From the NCBI GenBank assembly GCA_027485675.1, contig JAIXQP010000037.1, forward strand, positions 1 to 64,000: a stretch of 64,000 nucleotides of DNA. The letters run 5' to 3'. The DNA is from Terriglobales bacterium. GTDB taxonomy: Bacteria > Acidobacteriota > Terriglobia > Bryobacterales > Bryobacteraceae. The notes beneath the pieces were generated by a model. It ran no database searches, was not told the origin of the DNA, and was given only the letters and a program-made list of their open reading frames with translations. This document shows positions 1-64,000 of the stretch, piece by piece; positions within the stretch are counted from its first letter, which is position 1; every line of letters starts with the position of its first letter. Made by a program: the position numbers and the translations under genes.

Positions 1-520
1 GAGGGCGGGAAGGCGATGAGGTGGCGTAGGTGCTCGGGGCTGTGGCCGTTTCGTTTGGGCGGGGTTCCGGGGGGTTGGTTGTTGGCGGGTGAAGTGGGCG
101 GAGGAGCGATGAGGTCGGAGCTTCCGATCGGAGTGTTTGGTCGATTTGCTCTGGCGGGCTGCCGGTGAGGACGGGAAGGCTATGAGGTGGCGCTGGCGCT
201 CGGTGCTGTGGCCGTTTCGCTTTGGTGGGGATGTGGTGGTGGGCTGGTTGTTGGCGGTGGGCGGTGGGCGGAGGAGCGGTGAGGTGGGACAGGCGTTCGG
301 GGCTGTGGCTGGTTCGAGTTAGCGGAGGCGGTGGCAGAGGAGCGATGAGGTCGGAGTTGTGGTTTGGAGTGTTGTCGTTTTTTCTCTGCTGGGCTGCTGG
401 TGTGGGCGGGAAGACGATGAGGTGAGCGCCGGCGTACGGGGCTGTGGCCGTTTCGCTTTGGCGGGGGAGCGGTGTGCGGACGAACGGTGAGGTCGGGGCC
501 GTCGTTTGCAGGCTGTCGCC
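1..520. repeat. Degenerate G-rich direct-repeat region, apparently non-coding
   Basis: This 640-base stretch before the first gene holds imperfect repeats, not a credible gene. The string ctgtggccgtttcg recurs at 40-53, 206-219 and 442-455. A block like gggaaggcgatgaggtggcg recurs near 7-26, 172-192 and 407-426. A block like ggaggagcgatgaggtcggag recurs at 100-120, near 270-290 and near 336-356. Spacing is irregular (166 and 236 bases for the first motif), so the array looks decayed. Short open frames cross it on both strands, but they have biased composition and no start signals. I see no terminal inverted repeats or transposase remnant. Confidence 0.6.
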
Positions 521-631
521 GTTTTGCTTGGTGGGGTGCTAGTGGTCAGCACACTCGTTCTCGGCGGCGCAATGGATGTCCTGCTTTCTGGTGGGGAGAC
601 TCGCGGTGTTGGGGGCTGGGTGGCGATGGGC

Positions 632-637
632 TAGAAT
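632..637 (+). promoter_or_regulatory. Candidate -10 element (TAGAAT), leaderless-type
   Basis: TAGAAT lies six bases before the ATG at 644 and there is no Shine-Dalgarno. If it works as a -10 box, transcription would start at or next to the start codon. I see no good -35 element. Confidence 0.45.
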
Positions 638-643
638 GCGCGC

Positions 644-2887
644 ATGAGATGTGTTTGGCTGCTCTTCGTCCTGGCTTGCCCGCTGCTCGCCGAGTTCCGG
701 TTTCGCGCGCAGGAGATTCAGAAAGACTTCGGCGTCGTTTACGCCGTCACTACGGCCGATATCAACGCGGACGGAAAACCAGACATCGTCGCCATTAACC
801 CCACTCAGGTCGTCTGGTACGAGAACCCCACCTGGGATAAACACATCATCCTGGACGGGGTGTCTAAAAAAGACAATGTCGCTCTGGCGGTACACGACGT
901 GGACGGCGACGGACAGGCCGATGTCGCCCTCGGCGCAGACTGGCAGCCTACCAATACCCGTAGCGGCGGGAGCCTGCAGTGGATCGGCCGGAAGAGCGGC
1001 ACGTGGACCCATACCCCACTCGGCGAAGAGCCGACCCTCCACCGCATCCGCTTCGGCGACGTGGATAGCGACGGCAAGAAAGAGCTTATCGTGATGCCGC
1101 TGCACGGTCGCGGCAATGAGCGGAAACCAGACTGGGAAGGGGCCGGCGTGCGGGTGCTGGTCTTCAAAGTCCCCGCCGATCCGTACGCCGGCAACTGGCC
1201 CATTGAGGTGGCCGACGAGTCGCTGCACATCGTCCACAATTTCGTGGCAACGGACTTTGACGGCGACGGGCGGGACGAGATCATCGCCGCCGCTCGCGAG
1301 GGGCTGTTTGTCATTGAAAAAGAGAACGGGAAATGGGGCAAACGGCAGATCGGCGAAGGGTCGCCGGGCGAGGTGAAGCTTGGGAAGCTGAACGGACTGC
1401 AGCGGGCCTTCGCGACCGTGGAGCCTTGGCATGGGAATGGGATCGTGATCTATGAAGAGCCGATGCCGAAGCTGAACCCGCAGGGCGCGCCGCCGGCGCG
1501 CGGGCCGCGGCCGTGGGATGGCACGATGTGGCCGCGGCAGTTCATCGAAGAACGCCTGGCGCAGGCGCATGCTTTGGGCTGGGGCGACTTCGACGGGGAC
1601 GGCGGCGAGGAGTTGGTGGTGGGTTGGCGGGATAAGGATTTTGGCGTCGCCGTGTATAGCCGGAGCCGGGACGGGAAATGGGAGCGGACCTTGCTCGTGG
1701 ACGATGGCGGCATGGCGACCGAGGACCTGACGGTGGAGGACCTGGATGGCGACGGGCGGCCGGAGATCATCGCAGTGGGCCGGAAGACGGCCAACGTGAA
1801 GATCTACTGGAACGAGTCCGTGAGCAGTTGGAAGCGGCATGAGATCACGAAGGGATTCGCGAACCATACGGCGGTGGCGGCGGACTTTACGGGGGACGGG
1901 AAAGTGGACGTCATCGTGAACGACCAGACCAAGCTGCGGACAGTGCTCTATAGCGCTCCGGACTGGAAGCCGACGGTGCTGCAGCAGGGGACGTGGGCGA
2001 TTCATTCGGCGGTGATGGACGTGGACGGGGATGGCGATCTCGATTGGATTGGGGCACAGTATTCGCCGGGGCTGATCTATTGGCTCGAACGGCCGAAGAA
2101 TCCGCTGACGGATAAGTGGGCGATGCATGTGATTGACGATGTCGTCAACGGGGTGCACGGGTTGTGGCTGGGCGATGTGGATGGGGACGGGAAGCTGGAC
2201 GTGATCGGCAACAGCGGGCAGCCGAAGGGGGTGTACGCGGACTCGATCGCGTGGTTTAAGGCGCCGAAGAATCCGCGCGAGCGGTGGCGGCGGACCGTGT
2301 TTGCCGATAGCGACGCGCCGGGATTGAGCCACTATATGGGCTTCGGAGATGTGAACGGCGACGGCCGCGGGGATATCGCGGCGGGCGCGAAGGTGGGGCC
2401 GGAGGGGAACTGGTTTGCGTGGTGGGAGGCGCCAACGGACCCGTTCAAGAATCGTTGGACGAAGCATGTGATTGCGGACAAGCAGGAGGGCGCGACGAAC
2501 ATCGCCATCGTGGATGTGAACCGGGACGGCAAGATGGATTTCCTGGCGACGCGCGGGCATGGGGTGGGCGTGGTTTGGTACGAGGGGCCGGCGTGGAAGG
2601 CGCACGAGATCGACTCGACGTTGGCGGGGCCGCATGATCTTGCGGTTGGGGATATCGATGGGGACGGGAGCGTGGACGCCGTGACGTGCGCGAAGGATTC
2701 GATGGTGTGCGCGTGGTTTGAAAACGACGGGAAAGGGAAGTTTTCGACGCGGGTGATCCACCAGGACCAGGCGGCTTATGACATCCGCCTGGTGGACATG
2801 GATGGGGACGGGGATTTGGATGTGCTCGTGGCGGGGCAGAACTCGAACAACGTCGTCTGGTACGAGAACCGGCTCAGGCGGCGCTAG
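644..2887 (+). CDS. Secreted FG-GAP/VCBS-repeat calcium-binding propeller protein
   Basis: The 747-residue product starts with a signal peptide of about 16 residues (MRCVWLLFVLACPLLA). The rest is FG-GAP/VCBS-type repeats, each with an EF-hand-like DxDxDG loop. I count about 13: DINADGKPD, DVDGDGQAD, DVDSDGKKE, DFDGDGRDE, DFDGDGGEE, DLDGDGRPE, DFTGDGKVD, DVDGDGDLD, DVDGDGKLD, DVNGDGRGD, DVNRDGKMD, DIDGDGSVD and DMDGDGDLD. The family folds into integrin-alpha-like beta-propellers that bind calcium, and it acts outside the cytoplasm in adhesion or polysaccharide contact. No catalytic domain is attached. The gene ends tail to tail with the sulfatase gene, overlapping it by 14 bases. The exact role is unknown. 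Confidence 0.85.
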   Translation: MRCVWLLFVLACPLLAEFRFRAQEIQKDFGVVYAVTTADINADGKPDIVAINPTQVVWYENPTWDKHIILDGVSKKDNVALAVHDVDGDGQADVALGADWQPTNTRSGGSLQWIGRKSGTWTHTPLGEEPTLHRIRFGDVDSDGKKELIVMPLHGRGNERKPDWEGAGVRVLVFKVPADPYAGNWPIEVADESLHIVHNFVATDFDGDGRDEIIAAAREGLFVIEKENGKWGKRQIGEGSPGEVKLGKLNGLQRAFATVEPWHGNGIVIYEEPMPKLNPQGAPPARGPRPWDGTMWPRQFIEERLAQAHALGWGDFDGDGGEELVVGWRDKDFGVAVYSRSRDGKWERTLLVDDGGMATEDLTVEDLDGDGRPEIIAVGRKTANVKIYWNESVSSWKRHEITKGFANHTAVAADFTGDGKVDVIVNDQTKLRTVLYSAPDWKPTVLQQGTWAIHSAVMDVDGDGDLDWIGAQYSPGLIYWLERPKNPLTDKWAMHVIDDVVNGVHGLWLGDVDGDGKLDVIGNSGQPKGVYADSIAWFKAPKNPRERWRRTVFADSDAPGLSHYMGFGDVNGDGRGDIAAGAKVGPEGNWFAWWEAPTDPFKNRWTKHVIADKQEGATNIAIVDVNRDGKMDFLATRGHGVGVVWYEGPAWKAHEIDSTLAGPHDLAVGDIDGDGSVDAVTCAKDSMVCAWFENDGKGKFSTRVIHQDQAAYDIRLVDMDGDGDLDVLVAGQNSNNVVWYENRLRRR

Positions 2888-4154
2888 CGCGGAGCCGGTC
2901 GCAGTGGGCGCGGAGCTTCGCGAGCAGGTTCTGGTTAGTATTTGCTAGGTTGTTCTCTTCGAGCGGGTCGCGGGAGAGGTCGTAGACCTCTTCGCGGATG
3001 GGCTGTGATTCGATGTAGCGGAAGTACTTGTAACGCCCGGTGCGGAGGCCTTCGGTTTTCGGAATACCGGGATGCGGGAACAGGTGTTCGTAGAAGAACT
3101 CTTCGCGGCGCTGGGGGCGGCGGAGGTCGAGGCCCTGCATCGACGGGGGGACGGGCAGGCCGGCGGCGGCGAGGACGGTGGGCGCGACGTCGATGTTCAG
3201 GCCGAAGTCCTGGCGGCGGTGGTTGCGCTTCACGCCGGGGCCGGCGAGGAGCAGGGGGACGCGGATGGACTCTTCGTGCGGGTGCCATTTATCGGCGAGG
3301 CCGTGTTCGCCGAGGTAGAAGCCGTTGTCGCCCAGGAAAATCACGAGCGTGTTGCCAAGATCAACCTTTTCGAGCAGGAGGCCGATCTGCGAGTCCATTT
3401 CGCTGATGAGGCGGTAGTAGTTGCGGACGCTGGTCTGATACTTTTCGGGCGTATCGAAACGCTTGAGCCAGCGGGCGCGGCCTTCGCCTTTTTGAACCTG
3501 TTCGGGGAGCTGGGCGAAGTACTTGGGGTCGGCGGTTTTGGGCACCGGGAAGGTGACGCCGTCGTAGAGGTGCGCGCTTTCGGGCGAGGGCAGGAACTGG
3601 CGGGGATCTTCGTCCTGGACGTGGGCGGCCTTGAAGCTGACGGACAGGCACCAGGGGCGGGCGTCGGCCGTGTTGAGGAAGTCGAGGGCCTGCTCGCCCA
3701 TGATGTTGGTGAGGTGCGGGCCGGGCTCGCCTTGGGGGAAGTATTTGCCTTGGCCGGGGAAGCCGCGCCAGAAGTCGAAGGCGTCCGCCGGCATCTTGTT
3801 GCCGACGCCGTACTTGCCGATGAAGCCGGTGCGGTAGCCGGCGGCGCGGAGGAGTTGGGGGTAGGTTTGGGCGAAGGCCTCGGGCTTAAAGGTGGTGGCG
3901 AAATCGTGGATGCCGTGGCGGCGGGCGTACTGGCCGGAGAAGATGCTGGCGCGGCTGACGGCGCAGATGGCGGTGGTGACGAAGGCGCGATCGAAGAGCG
4001 TGCCTTGCGTAGCGAGCCGGTCGAGATGCGGGGTCTTGATGAGGCGGTTGCCCATGCAGCCGAGCGTGTCCCAGCGTTGATCGTCGGAGAGGAGAACGAG
4101 GACGTTCGGGCGCGGGGCGGGGGCGAGCGAGGCGAGGAAGCGGCGGCGGTTCAT
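2874..4154 (-). CDS. Type I sulfatase (arylsulfatase family)
   Basis: The 426-residue product has a short Tat-like N-terminus (MNRRRFLASL) and then the sulfatase fold. Metal ligands are visible at D24-D25 (LLSDDQRWDTLG) and in FLGDNGFYLGEHG. The residue converted to formylglycine is C64 in the core C-A-V-S-R, where the classic motif is C-x-P/A-S-R. K and H follow in DKWHPHEES. It should hydrolyse sulfate esters in the periplasm. I chose the ATG at 4154 because the reading frame upstream of it is a high-GC artefact and this ATG overlaps the stop of the M20 gene as ATGA. The two genes are therefore probably one operon. The substrate cannot be told from sequence. Confidence 0.88.
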   Translation of the reverse strand: MNRRRFLASLAPAPRPNVLVLLSDDQRWDTLGCMGNRLIKTPHLDRLATQGTLFDRAFVTTAICAVSRASIFSGQYARRHGIHDFATTFKPEAFAQTYPQLLRAAGYRTGFIGKYGVGNKMPADAFDFWRGFPGQGKYFPQGEPGPHLTNIMGEQALDFLNTADARPWCLSVSFKAAHVQDEDPRQFLPSPESAHLYDGVTFPVPKTADPKYFAQLPEQVQKGEGRARWLKRFDTPEKYQTSVRNYYRLISEMDSQIGLLLEKVDLGNTLVIFLGDNGFYLGEHGLADKWHPHEESIRVPLLLAGPGVKRNHRRQDFGLNIDVAPTVLAAAGLPVPPSMQGLDLRRPQRREEFFYEHLFPHPGIPKTEGLRTGRYKYFRYIESQPIREEVYDLSRDPLEENNLANTNQNLLAKLRAHCDRLRASAA

Positions 4155-5473
4155 AGGGATTTGAGGAAGGTTTGGACGGTTTCGATGCCTTTGTGAAAGT
4201 TGGGCAGATGGAACTTTTCGTTGGGGGAGTGGAGGCCGTCGTCTGGGAGGCCGAAGCCCATGAGGATGCTGGGGATGCCGAGCGTTTGGCGGAAGAGGCC
4301 GACGATGGGGATGGAGCCGCCGGAGCGGATGTAGACCGTTTCGCGGCCGAAGGATTCGGTGAGTGCGGCGGCGGCCTTGGCGATCAACGGGTGCGACGGG
4401 TCGACGCTGGAGGGCGGGGCGGCGTGGAGCAGCTTGAACTCGGCGGTGACGCCTTTGGGCGTGGCGGCGGCGACGGCGGCTTTGATCTGATCGACGGCGA
4501 CGGCGGGGTCCTGATCGGGCACCAGGCGGAAGCTTACCTTGGCGACGGCGACGGCGGGGATGACGGTTTTGGAGCCCTCGCCGATGAAGCCGCCGCGGAT
4601 GCCGTGGACTTCGAACGTGGGGCGGGCCCACGTGCGATCGAAGACGCTGAAGCCGGGTTCTCCGGTGAGCGCGGGGGAGCCGACCTCGGTTTGGCAGTAG
4701 TGCTCCTCGTCAAAGGGGAGGCTGGCCCAGGCGCGGGCCTCTTCCGGCGTGGGCGGGCGGACGGCGTCGTAGAAGCCGGGGATGGTGATGTGGCCGTCGC
4801 GGTTCTTGAGCGCCGTAAGGATCTCCGCCATGGCCATCATGGGGTTGGGCGCGACGCCGCCGTAGACGCCGCTGTGGAGATCCTGCGCGGGGCCGTGGAC
4901 GTGGATCTCGCCATAGACAATGCCGCGGAGGCCGACGCAGAGCGCGGGCAGGCCGGGCGCGAACATTTCGGTGTCGCAGATGACGGCAGCGTCGGCGGCG
5001 AGCTTTTCGGTGTGGGCCGGGACGAAGGCTTCAATATGCTCGCCGCCGGACTCCTCTTCGCCTTCGATCAGGACCTTGATATTGCAGGGCAGGCGGCCGT
5101 CGCGGGCGAGGAGCTGCTGGAGGGCGGTGATGAGGATGAGGGTTTGGCCCTTGTCGTCGCAAGCGCCGCGGGCGTAGATGTTGTCGTTCTTGATGACGGG
5201 TTCAAAGGGCGGGGAGTTCCAGAGATCGAGGGGGTCCGGCGGCTGGACGTCGTAGTGGCCGTAGAGGAGGAGCGTGGGTTGGCCGGGGGCTTGGAGGGAC
5301 TCGGCGTAGACGAGGGGGTGGCGGCCGGGGGCTTCGATGAGCTCGACGTGGGGGAGGACGTCGAGTTCGGCGGCGACCCATTCGGCGGCGCGGCGGACGT
5401 CGGGGGTGTGGGCGGGGTCGGCGGAGACGCTGGGGATGCGGAGGAACTCGACCAATTTTTCGAGTGGGGTCAT
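4151..5473 (-). CDS. M20 family metallopeptidase (dipeptidase)
   Basis: This 440-residue M20/M28-clan dipeptidase has the di-zinc ligands in order: H73 and D75 in LYGHYDVQP, the bridging Asp in GACDDKGQ, the Glu pair in IEGEEESGG, the Asp in CDTEMF and a C-terminal His in DGLHSPNEKF. The dimerisation domain sits between them. No signal peptide is seen, so it is probably cytoplasmic and cleaves dipeptides or related amides. The start at 5473 is preferred because a longer frame to 5557 would run into the divergent gene at 5499, and because TACAGT lies 7 bases before this ATG. It is the first gene of a pair with the sulfatase. Confidence 0.85.
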   Translation of the reverse strand: MTPLEKLVEFLRIPSVSADPAHTPDVRRAAEWVAAELDVLPHVELIEAPGRHPLVYAESLQAPGQPTLLLYGHYDVQPPDPLDLWNSPPFEPVIKNDNIYARGACDDKGQTLILITALQQLLARDGRLPCNIKVLIEGEEESGGEHIEAFVPAHTEKLAADAAVICDTEMFAPGLPALCVGLRGIVYGEIHVHGPAQDLHSGVYGGVAPNPMMAMAEILTALKNRDGHITIPGFYDAVRPPTPEEARAWASLPFDEEHYCQTEVGSPALTGEPGFSVFDRTWARPTFEVHGIRGGFIGEGSKTVIPAVAVAKVSFRLVPDQDPAVAVDQIKAAVAAATPKGVTAEFKLLHAAPPSSVDPSHPLIAKAAAALTESFGRETVYIRSGGSIPIVGLFRQTLGIPSILMGFGLPDDGLHSPNEKFHLPNFHKGIETVQTFLKSL

Positions 5474-5480
5474 CGACTTC

Positions 5481-5486
5481 ACTGTA
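5481..5486 (-). promoter_or_regulatory. Candidate -10 element (TACAGT) for the M20-sulfatase pair
   Basis: Read on the minus strand, TACAGT is followed by seven bases and then the ATG at 5473. There is no Shine-Dalgarno, so a leaderless transcript is plausible. Confidence 0.45.
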
Positions 5487-5498
5487 CCCTGAAGGGAG

Positions 5499-7556
5499 AT
5501 GAAGACGAACCGGCTGGTCGACGAGAAGAGCCCGTACTTGCTGCAGCACGCGCACAACCCGGTGCAGTGGCTGCCGTGGGGCGAGGAGGCGTTCGAGAAG
5601 GCGAAGCGGGAGGATAAGCCGATCTTCCTTTCCGTTGGCTATTCGACCTGCCACTGGTGCCACGTGATGGAGCGCGAGTCGTTCGAGAACGAGACGACGG
5701 CGGCGATTCTGAACGAGCATTTTGTGCCCGTGAAGGTGGACCGGGAGGAGCGGCCGGACGTGGACCGCGTCTATATGATGTTCGTGCAGGCCTCGACGGG
5801 CGGCGGCGGTTGGCCGATGTCGGTGTGGCTGACGCCGGAGTTGAAGCCGTTTTACGGGGGGACGTATTTTCCGCCGGAGAACAAATACGGGCGGCAGAGT
5901 TTTCGCGCGGTGTTGACGCATTTGGCGGAGGCGTGGAAGCGGGACCGGGAGAAGATTGAGGAGTCGGGGACGTCGGTGATTGAGGAGCTGGGGCGGCACG
6001 CGGCGGTGGCGGCGACGGCGGGGGTGAGCGAGGAGGTGCTGGCGAAGGGGTTTGCCGAGTACCGGCGCGGCTTCGATGCGAAGTTGGGCGGATTCGGCAA
6101 GGCGCCGAAGTTTCCGCGGCCGGTGGTGTTCAACTTTTTGCTGCGGTACTTCCTGCACGCCGGGGAGCCGGAAGCGTTAGAGATGGTGACGAAGACGCTG
6201 GACGAGATGTCGCAGGGCGGCATGAACGACCAGTTGGGCGGCGGATTCCATCGCTATTCGGTGGATGCGCGCTGGTTCGTGCCGCACTTTGAAAAGATGC
6301 TCTATGACCAGGCGCAGTTGGCCGTGTCGTATCTTGAAGCGTTTCAAATTACGGCCGAGAATAACTTCGCCATTGAAGCACGAGACGTTTTGGACTACGT
6401 GTTGCGCGACATGACGGATGCCTCCGGCGGATTCTATTCGGCCGAGGACGCCGATAGCGTGGTGGATCCGGCGCGGCCGGAGGAGAAGGCCGAAGGGGCG
6501 TTCTACGTGTGGACGCAGGCCGAGATCGTCGAGGCGCTGGGCGAGCCGCGGGCGGCGTGGTTCGGCTACCACTTCGGCGTGAAGGCGGACGGAAACGTGG
6601 AGGAGGACCCGCACCACGAGTTCACGGGGAAGAACATTTTGTACGTGGCGCGGTCGATCCGGCAGACGGCGGAGCACTTCGGGGTGCCGGTGGGCGAGGT
6701 GAGCGACGCGATTGCAGAGGCGACGGAGATTCTGATGGCCCGGCGCGGGGAGCGGGTGCGGCCGCACTGCGACGATAAGATTCTGACGGCGTGGAACGGG
6801 CTAATGATCTCGGCGCTGGCCAAGGGCGCGCAGGTGTTGAACGAACCGCGCTACGCCGAAGCGGCGCAACGGGCGGCGGACTGCATCGCGAAGAACCTGT
6901 GGAAGGACGGGGTGCTGCTGCGGCGGTTCCGCGACGGCGAGGCCGCCATTCCGGGCTTCCTCGATGACTACGCCTTCTTTGGCCTGGCGCTGGTGGATCT
7001 GTACGAGACGACCTTTAGCCTCGAAGATCTGCGGCTGGCCGAGACGCTGGCCGACCAGATGATTGCGCGGTTCGCCGATCCGGCGGGCGGCTTCTTTGCC
7101 ACGCCGGCGGGCGATGAGCGGATGATTTTGCGGTTGAAGGACGACTACGATGGCGCCGAGCCGGGCGGGAACTCGATGGCGGCGCTACTGCTGCTGCGGC
7201 TGGCGGCGATGCTGCAGCGGGACGATTTCCGCGCGCACGCCGACCGGACGATTGTGGCTTTCGGCGACCGCATGAAGGAGCACGCCGCCGGGGTGCCGCA
7301 GATGTTGTGCGCCTACCTGTATTCGATGGCGAAGGGGCGGCAGGTGGTGTTGGCCGGCGAAGATGTCTCGCGCCTTGCAGAAGTAGTCCGCCGGGTGTTC
7401 TCGCCGCATCAGGTAGTGATAAGGGCGTCGGCGGAGTTTCCGTCGGAGGCCGTGCAGGCGATGGTGACCGAAACAGCAACGGCCTACGTCTGCGAAAACT
7501 TTACCTGCGAGCTGCCCGTGACCACCCCAGAGGCCTTGGCGGCGAAGATACAATAA
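5499..7556 (+). CDS. YyaL/DUF255 thioredoxin-fold protein with (alpha/alpha)6 barrel domain
   Basis: The 685-residue product is full length for the YyaL/SSP411 (spermatogenesis-associated protein 20-like) family. Residues 1-165 form the DUF255 thioredoxin-like domain, with its CxxC at C51-H-W-C54 in [11 protein letters not shown]. The remainder is an (alpha/alpha)6 barrel like those of N-acylglucosamine 2-epimerase and cellobiose epimerase, with conserved stretches such as [20 protein letters not shown] and [10 protein letters not shown]. No signal peptide is present. The biochemical role of the family is not settled. A purine-rich GAAGGGAG sits directly before the ATG. It diverges from the M20 gene with 25 bases between starts and is followed by the TIM-barrel gene. 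Confidence 0.88.
7549..7554 (+). promoter_or_regulatory. Candidate -10 element (TACAAT)
   Basis: TACAAT overlaps the end of the YyaL gene and lies 11 bases before the ATG at 7566. It would give a leader of only a few bases. The downstream gene may also be read through from the YyaL gene. Confidence 0.35.
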
Positions 7557-7565
7557 CAATTTCTC

Positions 7566-8429
7566 ATGGAACCGAAACTCCGCATTGCAGCAATTACCGA
7601 CGAATTTTCCCCGACCGATCTGGGCGTGGCGCTGGAGGCGATGGCCGCCATTGGCATGACGGGCGCCGAACTCCGTGTGGTGTTCGGCAAGAACATCATG
7701 GACCTGACGGAAGAGGAACTGGCCAAGGCCAAAGCGATGCTGGACGCCAAAGGGTTCACCGTGATCGCGATCGCTTCGCCCATTCTGAAGTGCACGCTGC
7801 CGAATGCTCCCGAGGTGGATACGCGCTTCCAGCAGGACATGTTTAACGCCAAGTACACGATCGACGATCAGGCGGCGCTGGCGCAGCACGCCTTCAAGAT
7901 CGCGAAGTTCCTGGGCGCGAAGGTGATTCGTGTGTTCAGCTACTGGCGGACGGTGGAGCCGGAGAAGTGCTTTGATGCCGTGGTGACCGCGCTCAAAGAG
8001 TTGGCGGACCGGGCGGCGGAGCAAGACCTGATCATTGGCTTAGAAAACGAGCACGCCTGCAATATCGCCACGGCGGCCGAGGCCGCGAAGGTTTTGGCGG
8101 CGCTGCCGCATCCGAATCTGATGCTCGTGTGGGATCCGGCCAACGCGCTGGTTTCGGGCGAGACGCCGTTCCCGGCCGGCTACGGTCTGTTGCCGAAGGA
8201 TCGGGTGATCCATGTGCACGCCAAGGATTGCCATATGGACGGCCACAAGCCGGTGTGGGGGCCGGTGGGGACGCGCGATGTCGATTGGAAGGGGCAGGTG
8301 GCTGGGTTATGGAACGACGGCTATCGCGGCTGGCTTTCGCTCGAGACGCATTGGGCGGGTCCGGGCGGCGATAAGTTTGCGGGGAGCACGATTTGCGGCT
8401 GGAATTTGCGCGGATTATCGGCGATGTAA
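7566..8429 (+). CDS. Sugar phosphate isomerase/epimerase family TIM-barrel protein
   Basis: The 287-residue product matches the xylose-isomerase-like TIM-barrel (AP endonuclease 2) superfamily, in the IolE/hydroxypyruvate-isomerase-like branch. Candidate metal ligands are the Glu in IGLENEHAC, the Asp in LVWDPANA, the His residues in IHVHAKDCHMDG and the C-terminal Glu in LSLETHW. The family isomerises or epimerises sugars and sugar acids using a divalent metal. There is no signal peptide, so it is probably cytoplasmic. The ATG lies nine bases after the YyaL stop codon, so co-transcription is possible. The substrate is not predictable. Confidence 0.8.
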   Translation: MEPKLRIAAITDEFSPTDLGVALEAMAAIGMTGAELRVVFGKNIMDLTEEELAKAKAMLDAKGFTVIAIASPILKCTLPNAPEVDTRFQQDMFNAKYTIDDQAALAQHAFKIAKFLGAKVIRVFSYWRTVEPEKCFDAVVTALKELADRAAEQDLIIGLENEHACNIATAAEAAKVLAALPHPNLMLVWDPANALVSGETPFPAGYGLLPKDRVIHVHAKDCHMDGHKPVWGPVGTRDVDWKGQVAGLWNDGYRGWLSLETHWAGPGGDKFAGSTICGWNLRGLSAM

Positions 8430-8499
8430 AGGCTTGTAAACTTTAGGCAGGAATCTCGATACCTGCGCCCGTCCGGAAACGTCTACTGGGGATACTGCA

Positions 8500-9312
8500 A
8501 TGCGGATGAAACGATCGTTCATGATCGCGCTGCTTTTAGGGCTCACGCTCTGGAGCGCTTTGTACGCGCAACGCCGGTTCCGGCGCGGTATGGACTGGCC
8601 GTTCCAGGAAACGGAGGACGTTACGCCGGCGGATTCGGACGAAAAGACCGAGTTCGTGTTTGCGCGCTTGCGGTATCCCAACTGGCGGAGCAGTGACCGG
8701 ATGTGGTCGATGCGCGGTTCGTGGTCGGTGGACTATCCGAAAGCGGACCGGCAGTTTGTGCAAGGGGTGCGGCGGTTGAGCCGGCTGCATGTGCGGTCGA
8801 CCGAGCAGGTGGTGGATCTCGAATCGGATGAGATCTTCAACTGGCCGTGGGTGTACGTGGTCGAGCCGGGGCATTGGGACCTGACGGACGTGCAGTGTAA
8901 GAAGCTGCGGGAGTATCTGCTGCGGGGCGGTTTCATCATGACGGATGACTTCCATGGGTCCATGGAATGGGACATTTTCATGCTTTCGATGAAGCGCGTG
9001 TTCCCGGACCGGGAGATGGTGGACATTCCAGATAAAGACCCGATTTTCCACGTGATTTACGATCTCGATAAGCGGTTCCAGGTGCCGGGTATTGTGAACT
9101 ACCCGTTTGATCAGACCTATGAGTATGACGGGGTGAAGGATACGTGGCGGGGCATCTACGACGATAAGGGCCGGCTGATGGTGGGGGCCTGCCACAACAT
9201 GGACCTGGGCGACGCGTGGGAGTGGGCGGACTCGCCCGAGTACCCGGAGCGGTACGCTTCGCTCGCCTACCGGATCGGGATCAACTACATCATTTACGCG
9301 ATGAGCCACTAA
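8500..9312 (+). CDS. DUF4159 protein, first gene of the MoxR operon
   Basis: The 270-residue product has a signal peptide or anchor (MKRSFMIALLLGLTLWSALYAQ), then a DUF4159 domain with FVFARLRYPNW, a central LREYLLRGGFIMTDDFHG and a C-terminal RIGINYIIYAM. DUF4159 is a class I glutamine-amidotransferase-like fold of unknown function that is often beside MoxR/VWA genes. Its ...GGFIMTDD stretch corresponds to the turn where true amidotransferases carry their nucleophile, and no Cys is there. The product should be periplasmic or membrane-bound. The stop shares one base with the ATG of the next gene (TAATG), so this begins the tightly packed eight-gene operon that ends at 22210. Confidence 0.82.
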   Translation: MRMKRSFMIALLLGLTLWSALYAQRRFRRGMDWPFQETEDVTPADSDEKTEFVFARLRYPNWRSSDRMWSMRGSWSVDYPKADRQFVQGVRRLSRLHVRSTEQVVDLESDEIFNWPWVYVVEPGHWDLTDVQCKKLREYLLRGGFIMTDDFHGSMEWDIFMLSMKRVFPDREMVDIPDKDPIFHVIYDLDKRFQVPGIVNYPFDQTYEYDGVKDTWRGIYDDKGRLMVGACHNMDLGDAWEWADSPEYPERYASLAYRIGINYIIYAMSH

Positions 9313-11558
9313 TGTTCGAACTCCTCTTCAAGTACCCGCTCACCGTTTATCAGAAGGGCAGCGTTGTGCTGCAGTCGGGATGGAGTGTGTGGTGGTGGGC
9401 GCTGGCGAGCGCCGTGGCGGCGGGAGTGGTGGGTTGGCTGCTGCTGACGAAATGGAATAACGGCAAGCGGGCGAAAGCGCTGGTGCTGTGGGGGCTGCAA
9501 TCGACGATGATTGCGCTGGTGTTGCTGCTGTTGTGGCAGCCGGGCATCAGCATTGCGACGCTGAAGCCGCAGCAGAACATCGTGGCGGTGCTGCTCGATG
9601 ATTCGAAGTCGATGGGGTTGGCCGAGGACGGAACCACGCGGCGCGACGAGATGAAGAAGACGCTCGAGGCCGGGTTGGCCGACGGGCTGGGCAAGAAGTT
9701 TCAGGTGCGCTATTACAAGATGGGCGCGCGGCTCGAACGGACAGGCGACTGGAAGGGGTTGACGGGCGAGGCGCCGGTGAGCCGGCTGAGCGAGGGCTTG
9801 GCGCAGATTGCGGCCGAATCCGGCAGCTTGCCGATTGGGGCGCTGGTGGTGATGAGCGATGGCGGCGATACGGCGGGCGGGATTGACCGGCAGACGTTGG
9901 CGACGCTGCGCAGCCGGCGATTCCCGGTGCATACGGTGGGCTTCGGCAAGGAGAAGGCCGAGAAGGACGTGGCGCTGATTGACGTGCAGACGCCGGCACG
10001 GGCGTTGGCCGATTCGCGGCTGGGGGTGACCGTCAGCTTTCGGCAGCAGGGCTATGCCGGGCAGCGGGCGAAGATCGTGGTGAGCGAGGAAGGCAAGACC
10101 CTGACGGCGAAGGACGTGACCCTGGCCGCCGATGGCGCGCCGCAGACCGAGAACCTGCTGTTCAACGCCGGGAACGCGGGCGCCAAGACCGTGCAGGTGT
10201 CGATTCAGGCGCTGGGTGGGGAGACGAATCCGGGCAACAACGCGCTGACACGGCTGGTGCAGGTGGAGAGCCGGAAGCCGCGGATCCTGTACATCGAGGG
10301 CGAGCCGCGTTGGGAGTTTAAGTTCATCCGGCGGGCGCTCGAAGAGGACCGGTCCATCAATCTCGTGACGCTGCTGCGGACGACGCAGAACAAGATCTAC
10401 CGGCAGGGGATCAACACCCCGACCGAGTTGGAGGGCGGTTTTCCTTCGACGCTCGATGAGCTGTTCGGCTTTGAAGGGGTGATCATCGGGAACGTGGAGG
10501 CTGGGTACTTTACGCCGACGCAAGTGGAGTTGCTGCAGCAGTTTGTGGACCGGCGGGGCGGCGGGTTGCTGTTCCTTGGCGGACGGACGACGTTGGCCGA
10601 AGGCGGCTACGGGGCGAGTCCCTTGCTCGAGTTGATGCCGGTGAATCCGGGCGAACGGCGGACGACGTTTCAGCGCGACCGGGCGACGGTGGAGTTGACG
10701 GCCGCGGGGCGGGATAGCATCTATGCGCGCCTGGAAGAGGATCCGGCGAGGAATGTCGAACGGTGGAAGAAGATGCCGTATCTGGCTGACTATCAGAACC
10801 CGGGGACGTTGAAGGCGGGCGCGGTGGTGCTGGCGGAGGCCGTGACGAGCAAGGGCCGGCTGCCGCTGTGGGTGACGCAGAATTATGGGCGTGGCCGGAC
10901 CGCGGTGTTGGCGACTTCGGGAACGTGGCGGTGGCAGATGTCGCAGCCGCTCGAAGACAAGTCGCATGAGGTTTTCTGGCAGCAGGTTTCGCGGTGGCTG
11001 GTGGGCGCGACGCCGGGACGCGTGGTGGCGGCGCTGCCGCGGACGGTGTTCAGCGATGAGCAGCGGATTCCGCTGCGGGCTGAAGTGCGGAACCGGCAGT
11101 TCCTTCCCTTGACGGATGGCTCGGTGGAAGCGCGGATCAGCGGTCCGGGCGGCGTGGCGGCGACGGTGCCGCTGCAGCCGGATCCGGTGACGCCGGGCGT
11201 CTATGTAGGCGAGTGGGGCGCGGAGAAGCCGGGGTCGTACCTGATCGAGATGTACGCGACGCGGGCCGGCGAAGAGGTGGGGCGCGATACCGTCAGCTTC
11301 CGCCGGGAAGATGGCGTGACCGAGGCGTTCCACACGCAGCAGGACCGGGAGACGCTCGAACGATTGAGCACGCAAACGGGCGGGAAGTATTGGACGCCGC
11401 AGGATGTGCGCAGGCTGCCCGAGGAGATCACGTACTCGGAGGCGGGGATTTCGACGCGCGAAGTGAAGGACCTGTGGAACATTCCGATTGTGTTCCTGCT
11501 GCTGGCGCTGCTGCGCGGCGGGGAATGGCTGTTGCGGCGGAAGTGGGGTGCGGTTTGA
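9312..11558 (+). CDS. Membrane VWA/glutamine-amidotransferase-like protein (BatA/B-like)
   Basis: The 748-residue product has two N-terminal membrane helices (about 27-46 and 56-75) and one near the C-terminus (VFLLLALLRGGEWLL). Between them are a VWA domain with the MIDAS motif D96-x-S98-x-S100 (LLDDSKSMG) and ALVVMSDGGDTAG, a beta-sandwich segment, and an amidotransferase-like domain (RILYIEGEPRWEFKFIRRAL, GGGLLFLGGRTTL). VWA proteins of this layout are usual partners of MoxR ATPases. I start at 9312 because it overlaps the DUF4159 stop as TAATG; a longer frame to 9216 would lie inside DUF4159. It overlaps the next gene as TTGA. Confidence 0.85.
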   Translation: MFELLFKYPLTVYQKGSVVLQSGWSVWWWALASAVAAGVVGWLLLTKWNNGKRAKALVLWGLQSTMIALVLLLLWQPGISIATLKPQQNIVAVLLDDSKSMGLAEDGTTRRDEMKKTLEAGLADGLGKKFQVRYYKMGARLERTGDWKGLTGEAPVSRLSEGLAQIAAESGSLPIGALVVMSDGGDTAGGIDRQTLATLRSRRFPVHTVGFGKEKAEKDVALIDVQTPARALADSRLGVTVSFRQQGYAGQRAKIVVSEEGKTLTAKDVTLAADGAPQTENLLFNAGNAGAKTVQVSIQALGGETNPGNNALTRLVQVESRKPRILYIEGEPRWEFKFIRRALEEDRSINLVTLLRTTQNKIYRQGINTPTELEGGFPSTLDELFGFEGVIIGNVEAGYFTPTQVELLQQFVDRRGGGLLFLGGRTTLAEGGYGASPLLELMPVNPGERRTTFQRDRATVELTAAGRDSIYARLEEDPARNVERWKKMPYLADYQNPGTLKAGAVVLAEAVTSKGRLPLWVTQNYGRGRTAVLATSGTWRWQMSQPLEDKSHEVFWQQVSRWLVGATPGRVVAALPRTVFSDEQRIPLRAEVRNRQFLPLTDGSVEARISGPGGVAATVPLQPDPVTPGVYVGEWGAEKPGSYLIEMYATRAGEEVGRDTVSFRREDGVTEAFHTQQDRETLERLSTQTGGKYWTPQDVRRLPEEITYSEAGISTREVKDLWNIPIVFLLLALLRGGEWLLRRKWGAV

Positions 11559-12478
11559 GGAAGCTACTGCTGTTGGGATCGTTTTGCGCGGGGCTGCTGC
11601 CGGGGACGACGTGGTACATCACGGTGGCTGGACTCGGCGGCGAGCCGGAGTACGAGACGCGGTTCAAGGGGTTGGCGGCGGAACTGGATAAGTCCGTGCG
11701 CGCCACGCCGGACGCGAAGGTGACGACGTTGAGCGGGCCGGAAGCCACCAAGGCCAAGGTGGAAGCCGCGATCGACGAAGCCGTGAAGGGCGCCAAGGCC
11801 GAGGATGTGTTGGTGGTGACGCTGATCGGCCACGGGACCTTTGACGGGACGGACTACAAGTTCAATATTCCGGGGCCGGACCTGACGGCGGCCGAGTTGG
11901 CGGGGAAGCTCGAGTTTGTCCCGTCGCGGCGGCAGGTGGTGATCAACACGACTTCGGCGAGCGGCGCTTCGATTGAGCCGCTGCGTCGGGAGTACCGGGC
12001 CGTGATCACCGCGACGCGGGCGGGCACGGAGAAGAACGCCACCGTGTTTGGCCGGTTCGTTGTCGAAGCGTTTCGGGACCCGGCTGCGGATACGGATAAG
12101 AACGAGGCGGTGAGCGCGCTCGAAGCGTTCCAATACGCGGACAAGAAGACGACCGCGTTCTATGAAACGCAGAAGCGCCTGGCGACGGAGCACCCGATGC
12201 TCGAAGACACCGGGAAGGGGACCGGCGTGCGGGCGCCGGCGCCGGACAATGGCCAGGGGCTGTTGGCGCGGCAGTTGCCGCTGCTTCGGTTCGGCTCCTT
12301 GCAGCAGGCGGCGAAGAGCCCGGCCAAGCAGGCGCTGCTCGCCCAGCGGGAGTCGATTGAAGGGCAGATCGACAAGTTTAAGTACGAGAAGGCCGCGATG
12401 CCGGTGGAAGAGTACAAGAAGGCATTGGGAAGGCTGCTGCTGCAACTGGCGCAGGTGCAGGAGGAGATCGACAAGTGA
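11555..12478 (+). CDS. Caspase/C13-like secreted protein lacking the catalytic Cys
   Basis: The 307-residue product starts at TTG 11555, which overlaps the previous stop as TTGA; the next residues, RKLLLLGSFCAGLLPG, form a signal peptide. The next 150 residues look like a clan CD (caspase/legumain C13) fold: YITVAGLGGE, then VLVVTLIGHGTFDG with the expected catalytic H93, then a strand VVINTTSASGAS. In active members the end of that strand carries Cys (as in DACHSG or ACESG). Here N131-T-T-S-A-S-G137 has none, so I infer a pseudo-protease or a changed mechanism. The C-terminus is a helical, coiled-coil-like tail. It overlaps the next gene as GTGA. Confidence 0.65.
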   Translation: MRKLLLLGSFCAGLLPGTTWYITVAGLGGEPEYETRFKGLAAELDKSVRATPDAKVTTLSGPEATKAKVEAAIDEAVKGAKAEDVLVVTLIGHGTFDGTDYKFNIPGPDLTAAELAGKLEFVPSRRQVVINTTSASGASIEPLRREYRAVITATRAGTEKNATVFGRFVVEAFRDPAADTDKNEAVSALEAFQYADKKTTAFYETQKRLATEHPMLEDTGKGTGVRAPAPDNGQGLLARQLPLLRFGSLQQAAKSPAKQALLAQRESIEGQIDKFKYEKAAMPVEEYKKALGRLLLQLAQVQEEIDK

Positions 12479-14640
12479 GACTCCTGGCGCTGGGTTTGCT
12501 TGTGATGTCGGCAGCCTGGGCGCAGGATTGCCGGGGCTTGCACCGGCGCGGGAAACTGGCCGAAGCGCGGGCGTGCCATAGCCGGATGGCGCAGAGCGGG
12601 AACGCGCTGCAGCAGGCCGAGGCGTTCTGGTATTTGAACGACGCCGAGAGCGCGAACAACTTCTTCCGGGCGGCTGTGAAGGCGCAGCCGAAGAATCCGG
12701 AGCCGCGGGTGCGGTGGGGCCGGTTCTACCTCGAACGCAACAAACGGGAGGATGCCGCGGCGCTGTTTGAAGAGGCGCTGGCCGTGCAGGCGGATTACCC
12801 GCCGGCGCTGATCGGCATGGCGCTGGTGGCGGCAGGATCGTTCGATGCCAAGTCGGTGGAGTTCGCCGAGCAGGCGCTGAAGAAAGACCCGAAGGCGTAC
12901 GAGGCGCATGAGGTGTTGGCGCGGTTTGCGATTGAGGATGGCAACCCTACCGAAGCCGGGGTGCAGGCCGATAAGGCGTTGGCGATTTCGCCCGAGGCGC
13001 TCGATGCGTTGATGATCCGCGCGACGATCGACTGGATGGAGGGCAAGCCGGGGACGGAGTGGATCGACCGGCTGAACAAGGTGAATCCCGCGCATGCCGA
13101 AGGCTACGCTTTGGCGGCAAGGATCTTTGTGATCAACCGGCGCTATGAGGAAGGCATCAAGCTTTACCGCAAGGCGATGGCGTTGAATGCGGAGTATCTG
13201 CCGGCGCGTTCAGAGCTGGGCGTGAACCTGATGCGGCTCGGCGAAGAGGACGAGGCTAAGCCAATGCTCGAGGCTGTCTATGAGGCCGGCTTCCGCGACG
13301 CGGCCACCGTGAACACGTTGAAGCTGATGGATTCCTACAAGAACTTCGTCACGATCAAGAAGGGCAAGATCATCCTGCGCCTCGATAAGAAAGAGGCCGA
13401 CCTGCTGCGGCCCTACTTCGAGCGGGAGCTCGAACGGGCCGTGGACGTCTTCGAGAAGAAGTATCAGCTCGTGCTGGACCGGCCGGTACAGTTGGAGGTC
13501 TATCCGAATCACGAGGACTTCGCCGTGCGAACGATGGGTCTGCCGGGGTTGGGCGCGCTGGGCGTGACCTTCGGCAACGTGGTGGCGATGGACTCGCCTT
13601 CGGGACGCAAGCCGGGATCGTTTCATTGGGCCAGCACCTTGTGGCACGAGTTGAGCCATGTGTACGCGCTGGCGGCGACCAAGCACCGGGTGCCGCGCTG
13701 GTTCACCGAGGGCCTGGCCGTGCACGAGGAGACGGCGGTCGATCCCGAGTGGGGCGACCGGCTCGACCCGGGCGCCATCCGCGCGATGAAGGATAAGAAG
13801 CTGCTGCCGATTGCCACGCTCGACAAGGGGTTCACGCGGCCGAGCTATCCGAACCAGGTGATTGTCAGCTACTTTCAGGCCGGGAAGATTTGCGACTACA
13901 TTGAAGGCAAGTGGGGTTGGCAGACACTGCTCGCCATGCTGCGCGACTTCAGCACCGGGGCGGGAACGCCGGCGGTGGTGGAGAAGCACCTGAAGATTAA
14001 GCCCGAGGAGTTCGACAAGGAGTTCCTGGCTTGGCTTGAGAAATCGACCGAGTCGCAGGTGAAGGGCTTTGAGGAGTGGACCAAGCGGCTGCGCGCGTTG
14101 AGCGCGGACGTGAAGGCCAAGAATTGGGACAAGGTGATTCCCGAAGCCGAGGCGTTGGGGAAGATCTACCCGGACTATGTGGAGGCGGGCAGCCCCTACG
14201 AGATCCTGGCCGACGCTCATCTTGAAAAGAAAAACACGCCGGGGGCCATTGCGGCGTTGAACGGCTACGCCAAGGCCGGCGGCCGGTACCCGGCGACGCT
14301 GAAGAAACTGGCTAAGTTGCTCGATGATGCCGGACAGCCCGAGCAGGCGGCCCGGGCGCTCGAACGGATTAACTTTATCTATCCCGTGCAGGACGAAGAG
14401 ATGCATCGGCTGCAGGGAGAGCTTTGGCTGAAAGTGGGCAATACCGATAAGGCGATTCGCGAGTTTCAAGCATCTGTCTTTTCGAAACCCATCGACGCCG
14501 CGACTTCCTATTACAATCTAGCCAGAGCCTACCGCGCCGCCGGGCAACTCGACCAAGCCCGCGACAATCTCGTTTCCGCCCTAGAAGCCGCGCCCAGTTT
14601 CCGCCCGGCCCAGAAACTTCTCCTGGAGCTATCCAAATAA
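12475..14640 (+). CDS. TPR-repeat secreted gluzincin metalloprotease
   Basis: The 721-residue product has a signal peptide (MRLLALGLLVMSAAWAQ), an N-terminal set of TPR repeats to about residue 285, a peptidase domain and more TPRs to the end. The zinc motif is H391-E-L-S-H395, followed by E412 in WFTEGLAVHEE. This is the peptidase MA-like/DUF1570 arrangement. The TPR arms suggest it binds a protein partner, perhaps within this operon. The start is GTG at 12475, overlapping the caspase-like gene stop as GTGA. The stop is directly adjacent to the moxR ATG at 14641. The function in the operon is inferred only from position. Confidence 0.8.
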   Translation: MRLLALGLLVMSAAWAQDCRGLHRRGKLAEARACHSRMAQSGNALQQAEAFWYLNDAESANNFFRAAVKAQPKNPEPRVRWGRFYLERNKREDAAALFEEALAVQADYPPALIGMALVAAGSFDAKSVEFAEQALKKDPKAYEAHEVLARFAIEDGNPTEAGVQADKALAISPEALDALMIRATIDWMEGKPGTEWIDRLNKVNPAHAEGYALAARIFVINRRYEEGIKLYRKAMALNAEYLPARSELGVNLMRLGEEDEAKPMLEAVYEAGFRDAATVNTLKLMDSYKNFVTIKKGKIILRLDKKEADLLRPYFERELERAVDVFEKKYQLVLDRPVQLEVYPNHEDFAVRTMGLPGLGALGVTFGNVVAMDSPSGRKPGSFHWASTLWHELSHVYALAATKHRVPRWFTEGLAVHEETAVDPEWGDRLDPGAIRAMKDKKLLPIATLDKGFTRPSYPNQVIVSYFQAGKICDYIEGKWGWQTLLAMLRDFSTGAGTPAVVEKHLKIKPEEFDKEFLAWLEKSTESQVKGFEEWTKRLRALSADVKAKNWDKVIPEAEALGKIYPDYVEAGSPYEILADAHLEKKNTPGAIAALNGYAKAGGRYPATLKKLAKLLDDAGQPEQAARALERINFIYPVQDEEMHRLQGELWLKVGNTDKAIREFQASVFSKPIDAATSYYNLARAYRAAGQLDQARDNLVSALEAAPSFRPAQKLLLELSK

Positions 14641-15663
14641 ATGTCCACTACCTTTTCTACCCTCGACACCTCCGAGCTACGGGCTCGGGTCGAGCGGTTC
14701 CAACAAGCCGAAGCCCGGATCGTGGAGCAGGTGCGCCGCGTGATTGTCGGCCAGAATGACGTGATTGACCAGGTGCTGATTGCGCTCTTCGTCGGCGGCC
14801 ACTGTCTCATCACGGGTATGCCCGGCACGGCGAAAACCTTGCTGGTGCGGACGGTGGCGACGACGCTGGGTCTGACGTTCAAGCGCATTCAGTTCACGCC
14901 GGACCTGATGCCGACCGACATCACGGGCACCGACATCATCGAAGAGGATTCGACCACGGGACGCCGCGTCTGGACGTTCGTCGAAGGGCCGATCTTCACC
15001 AACATCCTGCTGGCGGACGAAATCAACCGCACCCCGCCGAAGACGCAAGCGGCGCTGCTCGAAGCGATGCAGGAGAAGTGCTGCACCGTGCGCGGGCACC
15101 AGTACACGTTGCCGAAGCCGTTCTTCGTGCTGGCGACGCAGAACCCGATTGAACTCGAAGGCACCTACCCGCTGCCCGAAGCGCAGCTCGACCGCTTCCT
15201 GTTCAACGTGCTGCTCGACTACCTGCCGGCCGAGCAGGAGCTGCAGGTGCTGACGATGACGACCGGCGTGAAGATCGACGACGCCGAGCCGATCACGACG
15301 GCCGAGGAGATTCTCTCGATGCAGGAGCTGGTGCGGATGGTGCCGGTGGCCGAGAGCGTGGCGCGCTATGCGGTGTCGCTGGTCCGGGCGACCCGGCCGA
15401 CCGATGTATCGGCGCCGGACATTGTGAAGAAGTATCTGAACTTTGGCGCCAGCGTCCGCGCGATTCAGAACATCGTGCTGGCCTCGAAGGCGCGGGCGTT
15501 GATGCAGAAGCGGTATCACGTTTCCTACGAAGATGTGCGCGCCATGGCCATTCCGATCCTGCGGCACCGCGTGCTGCTGAACTTCCACGCCGAGTCGGAC
15601 AAGATGACGGCCGATACGGTGCTGAGCAAGATGATCGAGAGTGTTCCCGTGCCCCGCGACTAA
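14641..15663 (+). CDS. MoxR-family AAA+ ATPase
   Basis: The 340-residue product is a full-length MoxR AAA+ ATPase. Walker A is G59-M-P-G-T-A-K-T66, Walker B is LLADEINR, followed by the family signature TPPKTQAALLEAMQE and sensor ATQNPIELEGTYPLPEAQLDRF. The C-terminal lid carries GASVRAIQNIVLASKARAL. MoxR proteins are cytoplasmic hexameric chaperone-like ATPases that act with VWA-domain proteins on assembly or maturation of membrane and periplasmic complexes. Its neighbours supply VWA partners: DUF58 directly downstream, BatA after that and the membrane VWA protein upstream. It is separated from the upstream gene by 0 bases and from DUF58 by 5. Confidence 0.95.
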   Translation: MSTTFSTLDTSELRARVERFQQAEARIVEQVRRVIVGQNDVIDQVLIALFVGGHCLITGMPGTAKTLLVRTVATTLGLTFKRIQFTPDLMPTDITGTDIIEEDSTTGRRVWTFVEGPIFTNILLADEINRTPPKTQAALLEAMQEKCCTVRGHQYTLPKPFFVLATQNPIELEGTYPLPEAQLDRFLFNVLLDYLPAEQELQVLTMTTGVKIDDAEPITTAEEILSMQELVRMVPVAESVARYAVSLVRATRPTDVSAPDIVKKYLNFGASVRAIQNIVLASKARALMQKRYHVSYEDVRAMAIPILRHRVLLNFHAESDKMTADTVLSKMIESVPVPRD

Positions 15664-15668
15664 ATCCA

Positions 15669-16559
15669 ATGGATCAGCGCTTCCTTCAACCCGGCGTGCT
15701 CGCGGCCATCTCGAATCTCGAGTTGGTGGCGAAGACTGTGGTGGATGGGTTCATCTCGGGCCTGCACCAGTCGCCGCACTTCGGCTTCTCGCAGGAGTTC
15801 GCCGAGTACCGGATGTACACGCCGGGCGACGACCTGCGGCACGTCGATTGGAACGTGTTTGCCCGGACCGAGCGGACCTACCTCAAGAAGTTCAAGGGCG
15901 AGACGAACTCCCGGTTGACCATCCTGCTCGACGCTTCGGCTTCGATGGCGTTCGGCTCGCATACGATTCCGAAGATGGACTATGCACGCTATCTGGCCGC
16001 CTCGCTCGCCTACCTCGGCAGTCAGCAGCGGGACGCGGTGGGGGTGCTGGTTTTTGACGACGACATCCGCGAGTTTGTGACGCCGAGTTCGCGGTCCGGC
16101 CAACTGCGCCGCACGCTGTTTGCCCTTGAAAAGGCCGAGCCCGGCAAACGCACCGACTTCGGCCGGCCGTTCTATCACTTCCAGGAGATGATGCGGAACC
16201 GGCGCGGCATGGTGGTGGTCATCAGCGACTTCTATGAAGACCCCGAGGTGATCGTGAAGGCGATTGAGCCGCTGCGGTGGCGCGGCAATGACGTGGTGCT
16301 GTTTCATGTGCTCGACCCGGTGGAGCTGCAGCCGAAGTTCGACGGGCCGATGCTGCTGATTGATAGCGAGACGCAGACGTCAATTGAAACGACGCCCGAG
16401 TACGCCCGCGACGAGTACAAAGCCAAGATTGACGCGCACACCGAGGCGCTCGCGGCCAAGGCGCGGGGCGCGGGGCTGACCTATCATTTGTCCCCGACGG
16501 ACCGGCCGCTTGATGAGTGCCTGCGCGAGTTCCTCGTCATCCGGCAGGGGAGGCTCTAG
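15669..16559 (+). CDS. DUF58 VWA-type protein
   Basis: The 296-residue product carries the DUF58 signature R-M-Y-T-P-G-D-D-L-R-H-V-D-W (residues 48-61) and then a VWA-like domain with MIDAS residues D88-A-S90-A-S92. DUF58 proteins are the standard partner encoded next to MoxR. There is no membrane helix, so it is probably cytoplasmic and may link the ATPase to the membrane VWA proteins. The stop at 16557-16559 is directly followed by the ATG of the BatA-like gene at 16560. Confidence 0.92.
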   Translation: MDQRFLQPGVLAAISNLELVAKTVVDGFISGLHQSPHFGFSQEFAEYRMYTPGDDLRHVDWNVFARTERTYLKKFKGETNSRLTILLDASASMAFGSHTIPKMDYARYLAASLAYLGSQQRDAVGVLVFDDDIREFVTPSSRSGQLRRTLFALEKAEPGKRTDFGRPFYHFQEMMRNRRGMVVVISDFYEDPEVIVKAIEPLRWRGNDVVLFHVLDPVELQPKFDGPMLLIDSETQTSIETTPEYARDEYKAKIDAHTEALAAKARGAGLTYHLSPTDRPLDECLREFLVIRQGRL

Positions 16560-18548
16560 ATGGCTTTTCTCGCGCCATGGTTTCTCGGCGGGGTGGCCCT
16601 GTTGGGGCTGCCGGTGTGGCTGCATCTGTTGCAGCAGCATAAGAACACGCCCCTGCAGTTCCCTTCGCTGATGTTCTTTGAGAAGCGGACGATGACTTCG
16701 ACGCGGCAGCGGCGGCTCCGCTATATAGCACTTCTGGTGCTCCGTCTGCTGCTGTTGCTGCTGCTGGCGATTGCCTTTGCGCAGCCGTACTTTGACCAGA
16801 ACGTGCCCATCGCCTCCGGCAAGCGGCTGAAGCTGATCGCCGTCGATAACTCGTTTTCGATGCGGCGCGGCACCGCTCTTGAAGACGCCAAGCGCGAGGC
16901 GATGAGCCAGGCGACGGGCCGGGTGCAGGTGTTGAGCTTCGGCTCCGGCGTACGTGAAATGGGCCCGATCAGCGACGACCCTTCGGCGCTGCGCACGGCG
17001 ATTGCGGCCATCACGCCGGGCGATGAGCGGTCGAGCTTCGCCGAACTGGCGCGGACGGCGCGGAGTATCTCGGAAGCCAACCGGACGCCGGTGGAGATTC
17101 ATCTGTACACCGATCTGCAGAAGACCTCGCTGCCGGGGCGCTTTGCGGATCTGCAACTGCCCGCTGATGCCAAGTTGGTGGTGCACGAGGTGGGCCCGAA
17201 GGATCTGCCGAACTTCTATGTGGAGAGCGTGCGGACGCCGGGCCGGATCTTTGATCCGAAGACGGTGCGGATGCAGGCGACCGTGGCGAGCCTGCATACC
17301 GCGGCGGCGACGAAGAAGGTTTCGGTGCTCGTCGATGGGCGCGAGGTCCATACGAAAGAGGTGACGATTCCGCCGGCGGGACGGGCGACGGTGGAGTTCA
17401 TTGGTCTCGAAACACCCTATGGCTGGCGGCGGGGCGAGGTGCGGATTGATGGCGCCGATGCCTTCGGCAACGATGATACGGCGCGGTTTGCCGTCGAGCG
17501 GTCGGACCCGCGGCGCGTCGTGTTTCTGCGCAATGCCCGGGATAACCGGAGCGAACTCTACTACGCGGCGGCGCTCGATTCGGCGGCTTCGGGTTCGTTC
17601 AAGGCCGACGTGGCGACGACCGATGCGCAACCGAATCTGCAGAATGTGGCGTTCGTGGTCCTGGCCGATCCGGGGGCGCTGGGGCAGGCGCTCGAGAGCA
17701 GTTTGCAGGAGTATGTGAAGGGCGGCGGGAACCTGTTGATTGCCGTGGGTCCGAATACGGCGGTGGCGAATAAGCTGCCGGTGAGCGGATTGACGGTGGG
17801 TGGTTCGCGGTTGTCGGACCGGTCGAAGGAGCTGTTCCAGACGATCGCGCAGCGGGACGAGACGCATCCGGTGATCGAGAAGGCGACGGGCATTGAGACG
17901 GTGAAGTTCTATCAGTTGGCGCAGGTGGAGCCGGGCAACGCGAAGGTGCTGGCGAAGACGGCGGCCGGGCAGCCCGTGCTGCTCGAACAGCAGCAGGGGG
18001 ACGGGCGCATTCTGGTGTTGACGTCGGGGCTCGATAACCTCGGCAACAATCTGCCGATTCATCCCGCGTTTCTGCCGTTTGTCGAACGGACGGCGCAGTA
18101 CTTGAGCCGGCAGGAGGAGTCGACGCAGGCCGTGGTGGTGGGCGAGACGATTGAACTGCGCGCGGCGACGGACCGCGCCGTGACCGTCGAAGTGCTGGAC
18201 GCCAAGGGGAACCGGGCGCTGAGCCTGGACCAGGCGGCCAAGGCGACCAGCTATCAGCCGGGCGAAGAGGGTTTCTACGAGGTCCGTCGCAGCAGCGGAC
18301 GGCAGACGCTGGTGGCCGTGAACGCGGACCGGCGGGAATCGGATTTTGACCGGCTCGACGCCGAGACCGTGGCGTTGTGGCAGGCGACCGGGGTGCCGGA
18401 GGCGGCCGCGAATACGGCGGGCCTGCCGGCGGGTCAGAAGCGGGAACCGTGGCCGCTTTGGCCGTACCTACTGTTTTTGTTAGCCGCAATTACCATTGCG
18501 GAATCGATCTATGCAACGCGCTACCTGACGCGCGAGGAGGCCGCATGA
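16560..18548 (+). CDS. BatA-domain/VWA membrane protein
   Basis: The 662-residue product begins with the BatA (aerotolerance regulator N-terminal) domain: a helix at about 5-23, the HKNTPLQFPSLMFFEKR loop and a second helix at about 55-73. A VWA domain follows with D96-N-S98-F-S100. Then come beta-sandwich and amidotransferase-like segments (NLLIAVGPN, ILVLTSGLDNLGN) and a C-terminal helix (LWPYLLFLLAAITIAESIY). In Bacteroides the Bat proteins are linked to aerotolerance, but the role in this phylum is not established. It resembles the product of 9312-11558 in layout, so the operon encodes two related membrane VWA proteins. It overlaps the next gene as ATGA. Confidence 0.88.
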   Translation: MAFLAPWFLGGVALLGLPVWLHLLQQHKNTPLQFPSLMFFEKRTMTSTRQRRLRYIALLVLRLLLLLLLAIAFAQPYFDQNVPIASGKRLKLIAVDNSFSMRRGTALEDAKREAMSQATGRVQVLSFGSGVREMGPISDDPSALRTAIAAITPGDERSSFAELARTARSISEANRTPVEIHLYTDLQKTSLPGRFADLQLPADAKLVVHEVGPKDLPNFYVESVRTPGRIFDPKTVRMQATVASLHTAAATKKVSVLVDGREVHTKEVTIPPAGRATVEFIGLETPYGWRRGEVRIDGADAFGNDDTARFAVERSDPRRVVFLRNARDNRSELYYAAALDSAASGSFKADVATTDAQPNLQNVAFVVLADPGALGQALESSLQEYVKGGGNLLIAVGPNTAVANKLPVSGLTVGGSRLSDRSKELFQTIAQRDETHPVIEKATGIETVKFYQLAQVEPGNAKVLAKTAAGQPVLLEQQQGDGRILVLTSGLDNLGNNLPIHPAFLPFVERTAQYLSRQEESTQAVVVGETIELRAATDRAVTVEVLDAKGNRALSLDQAAKATSYQPGEEGFYEVRRSSGRQTLVAVNADRRESDFDRLDAETVALWQATGVPEAAANTAGLPAGQKREPWPLWPYLLFLLAAITIAESIYATRYLTREEAA

Positions 18549-21500
18549 GTGCTCTCGAACTACTCGACCAATATCTGCGTCAATTGGAGGCTCGGCTCCG
18601 ATTGGCGGCCTGGACGCGCGGCGCCGCCGTGGCGGCCGTGGTCGCGCTGGGGATGACGGTGTTGCTGGTTCTGGTGGCGAACGCCTTTGCCTTTGCCGAT
18701 GCGGTGATGGGCGTGGCGCGCTTCCTGCTCTTCGTCGCGATCGCGCTGGCAATCACGTTCGGCGTGGTGATTCCGCTGCTGCGGATCAACCGGCGGCGGG
18801 CGGCCACGCAGGCCGAGTCGAGGTTCCCGGAGTTCCGCGAGCGCTTGCTGACCTTCATTGAACGGCGGGATAAGAACGACCCGTTCCTTGAACTCGTCGC
18901 GGCCGACGCCTTGCCGGTGGCGCAACAGGCCAACACGGCGGCGCTGGTTTCAACGGCGCGGCTGGCGGCGTTCTGCGCGGCGGCGTTGATGGGCGTGGGC
19001 ATTCTCTTTTGGCTCATTCAGGGCGGGCCGGGATTCATGGGCCACGGGGCGAGCCTGCTGTGGATGGGGGCGCCGAAGACGGGCGGGTCCGGAGCGTTTT
19101 ATGAAGTGGTGGTGAAGCCGGGAACCAAGACAGTGCGGAAGCGCGCCGATGTGTTGATTTCGGCCCAGACGCTGGGCTTCTCGCCGCAACAGGTGCAACT
19201 GTTCGCGCGCTTCGGCAACTCGGCGAAGTGGGAACAGTCGGCGATGCAGCCGCAGTTGCAGGGTACGGGATTTGAGTTCCTGTTTGCGGGTTTGCCGGAT
19301 TCTGTCGAGTACTATGTCGCCGCGGGGCCGGTGAAGAGTCCGGTTTATAAGTTGACGGCGTTGGAGCTGCCGGGGGTGAAGCGGATCCGGGTGACCTATC
19401 AGTATCCGCGGGGCTTGGGTATGCCGAACGTCACCGAGGAGAACGGGGGCGACCTGCGGGCGCTGATCGGGACCGAGGCGAACGTGGAAGTGGAGTTCGA
19501 TAAGCCGATGGCGAAGGGCCTGCTGTTTATTGACAGCGAGAAGCAGGTGGCGTTGACGCCGGGCGACGGGACGTGGGCCTCGGCGAAGGTGAAGATCGAG
19601 AAGGATGGTGTCTACCATGTGGCGGCGGTGGAGCCGAGCGAAGTGGTGCGCCTGAGCGATGACTACTTCATTGAGGCGCGAAAGGACGAAGAGGCGGTTC
19701 TGAAGATCCGCAAGCCGGGCAAGGACGCCAAGGTGAGCCCGCTTGAAGAGGTGCCGATTGAGGTGGAGGCCACCGACGATTTCGGCCTGCGCGAAGTGAA
19801 GCTGTTCTATTCGGTGAACGGCGGCGAGGAGCGGATGGTGAACCTGTTGACGCAGCCGAACGCGAAGTCCGTTAGCGGGAAGGCAATGCTCTCGCTCGAA
19901 GAGTTCAAGCTGGTGCCGGGGGATGTCGTTTCGATCTGGGCTTCGGCCAAGGACGCGAGCCGGACGACGCAGACGGACATGTACTTCCTGGAGGCGCAGC
20001 CTTACGAGAAGGAGTACTCGCAGAGCCAGCAGAGCGGCGGCGGGGGCGGCGGCGGCGAGCAGGATGACAACAACGTCACCAAGCGGCAGAAGGAGATTAT
20101 CGCGGCGACTTGGAACCAGCTGCGGAACCGGTTTGCGGATCCGAAGGCGACGGCGGAGAACGCGCGCTTCCTTTCGGAGACGCAGGCCAAGCTGAAGGAG
20201 CAGGCCAAGAACCTGGCGACGCGCATGAACCGGCGCGAACTTTCGGGGTCGAACGAGGAGTTCAAGAAGTTCGAGAAGGACATCAGCTCCGCCGTGGCCG
20301 CGATGGGCGTGGCGGCGGACAAGCTGAAGGCGCAGGGCTTCAAGGATGCGCTGCCGCATGAGCAGCAGGCGCTGCAGCATCTGATGCGGGCCGAGAGCGT
20401 GTTCAAGCAGATTCAGGTGGCGATGGGCCAGCGCGGCGGCGGGGGCGGTGGGGGTGGCGGCGCGGCGCGCGACCTCGAGAACCTGTTCGACCTGGAGCTC
20501 GATACCGAGAAGAATCAGTACGAGACGAACCAGAGCCAGCAGTCGGCTGAGCAGCGGGCCAAGGAAGTGGATGAGGCGATGCAGCGGCTCGAGCAGTTGG
20601 CGCGCCGGCAGCAGGAGTTGGCGCAGCAACAACAGCAGGGCAAGCAGAGCTTCCAGCAGAAGTGGCAGCAGGAGCAGTTGAAGCGCGAAGCCGAGGAGTT
20701 GAAGCGGCAGATGGAGCAGTTGGCGCGCGGCGAGCAGTCGCAGCAGCAGCAGGGTCAGCAAGGGCAGCAGGGTCAGCAAGGGCAGCAGGGTCAGCAAGGC
20801 GGCCAGCAGCAGCGCCAGCAACAGCAACAGGCCTCGGCGTCGTCGCGGCTGAAGCAGATGGCCGGGCAACAACAGCAGCAGGATCCGCGGCTGAAGGAAG
20901 CGATTGACCGCCTCGAACAGGCCACGCGGAACATGCAGCGCGAAGACCAGCAGCAGCGGGCCGCCGAGCAGCTACGGGAGGCCGGCAACCAGTTGCGCGG
21001 CATGCGCCAGGAGCAGGCTTCGAGTTCGATGGGCAGTATTGCCGATCGCACTAAAGAGTTGGCCGAACAGCAGCAGGCGCTGTCGGATCAGATTCAGAAG
21101 GAGTTTGGCACCAAGGCCGGCGAACGGGCGCAGCAGGGTCAGAAGATGGAGATCCAGCGGCAGATGGGCCGGACCAAGCAGCAGATGGGCGAGAAGATCG
21201 CTCAGCTTGAGCGGGATATGCAGCAGGCTGCCGGCGAGATGCAGGGGTCAAACAAGGAAGCCGCCCGGAAGTTGCGGGAGGCGCTGGGGCAGATGCAGCA
21301 GGACCAGATGGCCATCCGCATGAAGTATGGGGCGCAGTACTTTAACCAGGGCTTGGCGCCGTATCTCGGGCAGCGCGAGGAGTCGCTCGCCAAGGACATG
21401 CAGAAGCTGCGGGAGAAGATTGGCGCCGCGCAGGAGGCGATGAACAAGCCGGGGCAGCAGGGCACCAAGATGGAGCAGGGGTTGGCCGGGGTGGAGCGTC

Positions 21501-22210
21501 TGCGGGAGCAGGTCCGGCAGATGACGGCGCGCGGCCAGCAGCAGGGGCAGCAAGGCCAACAGGGCCAGGGCCAGCAGCCGGGGCAACAGGGCCAAGGTCA
21601 ACAGCAGGGCCAGCAAGGGCAGCAAGGCCAGGGTGGTCAACAAGGTCAACAGGGCCAGCAGGGGCAGGGTGGCCAGCAAGGGCAGCAGAGTCAGCAGGGG
21701 CAAGGCGGCCAGCAGGGTCAGGGCGGCCAGCAGGGTCAGGGCGGCCAGCGCGGCGGCGGGCAGCAGCCCGGCGACCGGGAAGGCCAGCAGACGGCCGGCG
21801 GCCAACGCGGCGACGAGCGCGGCATGTCAGCGATGAACCGCGGCGACCGTCCCCTCCAGTCCATGGCGGGCGGGGCGAGCCGGGCGTGGCGCGAAGGCAT
21901 GCAGAGCTTGAATGAACTGCGCTCCGCCGCCGGCGATTCGCCGGAGACGCAGCGCGAGATCGATGCCATGATCCGCGAGATGCAGAAGCTCGATCCCAAC
22001 AAGTTCCCCGGTAACCCGGCGCTGCTTGAACAGATCCGGACGCAGTTCCTGCCGAGCCTCGAACAGTTGGAGTTGAAGCTGCGGCGCGAACTCGAAGGCC
22101 AGCAGACGGGCAATGTCCGCAGCGGTATCCAGGAGCGGATCCCGGCGGGCTACGCCGATCAGGTGGCGGACTACTTCCGGCGTCTCAGCCGGGGCACGGC
22201 GAAGAAGTAA
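18545..22210 (+). CDS. DUF4175-like large membrane protein with Gln/Gly-rich tracts
   Basis: The 1,221-residue product has two N-terminal membrane helices (about 24-46 and 55-75) and a third near 137-158, then beta-sandwich domains to about residue 480. The rest is mostly predicted coiled coil, rich in Gln, with glycine tracts near 500 and 630, a GQQGQQ tract near 732-760 and a long one near 997-1075. The layout fits DUF4175-type proteins found at the end of MoxR/Bat operons. I start at the ATG at 18545, which overlaps the BatA stop as ATGA. The long extracytoplasmic part could span the periplasm or bind the VWA proteins; this is inference. Confidence 0.78.
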   Translation: MSALELLDQYLRQLEARLRLAAWTRGAAVAAVVALGMTVLLVLVANAFAFADAVMGVARFLLFVAIALAITFGVVIPLLRINRRRAATQAESRFPEFRERLLTFIERRDKNDPFLELVAADALPVAQQANTAALVSTARLAAFCAAALMGVGILFWLIQGGPGFMGHGASLLWMGAPKTGGSGAFYEVVVKPGTKTVRKRADVLISAQTLGFSPQQVQLFARFGNSAKWEQSAMQPQLQGTGFEFLFAGLPDSVEYYVAAGPVKSPVYKLTALELPGVKRIRVTYQYPRGLGMPNVTEENGGDLRALIGTEANVEVEFDKPMAKGLLFIDSEKQVALTPGDGTWASAKVKIEKDGVYHVAAVEPSEVVRLSDDYFIEARKDEEAVLKIRKPGKDAKVSPLEEVPIEVEATDDFGLREVKLFYSVNGGEERMVNLLTQPNAKSVSGKAMLSLEEFKLVPGDVVSIWASAKDASRTTQTDMYFLEAQPYEKEYSQSQQSGGGGGGGEQDDNNVTKRQKEIIAATWNQLRNRFADPKATAENARFLSETQAKLKEQAKNLATRMNRRELSGSNEEFKKFEKDISSAVAAMGVAADKLKAQGFKDALPHEQQALQHLMRAESVFKQIQVAMGQRGGGGGGGGGAARDLENLFDLELDTEKNQYETNQSQQSAEQRAKEVDEAMQRLEQLARRQQELAQQQQQGKQSFQQKWQQEQLKREAEELKRQMEQLARGEQSQQQQGQQGQQGQQGQQGQQGGQQQRQQQQQASASSRLKQMAGQQQQQDPRLKEAIDRLEQATRNMQREDQQQRAAEQLREAGNQLRGMRQEQASSSMGSIADRTKELAEQQQALSDQIQKEFGTKAGERAQQGQKMEIQRQMGRTKQQMGEKIAQLERDMQQAAGEMQGSNKEAARKLREALGQMQQDQMAIRMKYGAQYFNQGLAPYLGQREESLAKDMQKLREKIGAAQEAMNKPGQQGTKMEQGLAGVERLREQVRQMTARGQQQGQQGQQGQGQQPGQQGQGQQQGQQGQQGQGGQQGQQGQQGQGGQQGQQSQQGQGGQQGQGGQQGQGGQRGGGQQPGDREGQQTAGGQRGDERGMSAMNRGDRPLQSMAGGASRAWREGMQSLNELRSAAGDSPETQREIDAMIREMQKLDPNKFPGNPALLEQIRTQFLPSLEQLELKLRRELEGQQTGNVRSGIQERIPAGYADQVADYFRRLSRGTAKK
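20753..20800 (+). repeat. 18-base tandem repeat encoding GQQGQQ
   Basis: Inside the DUF4175-like gene the unit GGTCAGCAAGGGCAGCAG occurs at 20753-20770 and again, identical, at 20771-20788, followed by a partial third copy. The identity at DNA level suggests recent slippage expansion rather than old codon bias. Confidence 0.8.
21535..21765 (+). repeat. Long Gln/Gly-coding low-complexity repeat
   Basis: About 230 bases of the DUF4175-like gene encode GQQ, GQG and GGQQGQ units (cagcaaggccaacagggccag-like). Copies are irregular in length. The tract is likely to vary between strains and to be unreliable in short-read assemblies. Confidence 0.8.
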
Positions 22211-22217
22211 ACCCGCT

Positions 22218-23012
22218 CTAGACAGGGAACCGGAGCCTGAGCAGGGTGGCCGGTTCCATGTAGAGTCCCTGCCACTGCACCCCAAAGTGCAGGTGGGGCC
22301 CGGTGACGCGGCCGGAGCCTCCGCTCAGCGCGAGCGGCTGCCGCTGCTCGACGGTGTCCCCCTCTTTCACTTCGAACTTTGAGAGGTGCATGTAGAGCGA
22401 GAAGAGGCCTTCGCCGTGGTCGAGGACGACGAACCCTCCTTCGTAGTACATCTCGCGGGCGAGCAGGACTTTGCCGGCATGGGTGGCGGTGATGGGCGTG
22501 CCGATGGCGGCGCGGAAGTCGAGGCCCTGGTGGATGCTGCGCGTCTTGCCGTTATAAGTGCGGCGGGTGCCGAACGGGGAGGTTTGCGGGGTATCGGCCG
22601 GCGCGGCGAAGGGTCCCTTCCAGCGCCGGGGGGAGCGGGTGGCGAACACCTCCTTCTTCACCGCGGCCTCTTCTTTGATCCGCTTCTGCACCTGGGGCGG
22701 CGGGGTAACGAATTGGGGCGGAACGGTGATGATTCCGCTGCGGTACTGGTGCCGGGCGATCGGGACGGTATGCGTTTCGCCGCTTGCGAGCGTCAGCTTC
22801 AGCGGTCCCGGCTTCACCTCGAGGCCAACGGCGGCGAGGGCGACGCCGTCCGCGGAGAAGGCGAGCGGGCGGTCGAGCCAAGTGGCCGTGGTGGGCCCGC
22901 TGGGCAGCTTGAAGAGGATGGGCGAGCCGGGGAACGGCGCGGCGGGCGCGATGGTGAGTCCCGGGGTTTGCGCGGCGAGCGGGAGCGCGGCGAGGAAGGT
23001 GCGGCGGAGCAT
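22218..23012 (-). CDS. M23 (LytM) family metallopeptidase
   Basis: The 264-residue product has an N-terminal signal (MLRRTFLAALPLAAQ), a beta-rich domain to about residue 125 and a complete M23 domain. Zinc ligands are H161 and D165 (HQGLDF) and H242 in GPHLHFG; H209 (LYMHL) and H240 complete the active site. All needed residues are present, so it is probably an active peptidoglycan endopeptidase in the periplasm. It lies tail to tail with the DUF4175-like gene, 7 bases away, and 12 bases downstream of the NHL-protein gene on the same strand. Confidence 0.9.
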   Translation of the reverse strand: MLRRTFLAALPLAAQTPGLTIAPAAPFPGSPILFKLPSGPTTATWLDRPLAFSADGVALAAVGLEVKPGPLKLTLASGETHTVPIARHQYRSGIITVPPQFVTPPPQVQKRIKEEAAVKKEVFATRSPRRWKGPFAAPADTPQTSPFGTRRTYNGKTRSIHQGLDFRAAIGTPITATHAGKVLLAREMYYEGGFVVLDHGEGLFSLYMHLSKFEVKEGDTVEQRQPLALSGGSGRVTGPHLHFGVQWQGLYMEPATLLRLRFPV

Positions 23013-23021
23013 CTGCTCCCG

Positions 23022-23027
23022 AGATTA
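23022..23027 (-). promoter_or_regulatory. Candidate -10 element (TAATCT) for the M23 gene
   Basis: On the minus strand TAATCT lies nine bases before the ATG at 23012. It overlaps the end of the NHL gene, so the M23 gene may have its own promoter with a very short leader that contains CGGGAG. Confidence 0.35.
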
Positions 23028-25697
23028 GCGCAGATAGAAGGGGGTGCTGGCTTCGGTGGAGGCCTGGCCGATGCGGAGGCGGACCGGGTGCGCGCCGGCC
23101 GGGAAAAAGCCGGAGGGCGAGCGGAAGTTGATTTGAATGACGCCGGGGAAGCCGGGCGCCGCGCCGATCCAGACGATGGGCGCCGCGGCGCCGCCAATCG
23201 TGAGTTGCGCCGGCAGCACCGGGGTGGGGAAGGGCGCGTCGATGGTCAATTGGCCGTCGACCGGTTCGGGGTTCAGGCGGCCGATGCCGGTGGCGTAGAG
23301 GACCAGAACTTCGCCGCGGGGCGCCGGATTGAGGGCGCTGTTCACCGACCCGTCCGGATGGATCGCGCCGACCGGGAAGAAGCCGGGGACGGCCTCGGCC
23401 AGCGTACCGGCCTGGGTGGCGCGGAGTTGATTCCGATGGCGGACTTCGATGACGGCGCGGCCGCTGGTGCCCGTGCGGTTGGGGACCTGCAAGTTGATCT
23501 GCGACTTCGAGACGTAGAGCAGCGGCGCGGCAATGCCGTTGACGGTCACTTCCACGTCGCCGAGCCGGGTGCTGAGCTGGTTGTTAAGCGCGGGGGCGAT
23601 GATGGGGTCCGCCGGGCCCAGATCGACGCCATAGAGGGTGAGCAGCATGCCGGGGGCGAGTTGGGTCTCCTGATTGGTGCCGACGTGGACGAAGCGGAGT
23701 TGCGGGGTTTCGACGGCAGGCGGCGGGACGGCATCGTTGTTGGGAACGAGGCGGCGAATGCGATGGTTGGCGGCGTCGGCGATCAGCAGGTTGCCGGCGG
23801 AGTCGAAGGTAAGGCCGGAGGGGAAGTTCAGCCGGCCATCGGCGGCGGGTCCGCCATCGCCGGAGAAGCCGGGCAGGCCCGTTCCGGCGATGGTGGTGGC
23901 GTTGCCTTGCGGGTCGATGCGGCGGATGCGATGGTTGGCGGTGTCGGCGACGAAGACGGCGCCGTCGGCGGCCACGGCTAGGCCCGAGGGGCTGGCCAGG
24001 GAGTCGTCGGCGAGGGAGGTGATGGTGCCGGTGAGATCGATGCGGCGAATGCGGTTGTTGCCGGAGTCGGCGATGTAGAGCTGGCCGGTGCGGTCGAAGG
24101 CGAGGGCGGTGGGCAAGTTGAGTTGGGCGAAGACGGCGACGTTGCCATCGCCGCTGAAGCCGGCTCCGTTGACGGTACCGGCGTAGGTGGTGATGATGCC
24201 GGCCATCGAAACGCGGCGGACGCGATGGTTCTTCGAGTCGGCGATGAAGAACTCGTTTGAGTTGGGGTCGGCGAGGACGGCGGAGGGGGAGTCGAGCATG
24301 GCGGCGGGCGCCGGGCTGCCGTCGCCGCGGAAGCCGTTGAAGTTGTTACCGGCGATGGTGGTAATGACGCCGTTGACGGCGATGCGGCGGATGGCGTGGT
24401 TGGCGGTGTCGGCGATGAGGAGATTGCCGAAGCGATCGAAGGAGAGGCCGCGGGGGCCGTTGAGCTTGGCCAGATGGGCGGGGCCACCATCGCCGGAGAA
24501 GCCGGGGACGCCGGTTCCGGCGATGGTGGTGATGGAGCCGTCGAGGGAGATGCGGCGGATGCGATGGTTCCGCTCGTCGGCGATGAACAGGTTGCCGCTG
24601 GGGTCGTAGGCCACGGCGGCGGGATTGTTGAAGCGGGCGGCGTCGGCGGGGCCGTTGTCGCCGGTCAGGGTGTTGCCGCTGGCGCCGGCGACGATGGTGG
24701 CCTGGTTGTTGGTGCTGATGCGATGGACGACGGCGCGGTTGGCGTAGAAGGCGTTGCCGCGGTTGTCGACCGTGACGGCCGGGCCGCCGGCGGGAAGCAG
24801 AATGACTTCGCCCTGGCCGGTACGCTTGAGGGCGGCGTCCTTGCGGGCGTCGGCGATAAACAGGTTGCCGAGGGCATCGACGGCGACGCCGGTGGGGGAG
24901 AACAGCGGCTCGCGGATGGCGGCGGCGGGGGCGTAGGCGCCGATGAGGCCGCGGGCGATGCGGCGGATGCGCTGGGCGCCGGCTTCGGCGACGAGCAGGC
25001 CGCCTTGCGGGTCGATCCAGAGCCCGGCGGGGTTGCGAAGGCTCGAACGGATGGCGGCGATATCGTTGGCGCCGTAGCCGGGGGCGCCGGTGCCGGCGTG
25101 GAGGCGGAAGGTGCCGTCGGTCGAGACCGAATAGATGCGGTGGGCATCGAAATCGGAGATGTACAGGGTGCCATCGGGATCGACGGCGACGTTGCGGGGG
25201 GTGGTGAAGCGGATGGTGGTGGCGGGAGAGCCTTCGCTGGGCGCGTTGGCGGGGTTGGCGCCGCCGCCGGCATAGGTGGTGATGCGGCCTTGCGGGGTGA
25301 CGCGGCGGATGACGCGGTTGCCGAGGTCGGCGATGTAGAGGTTGTTGGCGCGGTCGAGGGCGAGGCCGTAGGGGGAGGCGAGTTGAGCGTCGGCGGCGGG
25401 GCCGTTATCGCCGGAGTAGCCGAGGGTGCCGTTGCCGGCGACGGTGGTGAGGATGCCGGCCGGGGAGAGGCGGCGGACGCGGTGTTCGGCGGCGTCGGCG
25501 ATGTAGAGATTGCCGTCGGTATCGAAGGCGAGGCCTTCGGCCTGGGTGAGGAGGGCTTGGAGGGCGGGGAGGTTATCGCCTGCGTTGGCGGAGCCGGCGA
25601 TACTCTGGATCCGGTACGCCGGTGGGGGGATCTGGGGAAAGAGGAGACTGGAGTAGACCAGCCCCCAGATAGCCATATTCCGTTTCTGACCGCGCAT
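23025..25697 (-). CDS. Secreted NHL-repeat beta-propeller with Solibacter-type C-terminal domain
   Basis: The 890-residue product has a signal peptide and about a dozen NHL repeats with the core LYIADAANHRIRRI, often followed by TTIAGTGxPGFSGDGGPA. The last 210 residues form the beta domain typical of Solibacter-group surface proteins (LYGVDLGPAD, VTVNGIAAPLLYVSKSQINL, EVLVLYATGIGRLNP). The ATG at 25697 is chosen because GAGGAAAA stands about ten bases upstream on the minus strand; the reading frame further upstream is an artefact antisense to the protease gene. NHL propellers usually mediate protein or ligand contact. It diverges from the matrixin-like gene with 72 bases between starts. Confidence 0.85.
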   Translation of the reverse strand: MRGQKRNMAIWGLVYSSLLFPQIPPPAYRIQSIAGSANAGDNLPALQALLTQAEGLAFDTDGNLYIADAAEHRVRRLSPAGILTTVAGNGTLGYSGDNGPAADAQLASPYGLALDRANNLYIADLGNRVIRRVTPQGRITTYAGGGANPANAPSEGSPATTIRFTTPRNVAVDPDGTLYISDFDAHRIYSVSTDGTFRLHAGTGAPGYGANDIAAIRSSLRNPAGLWIDPQGGLLVAEAGAQRIRRIARGLIGAYAPAAAIREPLFSPTGVAVDALGNLFIADARKDAALKRTGQGEVILLPAGGPAVTVDNRGNAFYANRAVVHRISTNNQATIVAGASGNTLTGDNGPADAARFNNPAAVAYDPSGNLFIADERNHRIRRISLDGSITTIAGTGVPGFSGDGGPAHLAKLNGPRGLSFDRFGNLLIADTANHAIRRIAVNGVITTIAGNNFNGFRGDGSPAPAAMLDSPSAVLADPNSNEFFIADSKNHRVRRVSMAGIITTYAGTVNGAGFSGDGNVAVFAQLNLPTALAFDRTGQLYIADSGNNRIRRIDLTGTITSLADDSLASPSGLAVAADGAVFVADTANHRIRRIDPQGNATTIAGTGLPGFSGDGGPAADGRLNFPSGLTFDSAGNLLIADAANHRIRRLVPNNDAVPPPAVETPQLRFVHVGTNQETQLAPGMLLTLYGVDLGPADPIIAPALNNQLSTRLGDVEVTVNGIAAPLLYVSKSQINLQVPNRTGTSGRAVIEVRHRNQLRATQAGTLAEAVPGFFPVGAIHPDGSVNSALNPAPRGEVLVLYATGIGRLNPEPVDGQLTIDAPFPTPVLPAQLTIGGAAAPIVWIGAAPGFPGVIQINFRSPSGFFPAGAHPVRLRIGQASTEASTPFYLR

Positions 25698-25769
25698 ACG
25701 AGTGTTTTCCTCGGTTGGTAAGTGGGAACGAGCCGGAAAAGCTCTCAGCGGTGATCGATATGGCAGTAT

Positions 25770-27620
25770 ATGAAAATCCAAGTGGTTGGCCTGGTGGTTA
25801 CAGGTCTGTTGCTTGCTGGCGGGGCGTGGGGTCAGGGGACCTTGGGCTTGAAGCGCGGCGGGGAGCGGCGGGGCATTTCCTGGGCAAAGCCGAAGTCCCG
25901 GCAGGCGTTGCGGGCGCACTACCTCGTGGAACTGCGGAATCCGCCGACGCCGGAGCTGTTGCGCAGTATTGAGGGCAACGGGCAGCGGGTGGTTTCCTAT
26001 GTGCCGGTGAATGGGTTTATTTTGGCGGTGGAAGGGGAGCCGCGGCTGGGGGACTTGGATGTGGTTTCGGCCGGGCCGCTCGATCCGGCGGACAAGTTGA
26101 GCCGGGAGATTGGCGGGGGCCGGGCAGGCAGGCGGGGTTATGTGGTGGAGTTCCATGGGGATATCCCGTGGGAGGAACGGCGGGCGTTGATTGCCGAGTC
26201 CGGTTTGGAGTTGCGGGACCATCCGGATCTGGTGGGCGACCAGATGCTGGTGCGGGGGACGGTAGCGCAGTTGGAGGCGCTGGCGACGTGGGACGAGGTG
26301 GCTTATGTGTTTCCGGCGAGTAACGAGTTGATGAACGGCTCGCCGCTGATCGGGTGTGCCGGGGCGTCGACCACAGTGGGGCAGGTGGGCGCGCTGGTGC
26401 AGACCATTGGGGAGGGCTGGGACGGGCCCGGGAGAGGGCGGGCGACATTGCAGTTTGCCTATCGGACGTTGAGCCAGAAGATGACCGCCCAGACGCAGCA
26501 GGCGGAGGTGTTCCGGGCGCTGCGGGAGTGGTCGCGGGTGATTCAGGTGGACTTTGTCGAAGGAAGCGACCCGGCGGCGCCGCGGACGATTGGCATTCTG
26601 TGGGGCCGGGGGTCGCACGGAGACGGCTTTGCGTTTGATGGTCCCGGGCGGGTTCTCGCGCACACCTTTTATCCCGCGCCGCCGAACCCGGAGCCGATCG
26701 CGGGGGACTTGCACTTTGACGAGGATGAGAACTGGCAGGTCGGCCGGGACATTGACGTCTACAGCGTGGCGCTCCATGAACTGGGCCATGCTTTGGGCCT
26801 TGGTCATAGTGATGTGCCGGGATCGGTGATGTATGCCTACTACCGGCGTGCCGAGCAGCTCACGACGGAAGACATTACGGCGGCGCAGGGGCTGTATGCG
26901 GGGCGGGAGGGAGCGGGCGCCCCGCCGGCGGCTCCGACGACGCCGACCACTCCGCCAGCGACCCCGACGCCCACGCCGACGCCCAACCCGCCGGCGGCCC
27001 CGACTCCGCCGACCACGCCGCCGACCACGCCGACGACTCCGGCTGTCCTGGCGGTTGAACTCCTCGCGCCGACGGGCAATGTCCAAACGACGGCTATGTC
27101 GATGCCGATGTCCGGGCGGGCGACTGGGGTATCCGGCACGCCAGTGGTCCGTTGGGTAACGGATAAAGGAATGTGGGGCGAGGGAACGGCGACGGCATCG
27201 GGTACGGGAACGTTCGCCTGGTCGGTTGCGACGGTGCGCCTGGTTCCCGGAATGAACACGGTGACGGTGCTCATCTCCGACGCGACCCGCCGGACCGTGG
27301 GCCGGTCGATTCAGGTGCAGGTGGCGGCGACGACGGCGGACCCCGCGGCCGCGCCCCGGCTTACCCTAACCAATCCCGCCAGCTACAGCTTCGTGTGGCC
27401 CAGCGCTTCGGTTACCTTGCGCGGCACGGCCTCTTCGGCGGCCGGCATCAGCCGGGTGACGTGGCGCGTTTCGAACGGAACCACCGGCATCGCTACCGGC
27501 ACGACCACCTGGACGATGACCGGGGTCCGGTTGATCCCTGGATTCAACACGATTACGCTAGTGGCCCGGGACATCCAGGGCCGGGAGACCGAGCAGGTGG
27601 TGACAGTCTTTCGATATTAG
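25770..27620 (+). CDS. Secreted matrixin-like zinc metalloprotease with Pro/Thr linker
   Basis: The 616-residue product has a signal peptide (KIQVVGLVVTGLLLAGGAWGQ), a propeptide-like region, and a metzincin domain with H336-E-L-G-H340-A-L-G-L-G-H346 and a Met-turn at SVMY. A Pro/Thr-rich linker of about 45 residues (PTTPTTPPATPTPTPTP) follows, then two Ig/bacterial beta-sandwich repeats with a shared ending (VRLVPGMNTVTVLISD and VRLIPGFNTITLVARD). It should be exported and cleave proteins outside the cell. The Pro/Thr linker resembles those joining catalytic and binding modules in secreted enzymes. No clear Shine-Dalgarno precedes the ATG. Confidence 0.88.
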   Translation: MKIQVVGLVVTGLLLAGGAWGQGTLGLKRGGERRGISWAKPKSRQALRAHYLVELRNPPTPELLRSIEGNGQRVVSYVPVNGFILAVEGEPRLGDLDVVSAGPLDPADKLSREIGGGRAGRRGYVVEFHGDIPWEERRALIAESGLELRDHPDLVGDQMLVRGTVAQLEALATWDEVAYVFPASNELMNGSPLIGCAGASTTVGQVGALVQTIGEGWDGPGRGRATLQFAYRTLSQKMTAQTQQAEVFRALREWSRVIQVDFVEGSDPAAPRTIGILWGRGSHGDGFAFDGPGRVLAHTFYPAPPNPEPIAGDLHFDEDENWQVGRDIDVYSVALHELGHALGLGHSDVPGSVMYAYYRRAEQLTTEDITAAQGLYAGREGAGAPPAAPTTPTTPPATPTPTPTPNPPAAPTPPTTPPTTPTTPAVLAVELLAPTGNVQTTAMSMPMSGRATGVSGTPVVRWVTDKGMWGEGTATASGTGTFAWSVATVRLVPGMNTVTVLISDATRRTVGRSIQVQVAATTADPAAAPRLTLTNPASYSFVWPSASVTLRGTASSAAGISRVTWRVSNGTTGIATGTTTWTMTGVRLIPGFNTITLVARDIQGRETEQVVTVFRY

Positions 27621-27653
27621 GCGCGAGCCTTGCGTGGGAATCCGCTAAAATGA

Positions 27654-28190
<537 letters not shown>

Positions 28191-28203
28191 AGCAAATAAT
28201 CCC

Positions 28204-29406
28204 ATGAGTTCTCCAGTGCATGTAGACAATCTCGCCGTGGCCGGGCGGATGGCCACGATTTCGGTCTCTTCGACGATGAAAGTGGCGGCCGACGCGGACA
28301 AGATGCGGCGCGAAGGGGTCGACGTGGTCGACTTCGGCGCGGGTGAGCCGGACTTTCCGACTCCGGACAATATCAAGAATGCGGCGATTGACGCGCTCTC
28401 GAAGAACTTCACGAAGTACACGCCGGCCGGCGGCACACAGGAGCTGAAGCAGGCGGTCTGCGAGCGGCACAAGGCCGACTACGGGACGAGCTATACCCCG
28501 GCCGAGTGCGTGATCACGGTGGGCGGCAAGCACGCGATTTTCGGCATCATGCAGGCGGTGATCAACGCCGGTGACGAAGTCATCATCCCGGTGCCGTACT
28601 GGGTGACGTACAAGGACGTGGTGAACTACGCGGGCGGCACCTGTGTCTTCGTCGAAACCGATGAGGCCAACGGGTTCAACCTGACGGCCGAGATGATCGA
28701 AGCGGCGATTACGCCGAAGACGAAGCTCGTCATCATCAACTCGCCGAGCAACCCGAGCGGCGCCGTGCTGCCGCGGGAAGAGTTTGAGCGCATCTTCGCG
28801 GTCACCTCGAAGCGGAACATCTGGCTGATGACCGACGAGTGCTACTGCCGCTTCCTCTACGATAGCGAGCCGTTCTCGATCGCATCCATGCCGGGCGCGA
28901 AGGAGACCGTGATCGTGGCCGGGTCGCTTTCGAAGACCTACGCCATGACCGGTTGGCGCATCGGGTTCGCCCTGGGGCCGAAGCCGGTGATCGACGCGAT
29001 GATGAAGCTGCAGAGCCACTCGACGTCGAACCCGACCTCGATTGCGCAGAAGGCGGCCGTCGAAGCGCTGCGCGGACAGCAGGGTTCGATCGACGTCATG
29101 CTGGCGGCTTATAAGGAACGGCGCCGGTTTGTGATTGACCGCTTGCGGCAGATCCCGGGCGTGACCTTGGCCGAGCCGCAGGGCGCCTTTTACGCCTATC
29201 CCGATATCAGCGTGGCGTTCGGCAAGAAGGGGATTAACTCCTCGATGGACTTCTGCGAACGGCTGCTGGCCGAAGCGCATGTGGCCGTCGTGCCGGGCGA
29301 AGCGTTCGGTACCTCGAAGCATATCCGGATCTCCTATGCGACCTCGATGCACGAGATCGAACGGGGGCTGGACCGGATTCACAACTTTATCGTTGCGTTA
29401 GGATGA
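28204..29406 (+). CDS. Class I/II PLP-dependent aminotransferase (aspartate aminotransferase-like)
   Basis: The 400-residue product is a fold-type I aminotransferase. The PLP lysine is K244 in GSLSKTYAMTGWRIGF; other cofactor contacts are N183 in SPSNPSG and D211 in MTDECY. It resembles the 1b aspartate/prephenate aminotransferase group that moves amino groups between aspartate or aromatic amino acids and 2-oxo acids. It is cytoplasmic. Spacing to coaD is 13 bases and the stop overlaps the next ATG as ATGA, so coaD, this gene and the isomerase gene are probably co-transcribed. Exact substrate is not determined. Confidence 0.9.
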   Translation: MSSPVHVDNLAVAGRMATISVSSTMKVAADADKMRREGVDVVDFGAGEPDFPTPDNIKNAAIDALSKNFTKYTPAGGTQELKQAVCERHKADYGTSYTPAECVITVGGKHAIFGIMQAVINAGDEVIIPVPYWVTYKDVVNYAGGTCVFVETDEANGFNLTAEMIEAAITPKTKLVIINSPSNPSGAVLPREEFERIFAVTSKRNIWLMTDECYCRFLYDSEPFSIASMPGAKETVIVAGSLSKTYAMTGWRIGFALGPKPVIDAMMKLQSHSTSNPTSIAQKAAVEALRGQQGSIDVMLAAYKERRRFVIDRLRQIPGVTLAEPQGAFYAYPDISVAFGKKGINSSMDFCERLLAEAHVAVVPGEAFGTSKHIRISYATSMHEIERGLDRIHNFIVALG

Positions 29407-30293
29407 GGCCGATTTCGCTGCGTCCGAAGTTTGTCGAGCGGGTGTGGGGCGCCACCTCGCTCGATCCCTGGTACCCGCCGGTGGACCGCCGGATCGGGGA
29501 GGTCTGGCTCTCTTCGGACGACATCGAGACCTCGGAAGGGACGCCGCTGGGCGAACTGACGAGCCGGCCGGAGATTATGGGAACGGCCGTGCCGGGCGGC
29601 CGGTTTCCGATCCTCGTGAAGTTCCTCTTCACGACCGAGAAGCTCTCGGTGCAGGTGCATCCCGAGGACGAGTACGCGACTGCCCACCACGAGCAGCCGG
29701 GCAAGACGGAGATGTGGTACGTGCTCAACGCGCAGCCGGAGGCGGTGATTGCGCAGGGGTTCACCCGGGACACGACGGAGGCGGAGCTGCGGCAGTCGTT
29801 GGCCGAGGGTACCGTCGAATCGCTGCTCGAGTGGTGGCCGGCGGCGGCGGGGCAGACGTACTTCACCCCGGCCCGGACGGTGCATGCCATTGGCGGCGGT
29901 CTGGCGATTTGCGAGATTCAGCAGAACTCGGATGTGACCTACCGGTTGTGGGATTACGGGCGGCCGCGGGAGCTGCACGTCGAACCGTCGATTGCGGTGC
30001 TCGACTGGGGCCGGGCCGCCGGGCCGCGGCCGCCGCAAGGGGCGCTGCTGGCGAGTTGTCCGTACTTTGCCACGGAACGGCACCGGTTGCACGGACCGGT
30101 GGCCTGGAGTTCCGACGCCGAGCGGTTTCATCTGCTCGTGATTACTCAGGGCGACGGGTTGCTGAGTTGGGGCGGGGAGGTGGAGGAGGTACGGGCCGGG
30201 CAGGCCTGGCTGATGCCCGCGGCCCTCGGGGGATATATTCTCGACGGTACCCCGGAGTTAGAGGTGCTGCGCGTCTGGGTCCCTTCGCGCTAG
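29403..30293 (+). CDS. Class I mannose-6-phosphate isomerase
   Basis: The 296-residue product is a cupin of the ManA type, which interconverts mannose 6-phosphate and fructose 6-phosphate with zinc. The zinc site is visible as SVQVHPEDEYA followed by GKTEMWYVL, and as the later ARTVHAIGGG. Conserved RLWDYGR follows. Length is typical of short bacterial type I enzymes. The ATG overlaps the aminotransferase stop as ATGA. The pathway context could be mannose use or supply of GDP-mannose for glycans. Confidence 0.87.
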   Translation: MRPISLRPKFVERVWGATSLDPWYPPVDRRIGEVWLSSDDIETSEGTPLGELTSRPEIMGTAVPGGRFPILVKFLFTTEKLSVQVHPEDEYATAHHEQPGKTEMWYVLNAQPEAVIAQGFTRDTTEAELRQSLAEGTVESLLEWWPAAAGQTYFTPARTVHAIGGGLAICEIQQNSDVTYRLWDYGRPRELHVEPSIAVLDWGRAAGPRPPQGALLASCPYFATERHRLHGPVAWSSDAERFHLLVITQGDGLLSWGGEVEEVRAGQAWLMPAALGGYILDGTPELEVLRVWVPSR

Positions 30294-30325
30294 ACTAAGG
30301 GTTGCTCAGGCTGTGGCGCGGTAGT

Positions 30326-31630
30326 ATGCGCGGATTGCGTTTTCTAGTCATGGTGGCGCTCTTGATGATGGGCGTTGCCTGTAATCAGGGACCTGCGAAG
30401 GCGCCGGTGATCGGCGAAGCATTCGCTGGCCCCGTTACGTTGAATATCCGCCAGGAGATTTCGCTCAAGTCTCCCACGGTGGCTACCGTCAAACACGGCG
30501 ACCGGCTGGCGATTCTGCAGATTCGCCGGCGCTTCACCCGCGTGCGCGCGGAGAACGGCGCCGAGGGCTGGTGCGACGGCGAAAAGCTGCTGACTCCCGA
30601 GCAGATGGATCGTCTGCAGGCCACCAATGAAGTGGCCGCCAAGCTGCCTTCGCAGGGCCAGGCGATGGTCTATGACGTCCTGAACATCCACACCGAGCCG
30701 AACCGGCAGGCCCCGAGTTTCCATCAGTTGAAAGAGAACGACAAGGTGGAGATCCTCGGCCACCGGCTGGCTCCGCGCGTGCCGTTTCAGGCCGCGGTGA
30801 CGCAACAGTTCACGCAGCCCACCGCCACACCGGCGCCGAAGAAGCGGGCCTCCCGGAAGGAGAAAGAGAAGGCCAAGCCGGAGGCCCTGGATCTGCCGCC
30901 CATGCCGCGGCCACCGGGTCCTCCGCCCAACTGGCTCGAACTCTCCCGCCGGGTAGAATTGCCGGATAACGAAACGAAGCCAACGCCGGCGCCCGCGGCA
31001 CCGGCCAAGGATCCGGCCAAGCCGGAGCCGGAGGCGGTACGGATGGAGGACTGGAGCCTGGTCCGCAGCGTCGAAGGGCGGGCCGGCTGGGTGCTGACGC
31101 GGGCCCTGACGATGACGATCCCCGACGAGGTGGCCCAATACGCCGAAGGCCACCGGATTACCTCCTGGTTCCCCCTGGGCGAGGTGACGACCGAGGAGGG
31201 GGCCGTAAAGAAGCACTACCTCTGGACCACGATCCCGCGGGGCGGCCGGGAGTTCGAGTTCGACGGGCTGCGCGTCTTCATCTTCAACGCCCGGCGGAAG
31301 CGCTACGAAACGGCGTTCCGGCTGCGTGAAGTGAAGGGGTTCTTCCCGAGTGCGGTGCATCCGGTGGAGGTGACCTCCGGCAAGAAGACCTCCACCGTCA
31401 CCGGGTTCTCGGTGGTTCTGGAGAATCCGGAAGGGACGCTCGAGCGCCGGACCTACGCCTTTGAAGGCTACCGCGTCCGCCTGCTCACGACCTCGCCGTG
31501 GGAGCGGCTCGCCGACCCGTTTGACGTGAAGGCGATGCGGATTACCAAACCGTTCGACCCCAACGCCGGCAAAGAGAAGACGTTCTGGGAGCGGATGAAA
31601 GAGAAGGTGCCGTTCCTCAGCCAGAGCTAA
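30326..31630 (+). CDS. SH3-domain lipoprotein
   Basis: The 434-residue product begins with a lipoprotein signal whose lipobox is GVAC (C19). Two bacterial SH3-like segments follow (LNIRQEISLKSPTVATV with GAEGWCDGEKL, and VLNIHTEPNRQAPSF), separated by a Lys/Pro-rich linker, and EGRAGWVLTRAL continues the second. The last 200 residues form an uncharacterised beta-rich domain. SH3b domains often bind peptidoglycan or peptides at the envelope. I choose the ATG at 30326, not the frame opening at 30302, because only it gives a proper signal peptide. It meets the SGNH gene tail to tail with a 4-base overlap. Confidence 0.75.
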   Translation: MRGLRFLVMVALLMMGVACNQGPAKAPVIGEAFAGPVTLNIRQEISLKSPTVATVKHGDRLAILQIRRRFTRVRAENGAEGWCDGEKLLTPEQMDRLQATNEVAAKLPSQGQAMVYDVLNIHTEPNRQAPSFHQLKENDKVEILGHRLAPRVPFQAAVTQQFTQPTATPAPKKRASRKEKEKAKPEALDLPPMPRPPGPPPNWLELSRRVELPDNETKPTPAPAAPAKDPAKPEPEAVRMEDWSLVRSVEGRAGWVLTRALTMTIPDEVAQYAEGHRITSWFPLGEVTTEEGAVKKHYLWTTIPRGGREFEFDGLRVFIFNARRKRYETAFRLREVKGFFPSAVHPVEVTSGKKTSTVTGFSVVLENPEGTLERRTYAFEGYRVRLLTTSPWERLADPFDVKAMRITKPFDPNAGKEKTFWERMKEKVPFLSQS

Positions 31631-32340
31631 CGGCCGAGGGCTTGGTCGATCGCCTTTTCGGCCAGGGGCGCCATGACGGCGTAGCCGGCGGCATTGGGGA
31701 CGAGGCCGTCAACGGTGAGGCTCTTCTTGAAGAACCGGCCTTCGACCAGGGCCGCGTAGTAATCGAGATAGACGAGGCCGTTCTTGGCGGCGTAGTCCTT
31801 CAGCCAGCCGTTCAAGCCGAGGATTTTGCCGACGGGGCGGCGGCCGGTGATCTTCGTGAAGCAGTCGCAGACGGGGGTGACGGAGGCGAGCACCACTTTA
31901 ATGTGGTGTGCCTTGGCGAGTTCCACCATCGACATGAAGTGCTCGGCCATGGTGCCTTCCGTCGAAGGGCCCATGACGCTCGCCAGGTCGTTGGTGCCGG
32001 CTTGGATGACCACCACCGCCGGCTTCAGGGAGATGACATCCTGGCGGAAACGCACCAGCATTTGGGCCGTGGTTTGGCGGGTGATGCCGCGGTTCACGTA
32101 GGGTTTGCCGGGGAAGAACTCCGGCCCCCAGTTTTCGGTGATCTCGTCGCCGAGGAAGACGACGCGGCCGGGCTGCGGCTTCAGTTCGGCGTTCTCGCTG
32201 CCATAACGGGTGAGGCCGCCCCAATCGAGCAGTACCCGGCGGTAGGCGTCGAGTTCGGTTTCCAGTTGCTCCTTGGACAGCTCCTGGGCGCCGAGCGGAA
32301 GGCCCAGCGCCAGCAGCAATAGCGCGGCCGAGAATCTCAT
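31627..32340 (-). CDS. SGNH/GDSL-hydrolase-fold protein lacking catalytic Ser and His
   Basis: The 237-residue product has a signal peptide ([19 protein letters not shown]) and the SGNH fold. Block III is intact ([10 protein letters not shown]117) and a Gly of block II is in [10 protein letters not shown]. Block I reads [10 protein letters not shown], where E66 replaces the nucleophile Ser of GDS. Block V reads D211-G-L-V214-P-N, where Val replaces the catalytic His. Two of the three catalytic residues are therefore missing. I infer a non-hydrolytic, perhaps glycan-binding, protein. The start overlaps the upstream propeller gene as ATGA, so the two are an operon. Confidence 0.82.
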
Positions 32341-33884
32341 TTCTTCAAGCCGTAGCAGTAGAGGTAGCCGTCGTAGGTATTGATGTAGACCTGACCGTTG
32401 GCGAGGCCGAGGCCGCTCCAGTGGTTCCAGGTGACGATGTCCTTGCCGCTGTTCCAGAGCTCTTTGCCGGTTTCGGCGTCGAGGACGTAGAGAACGGCGT
32501 GGGTGGAGAGCGGGATGCGGCGCTCCATGCGGAAGTCGAGGCCGACATCGGGATAGGCCTGCGAGGTGTTCTCGCCGCTGCCGTAGGCGAAGATCATGCC
32601 ATTGGCAATGATGGGCGGTTCGGCCTGGTTCATATCGCGGGAGACCCAGGCGGGATTCAGCACGGGCTTGCCGTTGACGAGATCCATCTTGAACGCCGCA
32701 ATGGCGCCCTTCTTCACGGGGCCGTATTCGAGCGGCGCTTTATACTTCGAGTGCTTCGGGCCCCAGAAGGGGGTGAGGATCCAGCGGGTGCCTTTCGCAT
32801 CTTCCCAGGTGGTCAGCGAACCCCAGATGCCGGCTTCGGCGAAGTCGACCAGTTCGTTGCAGATGAGCGGGGTGCGGTAGGCGGGGGTGCGGTGGTCATC
32901 GCCGCCGATGGATTCTGTGTCCATCAGGTAGATGCGGCACTCCTTGCTCGCGTCGATCATGTACTCGCGACCCTTGAAATCGAAGATGGCCGGGGTGACC
33001 TGCATATCGAGGTCGCGCTTCCAGAGCCATTCGGCGTTGGACGGGCCGTAGTAGTCCACCAGCTCGAGCGCCTTGGTTTCGGGGTTCTGTTTCACGCCGA
33101 TGATGCCGTTGCCGTAGGCGCCGTTTTCGGGATCCCAGCGGCCGTCGCCGGTGCCGGTATACATGACCAGATCCTTGCTGACGGCGGGACCGGAGCGGCC
33201 CCACATGCCGCCGCCGGCCGGGCCCCAGCTGCCCACTTTGTGGGTGGCCAGATCGTAGGTGTAGGCCATGTTGGGGTTGCCGCCGCAGCCCTGGGCGCTG
33301 TGGGTGTAGATGACGTTGTTGACGAGGTTGAGGGCGTACGGTTTGCCATTCGCCGGCATGAACTTGAGGGGCGGCGAAAGCGGTTCGCCATCGGCGGCGT
33401 TCAGAATGTGCAGGCGGCCGTCCCAGGAGGCGGCGTAGATCTTGTAGGAGCCGGGCTGGTCGCCGGGGCCGATAGTGACGTTGGCCGTCATGCCGCCGGG
33501 GCAGAGGACGCTGGGGCCGCGGCCGCCGACGGGATCGGAGTAGGTGCTTTCAAAATGCCGTTTCCAGAGCAGATCGCCGGTTTTGGCGTCGAGGGCGTAG
33601 AGGTTGTCGGAGACGCCGGCCTGGATGACCATCTCCTTCGGCCCGTTTTTGGTGTTGATCTTGCCGATCACCAGCGGTTCCAGCAGGTTGTGCATCTGGC
33701 GAGGCTGATTGTCGAGCTTCTTCTTCCAGAGCAGCTGCATGCCCTTGACGTTGGCTTTGGTAAGAATGGTCTCGTTCTTCTGCCAGTTGTTGCGCTTGCT
33801 ATCGCCACCGTCGGTGAGCCAGTCCGCGGCGGGAACCAGCGTGGCCGCGACCAGGAATACAAGAGCGAGCAGGGATCTTCTCAT
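32337..33884 (-). CDS. Secreted PQQ-like beta-propeller protein
   Basis: The 515-residue product has a signal peptide ([18 protein letters not shown]) and several PQQ-dehydrogenase-type propeller blades, such as [18 protein letters not shown] and [17 protein letters not shown]. It has unusual Cys-containing motifs, [12 protein letters not shown] and [11 protein letters not shown], that recur in the divergent gene at 33964. Whether PQQ is bound cannot be told; the vicinal Cys pair of PQQ alcohol dehydrogenases is not evident. It should be periplasmic. Its stop overlaps the SGNH gene start. TATAGT at 33910-33915 (minus strand) is a possible -10 element. Confidence 0.83.
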
Positions 33885-33963
33885 AGGAAAGTTGGACTCC
33901 GAAAATCACACTATATCCCAAACGCATCGGCTTGGTTATATGATTTAGGATCGAGCTAGGAAA

Positions 33964-35526
33964 ATGGAGAAGACACCTTTGGTTCTGCGTAGAGTTCCTT
34001 TGGCCACAGTCGGCCTGCTGGCGGCGCTATTGTCCCCGGCCGCATTCGCCCAGCGGGGCAGCGGCGACTGGATGACGAACGGATTCGACGCTCAGCGTTC
34101 TTACTGGGTGCGGAACGATGAGAAGATTTCGAAGGCCTCGATGAGCAAGCCGGGGTTCGGGCTGCTTTGGAAGGTGAAACCGGCCAACACGGCCCGGCAG
34201 TTGAACACGCTGACGCCGCCGTCGTTGATCGATTTTTACATCAGCTACCGGGGGTTCCGGACGTTGGGATTCTTTGGCGCGAGCGATGACCGGGTGATCG
34301 CCTATGACCTGCATCTGTCTCGCGTCGAGTGGGAGAAGAGCTACGCCGCCAAGCCCAGCCGGGCGGCGGGTACGCTGGCTTGCCCCGGCGGGATGACGGC
34401 GAACGCCACCCGGCCCACGGTGCTGGCCTATCGCCCGGTGCCCACCGGCTCCGGCCCTGGCCGCGGCACATCGGCCAAGTCCGGCGTGGGCGCGCCGTAC
34501 GAAGGCGCGGTGACCATCCGCCGGGAGACGCCTCGCCCGGCGCCGCCGCCGGTGGCCGCGGCGAAGCCCGCCGCTCCAGCCGCACCGAGCGCTTTCTCGC
34601 CCCGCATTCAGTGGGTGAACGCCCTGACCGGCGATGGCAAGCTGCATTCGCTCTATGTTTCGAACGGCGAGGAGCCGGCTCCGGCGCTGACCTTCCTGCC
34701 ACCCGGCGCGAACGCGCATGGGCTGGTGGTGGTGGACCGGTTTGCCTATGTGGCCACGCAGAACGCCTGTTCGGGTGTGGACGATGGCGTGTGGGCGCTC
34801 GATATGGACGGCAAGAGCGTGAACAAGTGGAAGGCTCCGGCGAACGTGGCGGGGACGGCCGGGCCGGCGATTGGGCCGGACGGGACCGTATATGTCACCG
34901 CTGGGGCGGAGTTGACCGCGCTTGGGGCGAAAACCCTGGCGCCCAAGGGTGCTTACAAGTCGGCCGCGGGTGAGTTTACCTCCTCGCCGGTCGTGTTCGA
35001 GTACAAGGGGAAGAACCTGGTGGCGGCCACCAGCGCGCAGGGGCATCTGCAGGTGGTGGATACGGCCGACCTGAGCAAGCCGTTCGCGCTTTCGGCCGTG
35101 TTTGCGACGCCGGGTTACCAGGCCGGTGGTTTGGCGAGCTGGCAGGACCCCGCGGGCACGCGTTGGATTCTCGCGCCTTCGGGCAAGAACATCACGGCCT
35201 TCAAGCTGGCCGGGGAAGGCAAGCTGGAAGTGGCGTGGACGTCGCGGGATCTCGTATCCCCGATGACGCCGGTGGTGATCAACGGCGTGGTGTTCGCTCT
35301 TTCGTCGGGCGAGTTCCGCTCCGATACCGTGAAGACAACGGTGGCGAAGTCGGTGCCGGCGGTGCTGTACGCTCTCGATAGCGCGACGGGCAAGGAGATG
35401 TGGAACTCGGGGGCGACGATGACCTCGTTCGTGCACAGCGGCGGCTTGGCGGCGGGGGACAGCCGGGTCTACGTGGCCACCTACGACGGTACGCAGTACG
35501 TGTTCAGCTTCCCGTTCGAGATCTAA
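33964..35526 (+). CDS. Secreted PQQ-like propeller, paralogue of the divergent gene
   Basis: The 520-residue product has a signal peptide cut after about SPAAFA and a propeller that matches the minus-strand protein of 32337-33884 block by block: [32 protein letters not shown] and AVLYALDSATGKEMWNSG. A Pro/Ala-rich insert (about residues 185-210) is special to this copy. It is the first gene of a five-gene operon with a cytochrome, a dihaem peroxidase and a cupredoxin-like protein, so a periplasmic redox role is likely. TATGAT about 33939-33944 may be its -10 element and AGGAAA touches the ATG. Confidence 0.82.
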   Translation: MEKTPLVLRRVPLATVGLLAALLSPAAFAQRGSGDWMTNGFDAQRSYWVRNDEKISKASMSKPGFGLLWKVKPANTARQLNTLTPPSLIDFYISYRGFRTLGFFGASDDRVIAYDLHLSRVEWEKSYAAKPSRAAGTLACPGGMTANATRPTVLAYRPVPTGSGPGRGTSAKSGVGAPYEGAVTIRRETPRPAPPPVAAAKPAAPAAPSAFSPRIQWVNALTGDGKLHSLYVSNGEEPAPALTFLPPGANAHGLVVVDRFAYVATQNACSGVDDGVWALDMDGKSVNKWKAPANVAGTAGPAIGPDGTVYVTAGAELTALGAKTLAPKGAYKSAAGEFTSSPVVFEYKGKNLVAATSAQGHLQVVDTADLSKPFALSAVFATPGYQAGGLASWQDPAGTRWILAPSGKNITAFKLAGEGKLEVAWTSRDLVSPMTPVVINGVVFALSSGEFRSDTVKTTVAKSVPAVLYALDSATGKEMWNSGATMTSFVHSGGLAAGDSRVYVATYDGTQYVFSFPFEI

Positions 35527-35529
35527 AAT
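35524..35529 (+). promoter_or_regulatory. Candidate -10 element (TAAAAT) overlapping a stop codon
   Basis: TAAAAT begins with the stop codon of the propeller gene and lies six bases before the ATG at 35536. It could give an internal leaderless transcript in this operon. Confidence 0.35.
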
Positions 35530-35535
35530 AGAGTT

Positions 35536-35982
35536 ATGCGATTCTTTCTGAGTTTGGTGTTGGCTGTTTCGGCCGCCGCGCAGACGCTGCCCGAGGGTCC
35601 CGGCAAGGCCGAAGCGGAGAAGCTTTGCAAACAGTGCCACGAGATTGCCCGGGCGATTTCGCCCCGGCTCGACCGGGGCGGCTGGGAAAAGTCGATGACG
35701 AAGATGACCGCTTTCGGCATGAAGGCGACGGACCAGGAGTATGCCCTGGTGCTGGACTATCTCGTGAAGAACTTTCCGGCCGAGGATGTCCCGCGGATAA
35801 ACGTGAACACGGCGACGGCGATTCAACTGGAGAGCGGGTTGAGTTTGAAGCGGTCGCAGGCCGCGGCGGTGATCGCGTGGCGGAAGGAGCACGGCGGCTT
35901 CAAGTCCTTTGACGACCTGTTGAAGGTCCCGGGGCTCGAAGCGGCGAAGCTCGAAGAGAAGAAAGACCGCATTGCGTATTGA
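35536..35982 (+). CDS. Cytochrome c-type haem domain fused to a ComEA-like helix-hairpin-helix
   Basis: The 148-residue product has a signal peptide (RFFLSLVLAVSAAAQ), one haem c motif C31-K-Q-C34-H35 and Met residues nearby that could be the distal ligand (MTKMTAFGM). From about residue 88 it carries a helix-hairpin-helix domain of the ComEA type (INVNTATAIQLESGLSLKRSQAAAVIAWRKEHGGFKSFDDLLKVPGL). HhH domains usually bind DNA, but in this periplasmic setting it may mediate protein contact. Spacing is 9 bases from the propeller gene and 6 to the YVTN gene. Confidence 0.82.
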   Translation: MRFFLSLVLAVSAAAQTLPEGPGKAEAEKLCKQCHEIARAISPRLDRGGWEKSMTKMTAFGMKATDQEYALVLDYLVKNFPAEDVPRINVNTATAIQLESGLSLKRSQAAAVIAWRKEHGGFKSFDDLLKVPGLEAAKLEEKKDRIAY

Positions 35983-35988
35983 GGCGAT

Positions 35989-37014
35989 ATGAAGAAACTG
36001 CTGCCCGTCGCGCTGGCTTTGTTGGCCGCCGGTTGTACGAAGGCTCCGGAGCCGGTGGCGGAGGCCAAGCCGCCGTATTTGGTTTATGTCACCAATGAGG
36101 GCTCCGGCGACTTGACGGTGATCGACCCGGCCAAGCCGGAGGAGTTGGCACGCATTCCGCTGGGCAAGCGGCCACGCGGGGTGCAGACGTTTGGCGGGGA
36201 GATTTTCGTCGCGCTGAGCGGGTCGCCTTCGGCGCCGCCCGGGGTGGATGAAAGCACGCTGCCGCCGCCGGACAAATCGGCCGATGGCATTGGGGTGGTG
36301 GACCTCGCGCAGCGGAAGGTGACGCGGAAGTTTTTCGGGGGATCGGACCCTGAGCAGTTCGCCATCAGCAAAGACGGCGCTCTGATCTACGTGGCCAATG
36401 AAGACGCGGCCGGCGCGAGCATCATCCGGATTGCGGACGGCACCGTATTGAAGACGATTCCGACGGGTGAGGAGCCGGAAGGCGTGCGGCTAAGTCCGGA
36501 CGGGAAGCTGGTGTTTGTGACGTCGGAGGACGAGGGCACGGTGGCCGTGATCGACACCGCGGCGGGGAAGACCGTGAAGACCATCAAGGTGGGCCGGCGG
36601 CCGCGCGATGTGGCAGTTTTGCCGGACGGGAAACGCGCCTATGTTACCAACGAGAACGATGGCAACCTGACGATACTCGATCTCGAAAAGCAGGCGGCGG
36701 CGGGTACCGTGGCGCTCGAAGCCGGGATGAAGCCGATGGGCACGGCGTTGACGCGGGACGGTAGCCGGCTTTACGTGAGTACGGGCCGGGGCAAGAAAGT
36801 GTTGGCGATCGATACCAAGACCGACAAAGTGGTAGGGTCGGTGGAGGTGGGTGTGCGGCCCTGGGGCATTGCCCTTTCGCCCGATGAAAAGATGCTGTTT
36901 ACCGCGAACGGACCATCCAATGATGTGTCGATAGTGGATGCGAGCACGATGCAGTTGGTGCGCAAAATCAAGGCGGGTGATCGGCCGTGGGGCGTGGTTG
37001 TAATCGGACAGTGA
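35989..37014 (+). CDS. YVTN-family beta-propeller lipoprotein
   Basis: The 341-residue product has a lipobox LAAGC (C16) and seven or so YVTN repeats, such as PYLVYVTNEGSGDLTVID, KRAYVTNENDGNLTILD and SRLYVSTGRGKKVLAIDT. It should be anchored at the periplasmic face of a membrane. YVTN propellers are common beside cytochromes and MauG-like enzymes and probably serve as protein-binding platforms. The stop overlaps the GTG start of the peroxidase gene (GTGA), so the two are translated together. Confidence 0.87.
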   Translation: MKKLLPVALALLAAGCTKAPEPVAEAKPPYLVYVTNEGSGDLTVIDPAKPEELARIPLGKRPRGVQTFGGEIFVALSGSPSAPPGVDESTLPPPDKSADGIGVVDLAQRKVTRKFFGGSDPEQFAISKDGALIYVANEDAAGASIIRIADGTVLKTIPTGEEPEGVRLSPDGKLVFVTSEDEGTVAVIDTAAGKTVKTIKVGRRPRDVAVLPDGKRAYVTNENDGNLTILDLEKQAAAGTVALEAGMKPMGTALTRDGSRLYVSTGRGKKVLAIDTKTDKVVGSVEVGVRPWGIALSPDEKMLFTANGPSNDVSIVDASTMQLVRKIKAGDRPWGVVVIGQ

Positions 37015-38009
37015 GAGTTCGGCAGGGACTGCTGCTGGCGGTGGCCGCGATGGCGGCGTGCACGAAGGCGGAGTTCGTCGGCCGGCCGGAGCCCATTGCC
37101 GCGCCGCTCGGGCTGCCGGCCCCGCCGGACCGGGTTCCGCCGGCGGCCGTAGCGTTAGGGAAGAAGCTGTTTTTCAGTCCGGTGCTGTCGGTGGACCGGT
37201 CGCTGACTTGCGCGAGTTGCCACCAGCCCGGCACGGGCTTCGCTGACGCGCGCGCGACTTCGCCCGGGGTGAACGGGGGCCGGGGGAATCGCAACGCGCC
37301 TTCGGTTTGGAACGCTGTGTATTGGACCAGCCACTTCTGGGATGGACGGGCCGCATCGCTCGAAGAGCAGGCCGGCGGGCCGATGATGAATCCAGTGGAG
37401 ATGGGCCATTCGAGCCGGGGCGTGGTGGCGAGCGTCAAGACGGATCCGGAGTTGCGACGGCTGATCGCGGCGGCATACGGCGACGATACGGTGACGCTCG
37501 AACGAATTACGCGGGCGATTGCCGCCTATGAAAAGACGCTCGTGCGGGGGAACTCCCCGTTTGACCGGTTCGAGTTTGGCGGCGACAAATCGGCGCTGAG
37601 CGAGGAGGCGCAGCGGGGGTTGGCTTTGTTTCGGGGAAAGGCGAACTGCGCGAGCTGCCACACCATCGCCAAAGATCATGCCCTGTTCACGGATAACAAG
37701 TTTCACAACCTGGGCGTGGGCATGGATCCGGAAGGGAACCTGCGGGACGCCGGCCGTTACACGGTCACCAAGCGGGAAGCGGACAGGTCAGCCTTCCGTA
37801 CGCCGAGCTTGCGGAACATCGCCGAGACCGCGCCCTACATGCACGACGGCAGTCTGAAAACATTGAAAGAGGTCGTCGATTTCTACGTCGGCGGCGGCAA
37901 CGCCAATCCGCAACTGGATCCGCTGATTCAGCCGCTGACCTCGTTCACGCGGCAGGAGAGAGCGGACCTGGTGGCGTTTCTTGAATCGTTGACCGGGGAG
38001 CCGCAATGA
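37011..38009 (+). CDS. Dihaem cytochrome c peroxidase/MauG-family lipoprotein
   Basis: The 332-residue product has two haem c motifs, C67-A-S-C70-H71 and C213-A-S-C216-H217, and the C-terminal TAPYMHDGSL with the Met that usually ligates the electron-transfer haem. The family reduces hydrogen peroxide or, in MauG, oxidises protein residues. Starting at GTG 37011 gives a lipoprotein signal (LLLAVAAMAAC, C17) and a GTGA overlap with the YVTN gene; a start at 36987 would lie inside that gene. The stop overlaps the next gene as ATGA. Confidence 0.9.
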   Translation: MRVRQGLLLAVAAMAACTKAEFVGRPEPIAAPLGLPAPPDRVPPAAVALGKKLFFSPVLSVDRSLTCASCHQPGTGFADARATSPGVNGGRGNRNAPSVWNAVYWTSHFWDGRAASLEEQAGGPMMNPVEMGHSSRGVVASVKTDPELRRLIAAAYGDDTVTLERITRAIAAYEKTLVRGNSPFDRFEFGGDKSALSEEAQRGLALFRGKANCASCHTIAKDHALFTDNKFHNLGVGMDPEGNLRDAGRYTVTKREADRSAFRTPSLRNIAETAPYMHDGSLKTLKEVVDFYVGGGNANPQLDPLIQPLTSFTRQERADLVAFLESLTGEPQ

Positions 38010-38716
38010 GGCCTTGCGTGGTGATGGCGGTGGTGATCGCAGGCCTGACCGGCTGCGCCTCGCCGGAACCGGCGGCGCCCGGCGTGCCGGTGGCGGGCAC
38101 CATTCTCTACAAGGGCGAGCGGCGGGCGGCGAAGGTGCTCTCCATGGAGGCAGAAGAGGGCTGCCAGAAGCTGCACGCCACGCCGGTGACCGAGGAGAAG
38201 ATTGTGGTTTCGGCCGAGGGGAGTTTGGCCAACGCCTTCGTCTACATCAAAAAGGGCCTCGAGAATCGCCGCTTTCCGCCGGCGACCGAAGCGGTGGTGC
38301 TCGAACAGCGCGGCTGCCAGTTCGTGCCGCGCGTGCTGGCGCTGCGCACGGGACAGACGCTGGCGGTGAAGAACGCTGACCCGGTGTCGCATAACGTACA
38401 TCCCACGCCGCAGGCCAACCGGGACTGGAACCAGCAGCAGCCGCCGGGGGCGCCGGACCTGCAGCGGAAGTTTGCCGCTCCGGAGGTGATGATCCCGGTG
38501 AAGTGCAACGTGCATAACTGGATGCGCTCCTACATCGGCGTGATGGAGCACCCCTACTTCGCCGTGACGAAAGCGGACGGCAAGTTCTCCTGGCCGGACC
38601 TGCCGCCCGGCCAGTACACGCTGGCGGTGTGGCACGAGTCGCTCGGCGAACTGACGCAGGAGTTGACGGTGGCGCCGGGCAAGCCGGCGGCCGTTACGCT
38701 GGAGTTCCGCGACTAG
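38006..38716 (+). CDS. Cupredoxin-like lipoprotein with carboxypeptidase-regulatory C-terminus
   Basis: The 236-residue product has a lipobox LTGC (C17) and a cupredoxin-like core. Possible type 1 copper ligands are H129 in NADPVSHNVHP and C167, H170 and M173 (or M180) in IPVKCNVHNWM. The C-terminus from about residue 184 is a short carboxypeptidase-regulatory beta domain (FAVTKADGKFSWPDLPPGQYTLAVWHE). It closes the redox operon and could carry electrons to or from the dihaem peroxidase. Copper binding is inferred from residue pattern only. It meets the amidohydrolase gene tail to tail with a 4-base overlap. Confidence 0.78.
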   Translation: MRPCVVMAVVIAGLTGCASPEPAAPGVPVAGTILYKGERRAAKVLSMEAEEGCQKLHATPVTEEKIVVSAEGSLANAFVYIKKGLENRRFPPATEAVVLEQRGCQFVPRVLALRTGQTLAVKNADPVSHNVHPTPQANRDWNQQQPPGAPDLQRKFAAPEVMIPVKCNVHNWMRSYIGVMEHPYFAVTKADGKFSWPDLPPGQYTLAVWHESLGELTQELTVAPGKPAAVTLEFRD

Positions 38717-39564
38717 AGGCGGAACAGGCGCTTCGAGTTTTCGTAGAGGATCTTCCGCTCGGCGGCTTTGCTCGGCGCGAGGCGGCGGATGGATTCAATC
38801 TGCTTGCTGCCGCTGCAGCGCTCGCCCTTTCCGTCGCGGTCGTTGCAGTCGCTGCCGTAGAGGAGTTTGTTCTGATGGCGGTCGAGGAAGCCGCGGGCGT
38901 GGTCCTCATCGCGCAGGAGCGCATTCAGGCCGCTGCCGGCGCTCATGTCGGCGAACATGTTGGGATAGTTGGCGAGGTAGCGGTCGGTGATGCCGCCGGC
39001 CGTCACCTTGGTGCGCGGGTAGAGCACCTCCTGTTCGAGAGCGGCGTCGATGTTGCCCCACCAGGTTTGAGCGTGGCCGATGAAGTTCACCGTGGGGTAC
39101 TTTTCGAGAACGCGGTAGAAACGGTTGAAGCCGAGGTTGTAGGTGTTGTGTTCGAAGTGCAGGAGCACGGGCACTTTGTAGTCCTTGGCTAACTCCGCGA
39201 TGGCGCGAACCTCCGGCCCATCGCAATCGAGCGGGAACTTCTGTTCGCCGATGCCGATGGCGCCGAGCTTGAGGTATTTCTCAATGGTGCGGCGGGCGTC
39301 GGGTTCATCGGGGGCTTCGTTGGCGAAGAACTTGAAGCGCTGCGGATACTGCTTGGCGAGGCGGACGCAGATGTCGTTGCCGCCGGCGCCAGCCGCCAGG
39401 CCGTACTTCTTGCCGGCGGGCAGAAGGAAGGACATCGTGACGCCCATCACCTCCTGGTGCCGGACGAGTTCTTCGTCGGTGCGGCCGGTGTAGGGCGTGT
39501 GTTGGTGGATGTCGATAATGGGCTCGGGGGCGAGCAGGGAGGCCAGCAGTTGGCGGCGCGTCAT
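38713..39564 (-). CDS. Secreted or periplasmic amidohydrolase-2 family protein
   Basis: The 283-residue product belongs to the amidohydrolase_2 TIM-barrel group. The metal motif is IIDIHQHTPY, later ligand candidates are the His in LLHFEHN and NFIGHAQ, and the C-terminal Asp is in LLYGSDC. A very short N-terminus (MTRRQLLASLLAPEP) looks like a minimal Tat or signal sequence. The ATG at 39564 is supported by CATAAT seven bases upstream. A longer upstream frame has no start signal. The substrate is unknown. Confidence 0.78.
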   Translation of the reverse strand: MTRRQLLASLLAPEPIIDIHQHTPYTGRTDEELVRHQEVMGVTMSFLLPAGKKYGLAAGAGGNDICVRLAKQYPQRFKFFANEAPDEPDARRTIEKYLKLGAIGIGEQKFPLDCDGPEVRAIAELAKDYKVPVLLHFEHNTYNLGFNRFYRVLEKYPTVNFIGHAQTWWGNIDAALEQEVLYPRTKVTAGGITDRYLANYPNMFADMSAGSGLNALLRDEDHARGFLDRHQNKLLYGSDCNDRDGKGERCSGSKQIESIRRLAPSKAAERKILYENSKRLFRL

Positions 39565-39571
39565 TCGCTCT

Positions 39572-39577
39572 ATTATG
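39572..39577 (-). promoter_or_regulatory. Candidate -10 element (CATAAT) for the amidohydrolase gene
   Basis: On the minus strand CATAAT is followed by seven bases and the ATG at 39564, the leaderless-type spacing also seen at several other starts in this window. Confidence 0.4.
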
Positions 39578-39582
39578 AAAGA

Positions 39583-40686
39583 TTGTCGACGCAACAGGGG
39601 ATTGTAAAGGACCGGCTGGCCTTCATCGATTGGACTCGCGGCATGGCGACGCTGATCATGCTGCAGGGGCATGTGTGGGAGAGTTTCACCGATAAGAACT
39701 TGCGAGAGACCGGCGTGTACGTGCTGTCGCAGTTTCCGGGTGGCGTGGCGCCGGCGGTGTTCCTGTTTCTGGCCGGGGTGACGCTGGCGTTTCTGATCGA
39801 CAGCCGGGAGAAGAAAGGCGCGACGCCGTGGGAGCGGTCGCTGGCGGCGCTGCGGCGGGCCGGGTATCTGGGTGGACTGGCGATCCTGTTCCGCTTCCAG
39901 ATGTGGCTGTTCTACTATCCCTACGGCGCGTGGTCCGGTCTGTTACGGGTGGACATCCTGAACTGCATGGGGGCGGCCTGCGTGATGCTGGCGCCGGTGG
40001 CGGCGTTGCGGCGGATGCAGCGCGTGCGCGGGGCGCTGTTCATTGCGGCGTTGATCGCCTTTGGGGCGCCGCTCGTGAGCGATTGGAAAGACCTGGCGCC
40101 GAACGACCTGCTGCGCAGCTATTTCGCCCCGGACTACAATGGCTTCTCACTCTTTCCATGGGGCACCTTCGTGGCGGCCGGCATGGCGGGCGGGACGGCG
40201 TTCCGGCTGATTCCGGACGCCAATCGCGAACAGGTGATGCAGTGGGTGGGCTGGGGCGGCTTCGCGTTGGCGTATCTGTGCCAATATCTTTCGAACCTGC
40301 CTTATGGCATCTATCCGAACAGCGAGTTCTGGCTCGATAGCCCGTGCCTGACATTGATCAAGTGCGGGGTGATCTTGATGGTCTGTTCGTTCGCGTTCTT
40401 CTGGAACGAGTGGGCGCCGCGGCTGCGGGAGGCTTCCGGCAGCACGCTGCGGTTCAGCATCCCCCGGCAGTTAGGCACCACGTCGCTGCTTATCTACTGG
40501 GTGCATATCGAGATTGTCTACGGCCGGTGGTTCGATCCGCTCAAGGGCAAGTTGAGTCTGCTCGAAACGGCGATTGCGGCGGTGGTGGTGGTCGTTTCGA
40601 TGATCGGGCTTTCCTACGGCAAGCGGGCGCTTGTGGAGAGCGAGTGGTTCGACCTCAACGTAAGGAAAAGACTTTCGCGAGGATGA
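39583..40686 (+). CDS. DUF1624/acyltransferase-like integral membrane protein
   Basis: The product has about ten membrane helices and an N-terminal RLAFIDWTRGMATLIMLQGHVWESF, the signature of the heparan-alpha-glucosaminide N-acetyltransferase-like (DUF1624) and acyltransferase-3-related families. These move acyl groups across or onto glycans at the membrane. The conserved His is in the first helix (GHVW). The start is uncertain: no ATG fits well, TTG 39583 gives 367 residues, and an open frame extends upstream to 39457 through the divergent gene. The last 32 bases overlap the glycosyltransferase gene tail to tail. Confidence 0.75.
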   Translation: MSTQQGIVKDRLAFIDWTRGMATLIMLQGHVWESFTDKNLRETGVYVLSQFPGGVAPAVFLFLAGVTLAFLIDSREKKGATPWERSLAALRRAGYLGGLAILFRFQMWLFYYPYGAWSGLLRVDILNCMGAACVMLAPVAALRRMQRVRGALFIAALIAFGAPLVSDWKDLAPNDLLRSYFAPDYNGFSLFPWGTFVAAGMAGGTAFRLIPDANREQVMQWVGWGGFALAYLCQYLSNLPYGIYPNSEFWLDSPCLTLIKCGVILMVCSFAFFWNEWAPRLREASGSTLRFSIPRQLGTTSLLIYWVHIEIVYGRWFDPLKGKLSLLETAIAAVVVVVSMIGLSYGKRALVESEWFDLNVRKRLSRG

Positions 40687-41332
40687 TGTAGCCGGCGGCG
40701 AGGCTGCTGCGCAGGTGGCCGGAGACCTTGTTTTCGCCGGCGCGGCGGGGGCGGTAGGAGACGGGCACTTCGCGGACGCGGAGGCCGCGTTGCAGGGCGC
40801 GGATCTGCATTTCGATCGTCCAGCCGTAGTTGCGGTCGCGCATAGCGAGCGCTTCGAGGCTGCTGCGGCGGATGGCGCGGAACGGCCCGAGGTCGGTGTA
40901 GGAGTGGCGGTAGAAGAGCCGGATGAGCGTGCAGGCGAGCCAGTTGCCGAAGCGCTGATGGGGGAGCAGCGCGCCGGGTTCGGGCTGGCCGAGAGGCCGG
41001 GAGCCGAGGACGAGGTCGGCTTCGTTGCGGCGAATGGGATCGAGCAGGCGCGGGGCTTCGGCGGGATCCTCCGAGCCATCGGCCTGCAGGAACGCGACGA
41101 TTTCGGCATCGGCCGGGAGGATGGCCAGGGCGGCGAGACACGTGGCGCCGTAGCCGCGCTCCGGCTCGTAGCTGACGAGGGCGCCGCGGGCGCGGGCCAG
41201 TTCGGCGGTACGGTCGGTGGAGCCGTTGTCGGCGACGATCACGTAGCGAAACATTCCCGGGGGAATGGAGTCCAACGTAGCGGTGATGCACTCTTCTTCG
41301 TTCAGGGCTGGGATGACTAGCGCAGCGTGCAT
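40655..41332 (-). CDS. Glycosyltransferase family 2 (DPM1/polyprenyl-phosphate type)
   Basis: The 225-residue product is a GT-A fold family 2 enzyme. It has the N-terminal LVIPALNEEECI, the nucleotide-binding VADNGSTDRTAELA, the DxD-like AFLQADGSEDP and the acceptor-site LGPFRAIRRSSLEAL. The length and motifs fit dolichol-phosphate mannosyltransferase-like or undecaprenyl-phosphate glycosyltransferases without a membrane tail. It probably transfers a sugar to a lipid carrier on the cytoplasmic side. It diverges from lepB, with 36 bases between starts. Confidence 0.87.
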   Translation of the reverse strand: MHAALVIPALNEEECITATLDSIPPGMFRYVIVADNGSTDRTAELARARGALVSYEPERGYGATCLAALAILPADAEIVAFLQADGSEDPAEAPRLLDPIRRNEADLVLGSRPLGQPEPGALLPHQRFGNWLACTLIRLFYRHSYTDLGPFRAIRRSSLEALAMRDRNYGWTIEMQIRALQRGLRVREVPVSYRPRRAGENKVSGHLRSSLAAGYIILAKVFSLR

Positions 41333-41368
41333 TCTTCAGGTCTACAATCTACGATAGAGGGTTCCGTC

Positions 41369-41929
41369 ATGCCAGAGGAAGTAGAACAGACGCCGCACGC
41401 CGACCGGCACTCCGTATGGGGCGCGATTGCCTGGCTGCGGGACCTGTTGCTGAGTGTGGTTCTGGCGATTGTCATCATCCTGTTCCTGTATCAGCCGGTG
41501 AAGGTGGAAGGGACGAGCATGATGCCGGCGCTTGAGGATCAGGAGCGGATCTTCATCAACAAGTTCGTCTACAAGTTCGGCATTGGCGAGATTGAGCGGC
41601 TCGATACGGTGGTGTTCTGGTTCCCGAATGACCCTTCGAAGAGCTATATCAAGCGGGTGATCGGCATGCCGGGGGATCGCGTCGAGGTCCGCAACGGCAC
41701 CGTGATCTTGAACGGGCAGGAGATCGACGAAGCTTACGTGCCGCGCGAGTTTCGCGACGGGTTGACGATTGGCCCGGTGACCGTGCCGGCGGAGAGCTAC
41801 TTCGTGATGGGCGACCATCGGAGTTCGTCGAACGATTCGCGGGCGTGGGGCCCGGTGCATCGCCGCTACATCTATGGCAAGGCCGTGTTCGCCTACTGGC
41901 CGCCCGAACGGATGGGCATCGTCCGCTAG
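41369..41929 (+). CDS. lepB: Signal peptidase I
   Basis: The 186-residue product is a compact type I signal peptidase. One N-terminal membrane helix (about 26-41) precedes the catalytic S50 in KVEGTSMMPAL and K95 in SYIKRVIGMPGD; the C-terminal FVMGDHRSSSNDSRAWGPV is also canonical. It removes signal peptides from exported proteins at the outer face of the inner membrane. The ATG at 41369 follows AGAGGG and TACAAT at 41343-41348. A longer frame to 41327 would overlap the divergent glycosyltransferase gene. Confidence 0.94.
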   Translation: MPEEVEQTPHADRHSVWGAIAWLRDLLLSVVLAIVIILFLYQPVKVEGTSMMPALEDQERIFINKFVYKFGIGEIERLDTVVFWFPNDPSKSYIKRVIGMPGDRVEVRNGTVILNGQEIDEAYVPREFRDGLTIGPVTVPAESYFVMGDHRSSSNDSRAWGPVHRRYIYGKAVFAYWPPERMGIVR

Positions 41930-42978
41930 CGGAGATTGGCTTTCAGAAAGCGCAGATAGCGCTCCCAATCGTAGGCCGTGATGTCGTGCTTGCCGGGGCG
42001 CAGGTGGTAGGCCGTGCGTTCGGGAACGCCGAGGAGTTCGTAGACCTTGCTGGCTTCGGTGAGGGCGAGGAGTTCGCCCATCGGATCGGCCCAGAGGTCT
42101 TCGCTGGCGCTGGCGACATAGAGCGGGCGCGGGGCGGAGAGGGCGAGCAGCATGTGCGAATCGACGGGCAGTTCGTTTACCGACTGCGAGTAGCCCTTGA
42201 AGTTGCCTGTGAACCAGTGGGGGAAGTTGGCATTGAGGTCGGCGACGTGCTCGCCGAAGATGCGCCGGGAGAGCGAGGCGCCGCCTTCGCCGGAGTTGTT
42301 CGAGATGACGGCGGCAAAGCGCTGGTCGCTCGCGCCGGCCCACAGGGCGGCTTTGCCGAGGCGGGAGTGGCCGGCGACGGCGATGCGCTTGCCGTCGATG
42401 TCTTTCTGCGTGAGGGCGTAGTCGAGCATGCGGCTCATGCCCCAGGCCCAGGCGGACATGGCGTTGGTGGTTTCCTCGGGCGGCATCAGCGCGAGGACGG
42501 AGTTTGGCTTGCCGTCCTTCACGTCGGGGAAGAAGTCGGTGTAGTGGGCCGTGATGACGGCGTAGCCGTGCTTGGCGAAGACGTCGAGGGGCCAGCGGGA
42601 GTGTCCGCCGAGGACGGTGGGCAGCGGGGTGAAGCTGAGGCAGATGACGGCGGGTACGGGCTTTTTGGCGCCGGGCGGCACGACGATCAGGACGTTGATG
42701 GCTTTCTGTTTGCCTTGGCCCGAGAAGGTAAAGGTGACCTCGCGCCAGTTGGGTCCCTTGGCCTTGATGGTGGTTTCGAGCGGCAGCTTCTCCATGATGA
42801 TGTTGCCGAAGACGTGCGTCTCGTAGAGCTTTAGGATCTCGGCGCGGCGCTCCGGCCAGGGCTTCGAGCCGACGAGATCGGGCAGGGTGTACTTGCCGGC
42901 TTTTGATTCGTCGTAGTTGGTGTTCGGCCGCTGGGCGAACAGCGAGAAGGCACAGAGAAAGAGAGCGAGGGAGCGCAT
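41926..42978 (-). CDS. CE15-like alpha/beta hydrolase (glucuronoyl esterase-related)
   Basis: The 350-residue product has a signal peptide (RSLALFLCAFSLFAQ) and an alpha/beta hydrolase fold. The nucleophile motif is AVAGHSRLGKAAL, like the GCSRxGK of carbohydrate esterase family 15 (4-O-methyl-glucuronoyl methylesterases). An acidic candidate is in SEDLWADP and the His in PGKHDITAYDW, also CE15-like. CE15 enzymes cleave lignin-glucuronoxylan ester links; this agrees with plant-polymer use but is not proof. It ends tail to tail with lepB (4-base overlap). Confidence 0.78.
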   Translation of the reverse strand: MRSLALFLCAFSLFAQRPNTNYDESKAGKYTLPDLVGSKPWPERRAEILKLYETHVFGNIIMEKLPLETTIKAKGPNWREVTFTFSGQGKQKAINVLIVVPPGAKKPVPAVICLSFTPLPTVLGGHSRWPLDVFAKHGYAVITAHYTDFFPDVKDGKPNSVLALMPPEETTNAMSAWAWGMSRMLDYALTQKDIDGKRIAVAGHSRLGKAALWAGASDQRFAAVISNNSGEGGASLSRRIFGEHVADLNANFPHWFTGNFKGYSQSVNELPVDSHMLLALSAPRPLYVASASEDLWADPMGELLALTEASKVYELLGVPERTAYHLRPGKHDITAYDWERYLRFLKANLR

Positions 42979-42988
42979 GACGCCCGCC

Positions 42989-42994
42989 AGTGTA
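42989..42994 (-). promoter_or_regulatory. Candidate -10 element (TACACT) for the CE15-like gene
   Basis: On the minus strand TACACT lies ten bases before the ATG at 42978, and a GGCGGG stretch lies between. A very short leader is implied. Confidence 0.35.
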
Positions 42995-42997
42995 TCG

Positions 42998-43645
42998 CTA
43001 CTGGGGGCGGGTCCGCAGCCGGTGATACTCGGCCAACACCTTGTTTACGTAGTTCTGCGTTTCGGCGTAGGGCGGGGTGCCGTTGTAGCGGGCGACGGCG
43101 CCGGGGCCGGCGTTGTAGGCGGCGAGGGCGCGGCGGACCTGGTCGGGTTCGTTCTGATACTTCAGCAGCAGATCGCGGAGCAGGCGGGCGCCGCCTTCGA
43201 GGTTCTGTTCCTTGTCATGAGGGTTGACGCCGAGTTCGCGGGCCGTGGCCGGCATCAGCTGCATGACGCCGATGGCGCCTTTGGGCGAGATGGCATCCTG
43301 CCGGAAGGCGGACTCAATGCGGGCGACGCTCTTGAGAAATTCAGGCGGCAGGCCGGCTTTCCGGGCCGCGGCTTCAAGCGGGTCCTGCGCCGGAGCAGGA
43401 GGCGGGGCGGGCGCGGCGACGGGGGCGGGAGGTGGCGGCGGCAGCGGCGCCTCGGGGATGACTTCGCGTTCCACCACTTGCGTCAGGGGGATTTCTAGGG
43501 TGCCGGACGCCGTTTGCAGGCGCAGCGCGGTGCCGAGCGTCTCCACGCTTTCCGCGCGGATGGTAAAGCCATTCGCGAGCAGCAGGACCTCCGCCGCGGG
43601 CGCGGGGACGGCCAGGAGAGTCAGCAAAAGGGCAAGACGCGGCAC
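42998..43645 (-). CDS. Lytic transglycosylase (SLT domain)
   Basis: The 215-residue product has a signal peptide, a small beta domain (about 19-60), a Pro/Ala-rich linker (about 64-86) and a goose-lysozyme-like SLT domain. The catalytic Glu is E111 in VARIESAFRQDAISPKGAIGVMQLMP. The domain end has ALAAYNAGPGAVARY. It should cleave peptidoglycan glycan strands in the periplasm to give 1,6-anhydro ends. The start is GTG at 43645. It lies 19 bases upstream of the CE15-like gene on the same strand. Confidence 0.9.
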   Translation of the reverse strand: MPRLALLLTLLAVPAPAAEVLLLANGFTIRAESVETLGTALRLQTASGTLEIPLTQVVEREVIPEAPLPPPPPAPVAAPAPPPAPAQDPLEAAARKAGLPPEFLKSVARIESAFRQDAISPKGAIGVMQLMPATARELGVNPHDKEQNLEGGARLLRDLLLKYQNEPDQVRRALAAYNAGPGAVARYNGTPPYAETQNYVNKVLAEYHRLRTRPQ

Positions 43646-43716
43646 ACTTTTATTGACGCACAGTGGGGGCGTGGCGTGGAGGCGAATCGAAAAGTGGGAA
43701 ACTCAAAAGCTGGGCT

Positions 43717-44898
43717 ATGACCACTGTTACGCATCTCGAATGCAGCATTACCGGCGACCGCTACGAAGCGGGCGTGCCGCAGAATCTCTCCGCCGGCGGC
43801 TGGCCGCTGCTGGTCCGTTACGACCTGGCGAAGGCGCGCGAGAATTGGAATCGCGATTGGCTGGCGAACGGGCCGCGCAGTATGTGGCGTTACGCTCCGG
43901 TGCTGCCGGTCAGCAAGCCGCCGTCGATCGTCTCGCTGGGGGAGGGGTGGTCGCCGCTGTTGAAGCTGAAGCGCACGGGCGCGCGGCTGGGGATGAAGGA
44001 CCTGTGGTTGAAGGACGAAGGGATCAACCCCACGGGCTCGTTCAAGGCCCGGGGACTGTCCTGCGCGATTTCGATGTGCGTGGAGTTGGGGATTAAGAAA
44101 GTGGCGATTCCCTCGGCGGGCAATGCCGCGAGCGCCCTGGCCGCCTATGCCGCGGCGGCCGGCCTTGAAGCCCATATCTTCATGCCACAGGACGTGCCGC
44201 AGTCGAACTTCATCGAGTGCAAGAGCTTCGGCGCGAAGGTGACGCTGGTGGACGGTTTGATCAGCGATTGCGCGAAGATTGTGGCGGCGCGCAAGGACGA
44301 AGAGGGCTGGTTCGACGTTTCGACGCTGAAAGAGCCGTACCGGATTGAAGGCAAGAAGACCATGGCCTACGAACTGGTCGAACAGATGCAGTGGCGGGTG
44401 CCGGACGTGATCTTCTACCCCACGGGCGGCGGCGTCGGGATTATCGGCATGTGGAAGGCCTTTGCGGAGATGGAGGAGTTGGGGTGGATCGGCCCGAAGC
44501 GGCCGAAGATGATTGCCGTGCAGGTGGAGGGTTGCATGCCGGTGGTGCGGGCCTACGAGGCGGGCGCCGAGCGGAGCGAGTTCTTTGACAACGCCCACAC
44601 GGTGGCGAGCGGCCTGCGCGTGCCGAAGCCGCTGGGGGACTTCCTGATTCTGCGCGCGGTGCGCGAGAGCGGCGGCACGGCGATTGCCGTGAGCGACGAC
44701 GAGATGATGCAAGCCGGGGTGAAGCTGGCGACCGAGGACGGCGTGTTCGTCGCGCCGGAAGGTGCGGCGTGCCTGACGGCGATGGAGAAGCTGCTGGCCA
44801 GCGGGTTCCTGCAGCCGGAAGAGCGGATGGTGATCTACAACACCGGCGCGGGCTTGAAGTATCTGGAGGCCTACTCGGCGCTCTTCCCGCGGGCTTAG
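43717..44898 (+). CDS. thrC: Threonine synthase
   Basis: The 393-residue product is a fold-type II PLP enzyme that converts O-phosphohomoserine to threonine. The PLP lysine is K110 in DEGINPTGSFKARG; the phosphate-binding loop is in PSAGNAASALAAYAAAAG and the later FYPTGGGVGIIGMWKA. The N-terminus begins with a Cys-containing element (LECSITGDRYEA) common in this type. I use the ATG at 43717 because the frame upstream lacks conserved residues. The homoserine kinase gene thrB lies 7 kb away in another operon. Confidence 0.9.
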   Translation: MTTVTHLECSITGDRYEAGVPQNLSAGGWPLLVRYDLAKARENWNRDWLANGPRSMWRYAPVLPVSKPPSIVSLGEGWSPLLKLKRTGARLGMKDLWLKDEGINPTGSFKARGLSCAISMCVELGIKKVAIPSAGNAASALAAYAAAAGLEAHIFMPQDVPQSNFIECKSFGAKVTLVDGLISDCAKIVAARKDEEGWFDVSTLKEPYRIEGKKTMAYELVEQMQWRVPDVIFYPTGGGVGIIGMWKAFAEMEELGWIGPKRPKMIAVQVEGCMPVVRAYEAGAERSEFFDNAHTVASGLRVPKPLGDFLILRAVRESGGTAIAVSDDEMMQAGVKLATEDGVFVAPEGAACLTAMEKLLASGFLQPEERMVIYNTGAGLKYLEAYSALFPRA

Positions 44899-47345
44899 TT
44901 CACGCGGACGAGAATGATGCCCGCCGGTTGGCGGTTGGCGCCGTAGCCCATGACGTGGACGGCGTTCGACCGCGGCGAGAACTGTTGCATGGGCTGGGCC
45001 GGCTGCTGCGGCGGCTGGCCCGGACCGGGCGGCGTGTTCGGCACCTGGCCCACCCAACTGACGCCCTCCGGGTTCGGCAGGATCTGGAGATCGCCGGTGA
45101 CCATGTCGTAGAGCAGCAACTGGCTGCCGGCCGGATCGGTGCGGGTGCCGCGGGCGAGCAGCTTTCGGGTGACCGGAAAGGTGCTCAGCAGTTGGACGGC
45201 GGCGAAGCCGGCCGGGGTGGGCAGCAGGCGCGCCTGCTGGTTTTCGATGTCGAAGATCACCAGGCCGGCGCCGCCGATGACGTTCGACCCCTGGGCGTTG
45301 GCCTGGGCGACGAGCAGGGTCATTTCGGGGATCGGGGTGATGTTGGTGAAGTTGGCGATCTCGGGCGGCAGATCGAGCCGGAAGGTGGAGCCGCCGACGC
45401 CATCGAGCACGTAGATGGTATCGGAGCGGTTCTGGCGGGCCGGGTCGGCGTTGGTGCCGTAGACGTAGTCGCTCATCTCGTTGGCGCTGTTGCCGGAGAC
45501 GCTGAACTCGCCCTGGCCGGGCAGGGGAACGGTGGCGAGTTCGCGGGCGCCGAGGTCGAGCACGGCGAAGGCTTGCGCGCTGCAGGGATTCTTCACTTCG
45601 GTTTCGGCTGTCGAGCCGGTGGAGACCGCGATGCGGCGGGTGAGGTCGATGTTGAAGAGGCGGGTCTGCGGGGTGCAGGAGGCGACGAAGGTTCCGGCCG
45701 GGAGTTCGCGGATGATGGGCTCGGCGTCGGGAGCGAGCGGGAAGCCGAGGAAGGCGTCGGCGGTTTTGCCGGTGTTTCGGGCGAGCACCCAATAGATGCG
45801 GGCTTGGCCGTCAAAGAACGTGGCGCCGCGGATGATGCTGGCCGCCGCGCCGAGGGCGCCGCCCGGCCCGCCGGGCAGGATGCCGCCGGGTAGCCCGGGG
45901 CCTTGGGTTTGCACGGGAGCCAACAGCGGCAGCCATGGCTCCGGGAACGACCTGGTCAACTGCACGACGCCGGCCGGGTTCACGATGCCGAGCTTGGCCC
46001 GCGTCATGGAGGCCGCGCTATCGACGGCGAGTACGGCAAGCGCTCCCTGCCCGACATTCACCGGTTGGGCGACCAACTGTTTCACGTCGTCGCCGAGGTC
46101 CACCTGCAGGTTGGCGAGGTTGAGCCCGCCGCCTCCCGGCTGGCCGCCGGCTCCGGGGGCTTCGGTAACCTCTCCGGTGCTCGCGTTCACGAGCACGTTG
46201 GACGGGGGCGTAGTGGCGAGCACGACGTTGAGATTGCCGCCCGGTGCGGCGGCGATGGCCAGGCCGCGGGCGGGCAGGGTGACGGCAAGGGGATCCGCGT
46301 TGGCGGGGTGCAGGACAGTGAGTTTGTCGCTGATGCCCTGCGCGGCGGCGCCGGCCGCGGGACCGGCGAAGGCGGCGAGGGCGGCGGAGTCGGGGTTGGC
46401 TTGAAACGGGCTGGGGGCGTTCTGGTTGGCGGCGGCCGGGCAGTCGGGGAGCTCGAGGATGGCGCTCTGCGCGAAGTTGACGAGCCAGGACGGCCAGCAG
46501 CCCTCGGCGTTGCGGGGCGCGCTAAGCGTGAGAAACCCTGGCCGGAGGTCACTGGCCGTGAGGCCGCGGGCGGCGCGGGCCGCTTCCGGCAGCGGCAGAT
46601 ACTCCAGCGTGGCCACCCGCTCGGCGCCCAATGTCACCCGGTTGCCCGCGGCGTTGCCGAGGTAGATCGCGACGACGTCGGTTGGTTTCGAGTTCTCCGG
46701 CAAGGTGACCTCGACGGCAAACTCTCCCACTTTCGTCGCCGAAAGCTGCGCCGAAACTGTCGCGGCGATGCCGCCGACGTTGGCCCGGATGGGCTGCCGC
46801 GGCGTGGCCGCCTCGCCTTCGGCGGGAAGCTCTCCGGCGTTGACCCGGGGCTCGGTCAAACCCATGCCGGCGGCCGTTAAGCGGAGCGTCCCGCCCTCTA
46901 TCTGGCCGGCCGCGCCGAACCCGGCGTCGTTGCTCGTGCGGAGGGACGGCACGGGCGCGGTGACGTTGAAGCGGGCGGGCCGGCTATTTTCCGTACCGCG
47001 GCGAACGATGACCTGCGCCGGGCCGACGGGGGTTTCGAGCGGCACTTGCACGATGAGGAGGGCGGGCGTGGCCGAGAAGATGGGGGCCGGGCGATTGTTG
47101 ATCCGGACCTCGAGGGGCGGGTCGCCGATGGTGGTGGGCAGCGGGGAAGTGGTGGCGGTGAAGCCGGCGGCGGGTCCGAGGTTGATCCCCGCGATCTGGA
47201 GAATGCCGCCGGGGGCGACGCTGCTGGGGGCGGGTTGGAGCGTCATGGCGTTCACCGCGCCGCGCTGGTTCACCACCGGCGCCGTGGGGGCTTGGGCCCA
47301 GGCTGCCACGAGACAAACCCCTAATCCGAACAGGAACTTGGCCAT
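44895..47345 (-). CDS. Large secreted protein with IPT/Solibacter-type N-terminal beta domains
   Basis: The 816-residue product has a signal peptide (AKFLFGLGVCLVAAWAQ). Its N-terminal region resembles the Ig-like beta domains found at the end of Solibacter-type surface proteins (VNAMTLQPAPSSVAPGGILQIAGINLGP, VRINNRPAPIFSATPALLIVQVP). A Gly/Pro-rich segment lies near 395-405, and the rest looks like a propeller-like beta structure with DTIYVLDGVGGSTF and LVIFDIENQQARLL. No enzyme motif is visible. It should be cell-surface or periplasmic. The function is unknown. It ends tail to tail with thrC by a 4-base overlap. Confidence 0.72.
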   Translation of the reverse strand: MAKFLFGLGVCLVAAWAQAPTAPVVNQRGAVNAMTLQPAPSSVAPGGILQIAGINLGPAAGFTATTSPLPTTIGDPPLEVRINNRPAPIFSATPALLIVQVPLETPVGPAQVIVRRGTENSRPARFNVTAPVPSLRTSNDAGFGAAGQIEGGTLRLTAAGMGLTEPRVNAGELPAEGEAATPRQPIRANVGGIAATVSAQLSATKVGEFAVEVTLPENSKPTDVVAIYLGNAAGNRVTLGAERVATLEYLPLPEAARAARGLTASDLRPGFLTLSAPRNAEGCWPSWLVNFAQSAILELPDCPAAANQNAPSPFQANPDSAALAAFAGPAAGAAAQGISDKLTVLHPANADPLAVTLPARGLAIAAAPGGNLNVVLATTPPSNVLVNASTGEVTEAPGAGGQPGGGGLNLANLQVDLGDDVKQLVAQPVNVGQGALAVLAVDSAASMTRAKLGIVNPAGVVQLTRSFPEPWLPLLAPVQTQGPGLPGGILPGGPGGALGAAASIIRGATFFDGQARIYWVLARNTGKTADAFLGFPLAPDAEPIIRELPAGTFVASCTPQTRLFNIDLTRRIAVSTGSTAETEVKNPCSAQAFAVLDLGARELATVPLPGQGEFSVSGNSANEMSDYVYGTNADPARQNRSDTIYVLDGVGGSTFRLDLPPEIANFTNITPIPEMTLLVAQANAQGSNVIGGAGLVIFDIENQQARLLPTPAGFAAVQLLSTFPVTRKLLARGTRTDPAGSQLLLYDMVTGDLQILPNPEGVSWVGQVPNTPPGPGQPPQQPAQPMQQFSPRSNAVHVMGYGANRQPAGIILVRVN

Positions 47346-47382
47346 AATTTGTTCAAACCCCAGGTGAGGAAATTCGTTTCGC

Positions 47383-47388
47383 TATACT
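47383..47388 (+). promoter_or_regulatory. Candidate -10 element (TATACT) for the MFS-queCE operon
   Basis: TATACT lies ten bases before the ATG at 47399. No -35 match is seen 16-18 bases further upstream. A leader of only about four bases is predicted. Confidence 0.45.
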
Positions 47389-47398
47389 TGAAGTTTGG

Positions 47399-48592
47399 AT
47401 GAGTTCTAACAGTGCCAGCGCGACCCTCACCGCGTCCCCGGCAATCTCCACGGAGCGGTCGGGTTTTTTCGCTCTCGGGTTGCTCGCGTTCGCACACTTC
47501 TTCATCGACTTGTATTCCGGCGCCCTGAGCGGCTTTCAGCCGCTGCTGGTGGCCAAACACGGATTGAGTTTATCGCAGGCCGGGATGCTCGGTGGCGCCC
47601 TCGTGTTTTCGTCCTCGCTCCTGCAGCCGCTCTACGGTATCCTGTCCGACCGCTATCCTTCATGGATGTTCACTGTGCTGGCTCCGGCCGTGGCGGGTGT
47701 CTTTATCTCGCTGCTTGGCTGGGCGCCGAGCTATCCGTGGCTGTTCCTGATGGTGCTGCTGGGCGGCGCGGGCGTGGCTTCGTTCCATCCGCAGGCCACC
47801 GCGAACGCCACCGCCGGCATCCCCGCCAACCCCGGCCGTTGGATGGCCGTGTTCATCAGTTCGGGCACGCTGGGAATGGCGATCGGCCCCGCGTTTTATT
47901 CGCTGCTGGTGGGCCGCTTCGGCCTCGAAGGCAGTTGGCTCGGCGCGATTCCCGGCCTGGTGATTACCCTGATCCTCTGGCAGACGCTGCGCACGCCGCC
48001 GGTGAGTTCGGGCAAGGGGCGCATCTCGCTCGCGCCGTTGCAGGCCGTGTGGAAACCGCTGACGGTGCACTATCTGCTTGTCTTTATCCGCTCGGTGGTC
48101 CACATGTGTTTCGCCCACTTCCTGCCGCTGTATCTCAGCCGGGAACGGGGTTTCACCGTGCAGTCGGCGGCGCTGGCCTTGACGCTCTACATGACCTTCG
48201 GCGCACTGGGCGGCTTCGTGGGCGGCCACTTGGCGGACCGCTTTGGCGGTCGGCGCGTGATCCTGATCTCGATGCTGGGCTGCCTGCCGTTTCTGGCCGT
48301 CTTCTTCCTGACGACCGGCTGGCTTTCGTTGTTCGGTCTGGCCTTGGGCGGCCTGCTGCTGCTCTTCACAATCCCCGTGAACCTGCTGATGGGCCAGCGC
48401 CTGGTGCCGGGCCAGGCGGGTACGGTTTCGGCGCTGCTGATGGGGTTTGCGTGGGGGAGCGCCGGGCTGATCTTTATCCCGCTGACCGGGGTGGTGGCCG
48501 ACTACTACGGCCTGCATACCGCCCTGGCGATGGTCAGCGGATTGCCGCTGGCGGGCTGGTTCCTGGCGCGGACGCTGCCGGAGAAGGAGTAA
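47399..48592 (+). CDS. MFS transporter, fosmidomycin-resistance (Fsr)-like
   Basis: The 397-residue product has about 12 membrane helices. It starts with [28 protein letters not shown], a pattern typical of the Fsr-like subgroup of the major facilitator superfamily, and has the loop motif [10 protein letters not shown] and [11 protein letters not shown] between helices. It should export or import a small solute by proton exchange. The substrate is not predictable; the resistance name reflects the family only. It is the first gene of an operon with queC, queE and an amidohydrolase. Confidence 0.85.
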
Positions 48593-48596
48593 TCGT

Positions 48597-49277
48597 TTGG
48601 CCCGCGCTATTTGCCTTTTGAGCGGCGGACTCGATTCCGCCACCTGCCTCGCCGTCGCGCGCCGCGAGGGCTTTGAAACCTATGCGCTCTCGTTCGATTA
48701 CGGCCAGCGCCACCGGCAGGAACTCGCCGCCGCTGAGCGGGTGGCCGCCCACTTGGGCGCTCACGCCCATCGCGTGGCGCGGATCGATCTGCGGGTCTTC
48801 GGCGGCTCCGCGCTGACGGACGAAATCGAGGTGCCCAAGCACCGCAGCGCCTCCGAGATGGACGCGGGGATCCCGATCACCTATGTCCCGGCGCGGAACA
48901 CGATCTTCCTCTCGTTTGCGCTCGCCTGGGCCGAAGTGGTCGAGGCGGAGACGATCTTCATCGGCGTGAACGCCGTCGACTACTCCGGCTATCCGGATTG
49001 CCGCCCCGCCTTCATTCAGGCCTTTGAGCAGATGGCCAATCTGGCGACGAAGACGGGCGTCGAAGGCCGCACGAAGCTTGCGGTGCGGACGCCGCTGATT
49101 GAGCTGACCAAGGCGGAGATCATTCACCTGGGCCTCAGCGCCGGCGTGGACTTCGGGCTCACCCATAGCTGCTACGATCCCGCTCCGAACGGCAAACCTT
49201 GCGGACAATGCGATAGCTGCCTGCTCCGCGCCAAAGGTTTTGCCGAGGCCGGGGTGGCCGATCCCCTGGTTCCATGA
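48597..49277 (+). CDS. queC: 7-cyano-7-deazaguanine synthase
   Basis: The 226-residue product makes preQ0 from 7-carboxy-7-deazaguanine, ammonia and ATP. The P-loop is [16 protein letters not shown] (SGGxDS), and four zinc cysteines are in [20 protein letters not shown]. It is cytoplasmic and leads to queuosine or other 7-deazaguanines. The start is TTG at 48597, supported by AAGGAG at 48584-48589 with a 7-base spacer. It follows the MFS gene after 4 bases and overlaps queE as ATGA. Confidence 0.94.
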
Positions 49278-49945
49278 AGATCGCCGAAATCTTCTACTCT
49301 CTGCAAGGGGAAGGCAGCCTGCTGGGCGTGCCGTCGGTGTTCGTTCGGACAAGCGGCTGCAACCTGCGCTGCTCGTGGTGCGACACGCCCTACACCTCCT
49401 GGCAGCCGGAGGGCGAAGAGATGACGGTGGAGGCGATTCTCGCCCAGGTGCTGGCTTATCCCGCCCGTCACGCCGTGTTGACGGGCGGCGAGCCGATGAT
49501 CCAGCCGCAACTCGTCCCGCTCTCGCGGGCGCTGCGCGAAGCGGGCTGGCACATCACGATCGAAACCGCCGGGACCGTGGATGCCGACGTGGCCTGCGAC
49601 CTGATGAGCATTAGCCCGAAACTCGCCAACTCGACCCCCGCTGGCGACTGGGCCATTCGCCACGAGAAGACGCGCATCAACGTCCCCGTGCTGCGGACGC
49701 TGATGGCCAAATCCGCCTACCAGTTGAAGTTCGTCGTGGCCGCGCCGGGCGACCTGGCCGAGATTCGCCCGCTCGTCGCCGAACTCGGCGCGGCGCCGGG
49801 CAACGTGATCCTAATGCCCGAAGGCCGCAGCCCGGAGCTGCTGCGCGAACGCAGCCTGTGGCTGGCGCCGCTCTGCCTAGAACACGGCTACCGCCTCAGC
49901 CCGCGGCTCCATGTAGACTTATGGGGCGACCGGCGCGGCGTATGA
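49274..49945 (+). CDS. queE: 7-carboxy-7-deazaguanine synthase (radical SAM)
   Basis: The 223-residue product is a radical SAM enzyme that contracts the ring of 6-carboxytetrahydropterin to give 7-carboxy-7-deazaguanine. The cluster motif is C-N-L-R-C-S-W-C (CxxxCxxC), after the [19 protein letters not shown] signature, and SAM contacts are in [11 protein letters not shown]. It overlaps queC by ATGA and the next gene by ATGA, so the block is one transcript. Genes for QueD, QueF and Tgt are not in the window. Confidence 0.93.
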
Positions 49946-50688
49946 AAGACGGCTTTTTCCTTTACGACACCCATACTCACATCGGCTTGGCCCGCCATAG
50001 TGGCCGGCGGCAGACCGCTGATCAACTGCTCCGGGAGATGGACCGCTGCGGCGTTGACAAGTCCGTCGTTATCCCATTTCCGGTGGTGGAAGACTATACG
50101 GCGTCGCACGAAGAGATTGGCGCCGCCGTGGCCGCCCATCCGGACCGTCTGGTGGGGGCCGCGTGTCTCACGCCCTTCATCGCCGAACAGACCTACCGCG
50201 ACGAGGTCCGCCGCTGCCGCGAAGTGCATGGCTTTCGCGCCTTGAAGTTTCAGCCGCAGTACCAGGGCCTGAACACGCTTTCCGAGCGCAGCAACTTCTT
50301 GTTCGAGACGGCACTTGAAAACGGCATGGCGTTGATTGCGCACACCGGCTCCGGCATCCCGCACGCGCTGCCCTCCGTCTTCATGTTCGCCGCCCGGCGC
50401 TATCCCGAGTTGAAGATCGTGCTTGCTCACTGCGGGGGCGGAGGCCTGCTGCTGGCCGACGCGATTGTCGCCGCCTCGTTCTGCCCGAACATTTACCTCG
50501 ACCTTTCCACGTTGATGCCCAATCACATCTTCGAGGTGCTGCAGCATATTCCGGCCGATCGGCTGATGGCCGGTTCGGACCTGATCGAAAACACGGACGT
50601 TGAAATGAGAAAGCTGCTTCGGCTCGACGTGCCCGCCGAACAGAAGCAGCAGATGCTTTCGGGAACCGCCTTCGCCGTTTTCGGCTAG
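49942..50688 (+). CDS. Amidohydrolase-2 family protein
   Basis: The 248-residue product is a TIM-barrel amidohydrolase_2. Metal ligands are visible in LYDTHTHIGLA; a conserved Lys is in FRALKFQPQYQ, His residues are in LIAHTGSG and VLAHCGGGG, and the final Asp is in LMAGSDLIENTD. It lacks a signal peptide. It overlaps queE by four bases (ATGA), so it is co-translated with the 7-deazaguanine genes, though no link to that pathway is known to me. It ends tail to tail with the U32-like gene by a 4-base overlap. Confidence 0.8.
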   Translation: MKDGFFLYDTHTHIGLARHSGRRQTADQLLREMDRCGVDKSVVIPFPVVEDYTASHEEIGAAVAAHPDRLVGAACLTPFIAEQTYRDEVRRCREVHGFRALKFQPQYQGLNTLSERSNFLFETALENGMALIAHTGSGIPHALPSVFMFAARRYPELKIVLAHCGGGGLLLADAIVAASFCPNIYLDLSTLMPNHIFEVLQHIPADRLMAGSDLIENTDVEMRKLLRLDVPAEQKQQMLSGTAFAVFG

Positions 50689-51611
50689 GCGGGAATGCCC
50701 AGGTCCGCCGCGCCCAGCGGGGACATGACTGCTCCCGAGGCATAGCGCGCGATCATCTCGCAGGCCAACTGCGCCCGGCGAACCCGTTCGCGGCAGAGCC
50801 CCAGCACGGTGCCGTCCAGATGCGTCCCGCTCGGGTAGACGTCGGGCGAGTTGCGCAGGCCGAACTTGAGATAGATCGGCGCGGCGACGCGGATCAACTC
50901 GGCCACTTCGTAGTGCCGGATGAAGCCGCCAATGGTATCGGGCGCTTCGACGTAGAAGTCGATGGGTTTGGTGATGGCGGCGCGGATGCTGGCGATTTGC
51001 GGGATCGTGAGATCCGACGGGATGTTGATGGTGTCGGCGCCGTGCTGTTCAATCAGCCGGGCGCTGGCCGGGTTTGCCGGCGCCATCATCACGGAGGTCT
51101 TGATGATCAGGTTGGCCGGCAGCTGGCCCTTGGCCCGCATGTTCGAAATCACGTCCAGCGTGCCGATGTCGCTGACGAGAATGCTGCGCAGCCCGGCGTC
51201 GACGCCGCGCCGGACATCTTCGAGGCTTTGCACGAGTTGGTTGGCGCCACGGGCCGCCAAGGCGAACGCTTTGCCGGTGGGCGAAACGCTCTGCGCGCCG
51301 ATATCCCAGCCCGCCCGCGGTCCGAGGAAGAGGTTCACTTCCACGCGCGCCTGCCGTCCAATGGCGAGCATCTCGCGCAGTTCGGCGTTGGTCAGCAGCA
51401 TGATGCCGCTGCCCTGAGAGACGCGGTGCACCGGCACGTCGCGCGTCCGGGCTTCGTCGAGAACGGCGGCCAGCGCCTTCGGCCCTTCGGTCGAAGGGAT
51501 CTCAATGCGGTACTCGCCGCCGTCGGGGAACCGGAGCGGGGAAGTGGGGGCCAGGGCCGGGTCTTCGGCCGGCAAACCTTGCGCCAAAAGGGCGTCTTTA
51601 CTCTGTTGCAT
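50685..51611 (-). CDS. U32-peptidase-like TIM-barrel protein
   Basis: The 308-residue product resembles a group annotated as U32 family peptidases in Actinobacteria and Acidobacteria, with YRIEIPSTEGPKALAAVL, VSQGSGIMLLT and PIYLKFGLRNSPDVYPSGTHL. It lacks the Cys-containing U32 signature of YhbU/RlhA-type proteins, so proteolytic or tRNA/rRNA-modifying activity is uncertain. No signal peptide is seen. Its start overlaps the end of thrB by 14 bases, which implies tight co-translation with homoserine kinase. The role is unknown. Confidence 0.65.
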   Translation of the reverse strand: MQQSKDALLAQGLPAEDPALAPTSPLRFPDGGEYRIEIPSTEGPKALAAVLDEARTRDVPVHRVSQGSGIMLLTNAELREMLAIGRQARVEVNLFLGPRAGWDIGAQSVSPTGKAFALAARGANQLVQSLEDVRRGVDAGLRSILVSDIGTLDVISNMRAKGQLPANLIIKTSVMMAPANPASARLIEQHGADTINIPSDLTIPQIASIRAAITKPIDFYVEAPDTIGGFIRHYEVAELIRVAAPIYLKFGLRNSPDVYPSGTHLDGTVLGLCRERVRRAQLACEMIARYASGAVMSPLGAADLGIPA

Positions 51612-52506
51612 GGGACTCCGTGATGGTTAAACCGTCCTGCGCGACGGGCGCATAGTGGACTTCGGCCGAGTGGCCATGCAGCGCGAAGATTTGCCGGATC
51701 AGGTCGCAAACCTCTTCGCTGCCGCGTTCAAAAAATACCAGAATCGAAGGGCCCGCGCCGGACAGCGCGCAGCCCAGCAGGCCCGGGGCTCGCAGCTTGA
51801 GCATCTCTTCGAGCCCCGGCACGAGCTTGGCCCGGTAGGGTTGATGCATGCGGTCTTCGAGCGCGGCGGGAAAAGCCGAGACGTTACCGGTGGCCAGCGC
51901 GGCGATCAGCAACGAACTGCGCTGCACGTTGAAGATAGAGTCCGCCTTCGAATAACTGTCCGGCAACGCAGCCCGCGCTTCCTTGGTCGGGAGGATGAAA
52001 TCCGGCACCACCACGGCCACGCCAAAACGCGCGGGAATCTCAAGGCGCACGGCCCGGGCGATGCCATGGCCGTCGATCGCGCTGGCCACGATGGCGCCGA
52101 GCACGCAGGCGGCCACGTTGTCCGGATGGCCTTCGAGGCGCGCCGCCTCATCCAGAATCCGGGCGATGGGCCAGCCGAGTCCCAGCATCCGGTCGGCAAT
52201 CACCACCCCGGCGGTGAGCGCGGCGGCGCTCGAGCCGAGGCCCTTGCCCAGAGGGATATCGTTCTCGATGGTCAACGCGACCGGCGGCATGGTGCGGCCG
52301 AGATCGGAGGCGACGCGCACCGCCGTCTGCCAGATAAAGTTATCCTCGCCGGTAGAGATCTCCGCGGCGTCCCGCCCCTGCGCCGTGATGGAGAGGGCGG
52401 GCGCCGCGGCGAACCGGCAGGTCAGGTAGAGACCAAATGCTAAACCGAGAGCGTCAAAGCCGGGTCCGAGATTAGCGCTCGAAGCCGGCACCCGCACCGT
52501 CCACAT
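51598..52506 (-). CDS. thrB: Homoserine kinase
   Basis: The 302-residue product is a GHMP kinase that phosphorylates homoserine with ATP to give the substrate of ThrC. The first motif is VPASSANLGPGFDALGLA, the ATP loop is PLGKGLGSSAAA, and the third is LGCALSGAGPSILVF. It is cytoplasmic. The upstream oxidoreductase gene ends 4 bases before it, and the U32-like gene overlaps its end, so the three form one minus-strand operon. thrC is separate at 43717. Confidence 0.93.
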   Translation of the reverse strand: MWTVRVPASSANLGPGFDALGLAFGLYLTCRFAAAPALSITAQGRDAAEISTGEDNFIWQTAVRVASDLGRTMPPVALTIENDIPLGKGLGSSAAALTAGVVIADRMLGLGWPIARILDEAARLEGHPDNVAACVLGAIVASAIDGHGIARAVRLEIPARFGVAVVVPDFILPTKEARAALPDSYSKADSIFNVQRSSLLIAALATGNVSAFPAALEDRMHQPYRAKLVPGLEEMLKLRAPGLLGCALSGAGPSILVFFERGSEEVCDLIRQIFALHGHSAEVHYAPVAQDGLTITESHATE

Positions 52507-52510
52507 CGCG

Positions 52511-53524
52511 TTAGCTAAGGACCACGCGGCGTTCTTCGCGGCAGGATTGATAGACGCTCAGCACGAGTTGGAGCGCCTTCAGCCCCTCTTCGCCCGAGAC
52601 CGTCGGCGGAGTTCCGTTCTGGCAGGCTTCGCCGAAATCGCGGAACTGCCGTTCGAGCGGCGTCAGCGGAATGCCCATCGGGTCCGAAGCGCCGGAGCTG
52701 ACGAGGCTTTCGACGGGAGCGGGGTCGCCGAAGTCGTCCCGGACATCCCAGGTGGTCAGCTTATCGCCGGTCATCACCGCCGTGCCCTTGGTGCCATGCA
52801 ACTCGACGCGCTCGGAGTAGCCGGGCCAGATGGCCGTCGAGGCCTGGATGATGCCGGTGGCGCCGTTCTCGAACCGGAGCAGCGCATTCACAACGTCTTC
52901 CGACTCGATCTGATGCAGCGCGCCCAACTGCCACGTGCCGACCACATCCTTTACCTTGCCGGCCAGCGCCAGCAGGATATCCACCTGATGAATCCCCTGG
53001 TTGATGAGCGCGCCGCCGCCTTCCACGTCCCACGCGCCCTTGACGGGACGCGAGTAATACTCGGCCGAACGGTACCACTTCACGTAGGCATCGGCTTGGA
53101 TCAGCTTGCCGAGCCGGCCGTCGGCAATGGCCTTCTTGAGGAAGAGCGTCGAATCATCAAACCGGTGCTGGCTGACCACGCCCAGCGTAATTCCGGCTTC
53201 CTTGGCGACGGCAATCATCCGCTGCGCCGTTTCGATGCTCAGCGCCATCGGCTTCTGCACCAGCACGTGCTTCTTCGATTGCGCGCACACCTCAACGGCC
53301 TGCAGGCGGAAGCTGGGGAAGGTGCAGACGTCGACATAATCCACCTCCGGGTGGCGGCACACGTCTTCGTAATTGCGGACAAACTCCGCGCCATTGGCTT
53401 CGGCAAAGGCCCGGCCGCGCTCTTCGTTCCCGTTCGAGCAGACCGTGATTTTGTAGCCGATGGCCCTGTAGGCGCGCGCGTGCATGTTGGCGATGGCGCC
53501 GGTTCCGATGATCCCTACTCGCAA
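52511..53524 (-). CDS. Gfo/Idh/MocA family oxidoreductase
   Basis: The 337-residue product has a Rossmann NAD(P) site at the N-terminus (VGIIGTGAIANMHARAY) and the family's sugar-binding half with HVLVQKPMALS (the EKP-like motif), GALINQGIHQVDILLALAG and VVSQHRFDDS. It should oxidise or reduce a sugar or polyol derivative in the cytoplasm. The start is TTG at 53524 with a strong TAAGGAG six bases upstream. It is the first gene of the operon that contains thrB. Confidence 0.88.
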   Translation of the reverse strand: MRVGIIGTGAIANMHARAYRAIGYKITVCSNGNEERGRAFAEANGAEFVRNYEDVCRHPEVDYVDVCTFPSFRLQAVEVCAQSKKHVLVQKPMALSIETAQRMIAVAKEAGITLGVVSQHRFDDSTLFLKKAIADGRLGKLIQADAYVKWYRSAEYYSRPVKGAWDVEGGGALINQGIHQVDILLALAGKVKDVVGTWQLGALHQIESEDVVNALLRFENGATGIIQASTAIWPGYSERVELHGTKGTAVMTGDKLTTWDVRDDFGDPAPVESLVSSGASDPMGIPLTPLERQFRDFGEACQNGTPPTVSGEEGLKALQLVLSVYQSCREERRVVLS

Positions 53525-53530
53525 TGCGTT

Positions 53531-53537
53531 CTCCTTA
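53531..53537 (-). promoter_or_regulatory. Shine-Dalgarno (TAAGGAG) that fixes a TTG start
   Basis: Read on the minus strand, TAAGGAG is followed by six bases and the TTG at 53524 that begins the Rossmann motif. It is one of the clearest ribosome-binding sites in the window. Confidence 0.7.
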
Positions 53538-53622
53538 AAAGCCCTAGTTTATCGTACCGGCGCCGACAAAGATTTACATGGCGCCATCCTACAATTCGGC
53601 CCGGCCGGGCGTCTGTACGGGT

Positions 53623-54690
53623 ATGGGCAAGCGAATCACCAAAGGCGCACCGTTGCAAATGGGCATCAACTTCCGGCTGCATTACGGCTGGGATTTTGGC
53701 GTTTCACCCGGCACCCCCTTAAGCCTGGCGGCGCCGGACCGCGCCGCGCTGCTCGACACCGAGTTCGCGCTGCTGGCCGCGGCAGGCTGCCGGATCGTCC
53801 GCTGGTTCGTGTTCTGCGATGGCCGCAACGGCATCCGGTTCCTTGGCGAGCGGCCGGCGGGGCTCGATCCGCTGGTGGCCCCGGCCTTGCGCGTGGCGCT
53901 CGACACGGCCGCCCGCCATGGCATTTCGATTCTTTTCGTCCTGCTCGATCACACGTTGTCGTTCAGTCCGGAGGGCATTCCGGGAACGACGATGGTGAAG
54001 CAAGGGCACGGCCGTCTGCTGCGTCACCCCGATCTGTTCGAGGCCCTGGTGGGCAACGTCTTCGCTCCGTTCTGGGAGCTGGTGAACGATCATCCGAACG
54101 TGATCGGCTACGAACTCGTCAACGAACCCGAGATGGTGATGCGCCGGCGCGAACACTGGTACGCCGAACCCTCGGGCGTTGGCTGCCCCAGCGTGCCCGA
54201 TGAGTGCCAGTTGAGTTTCGACGAGATGAGCGACCGCCTGGGCCGCACGCGCGAAGCGGTGCATCAGGCCACCCAGGCCCAGTTTTCCATCGGCAGCATG
54301 ACGGCGCGTTGGATGGGCCGATGGGCGAATCTGCTGGACCCGGCCCGCGATTTGCTCACCTTCCATTACTACGGCGATGAGTATGATTTCCTGCGCGTCC
54401 TCGGAGATCGCGTGGCCCCCTACGCGGAGCGGTTGGCCGTCGGCATCGGCGAGTTCTATCCGCAGGGGGCGCGGGTGATTCCGGCTGGACACGGGGGATG
54501 GCCGGATATCTCCGCGGCTGAGTTTATCCGGTATGCCGGCTCGTTCGGGCTTCAGGTGGCGATGCCGTGGGTGTGGCGGCCGGGTCCGCGCGACCCCGGG
54601 GAAGTGCCCTTGGCGGAGTGCCTCGCGGCGCTCGGCGAAGTGGCGCATAATGGCAGGCATGAACGCGCCGCGCTTGTGCATGCATCGTAG
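53623..54690 (+). CDS. Glycoside hydrolase, clan A (GH5-like)
   Basis: The 355-residue product is a TIM-barrel glycosidase. The acid/base Glu is in IGYELVNEPEMV (the NEP motif), and the nucleophile candidate is the Glu in VGIGEFYPQG. Aromatic ligand residues include RWFVFCDGRNG and FHYYGDEYDF. It has no signal peptide, so it would work on imported oligosaccharides. The start at 53623 is preferred to 53578 because TACAAT at 53590-53595 lies between the two. The last 32 bases overlap the DUF362 gene. Substrate not determined. Confidence 0.78.
   Translation: MGKRITKGAPLQMGINFRLHYGWDFGVSPGTPLSLAAPDRAALLDTEFALLAAAGCRIVRWFVFCDGRNGIRFLGERPAGLDPLVAPALRVALDTAARHGISILFVLLDHTLSFSPEGIPGTTMVKQGHGRLLRHPDLFEALVGNVFAPFWELVNDHPNVIGYELVNEPEMVMRRREHWYAEPSGVGCPSVPDECQLSFDEMSDRLGRTREAVHQATQAQFSIGSMTARWMGRWANLLDPARDLLTFHYYGDEYDFLRVLGDRVAPYAERLAVGIGEFYPQGARVIPAGHGGWPDISAAEFIRYAGSFGLQVAMPWVWRPGPRDPGEVPLAECLAALGEVAHNGRHERAALVHAS
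54646..54651 (+). promoter_or_regulatory. Candidate -10 element (CATAAT) for the DUF362 gene
   Basis: CATAAT lies seven bases before the ATG at 54659, inside the end of the glycosidase gene. The spacing fits a leaderless transcript. Confidence 0.4.
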
Positions 54691-55777
54691 AAAGTTTCTC
54701 GGTACGCTGGCCGCTGGGCCGCTGGCCCTTTCGTCTTGCGTCTCCTCGAAGACCGAACTGAGCAAGCTCGGCATCCCCGGTTTGTTTCCGGGCCGGGTGG
54801 TATCGGTCGAGCACAACGGTTCCATTGTCAGCGGCGCCTACCAGGCGGAGCCCGTTCGCGAGATGATGCAGCGGGGCATGGTGGGCTTGACGGGCGCCGG
54901 CGACTGGCAGAGCGCGTGGAAGCTGTTCTTCGAGCCTGGGGATGTGGTGGGCATCAAGCTGAATCCGGTCGGCCGGCCGCACGTGATTTCGGCGCCGGAG
55001 GTGGTGCGCGAAATCATCGCCTGCCTTAACGCCATCGGCATCAAATCGCAGGACATCGTCTGCTACGACCGCTACCGCGCCGAGTTCCTCGAAGCCGGCT
55101 TCGACAAGTGGCTTCCCGAGAAGGTGCGGTGGACGCATGCCGCCGAAAAGTATGACCAGTTGCAACAGGCGATTGAAGGCTACGACCCGGACCACTACAT
55201 GGAGATGGCGCTGGTGCTGCCGGGGCAGGACCCGAACTCGCTGACAGCCCGCCGCTCGTTCGCCTCCCGCTTCATCACCAAGGACGTCAACAAGCTGATC
55301 AACCTCTGCCTGCTGAAGGACCATCAATCGGCGGGCATTACGATGGCGCTCAAGAACCTCTCGCACGGCCTTGTGAACAACGTGAACCGTAGCCACGCGA
55401 CCACCACGCTGAACGCCTGCAACGCCTTTATCCCGTCGTCGGTTTCGATTCCCGTGATTCGCAACAAGACCGTGTTGAACATCATGGACGGCATCAAGGG
55501 CCTCTATCATGGCGGCCCCGGCGCCAAGCCACAGTTTGTTTGGGAACACAAGAAAATGTATTTCGCCACGGACCCCGTCGCCATGGATCACGTCGGCTGG
55601 CGAGTGCTTGACGACAAGCGCGTCGCGGTGGGGATGAAGAAGCTCGTCGAGGACATCCCGGATGAGTTCAGCCACTACACGCACCGGCAGCCGGAACACG
55701 TTGAAATTGCGGGTGCGCTGGGCCTGGGCGTGTGGGATTGGGCAAAAATCGACCGCCGCGAGATACGTTTAGCCTAA
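54659..55777 (+). CDS. DUF362 protein with Tat/lipoprotein-like N-terminus
   Basis: The 372-residue product starts with MNAPRLCMHRRKFLGTLAAGPLALSSC. The HRRKFLG stretch is a Tat-like signal and LSSC could be a lipobox (C27). The rest matches DUF362, with GDVVGIKLNPVG, LINLCLLKDHQSAGITMALKNL and the C-terminal DPVAMDHVGWRVLDDKR. DUF362 is found in proteins linked to iron-sulfur or periplasmic processes, but its function is unknown; no Fe-S Cys cluster is evident here. It begins within the end of the glycosidase gene and is followed by tRNA-Lys. Confidence 0.78.
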   Translation: MNAPRLCMHRRKFLGTLAAGPLALSSCVSSKTELSKLGIPGLFPGRVVSVEHNGSIVSGAYQAEPVREMMQRGMVGLTGAGDWQSAWKLFFEPGDVVGIKLNPVGRPHVISAPEVVREIIACLNAIGIKSQDIVCYDRYRAEFLEAGFDKWLPEKVRWTHAAEKYDQLQQAIEGYDPDHYMEMALVLPGQDPNSLTARRSFASRFITKDVNKLINLCLLKDHQSAGITMALKNLSHGLVNNVNRSHATTTLNACNAFIPSSVSIPVIRNKTVLNIMDGIKGLYHGGPGAKPQFVWEHKKMYFATDPVAMDHVGWRVLDDKRVAVGMKKLVEDIPDEFSHYTHRQPEHVEIAGALGLGVWDWAKIDRREIRLA

Positions 55778-55807
55778 GGTATTTGGTATTCTATCTGTTG
55801 AGCCCGT

Positions 55808-55883
55808 GAGTCGGTAGCTCAGTTGGTAGAGCATCGCACTTTTAATGCGGTGGTCCCGGGTTCGAGCCCCGGCCGACTCACCA
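55808..55883 (+). tRNA. tRNA-Lys (anticodon TTT)
   Basis: The 76-base gene folds as a full cloverleaf. The acceptor stem pairs GAGTCGG (55808-55814) with CCGACTC, followed by the discriminator A and an encoded CCA (55881-55883). The D arm is TAGCTCAGTTGGTAGAGCA, the anticodon loop is CTTTTAA and the T arm has CCGGGTTCGAGCCCCGG. The TTT anticodon reads AAA and AAG lysine codons. Confidence 0.97.
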
Positions 55884-55885
55884 TT

Positions 55886-56113
55886 TCAGACTAACTTGGC
55901 GATCTCCGCTTCCAGGTGCCGTACGGCTTCGGCCAGCATCGCCTGATGCCGCGGATGCCGCGCCGCCGCCAGATCCCGCTTGGCCGCCGTCAACGAGAGT
56001 TCGAGGCTTTGCCGCCGCCGCTCCTGCTCGGTGGGCGGAGGCGTCGGCCGCTCGCGCGACTCCCGCTGCGCCTGTTGCGATTCGACGTCCTTGCTCTCCC
56101 AGCCCCGCGACAT
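55886..56113 (-). CDS. Small charged coiled-coil protein downstream of the kinase gene
   Basis: The 75-residue product begins MSRGWESKDVESQQAQ and is mostly charged and helical, with AAKRDLAAARHPRHQAMLAEAV and LEAEIAKL as a probable coiled coil. It has no signal peptide, membrane helix or known domain. It starts 4 bases after the end of the kinase gene on the same strand, so it may be translated with it. I judge it real from this spacing and its non-repetitive composition. Function unknown. Confidence 0.6.
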   Translation of the reverse strand: MSRGWESKDVESQQAQRESRERPTPPPTEQERRRQSLELSLTAAKRDLAAARHPRHQAMLAEAVRHLEAEIAKLV

Positions 56114-56116
56114 CGG

Positions 56117-57850
56117 CTACTTCGGCTCCCGCACCACCCGGAAACCGATCTCCGGAAACTTGGCGTCCGGCGCATCGGCAAACCGCCACGTCACCGAGAG
56201 ATTCATCGGCTGCGAGTCAAAGTTTCCGCCCCGCACCACCCTCGCCTGACCGGTCGCCGGACCCTTCGGATCGGCGGCTGGCGACGACTTATAGTACTCC
56301 ATGTCGGCCCAGTCCGCCGTCCATTCGGCGACGTTGCCGAGCATGTCGAAGAGGCCGAAGGCGTTCGGAATCCGCGTGGCGATCTCGTGGGCCACTTGGC
56401 CGCTGTTGGACTGGTGCCACACCATGTCGTCCATGTTCCGCGGCCGGTCGTCCGGCGAGTTGGCCCGCGCGCAATACTCCCACTCCGCCTCGGTCGGCAA
56501 CCGGTAGCGGAATCCGTCGTTCAGCGCGTTCAGCTTGGCGAGGAACCCTTGGACCTGAATCCAGGAGACGTTCGCCTTTGGCAGGTTGGTCCCGGTGGCC
56601 TTGCCGGTCATCACCGCATTCCAATGCTTTTCGGTGACCTCGGTCCTGCCGATCTGAAACGGCTTCGTCAGGCGAACCAGATGGCGCGGCCTCTGGTCCT
56701 CGGAATCCACGTCGGAGCCCATGAAAAACTGCCCCGCCGGGATCAGCGCGAACTCCATGGGGATCCCATCGACGACGAGTGACAACGAGGGCGCGGCCGC
56801 CGGGGCGGTGGTGGGCGGCGCGGCGAGCGAAACCGGGCCGGCCGGTGGCTCCTGCTTGGTTGCCGTCTCGACCGGGGCGGCGGCGGCGGGCGGTGGGGCA
56901 TCTCCGATCTCCGTGACGGCGTCGCGCGCCCGCCATACCATGCCAAAGACGATCGTGACCACAATCACGGCCAGCGGTAGCAGAATGAGCGCTTTCTTCT
57001 TTACCGCCGCCGAGGCGTCCGGCTTCGCCGCCGTCTGCGCCGCTAAGGCGTCCACGAAGTCGATGCAGCGCGGGAAGCGGGACACCGGATCCTTGGCCGT
57101 GGCGCGTTCGAGCGCCGCCTGCATCACGGGCGAGACCAGGGGATTGAACGTCGAAGCCGGAGTCGGCATCTCGTTGAGGATCTTGTACGACAGGGCAATC
57201 CACGAATCGGCCTGGAACGGCATCTGGCCCGTCAGCAGTTGATAGGCGACGACGCCCAAGGAAAACTGGTCGGCCCGGCCATCCACGCGTTCGCCGCGAA
57301 TCTGCTCCGGCGCCATGTAGCCCAGAGTGCCTACCGTGGTTCCGAATCCGGCGTGCGTCTCGGTGGCGCCGGCCTCCATGCGCCGGGCGATGCCGAAGTC
57401 GGTGATCTTGATGTTCCCCATCTCATCGAGGAGCATGTTCCCCGGCTTGATGTCGCGGTGGACGATCCCTTCGGCGTGAGCGGCGTCGAGGGCCGAAGCT
57501 GCCTGGCGGAGGACCTGCACGATCATCGGCAGATTCTGGTGCACTCCGGCAACGATCATCGCTTCGAGCATCGCCCCGCGCACGTACTCCATAACGATGT
57601 AGGCCCGGTCCTCCATGCGGAAGAAGTCATAGACTTGGACGATATTGGGATGCCGAAGCTGCGCCGCGCTGCGGGCCTCCCGCGACAGGCGTTCTTCGAG
57701 GTTGGCCCTTTCGGCCTCCGTCACGCCCTCGAGGCGGACACTCTTAATCGCTACCTCGCGGTCCAGAGTCGGATCGTAGGCCCGGTAGACAACTCCCATG
57801 CCTCCGCGGCCCAACTCACCCCGCAGCTCATACCGGCCTAAGCTCTCCAT
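56117..57850 (-). CDS. Ser/Thr protein kinase fused to an FGE/SUMF1-fold domain without active-site Cys
   Basis: The 577-residue product has an N-terminal Hanks-type kinase: G14-R-G-G-M-G19, the VAIK lysine K36, IVHRDIKPGNMLL, ITDFGIARR and TLGYMAPEQI, so it should be active. A membrane helix (ILLPLAVIVVTIVFGMVW, about 291-308) is followed by a Pro/Ala linker and an extracytoplasmic formylglycine-generating-enzyme fold (FALIPAGQFFMGSD, YRLPTEAEWEYCARA). Its final block reads RGGNFDSQPMNLSVTWR, where true FGEs have two Cys. The domain is probably a ligand sensor rather than a sulfatase activator. Confidence 0.9.
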   Translation of the reverse strand: MESLGRYELRGELGRGGMGVVYRAYDPTLDREVAIKSVRLEGVTEAERANLEERLSREARSAAQLRHPNIVQVYDFFRMEDRAYIVMEYVRGAMLEAMIVAGVHQNLPMIVQVLRQAASALDAAHAEGIVHRDIKPGNMLLDEMGNIKITDFGIARRMEAGATETHAGFGTTVGTLGYMAPEQIRGERVDGRADQFSLGVVAYQLLTGQMPFQADSWIALSYKILNEMPTPASTFNPLVSPVMQAALERATAKDPVSRFPRCIDFVDALAAQTAAKPDASAAVKKKALILLPLAVIVVTIVFGMVWRARDAVTEIGDAPPPAAAAPVETATKQEPPAGPVSLAAPPTTAPAAAPSLSLVVDGIPMEFALIPAGQFFMGSDVDSEDQRPRHLVRLTKPFQIGRTEVTEKHWNAVMTGKATGTNLPKANVSWIQVQGFLAKLNALNDGFRYRLPTEAEWEYCARANSPDDRPRNMDDMVWHQSNSGQVAHEIATRIPNAFGLFDMLGNVAEWTADWADMEYYKSSPAADPKGPATGQARVVRGGNFDSQPMNLSVTWRFADAPDAKFPEIGFRVVREPK

Positions 57851-57856
57851 CGCAAC

Positions 57857-57862
57857 AGGATA
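57857..57862 (-). promoter_or_regulatory. Candidate -10 element (TATCCT) for the kinase gene
   Basis: On the minus strand TATCCT lies six bases before the ATG at 57850. Its mirror site TAAGCT serves the divergent gene, and only 34 bases separate the two start codons. Confidence 0.4.
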
Positions 57863-57872
57863 ACGCGTGCGC

Positions 57873-57878
57873 TAAGCT
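57873..57878 (+). promoter_or_regulatory. Candidate -10 element (TAAGCT) for the DSD1-type gene
   Basis: TAAGCT lies six bases before the ATG at 57885, with the same spacing as the divergent kinase gene. Any -35 regions would have to lie inside the opposing gene's 5' end. Confidence 0.35.
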
Positions 57879-57884
57879 ACCGGG

Positions 57885-59063
57885 ATGGCCTCCTTCCTGC
57901 ACACGACCACGCGCCCTTGGGCGGAAGTGGAGCAAATGCTCGCCTCCGGCGATGTCCGCGGCAAGCTCGCCAAGGACGACCTGCCGACCCCCGCCTTGTG
58001 TGTGGATCTCGACGCGCTTACGGCCAACATCGGGAAGATGGCCAACTACGCCCAGCGCAACGGCCGCGCTCTGCGGCCGCACGGAAAGTCCCACAAGTGC
58101 TCGGAGATCGCCCGGCTGACGCTGGCCGCCGGCGCCGCCGGAGCCTGCTCGGCCAAGCTCGGCGAGGCGGAGGCGTTCGCTGCCGCGGGCATCGAAAGCG
58201 TCCTGGTTACGACGCCCATGGTCGGCCGCCATCGCGTGGAACGGGCCGTCCGCCTGGCGGGCCGCATGGCGGATCTCATCCTGGTGGTGGACCACGCGGA
58301 AAACGCCGACGATCTCAACGCCGCCGCCGCGGCAGCCGGGGTGCAACTGACCGTCGCCCTGGACCTCAACGTCACCAATCGCACTGGGGTCGCGCCCGGC
58401 CCCGATGCCGTCGCCTTGGCCGAACACATCACGCGGCTGCCGCATCTAAAGCTGAAAGGCATTCAGGCCTACGCCGGGCACGCCTCGCATGTCATCGGCT
58501 TTGCCGAACGCACCGCTTCGAGCCAGGCAGCCATGGCCCCCGCGATCGCTACCCGCCGCGCCCTTGAAGCCAAAGGCATCCCGTGCCCCTGGCTCTCCGG
58601 CGCCTCCACGGGCACGTATAACATTGACGGCGAAATGGATGGCGTCACCGAACTGCAGCCCGGCTCCTACCTCTTCATGGATCTCGACTACGCCGGCATC
58701 GGCAGCCCCAACGGTGAGCGCTTCGATGACTTCGCCCATTCGCTTACCGTGCTCTCCACTGTCTACAGCATGCCCGGCCGCGAGCAGGCCATCCTCGACG
58801 CCGGACTCAAGTCCTTCGCTACCGATACGCCGTTCGCCCCCCAGGTCCGGGGGATCGACGGCTGCCGCTACACCTTCGCCGGCGACGAACACGCCCGCCT
58901 CGACGTTCGCCAAGCCTCCAGTCCGGTCCAACTCGGCGACCGGCTTGAACTGGTGATTCCGCACTGCGACCCGACCGTGAACCTCTACGACCGGATCTTC
59001 GCCACCCGCGGCGAACAGGTGGAAGCCGTCTGGCGCATCGACGCTCGCGGAATGAGCGCATAG
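57885..59063 (+). CDS. DSD1/D-threonine aldolase-family PLP enzyme (fold type III)
   Basis: The 392-residue product has the alanine-racemase N-terminal fold. The PLP lysine is in ALRPHGKSHKCSEIA, and the C-terminal metal motif HCDPTVNLYD is that of metal-dependent D-serine dehydratase and D-threonine aldolase enzymes. These break down D-hydroxy amino acids to 2-oxo acid and ammonia, or to glycine and aldehyde. It is cytoplasmic. Which reaction it runs is not decided by sequence. It diverges from the kinase gene. Confidence 0.87.
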   Translation: MASFLHTTTRPWAEVEQMLASGDVRGKLAKDDLPTPALCVDLDALTANIGKMANYAQRNGRALRPHGKSHKCSEIARLTLAAGAAGACSAKLGEAEAFAAAGIESVLVTTPMVGRHRVERAVRLAGRMADLILVVDHAENADDLNAAAAAAGVQLTVALDLNVTNRTGVAPGPDAVALAEHITRLPHLKLKGIQAYAGHASHVIGFAERTASSQAAMAPAIATRRALEAKGIPCPWLSGASTGTYNIDGEMDGVTELQPGSYLFMDLDYAGIGSPNGERFDDFAHSLTVLSTVYSMPGREQAILDAGLKSFATDTPFAPQVRGIDGCRYTFAGDEHARLDVRQASSPVQLGDRLELVIPHCDPTVNLYDRIFATRGEQVEAVWRIDARGMSA

Positions 59064-59081
59064 GCCCTATAGAGCCTTTTT
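59062..59081 (+). terminator. Weak possible Rho-independent terminator
   Basis: AGGC (59062-59065) can pair with GCCT (59074-59077), with an 8-base loop, followed by TTTTT. The stem is only four pairs. It sits directly after the DSD1-type stop codon and before the receptor promoter. Confidence 0.3.
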
Positions 59082-59083
59082 AT

Positions 59084-59113
59084 TTGACACCTCTGTAACG
59101 GTGTCCCTATGCT
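59084..59113 (+). promoter_or_regulatory. Sigma-70-type promoter for the Oar-like receptor
   Basis: TTGACA (59084-59089) and TATGCT (59108-59113) are separated by 18 bases. This is the clearest two-element promoter in the window. It predicts a leader of about 100 bases before the ATG at 59219. Confidence 0.65.
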
Positions 59114-59149
59114 GATATTTCACTCAACTAAGGTCCAAGCTATATCTTG

Positions 59150-59164
59150 GTTGGGTTAGCCAAC
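59150..59164 (+). promoter_or_regulatory. Leader hairpin upstream of the receptor gene
   Basis: GTTGG (59150-59154), loop GTTAG and CCAAC (59160-59164) form a perfect five-pair stem in the receptor leader. The surrounding tatc-ttgg...tagccaac-ctgg pattern is shared with the right window edge. Whether it binds a protein or a ligand, or is structural only, is unknown. Confidence 0.4.
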
Positions 59165-59218
59165 GCTGGCCCCACTCCCACGACGGAGCAACTCATCCTA
59201 ACCCTTGGAGCTTCCGTC

Positions 59219-62200
59219 ATGTACCGTCTTTTGTTGGGCTTGGGGCTGATTGTGCCCCTTTTCGCGCAGACCAGTTCGCTGACCGGCGTCATCCGGGATA
59301 CTACCGGAGTCATCTCGGGGGCAGTCGTTACGTTGACCAACGTCGACACGTCGACCCCCCGCAAGACCATCAGTAGCGCGACCGGCGACTATGTTTTTGC
59401 CTCCATCCCCCCGGGCAACTACACGCTCGAGACCCAAATGCCCGGCTTCCGTACCTCGACCCAGCAGGTGCGGCTGCAGGTCAACGTCCCGCTCACGATC
59501 AACGTGCAGCTGGAAGTTGGCCAGGTGACCGAAACCATTAACGTCATGGGCGAATCGACGGTGGTCAACACCCAGAACGCCACCATCGGCAACGCGTTCA
59601 CCGAAACTCAGGTTCGCCAGCTCCCGCTGCTGACGCGTAACGTCGTCGAACTGCTCAGCCTCCAGCCCGGCGTGACGTCCACGGGCGAAGTCATCGGCGC
59701 CCGCCGCGACCAGAACAACATCACCCTCGACGGCGTCGACGTGAATGACAACCAATCCGCCGGCACCAACAACACCGATCGCGGCTTCTTCGCCGCCCTG
59801 CCCGTGCCGCTCGACTCCGTGCAGGAGTTCCGCGTCACCATCGCCGGCCAGGGCGCCGACCAGGGCCGTTCCTCCGGTGGCCAGGTCTCGCTCGTCACCA
59901 AGTCCGGCTCCAACCAGTGGCATGGTTCGCTCTACGAATTCCATCGCAACAAGTCCACCGCCGCCAACGACTGGTTCTCCAACCGCTCCGGCCTCAAGCG
60001 CGAAAACCTCATCCGCAACCAGTTCGGCGCCTCCTTCGGCGGCCGCATCGTCCGCGATCGCGCCTTCTTCTTCCTCAACTGGGAAGAGCGCAAGGACCGC
60101 TCCGCCTCGGCCCAGCTCCGCACCGTCCCCACGGACTCGCTTAAAGAAGGCATCGTGACCTTCCGCACCAACTCCGGCGGCATCCAGACGCTGACCCCCG
60201 CCGAAGGGCGCGCCGTGGACCCGCTCGGCATCGGCATCTCCCCCGCCATGCTGGCGCTCCTGAAAACCTACCCCTCCCCGAACGACCTGCAGGCCGGCGG
60301 CGACCGCGGCTTGAACTTTGGCGGCTACCGCTTCAACGCCCCGCTCACCCGCAACGACCGCGCCTACGTCGCCAAGATGGACTTCAACCTGGATAAAGAA
60401 GCCCGTCACACGCTGATGCTCCGCGGCACCCTGGGCGACAACGCCCGCGACCAGGTGCTCGCCCAGTTCCCCGGCCAGGACGCCGCCGCCAAGAACCTCG
60501 ACAACTCGAAGGGCCTTTCGGCGCGCTACACGGCAGTCCTTTCGCCCAGCCTCGTCAACGTCTTCACGTTCGGCTACACCCGCCTCGGCATCGCCCAGTC
60601 CGGCAACGGCAACCCCGGCCTTTCGTTCGGCGGCATCAGCAGCGTCGAGAACTTCACCCGCGGCTTCGGCCGCTTCATTCCCACGGCCAACTTCGTCAAC
60701 GACCAAACCTGGACCAAGGGCAAGCACACCGTGCAGTACGGCGTGAACTTCCGCTTCATTCAGAACGACCGAAACTCCTTTGCGACCTCCTTCCCGAGCT
60801 ACTCCTTCAGCCGCAACACGCTGCGCGGCCTCGGCGCGGACATGCAGGATTCGGTGAACGCCTTTATCCGGCAGCGCAGCGGCAATAACGCCCTGGCCAT
60901 CACGGAAGCGCTGCAGGTGGTCAACGCCTATGGTGCCCTCTATGGCGTCATCAACCAGTACAGCGGCACCTACAACTTCGGCATCGACGGCGCCGCCGTG
61001 CCGCTCGGCCAGTCCATTGACCGCGGTTTCCGCACCCGGGAGCTGGACTTCTACATCCAGGACACGTACAAGATGCGGCGCGACCTGACCTTGACCTACG
61101 GCGTCCGCTACTCGCTCTTCACCCCGCCCTTTGAAGTGAACGGCGTCCAGGTGGTGCCCACCGTACCCTTGCAGAACGTGTTTGCGGACCGCGTCGGCGG
61201 CTCCGCCCTCGGCATCCCCGGCCATGCACTGCCCACCGCCCGGATCACCTACGCCCCGGGCGGCCCGGTGAACAACGGGCCCGGCTGGTTCGGCTACGAT
61301 AAGAACAACTTCGCTCCCCGCATGAACGTGGCCTGGGCGCCGGAGTTCAATGGCACCGCGGGCAAGCTGTTCGGGAAGGGAAGCGTCATCCGCTTCGGTG
61401 CTTCGATGCTCTATGACCGCTACGGCTCGGACATGATCGTGAATTTCGACCAATCCGGTTCGCCCGGCTTGGCGAGCCAGGTGACCCAGCCGCGGAACAC
61501 CAACTTCTCGGATTCGTTCCGCTTCACCGGTGGCGGTCTGCCCGCTCTCCCGCCTCCGCCTCCGGCCGGCCTGCCGTTCACTCCGCCCACCATCATCGGC
61601 GGTTTCGGATCCTTCACGGGTGTGGCCGATAACCTTGTCGCGCCCTATTCCGTCCTTCTCAACATGACCTACGCCCGCAACCTTCCCGGCAAGATGATGG
61701 TGGAAGTGGGCTATGTCGGCCGTCTCTCCCGCAAAGGCCTCGTGCAGCAGGACTTCTTCCAGCCGCTCACCGAGTTCCGCGACCCCCGCTCCGGCACCAC
61801 CTGGGCCGAAGCCTCCGGCATCCTCCGCGATCGCTTTGAATCCGGCATCACCCCCGCTCAGGTTCGCGCCAACCCGGCCATCCTCGGCACCGTGCCCTTC
61901 TTTGAGAACATGTTCCCCGGCGCCGCCAACCGCACCTTCCCCGGCTCGGCCACCGCGAACTACTTCTTCACGACGTACGGCACCTACGCCGGCAGCGACC
62001 TCGACGCCCTCAACGATATGGACCGCGAGCGCCGTCCCGACGGCACCTGCATCTCTGTCACCGGTTGCAACACCTTCTTCGCGTTGCAGAATGCCGGCCT
62101 TCGCGCCTGGGTCAACACCGCCAACGCCAACTTCCACGGCGGCCAGTTGGTCTTCCGCCGCCCGGTGACCGACGGTTGGGGCTTTGACTTCAACTACACG

Positions 62201-62884
62201 CTCTCCCACTCGCTCGACATCGTCTCGGCCGCGGAGTCCGGAGCCGGCAACGGTGGCGCGGTGATTCAGAACTCCTTCAATCCGCGCGCCTCCTACGCCT
62301 CCTCCGACTTCGATATCCGCCACAACATCACCGCGAATACCGTCGTCGAACTCCCCTTCGGCAAAGGCAAGAAGTTCCTGAACTCCACCCCCGGCTGGGT
62401 CGACCAGGTTCTGGGCGGCTGGCAGGTTTCCGCGCTCACCCGCTACCGCTCCGGCCTCCCGCTGAACATCTCCACCGGCGGCATCTACCCGACCAACTAC
62501 CTCAGCAGCTCCATCGCGATTGTGAAGCCCGGCGCCAGCTTCCCCGAATCGGGTCCCGGCTTCGACCAGAACGGCAACCCGAGCATCTTCCGGAACACCA
62601 ACGCCGTCAACGCCTTCATCGGGCAGTATCCCGGCCGCGTCGGCACCCGGAATATCCTCCGTGGCGCTCCGCTGTTCAACACCGACATGTCCCTCAGCAA
62701 GTCCTTCCAGATGCCCTTTGAAGGCCATCGGATTCAGGTCCGCGCTGAGGCGTTCAACGCGTTCAACAACGTCAACTGGGGCGATCCCACCCGGACCCTC
62801 GCCAACCCTGGCAACTTCGGGCAGATCACTTCGACGAGCGTTGCGGCTCGCGTCATTCAGTTCGCTCTCCGTTACGAGTTCTAA
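59219..62884 (+). CDS. Oar-like TonB-dependent outer-membrane receptor
   Basis: The 1,221-residue product has a signal peptide (YRLLLGLGLIVPLFAQ), an N-terminal carboxypeptidase-regulatory beta domain (LTGVIRDTTGVISGAVVTLTN and the GDYVFASIPPGNYTL end), a plug domain (LDGVDVNDN, VQEFRVTIAGQGADQGRSSGGQVSLVTKSG in part) and a long beta barrel ending in aromatic F (IQFALRYEF). This is the expanded Oar-type family of Acidobacteriota, used to import or bind large ligands with TonB energy. I use the ATG at 59219 because only it gives a signal peptide; a frame opening at 59147 lies inside the leader. The propeller gene follows after 6 bases. Confidence 0.9.
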   Translation: MYRLLLGLGLIVPLFAQTSSLTGVIRDTTGVISGAVVTLTNVDTSTPRKTISSATGDYVFASIPPGNYTLETQMPGFRTSTQQVRLQVNVPLTINVQLEVGQVTETINVMGESTVVNTQNATIGNAFTETQVRQLPLLTRNVVELLSLQPGVTSTGEVIGARRDQNNITLDGVDVNDNQSAGTNNTDRGFFAALPVPLDSVQEFRVTIAGQGADQGRSSGGQVSLVTKSGSNQWHGSLYEFHRNKSTAANDWFSNRSGLKRENLIRNQFGASFGGRIVRDRAFFFLNWEERKDRSASAQLRTVPTDSLKEGIVTFRTNSGGIQTLTPAEGRAVDPLGIGISPAMLALLKTYPSPNDLQAGGDRGLNFGGYRFNAPLTRNDRAYVAKMDFNLDKEARHTLMLRGTLGDNARDQVLAQFPGQDAAAKNLDNSKGLSARYTAVLSPSLVNVFTFGYTRLGIAQSGNGNPGLSFGGISSVENFTRGFGRFIPTANFVNDQTWTKGKHTVQYGVNFRFIQNDRNSFATSFPSYSFSRNTLRGLGADMQDSVNAFIRQRSGNNALAITEALQVVNAYGALYGVINQYSGTYNFGIDGAAVPLGQSIDRGFRTRELDFYIQDTYKMRRDLTLTYGVRYSLFTPPFEVNGVQVVPTVPLQNVFADRVGGSALGIPGHALPTARITYAPGGPVNNGPGWFGYDKNNFAPRMNVAWAPEFNGTAGKLFGKGSVIRFGASMLYDRYGSDMIVNFDQSGSPGLASQVTQPRNTNFSDSFRFTGGGLPALPPPPPAGLPFTPPTIIGGFGSFTGVADNLVAPYSVLLNMTYARNLPGKMMVEVGYVGRLSRKGLVQQDFFQPLTEFRDPRSGTTWAEASGILRDRFESGITPAQVRANPAILGTVPFFENMFPGAANRTFPGSATANYFFTTYGTYAGSDLDALNDMDRERRPDGTCISVTGCNTFFALQNAGLRAWVNTANANFHGGQLVFRRPVTDGWGFDFNYTLSHSLDIVSAAESGAGNGGAVIQNSFNPRASYASSDFDIRHNITANTVVELPFGKGKKFLNSTPGWVDQVLGGWQVSALTRYRSGLPLNISTGGIYPTNYLSSSIAIVKPGASFPESGPGFDQNGNPSIFRNTNAVNAFIGQYPGRVGTRNILRGAPLFNTDMSLSKSFQMPFEGHRIQVRAEAFNAFNNVNWGDPTRTLANPGNFGQITSTSVAARVIQFALRYEF

Positions 62885-62890
62885 TCAACC

Positions 62891-63898
62891 ATGAAACCAG
62901 TTGCTTATCTCTGCTTCTTCGCCCTCGGCCTCCTGCAGGCCGAGGCGCAGAAGCCCAGCAAAAAGGGGGCGACCTTGGCGCCCCCCGCCGCCGGCATCAA
63001 AACCCCCGGCATCCAGATTCCCTTCGTCAACCTGAAGTCGGAGGCCGAGATTCCCGTCCCCGGCCAGCCGAACAGCATGTTCTTCGCCGACATGGCGTTT
63101 CTGCCCAATGGTCCCGAGAACGGCATCACCCGGCTCGACACCAAGGCCAACAAACTCAATGACCCGTGGGCGGGGCTCAAGGCGCCCTGCGGGGGCCTGG
63201 TCAACGCCTTCCGGTCGTATTGGGTGCCGAATTGCGGCGACCAGACCCTGGTCCGTGTCGATCCCCGGTCCGGCAAAGTCACCGCCACCATCGGCACGGG
63301 CACCGGTTCGGCCGTCCGCGCCGTGGCCGCCAACCCCGACAGCGTCTGGTTGCTATCGGACGACAAGACCACGCTTTCGCGCATCGATCCCGAACAGAAC
63401 GCCGTCGTGAGCGAACTCCGGCTGCCGGCCAAGTGCAACTCGGTCCAGTTCGCCGAAGCGGCGCTCTGGGTAACCTGCCCGGCCGAAGGCCGCGTGCTCC
63501 GCATCGAACCGAAGACGAATCTCGTCACGCAGCGCATCGAAGTGGCGGAACCGGTGGCGCAGGCTTTCGGTGAAGGCACCGTCTGGGTGCTCTCCCGCAA
63601 GGAAGGTAAGGTGATGCGCATCGATCCGAAAACGAACAAGGTAAGCGCCACGATCGAAACCGGAATCCCGAATGCGGAGGGCTCGCTCGCCTTCGGCGAA
63701 GGTTCCGTGTGGCTTTCTGCACCCGGCTTCCCCATCACGCGCATCAATCCCGCAACCGAGAAGGTCACGCAGCAGTTTGCCGGCGTCGGCCACGGCGACC
63801 TCTACACCGGAGCCACCGCGGTCTGGCTCTTCGACCAAAACAAAAAGCTTTTAAAACGTTTTGACCCGAAACGGATTGCGGCCACCCTCCCCGAGTAA
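62891..63898 (+). CDS. Secreted Vgb/YVTN-like beta-propeller, partner of the receptor
   Basis: The 335-residue product has a signal peptide (KPVAYLCFFALGLLQAEAQ) and a seven-bladed propeller in the virginiamycin-B-lyase/YVTN style, with blades such as SVWLLSDDKTTLSRIDPEQNAVVSEL, ALWVTCPAEGRVLRIEP and VWVLSRKEGKVMRIDPKTN. It lies six bases after the receptor gene, so the two are co-transcribed and it may be a periplasmic or surface ligand-binding partner. The lyase catalytic residues are not obvious, so I do not claim antibiotic inactivation. Confidence 0.82.
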   Translation: MKPVAYLCFFALGLLQAEAQKPSKKGATLAPPAAGIKTPGIQIPFVNLKSEAEIPVPGQPNSMFFADMAFLPNGPENGITRLDTKANKLNDPWAGLKAPCGGLVNAFRSYWVPNCGDQTLVRVDPRSGKVTATIGTGTGSAVRAVAANPDSVWLLSDDKTTLSRIDPEQNAVVSELRLPAKCNSVQFAEAALWVTCPAEGRVLRIEPKTNLVTQRIEVAEPVAQAFGEGTVWVLSRKEGKVMRIDPKTNKVSATIETGIPNAEGSLAFGEGSVWLSAPGFPITRINPATEKVTQQFAGVGHGDLYTGATAVWLFDQNKKLLKRFDPKRIAATLPE

Positions 63899-63900
63899 TT

Positions 63901-64000
63901 TATACTGGGAGTAGCCACGTTGTATCGCTTGGCTCTGTAGCCAACCCCTGGGTCCCCTGTCAGGTTCCCTGTCTCGTTATCAACTCCAACGTCAGGATTC
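63901..64000 (+). promoter_or_regulatory. Promoter-like element and leader at the right edge
   Basis: TATACT at 63901-63906 follows TTGCGG (63876-63881) at a 19-base spacing, a weak promoter. It is followed by a hairpin, TTGGC (63929-63933), loop TCTGTA and GCCAA (63940-63944), like the receptor leader hairpin at 59150. No start codon with a coding frame appears before the window ends, so the gene it serves would lie to the right. Confidence 0.35.

Follow-up and report, generated by a model that had tools for sequence, protein, structure and literature searches.

What are a caspase-like protein and a TPR protease doing in the middle of an operon that otherwise looks like a MoxR/VWA system? 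The question is raised by eight genes on the + strand, at positions 8500-22210 of the window, by which we mean the whole 64,000-nucleotide stretch of Terriglobales bacterium contig JAIXQP010000037.1 that was analysed.

Layout and parts of the eight-gene run

The genes follow one another as DUF4159, VWA/GATase, pseudo-legumain, TPR-gluzincin, MoxR, DUF58, BatA-type and DUF4175-like, with junctions of -1, -4, -4, 0, +5, 0 and -4 bases (TAATG with a 1-bp overlap, TTGA and GTGA with 4 bp each, 0, a 5-bp gap, 0, and ATGA with 4 bp). The count of eight genes, the gaps of at most 5 bases and each junction agree with the sequence-only reading of this DNA, whose parts list was also found correct by ORF calls and Pfam. 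In the features below, motif counts for genes 2 and 4-7 use rows without a gap at the site, and the His and Cys sites of gene 3 are counted over 153 of 155 rows, rows gapped there being left out.

8500-9312, +: gene 1, DUF4159 protein with a hydrophobic N-terminal leader (Pfam DUF4159, E 2.1e-46)
9312-11558, +: gene 2, VWA/GATase, a membrane VWA protein with a GATase1-like domain
9597-9611, +: MIDAS motif DDSKS of VWA/GATase (DxSxS in 107/107 readable rows of 149)
10272-11015, +: GATase1-like domain of VWA/GATase, residues 321-568 (structural match)
11555-12478, +: gene 3, pseudo-legumain (the caspase-like protein of the sequence-only reading), TTG start
11831-11833, +: His93 of the GHG motif (His in 153/153 rows with a letter)
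11954-11956, +: Ser134 at the catalytic Cys position (S 135, P 10, N 4, A 3, T 1, Cys 0 of 153)
12089-12124, +: EF-hand-type loop, residues 179-190 (alignment of 155)
12475-14640, +: gene 4, TPR protein with a gluzincin (Peptidase_MA_2) domain, GTG start (Pfam TPRs and Peptidase_MA_2, 9e-12)
13645-13659, +: HExxH motif, residues 391-395 (148/148 readable rows of 167)
14641-15663, +: gene 5, MoxR AAA+ ATPase (Pfam AAA_3, E 8.5e-61, 204 bits)
14815-14838, +: Walker A motif GMPGTAKT of MoxR
15669-16559, +: gene 6, DUF58 protein with a VWA domain (Pfam E 4.1e-44)
15930-15944, +: MIDAS motif DASAS of DUF58 (DxSxS in 108/108 readable rows of 110)
16560-18548, +: gene 7, BatA-type membrane VWA protein with three TM-like segments (Pfam BatA 7.3e-15, VWA_2 5.8e-8)
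16845-16859, +: MIDAS motif DNSFS of the BatA-type protein (DxSxS in 103/103 readable rows of 105)
18545-22210, +: gene 8, DUF4175-related membrane protein of 1221 aa with a Gln-rich tail (Pfam DUF4175, 6e-5)

Besides the BatA-type protein, gene 2 also codes for a VWA protein of the membrane. The nearest bacterial match of its VWA part in structure comparison is a Bacteroides aerotolerance-related protein; at the top of the Foldseek list for this protein stood matches with a TM-score of 0.09-0.14, and a second look with VIA-align was clear. Pfam GATase1_like scores 24.1 bits on this protein (3e-5), below its cut-off of 27, and no Cys stands among the invariant or nearly invariant columns of the GATase1-like domain. 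The DUF4175-like protein, with 25.6% Gln in residues 561-1130 and three TM-like segments, likewise scores below the Pfam cut-off in the window (21.6 bits vs 27.3), and its relatives in three loci (L193, L196 and L220) reach 44.5-51 bits. For this family the open-licence literature, as far as excerpts go, offers AdvA of A. baumannii; neither PADLOC nor NCBIfam supplied a useful name for those parts of the operon that lack one. In MoxR the Walker B motif reads ADEIN or ADEVN in 116/116 readable rows of 118. Hydrophobic N-terminal leaders occur on several of the eight proteins; that of DUF4159 was judged by eye, no segment rising above the 1.6 hydropathy threshold.

The sequence-only reading had named internal promoters or terminators as a point against a single operon. 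A scan for sigma-70-type promoters gave 1 site across the run against 1.6 expected, and a simple terminator scan gave 7 against 10.8, the single + strand one lying at the start of gene 1; within the scope of these scans, there is no excess of such sites inside the run. We infer that the eight-gene set is co-transcribed. A sugar-isomerase-like TIM-barrel gene lies 70 bases upstream, and the downstream neighbour is a convergent M23 peptidase gene. Among 40 relatives, the M23 and YyaL flanking genes recur in L054 only and the isomerase-like gene in four loci, so that the three flanking genes searched are mostly non-recurrent, which supports the limits of the operon.

Gene order and co-inheritance in relatives

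Across 194 sources scanned, many of them too short for the operon, 92 loci were complete in that all seven genes other than DUF4159 are present (87 distinct loci, some places having been reached by two routes). In 92/92, the VWA/GATase, pseudo-legumain, TPR-gluzincin, MoxR, DUF58, BatA and DUF4175 genes stand in identical order, one locus having an additional MoxR segment upstream. Conserved order in relatives rules out a chance run of unrelated genes and, on this comparative evidence, the eight touching genes are an old, strictly ordered operon common to many Acidobacteriota and Gemmatimonadota. The position of DUF4159 varies among the 92: upstream, between gluzincin and MoxR, in both places (26/92), at the end, or undetected. 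A second DUF4159 gene between gluzincin and MoxR was seen in L160, L167, L178, L203 and others.

By strong matches (E up to 1.5e-16 for pseudo-legumain, up to 6e-54 for VWA/GATase), 200 genomes of the window's class divide into 87 with both proteins, 2 with VWA/GATase only, 0 with pseudo-legumain only and 111 with neither. Because the pseudo-legumain occurs 0 times without VWA/GATase and the reverse is found in two, we reject the idea that the caspase-like and TPR genes entered a Bat operon recently. The sequence-only reading, which called these genes "inserted" and "additions", has to be amended here: they belong to an old set in one order. It had also held that a caspase-like and a TPR gene never found next to moxR in related genomes would speak against it, and the opposite is seen, both being kept in one cluster with moxR in relatives.

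The caspase-like gene is present in 111/121 genomes and 70/76 genera of the window's family; of the 10 genomes without it, one (G016) carries the true TPR-gluzincin, located where a contig begins, and the other nine give weak TPR matches only. In the class, 88/200 genomes match the pseudo-legumain, 87 of them strongly; no or weak match in 112/200 implies that the machine is dispensable in many relatives, a point against our preferred explanation. At the level of the phylum, 144/396 genomes match at E 0.001 (113 strongly, E <=2.9e-50, and 31 weakly), and in the phylum of one Gemmatimonadota MAG the figure is 109/200, 103 of them strong. Loci for reading were hand-picked (20+20+20) from longer match lists for long contigs and diversity. 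The same order was found in 20/20 of the chosen 18-kb family loci, DUF4159 being undetected in three, and in the 20 class loci it is kept as far as contigs or stretches extend.

A scan with the TPR-gluzincin returned, among the best 80 of 545 relatives, Acidobacteriota, Gemmatimonadota and seven entries titled Gammaproteobacteria; none among these 80 is Planctomycetota by title, which is no proof of absence. Loci in named genomes, chosen among the same best 80 of 545, have the same order where contigs allow; in one (L255) there is no pseudo-legumain within its stretch and VWA/GATase lies at the opposite end. We do not take the seven titles as a wide spread in Gammaproteobacteria, those of L232-L234 being doubtful. 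A quick tree of four genes from 90 loci mostly follows taxonomy and places the L232 and L234 operons among Gemmatimonadota, and many genomes of the Gemmatimonadota sample also belong to the class of L233's genome; the Gammaproteobacteria title of L232-L234 is probably wrong. The class of L209's genome has a strong match in only 2/143 genomes, L209's own included. No second copy was found in the window's own genome, none of whose other five MoxR loci shows the set. One of its loci (L259, contig C39) combines MoxR and DUF58 with weak matches to BatA and VWA/GATase, and is perhaps a conventional Bat cluster. Keyword searches of the open-licence literature found no described precedent for the operon.

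Partial clusters say more about which members go together. The gluzincin is missing from four clusters (L162, L164, L165 and L176), which means that it is not always needed and counts against our preferred explanation. Five clusters (L163, L166, L168, L171 and L175) run DUF4175-like, VWA/GATase, pseudo-legumain, the last two side by side, and show no MoxR within the stretch read; three DUF4175-like proteins scanned from such clusters matched no Pfam family. The genomes of L163, L166 and L175 have a full-type cluster elsewhere beside the MoxR-less one. Furthermore, L170 and L172 are two-gene units of TPR-gluzincin then pseudo-legumain, the rest of the operon being absent from the stretch read. 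Taken with the co-inheritance above, these MoxR-less clusters, gluzincin-less clusters and pairs suggest that the pseudo-legumain would partner first with VWA/GATase and second with the gluzincin.

In the order scan, nine loci longer than 15 kb with pseudo-legumain and MoxR are without one core gene or more. Three have no TPR-gluzincin, as is also true of the shorter L165 (<15 kb), and five have no DUF4175, one of these also no BatA; among the five, true absence, cut contigs and frameshifts are not separated. In L053, one of the nine, BatA was missed by the order scan though found by tblastn. Two loci (L116 and L189) have about 6 kb of extra sequence between the pseudo-legumain and TPR-gluzincin genes.

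A predicted legumain fold without its cysteine beside an intact gluzincin motif

The label "caspase-like" given to gene 3 by the sequence-only reading gives way to legumain-like, the nearest group being legumain (C13): legumains lead by fold and C13 by Pfam, and a caspase proper is rejected. The Pfam scan of the window proteins gave gene 3 no family, and it has no C13 match at E 0.1; 47/60 members match C13, the best at 9.8e-9. The predicted model shows the legumain fold, with a C-terminal helical part at residues 256-306. Ser134 aligns opposite C139 of metacaspase-4 and opposite Cys in 18/20 alignments with outgroups from hand-picked stretches, the Cys of the other two lying one column off through an insertion; 20/20 outgroups have C-x-S-G, as against Cys in 0/153 pseudo-legumains. 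With its His kept and its Cys gone, the protein is, by its residues, filed as a non-peptidase homologue of C13. Residue 135, next to the lost Cys, is Cys in 11/153 relatives.

Two further traits set the pseudo-legumain apart from legumain and C13, in addition to the loss of the catalytic Cys in 153/153: the C-terminal helical part and an EF-hand-type loop. The loop has Asp at position 1 and Glu at position 12 in 155/155, D/N at position 3 and N/D/S at position 5. Position 6, which is Gly in just 60/155 and Glu in the window, counts against calcium binding. We nevertheless consider the loop a putative calcium site.

The neighbouring gene 4 scores 45.7 bits on Peptidase_MA_2 against a cut-off of 32.4. 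Downstream of HExxH, the pattern of an E-G motif is found in 140/167 relatives; 8 have HExxH without it, and 19/167 have no HExxH and may be partial. The gluzincin is likely, from its conserved motif, to be the operon's one working protease. The claim of one active and one inactive protease is thus borne out at the level of conservation (HExxH 148/148; Cys 0/153), and at that level alone.

A candidate envelope machine and its alternatives

We propose, with about an even chance of being right, that one operon encodes one MoxR/VWA (Bat/cmd)-type machine for maturation of the cell envelope, equipped with an exported module of pseudo-legumain and gluzincin. In this proposal, the AAA+ chaperone MoxR and the soluble VWA protein DUF58 would act in the cytoplasm, upon the inner-membrane BatA-type and VWA/GATase proteins and the DUF4175-like scaffold. 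DUF4159, the Cys-less legumain-fold protein and the TPR-gluzincin may be exported subunits that these VWA proteins hold on the outer side of the membrane. The pseudo-legumain would be a structural subunit, probably calcium-bearing, and not a cysteine protease; its first partner would be VWA/GATase, and in most clusters it might also serve to present substrates to the gluzincin, likely the only protease at work here.

The cmdA-cmdD operon reportedly holds DUF58, DUF4159 and VWA-type genes and is said to be without a pseudo-legumain or gluzincin. We propose the envelope role because loss of this operon (RL3499-RL3502), a broadly conserved MoxR operon of four genes in Rhizobium leguminosarum that is distant and is likened here by description alone, harms the envelope and cell shape (excerpts of PMC3893208 and PMC5700661). 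More ambitiously, and tentatively enough that we would call it unlikely in full, this may be a new envelope machine of Acidobacteriota and Gemmatimonadota, in which an AAA+ ATPase works via VWA-MIDAS receptors on a calcium-dependent, substrate-presenting pseudo-legumain of a TPR metalloprotease. MoxR/VWA operons are common and few of their clients are known; here the gene set itself points to putative exported partners kept across two phyla, and the targets of MoxR-VWA systems beyond the membrane become testable by pull-downs. It would also provide a bacterial example of a former peptidase that has become an obligate structural partner.

The alternative that survives best, albeit an unlikely one, is a Bat-type system for oxidative or general stress, the exported proteins being there for redox or stress protection and not for envelope maturation. 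Homologues of BatA, DUF58 and MoxR are present; indeed, MoxR adjoins DUF58 and the BatA-type gene as in Bat operons, with ATPase and MIDAS motifs intact, and this is kept in relatives, so that the earlier assignment of the three to a known type was sound. TPR proteins occur in Bat operons too (excerpt of PMC5700661). Compared by published gene content, the present operon has in addition VWA/GATase, pseudo-legumain, TPR-gluzincin, DUF4159, the DUF4175-like gene and a fixed order, and its MoxR is gene 5 of 8, as opposed to the front of the operon in Riemerella anatipestifer (excerpt of PMC11834572). According to the same excerpt, the resistance of R. anatipestifer to heat and oxidative stress is linked to MoxR via the bat operon, and moxR deletion raises bat transcription. 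Against a stress system, however, Bat deletion in Leptospira biflexa brought no detected change in growth, shape or oxidative tolerance, as an excerpt of PMC3557215 has it, and the Pfam scan of the operon proteins recognised no redox domain or motif. The same deletion result counts against the envelope proposal too.

Somewhat less likely is a machine for metal or cofactor insertion, like the methanol dehydrogenase MoxR or CoxD, in which MoxR and VWA proteins load a periplasmic metalloenzyme, with the gluzincin, or some other protein, as client. Enzymes that depend on MoxR members for activation include methanol dehydrogenase, NO reductase and CO dehydrogenase (excerpt of PMC3893208), a role of MoxR in placing the MIDAS metal has been postulated (excerpt of PMC3557215), and the window's MoxR weakly matches Mg-chelatase-type models; yet Pfam finds no oxidoreductase in the operon, and there is little recurrence among the flanking genes searched. 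Improbable, in turn, is the idea that pseudo-legumain and gluzincin have a function apart from that of the MoxR/VWA genes, with which they would share a transcript and nothing more. The MoxR-less clusters and the gluzincin-pseudo-legumain pairs described above would fit this, but the pseudo-legumain's constant company with VWA/GATase in the class and the single order in 92 loci across phyla argue against it.

It is very improbable that the legumain-like protein works as a serine hydrolase by means of the Ser that replaces the Cys: Ser stands there in 135/153 and the His is invariant, but the remaining 18/153 have P, N, A or T. We give hardly any credence to a MoxR-VWA ternary system acting in conflict or defence, which the MoxR and VWA genes with a caspase-related protein in one cluster recall (excerpt of PMC7159879), given that PADLOC matches are weak and to AAA or TPR only, AAA_3 (204 bits) far outscores bpMoxR (48.9 bits, E 5.3e-13, above that model's own cut-off), the partners here are presumably exported, the gene order is constant, the tree is mostly taxonomic and the legumain is dead by loss of its catalytic Cys. 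A beta-propeller partner was not recognised among the eight proteins.

Elsewhere in the window, the only Rfam match at gathering score is a tRNA gene (55808-55880, +). An ORF of 616 aa (25770-27620, +) contains HELGHALGLGHS, which we take to be a matrixin-like zinc protease motif; on paper it overlaps a long antisense ORF (23025-27086), the product of which is presumably an NHL-repeat-like protein.
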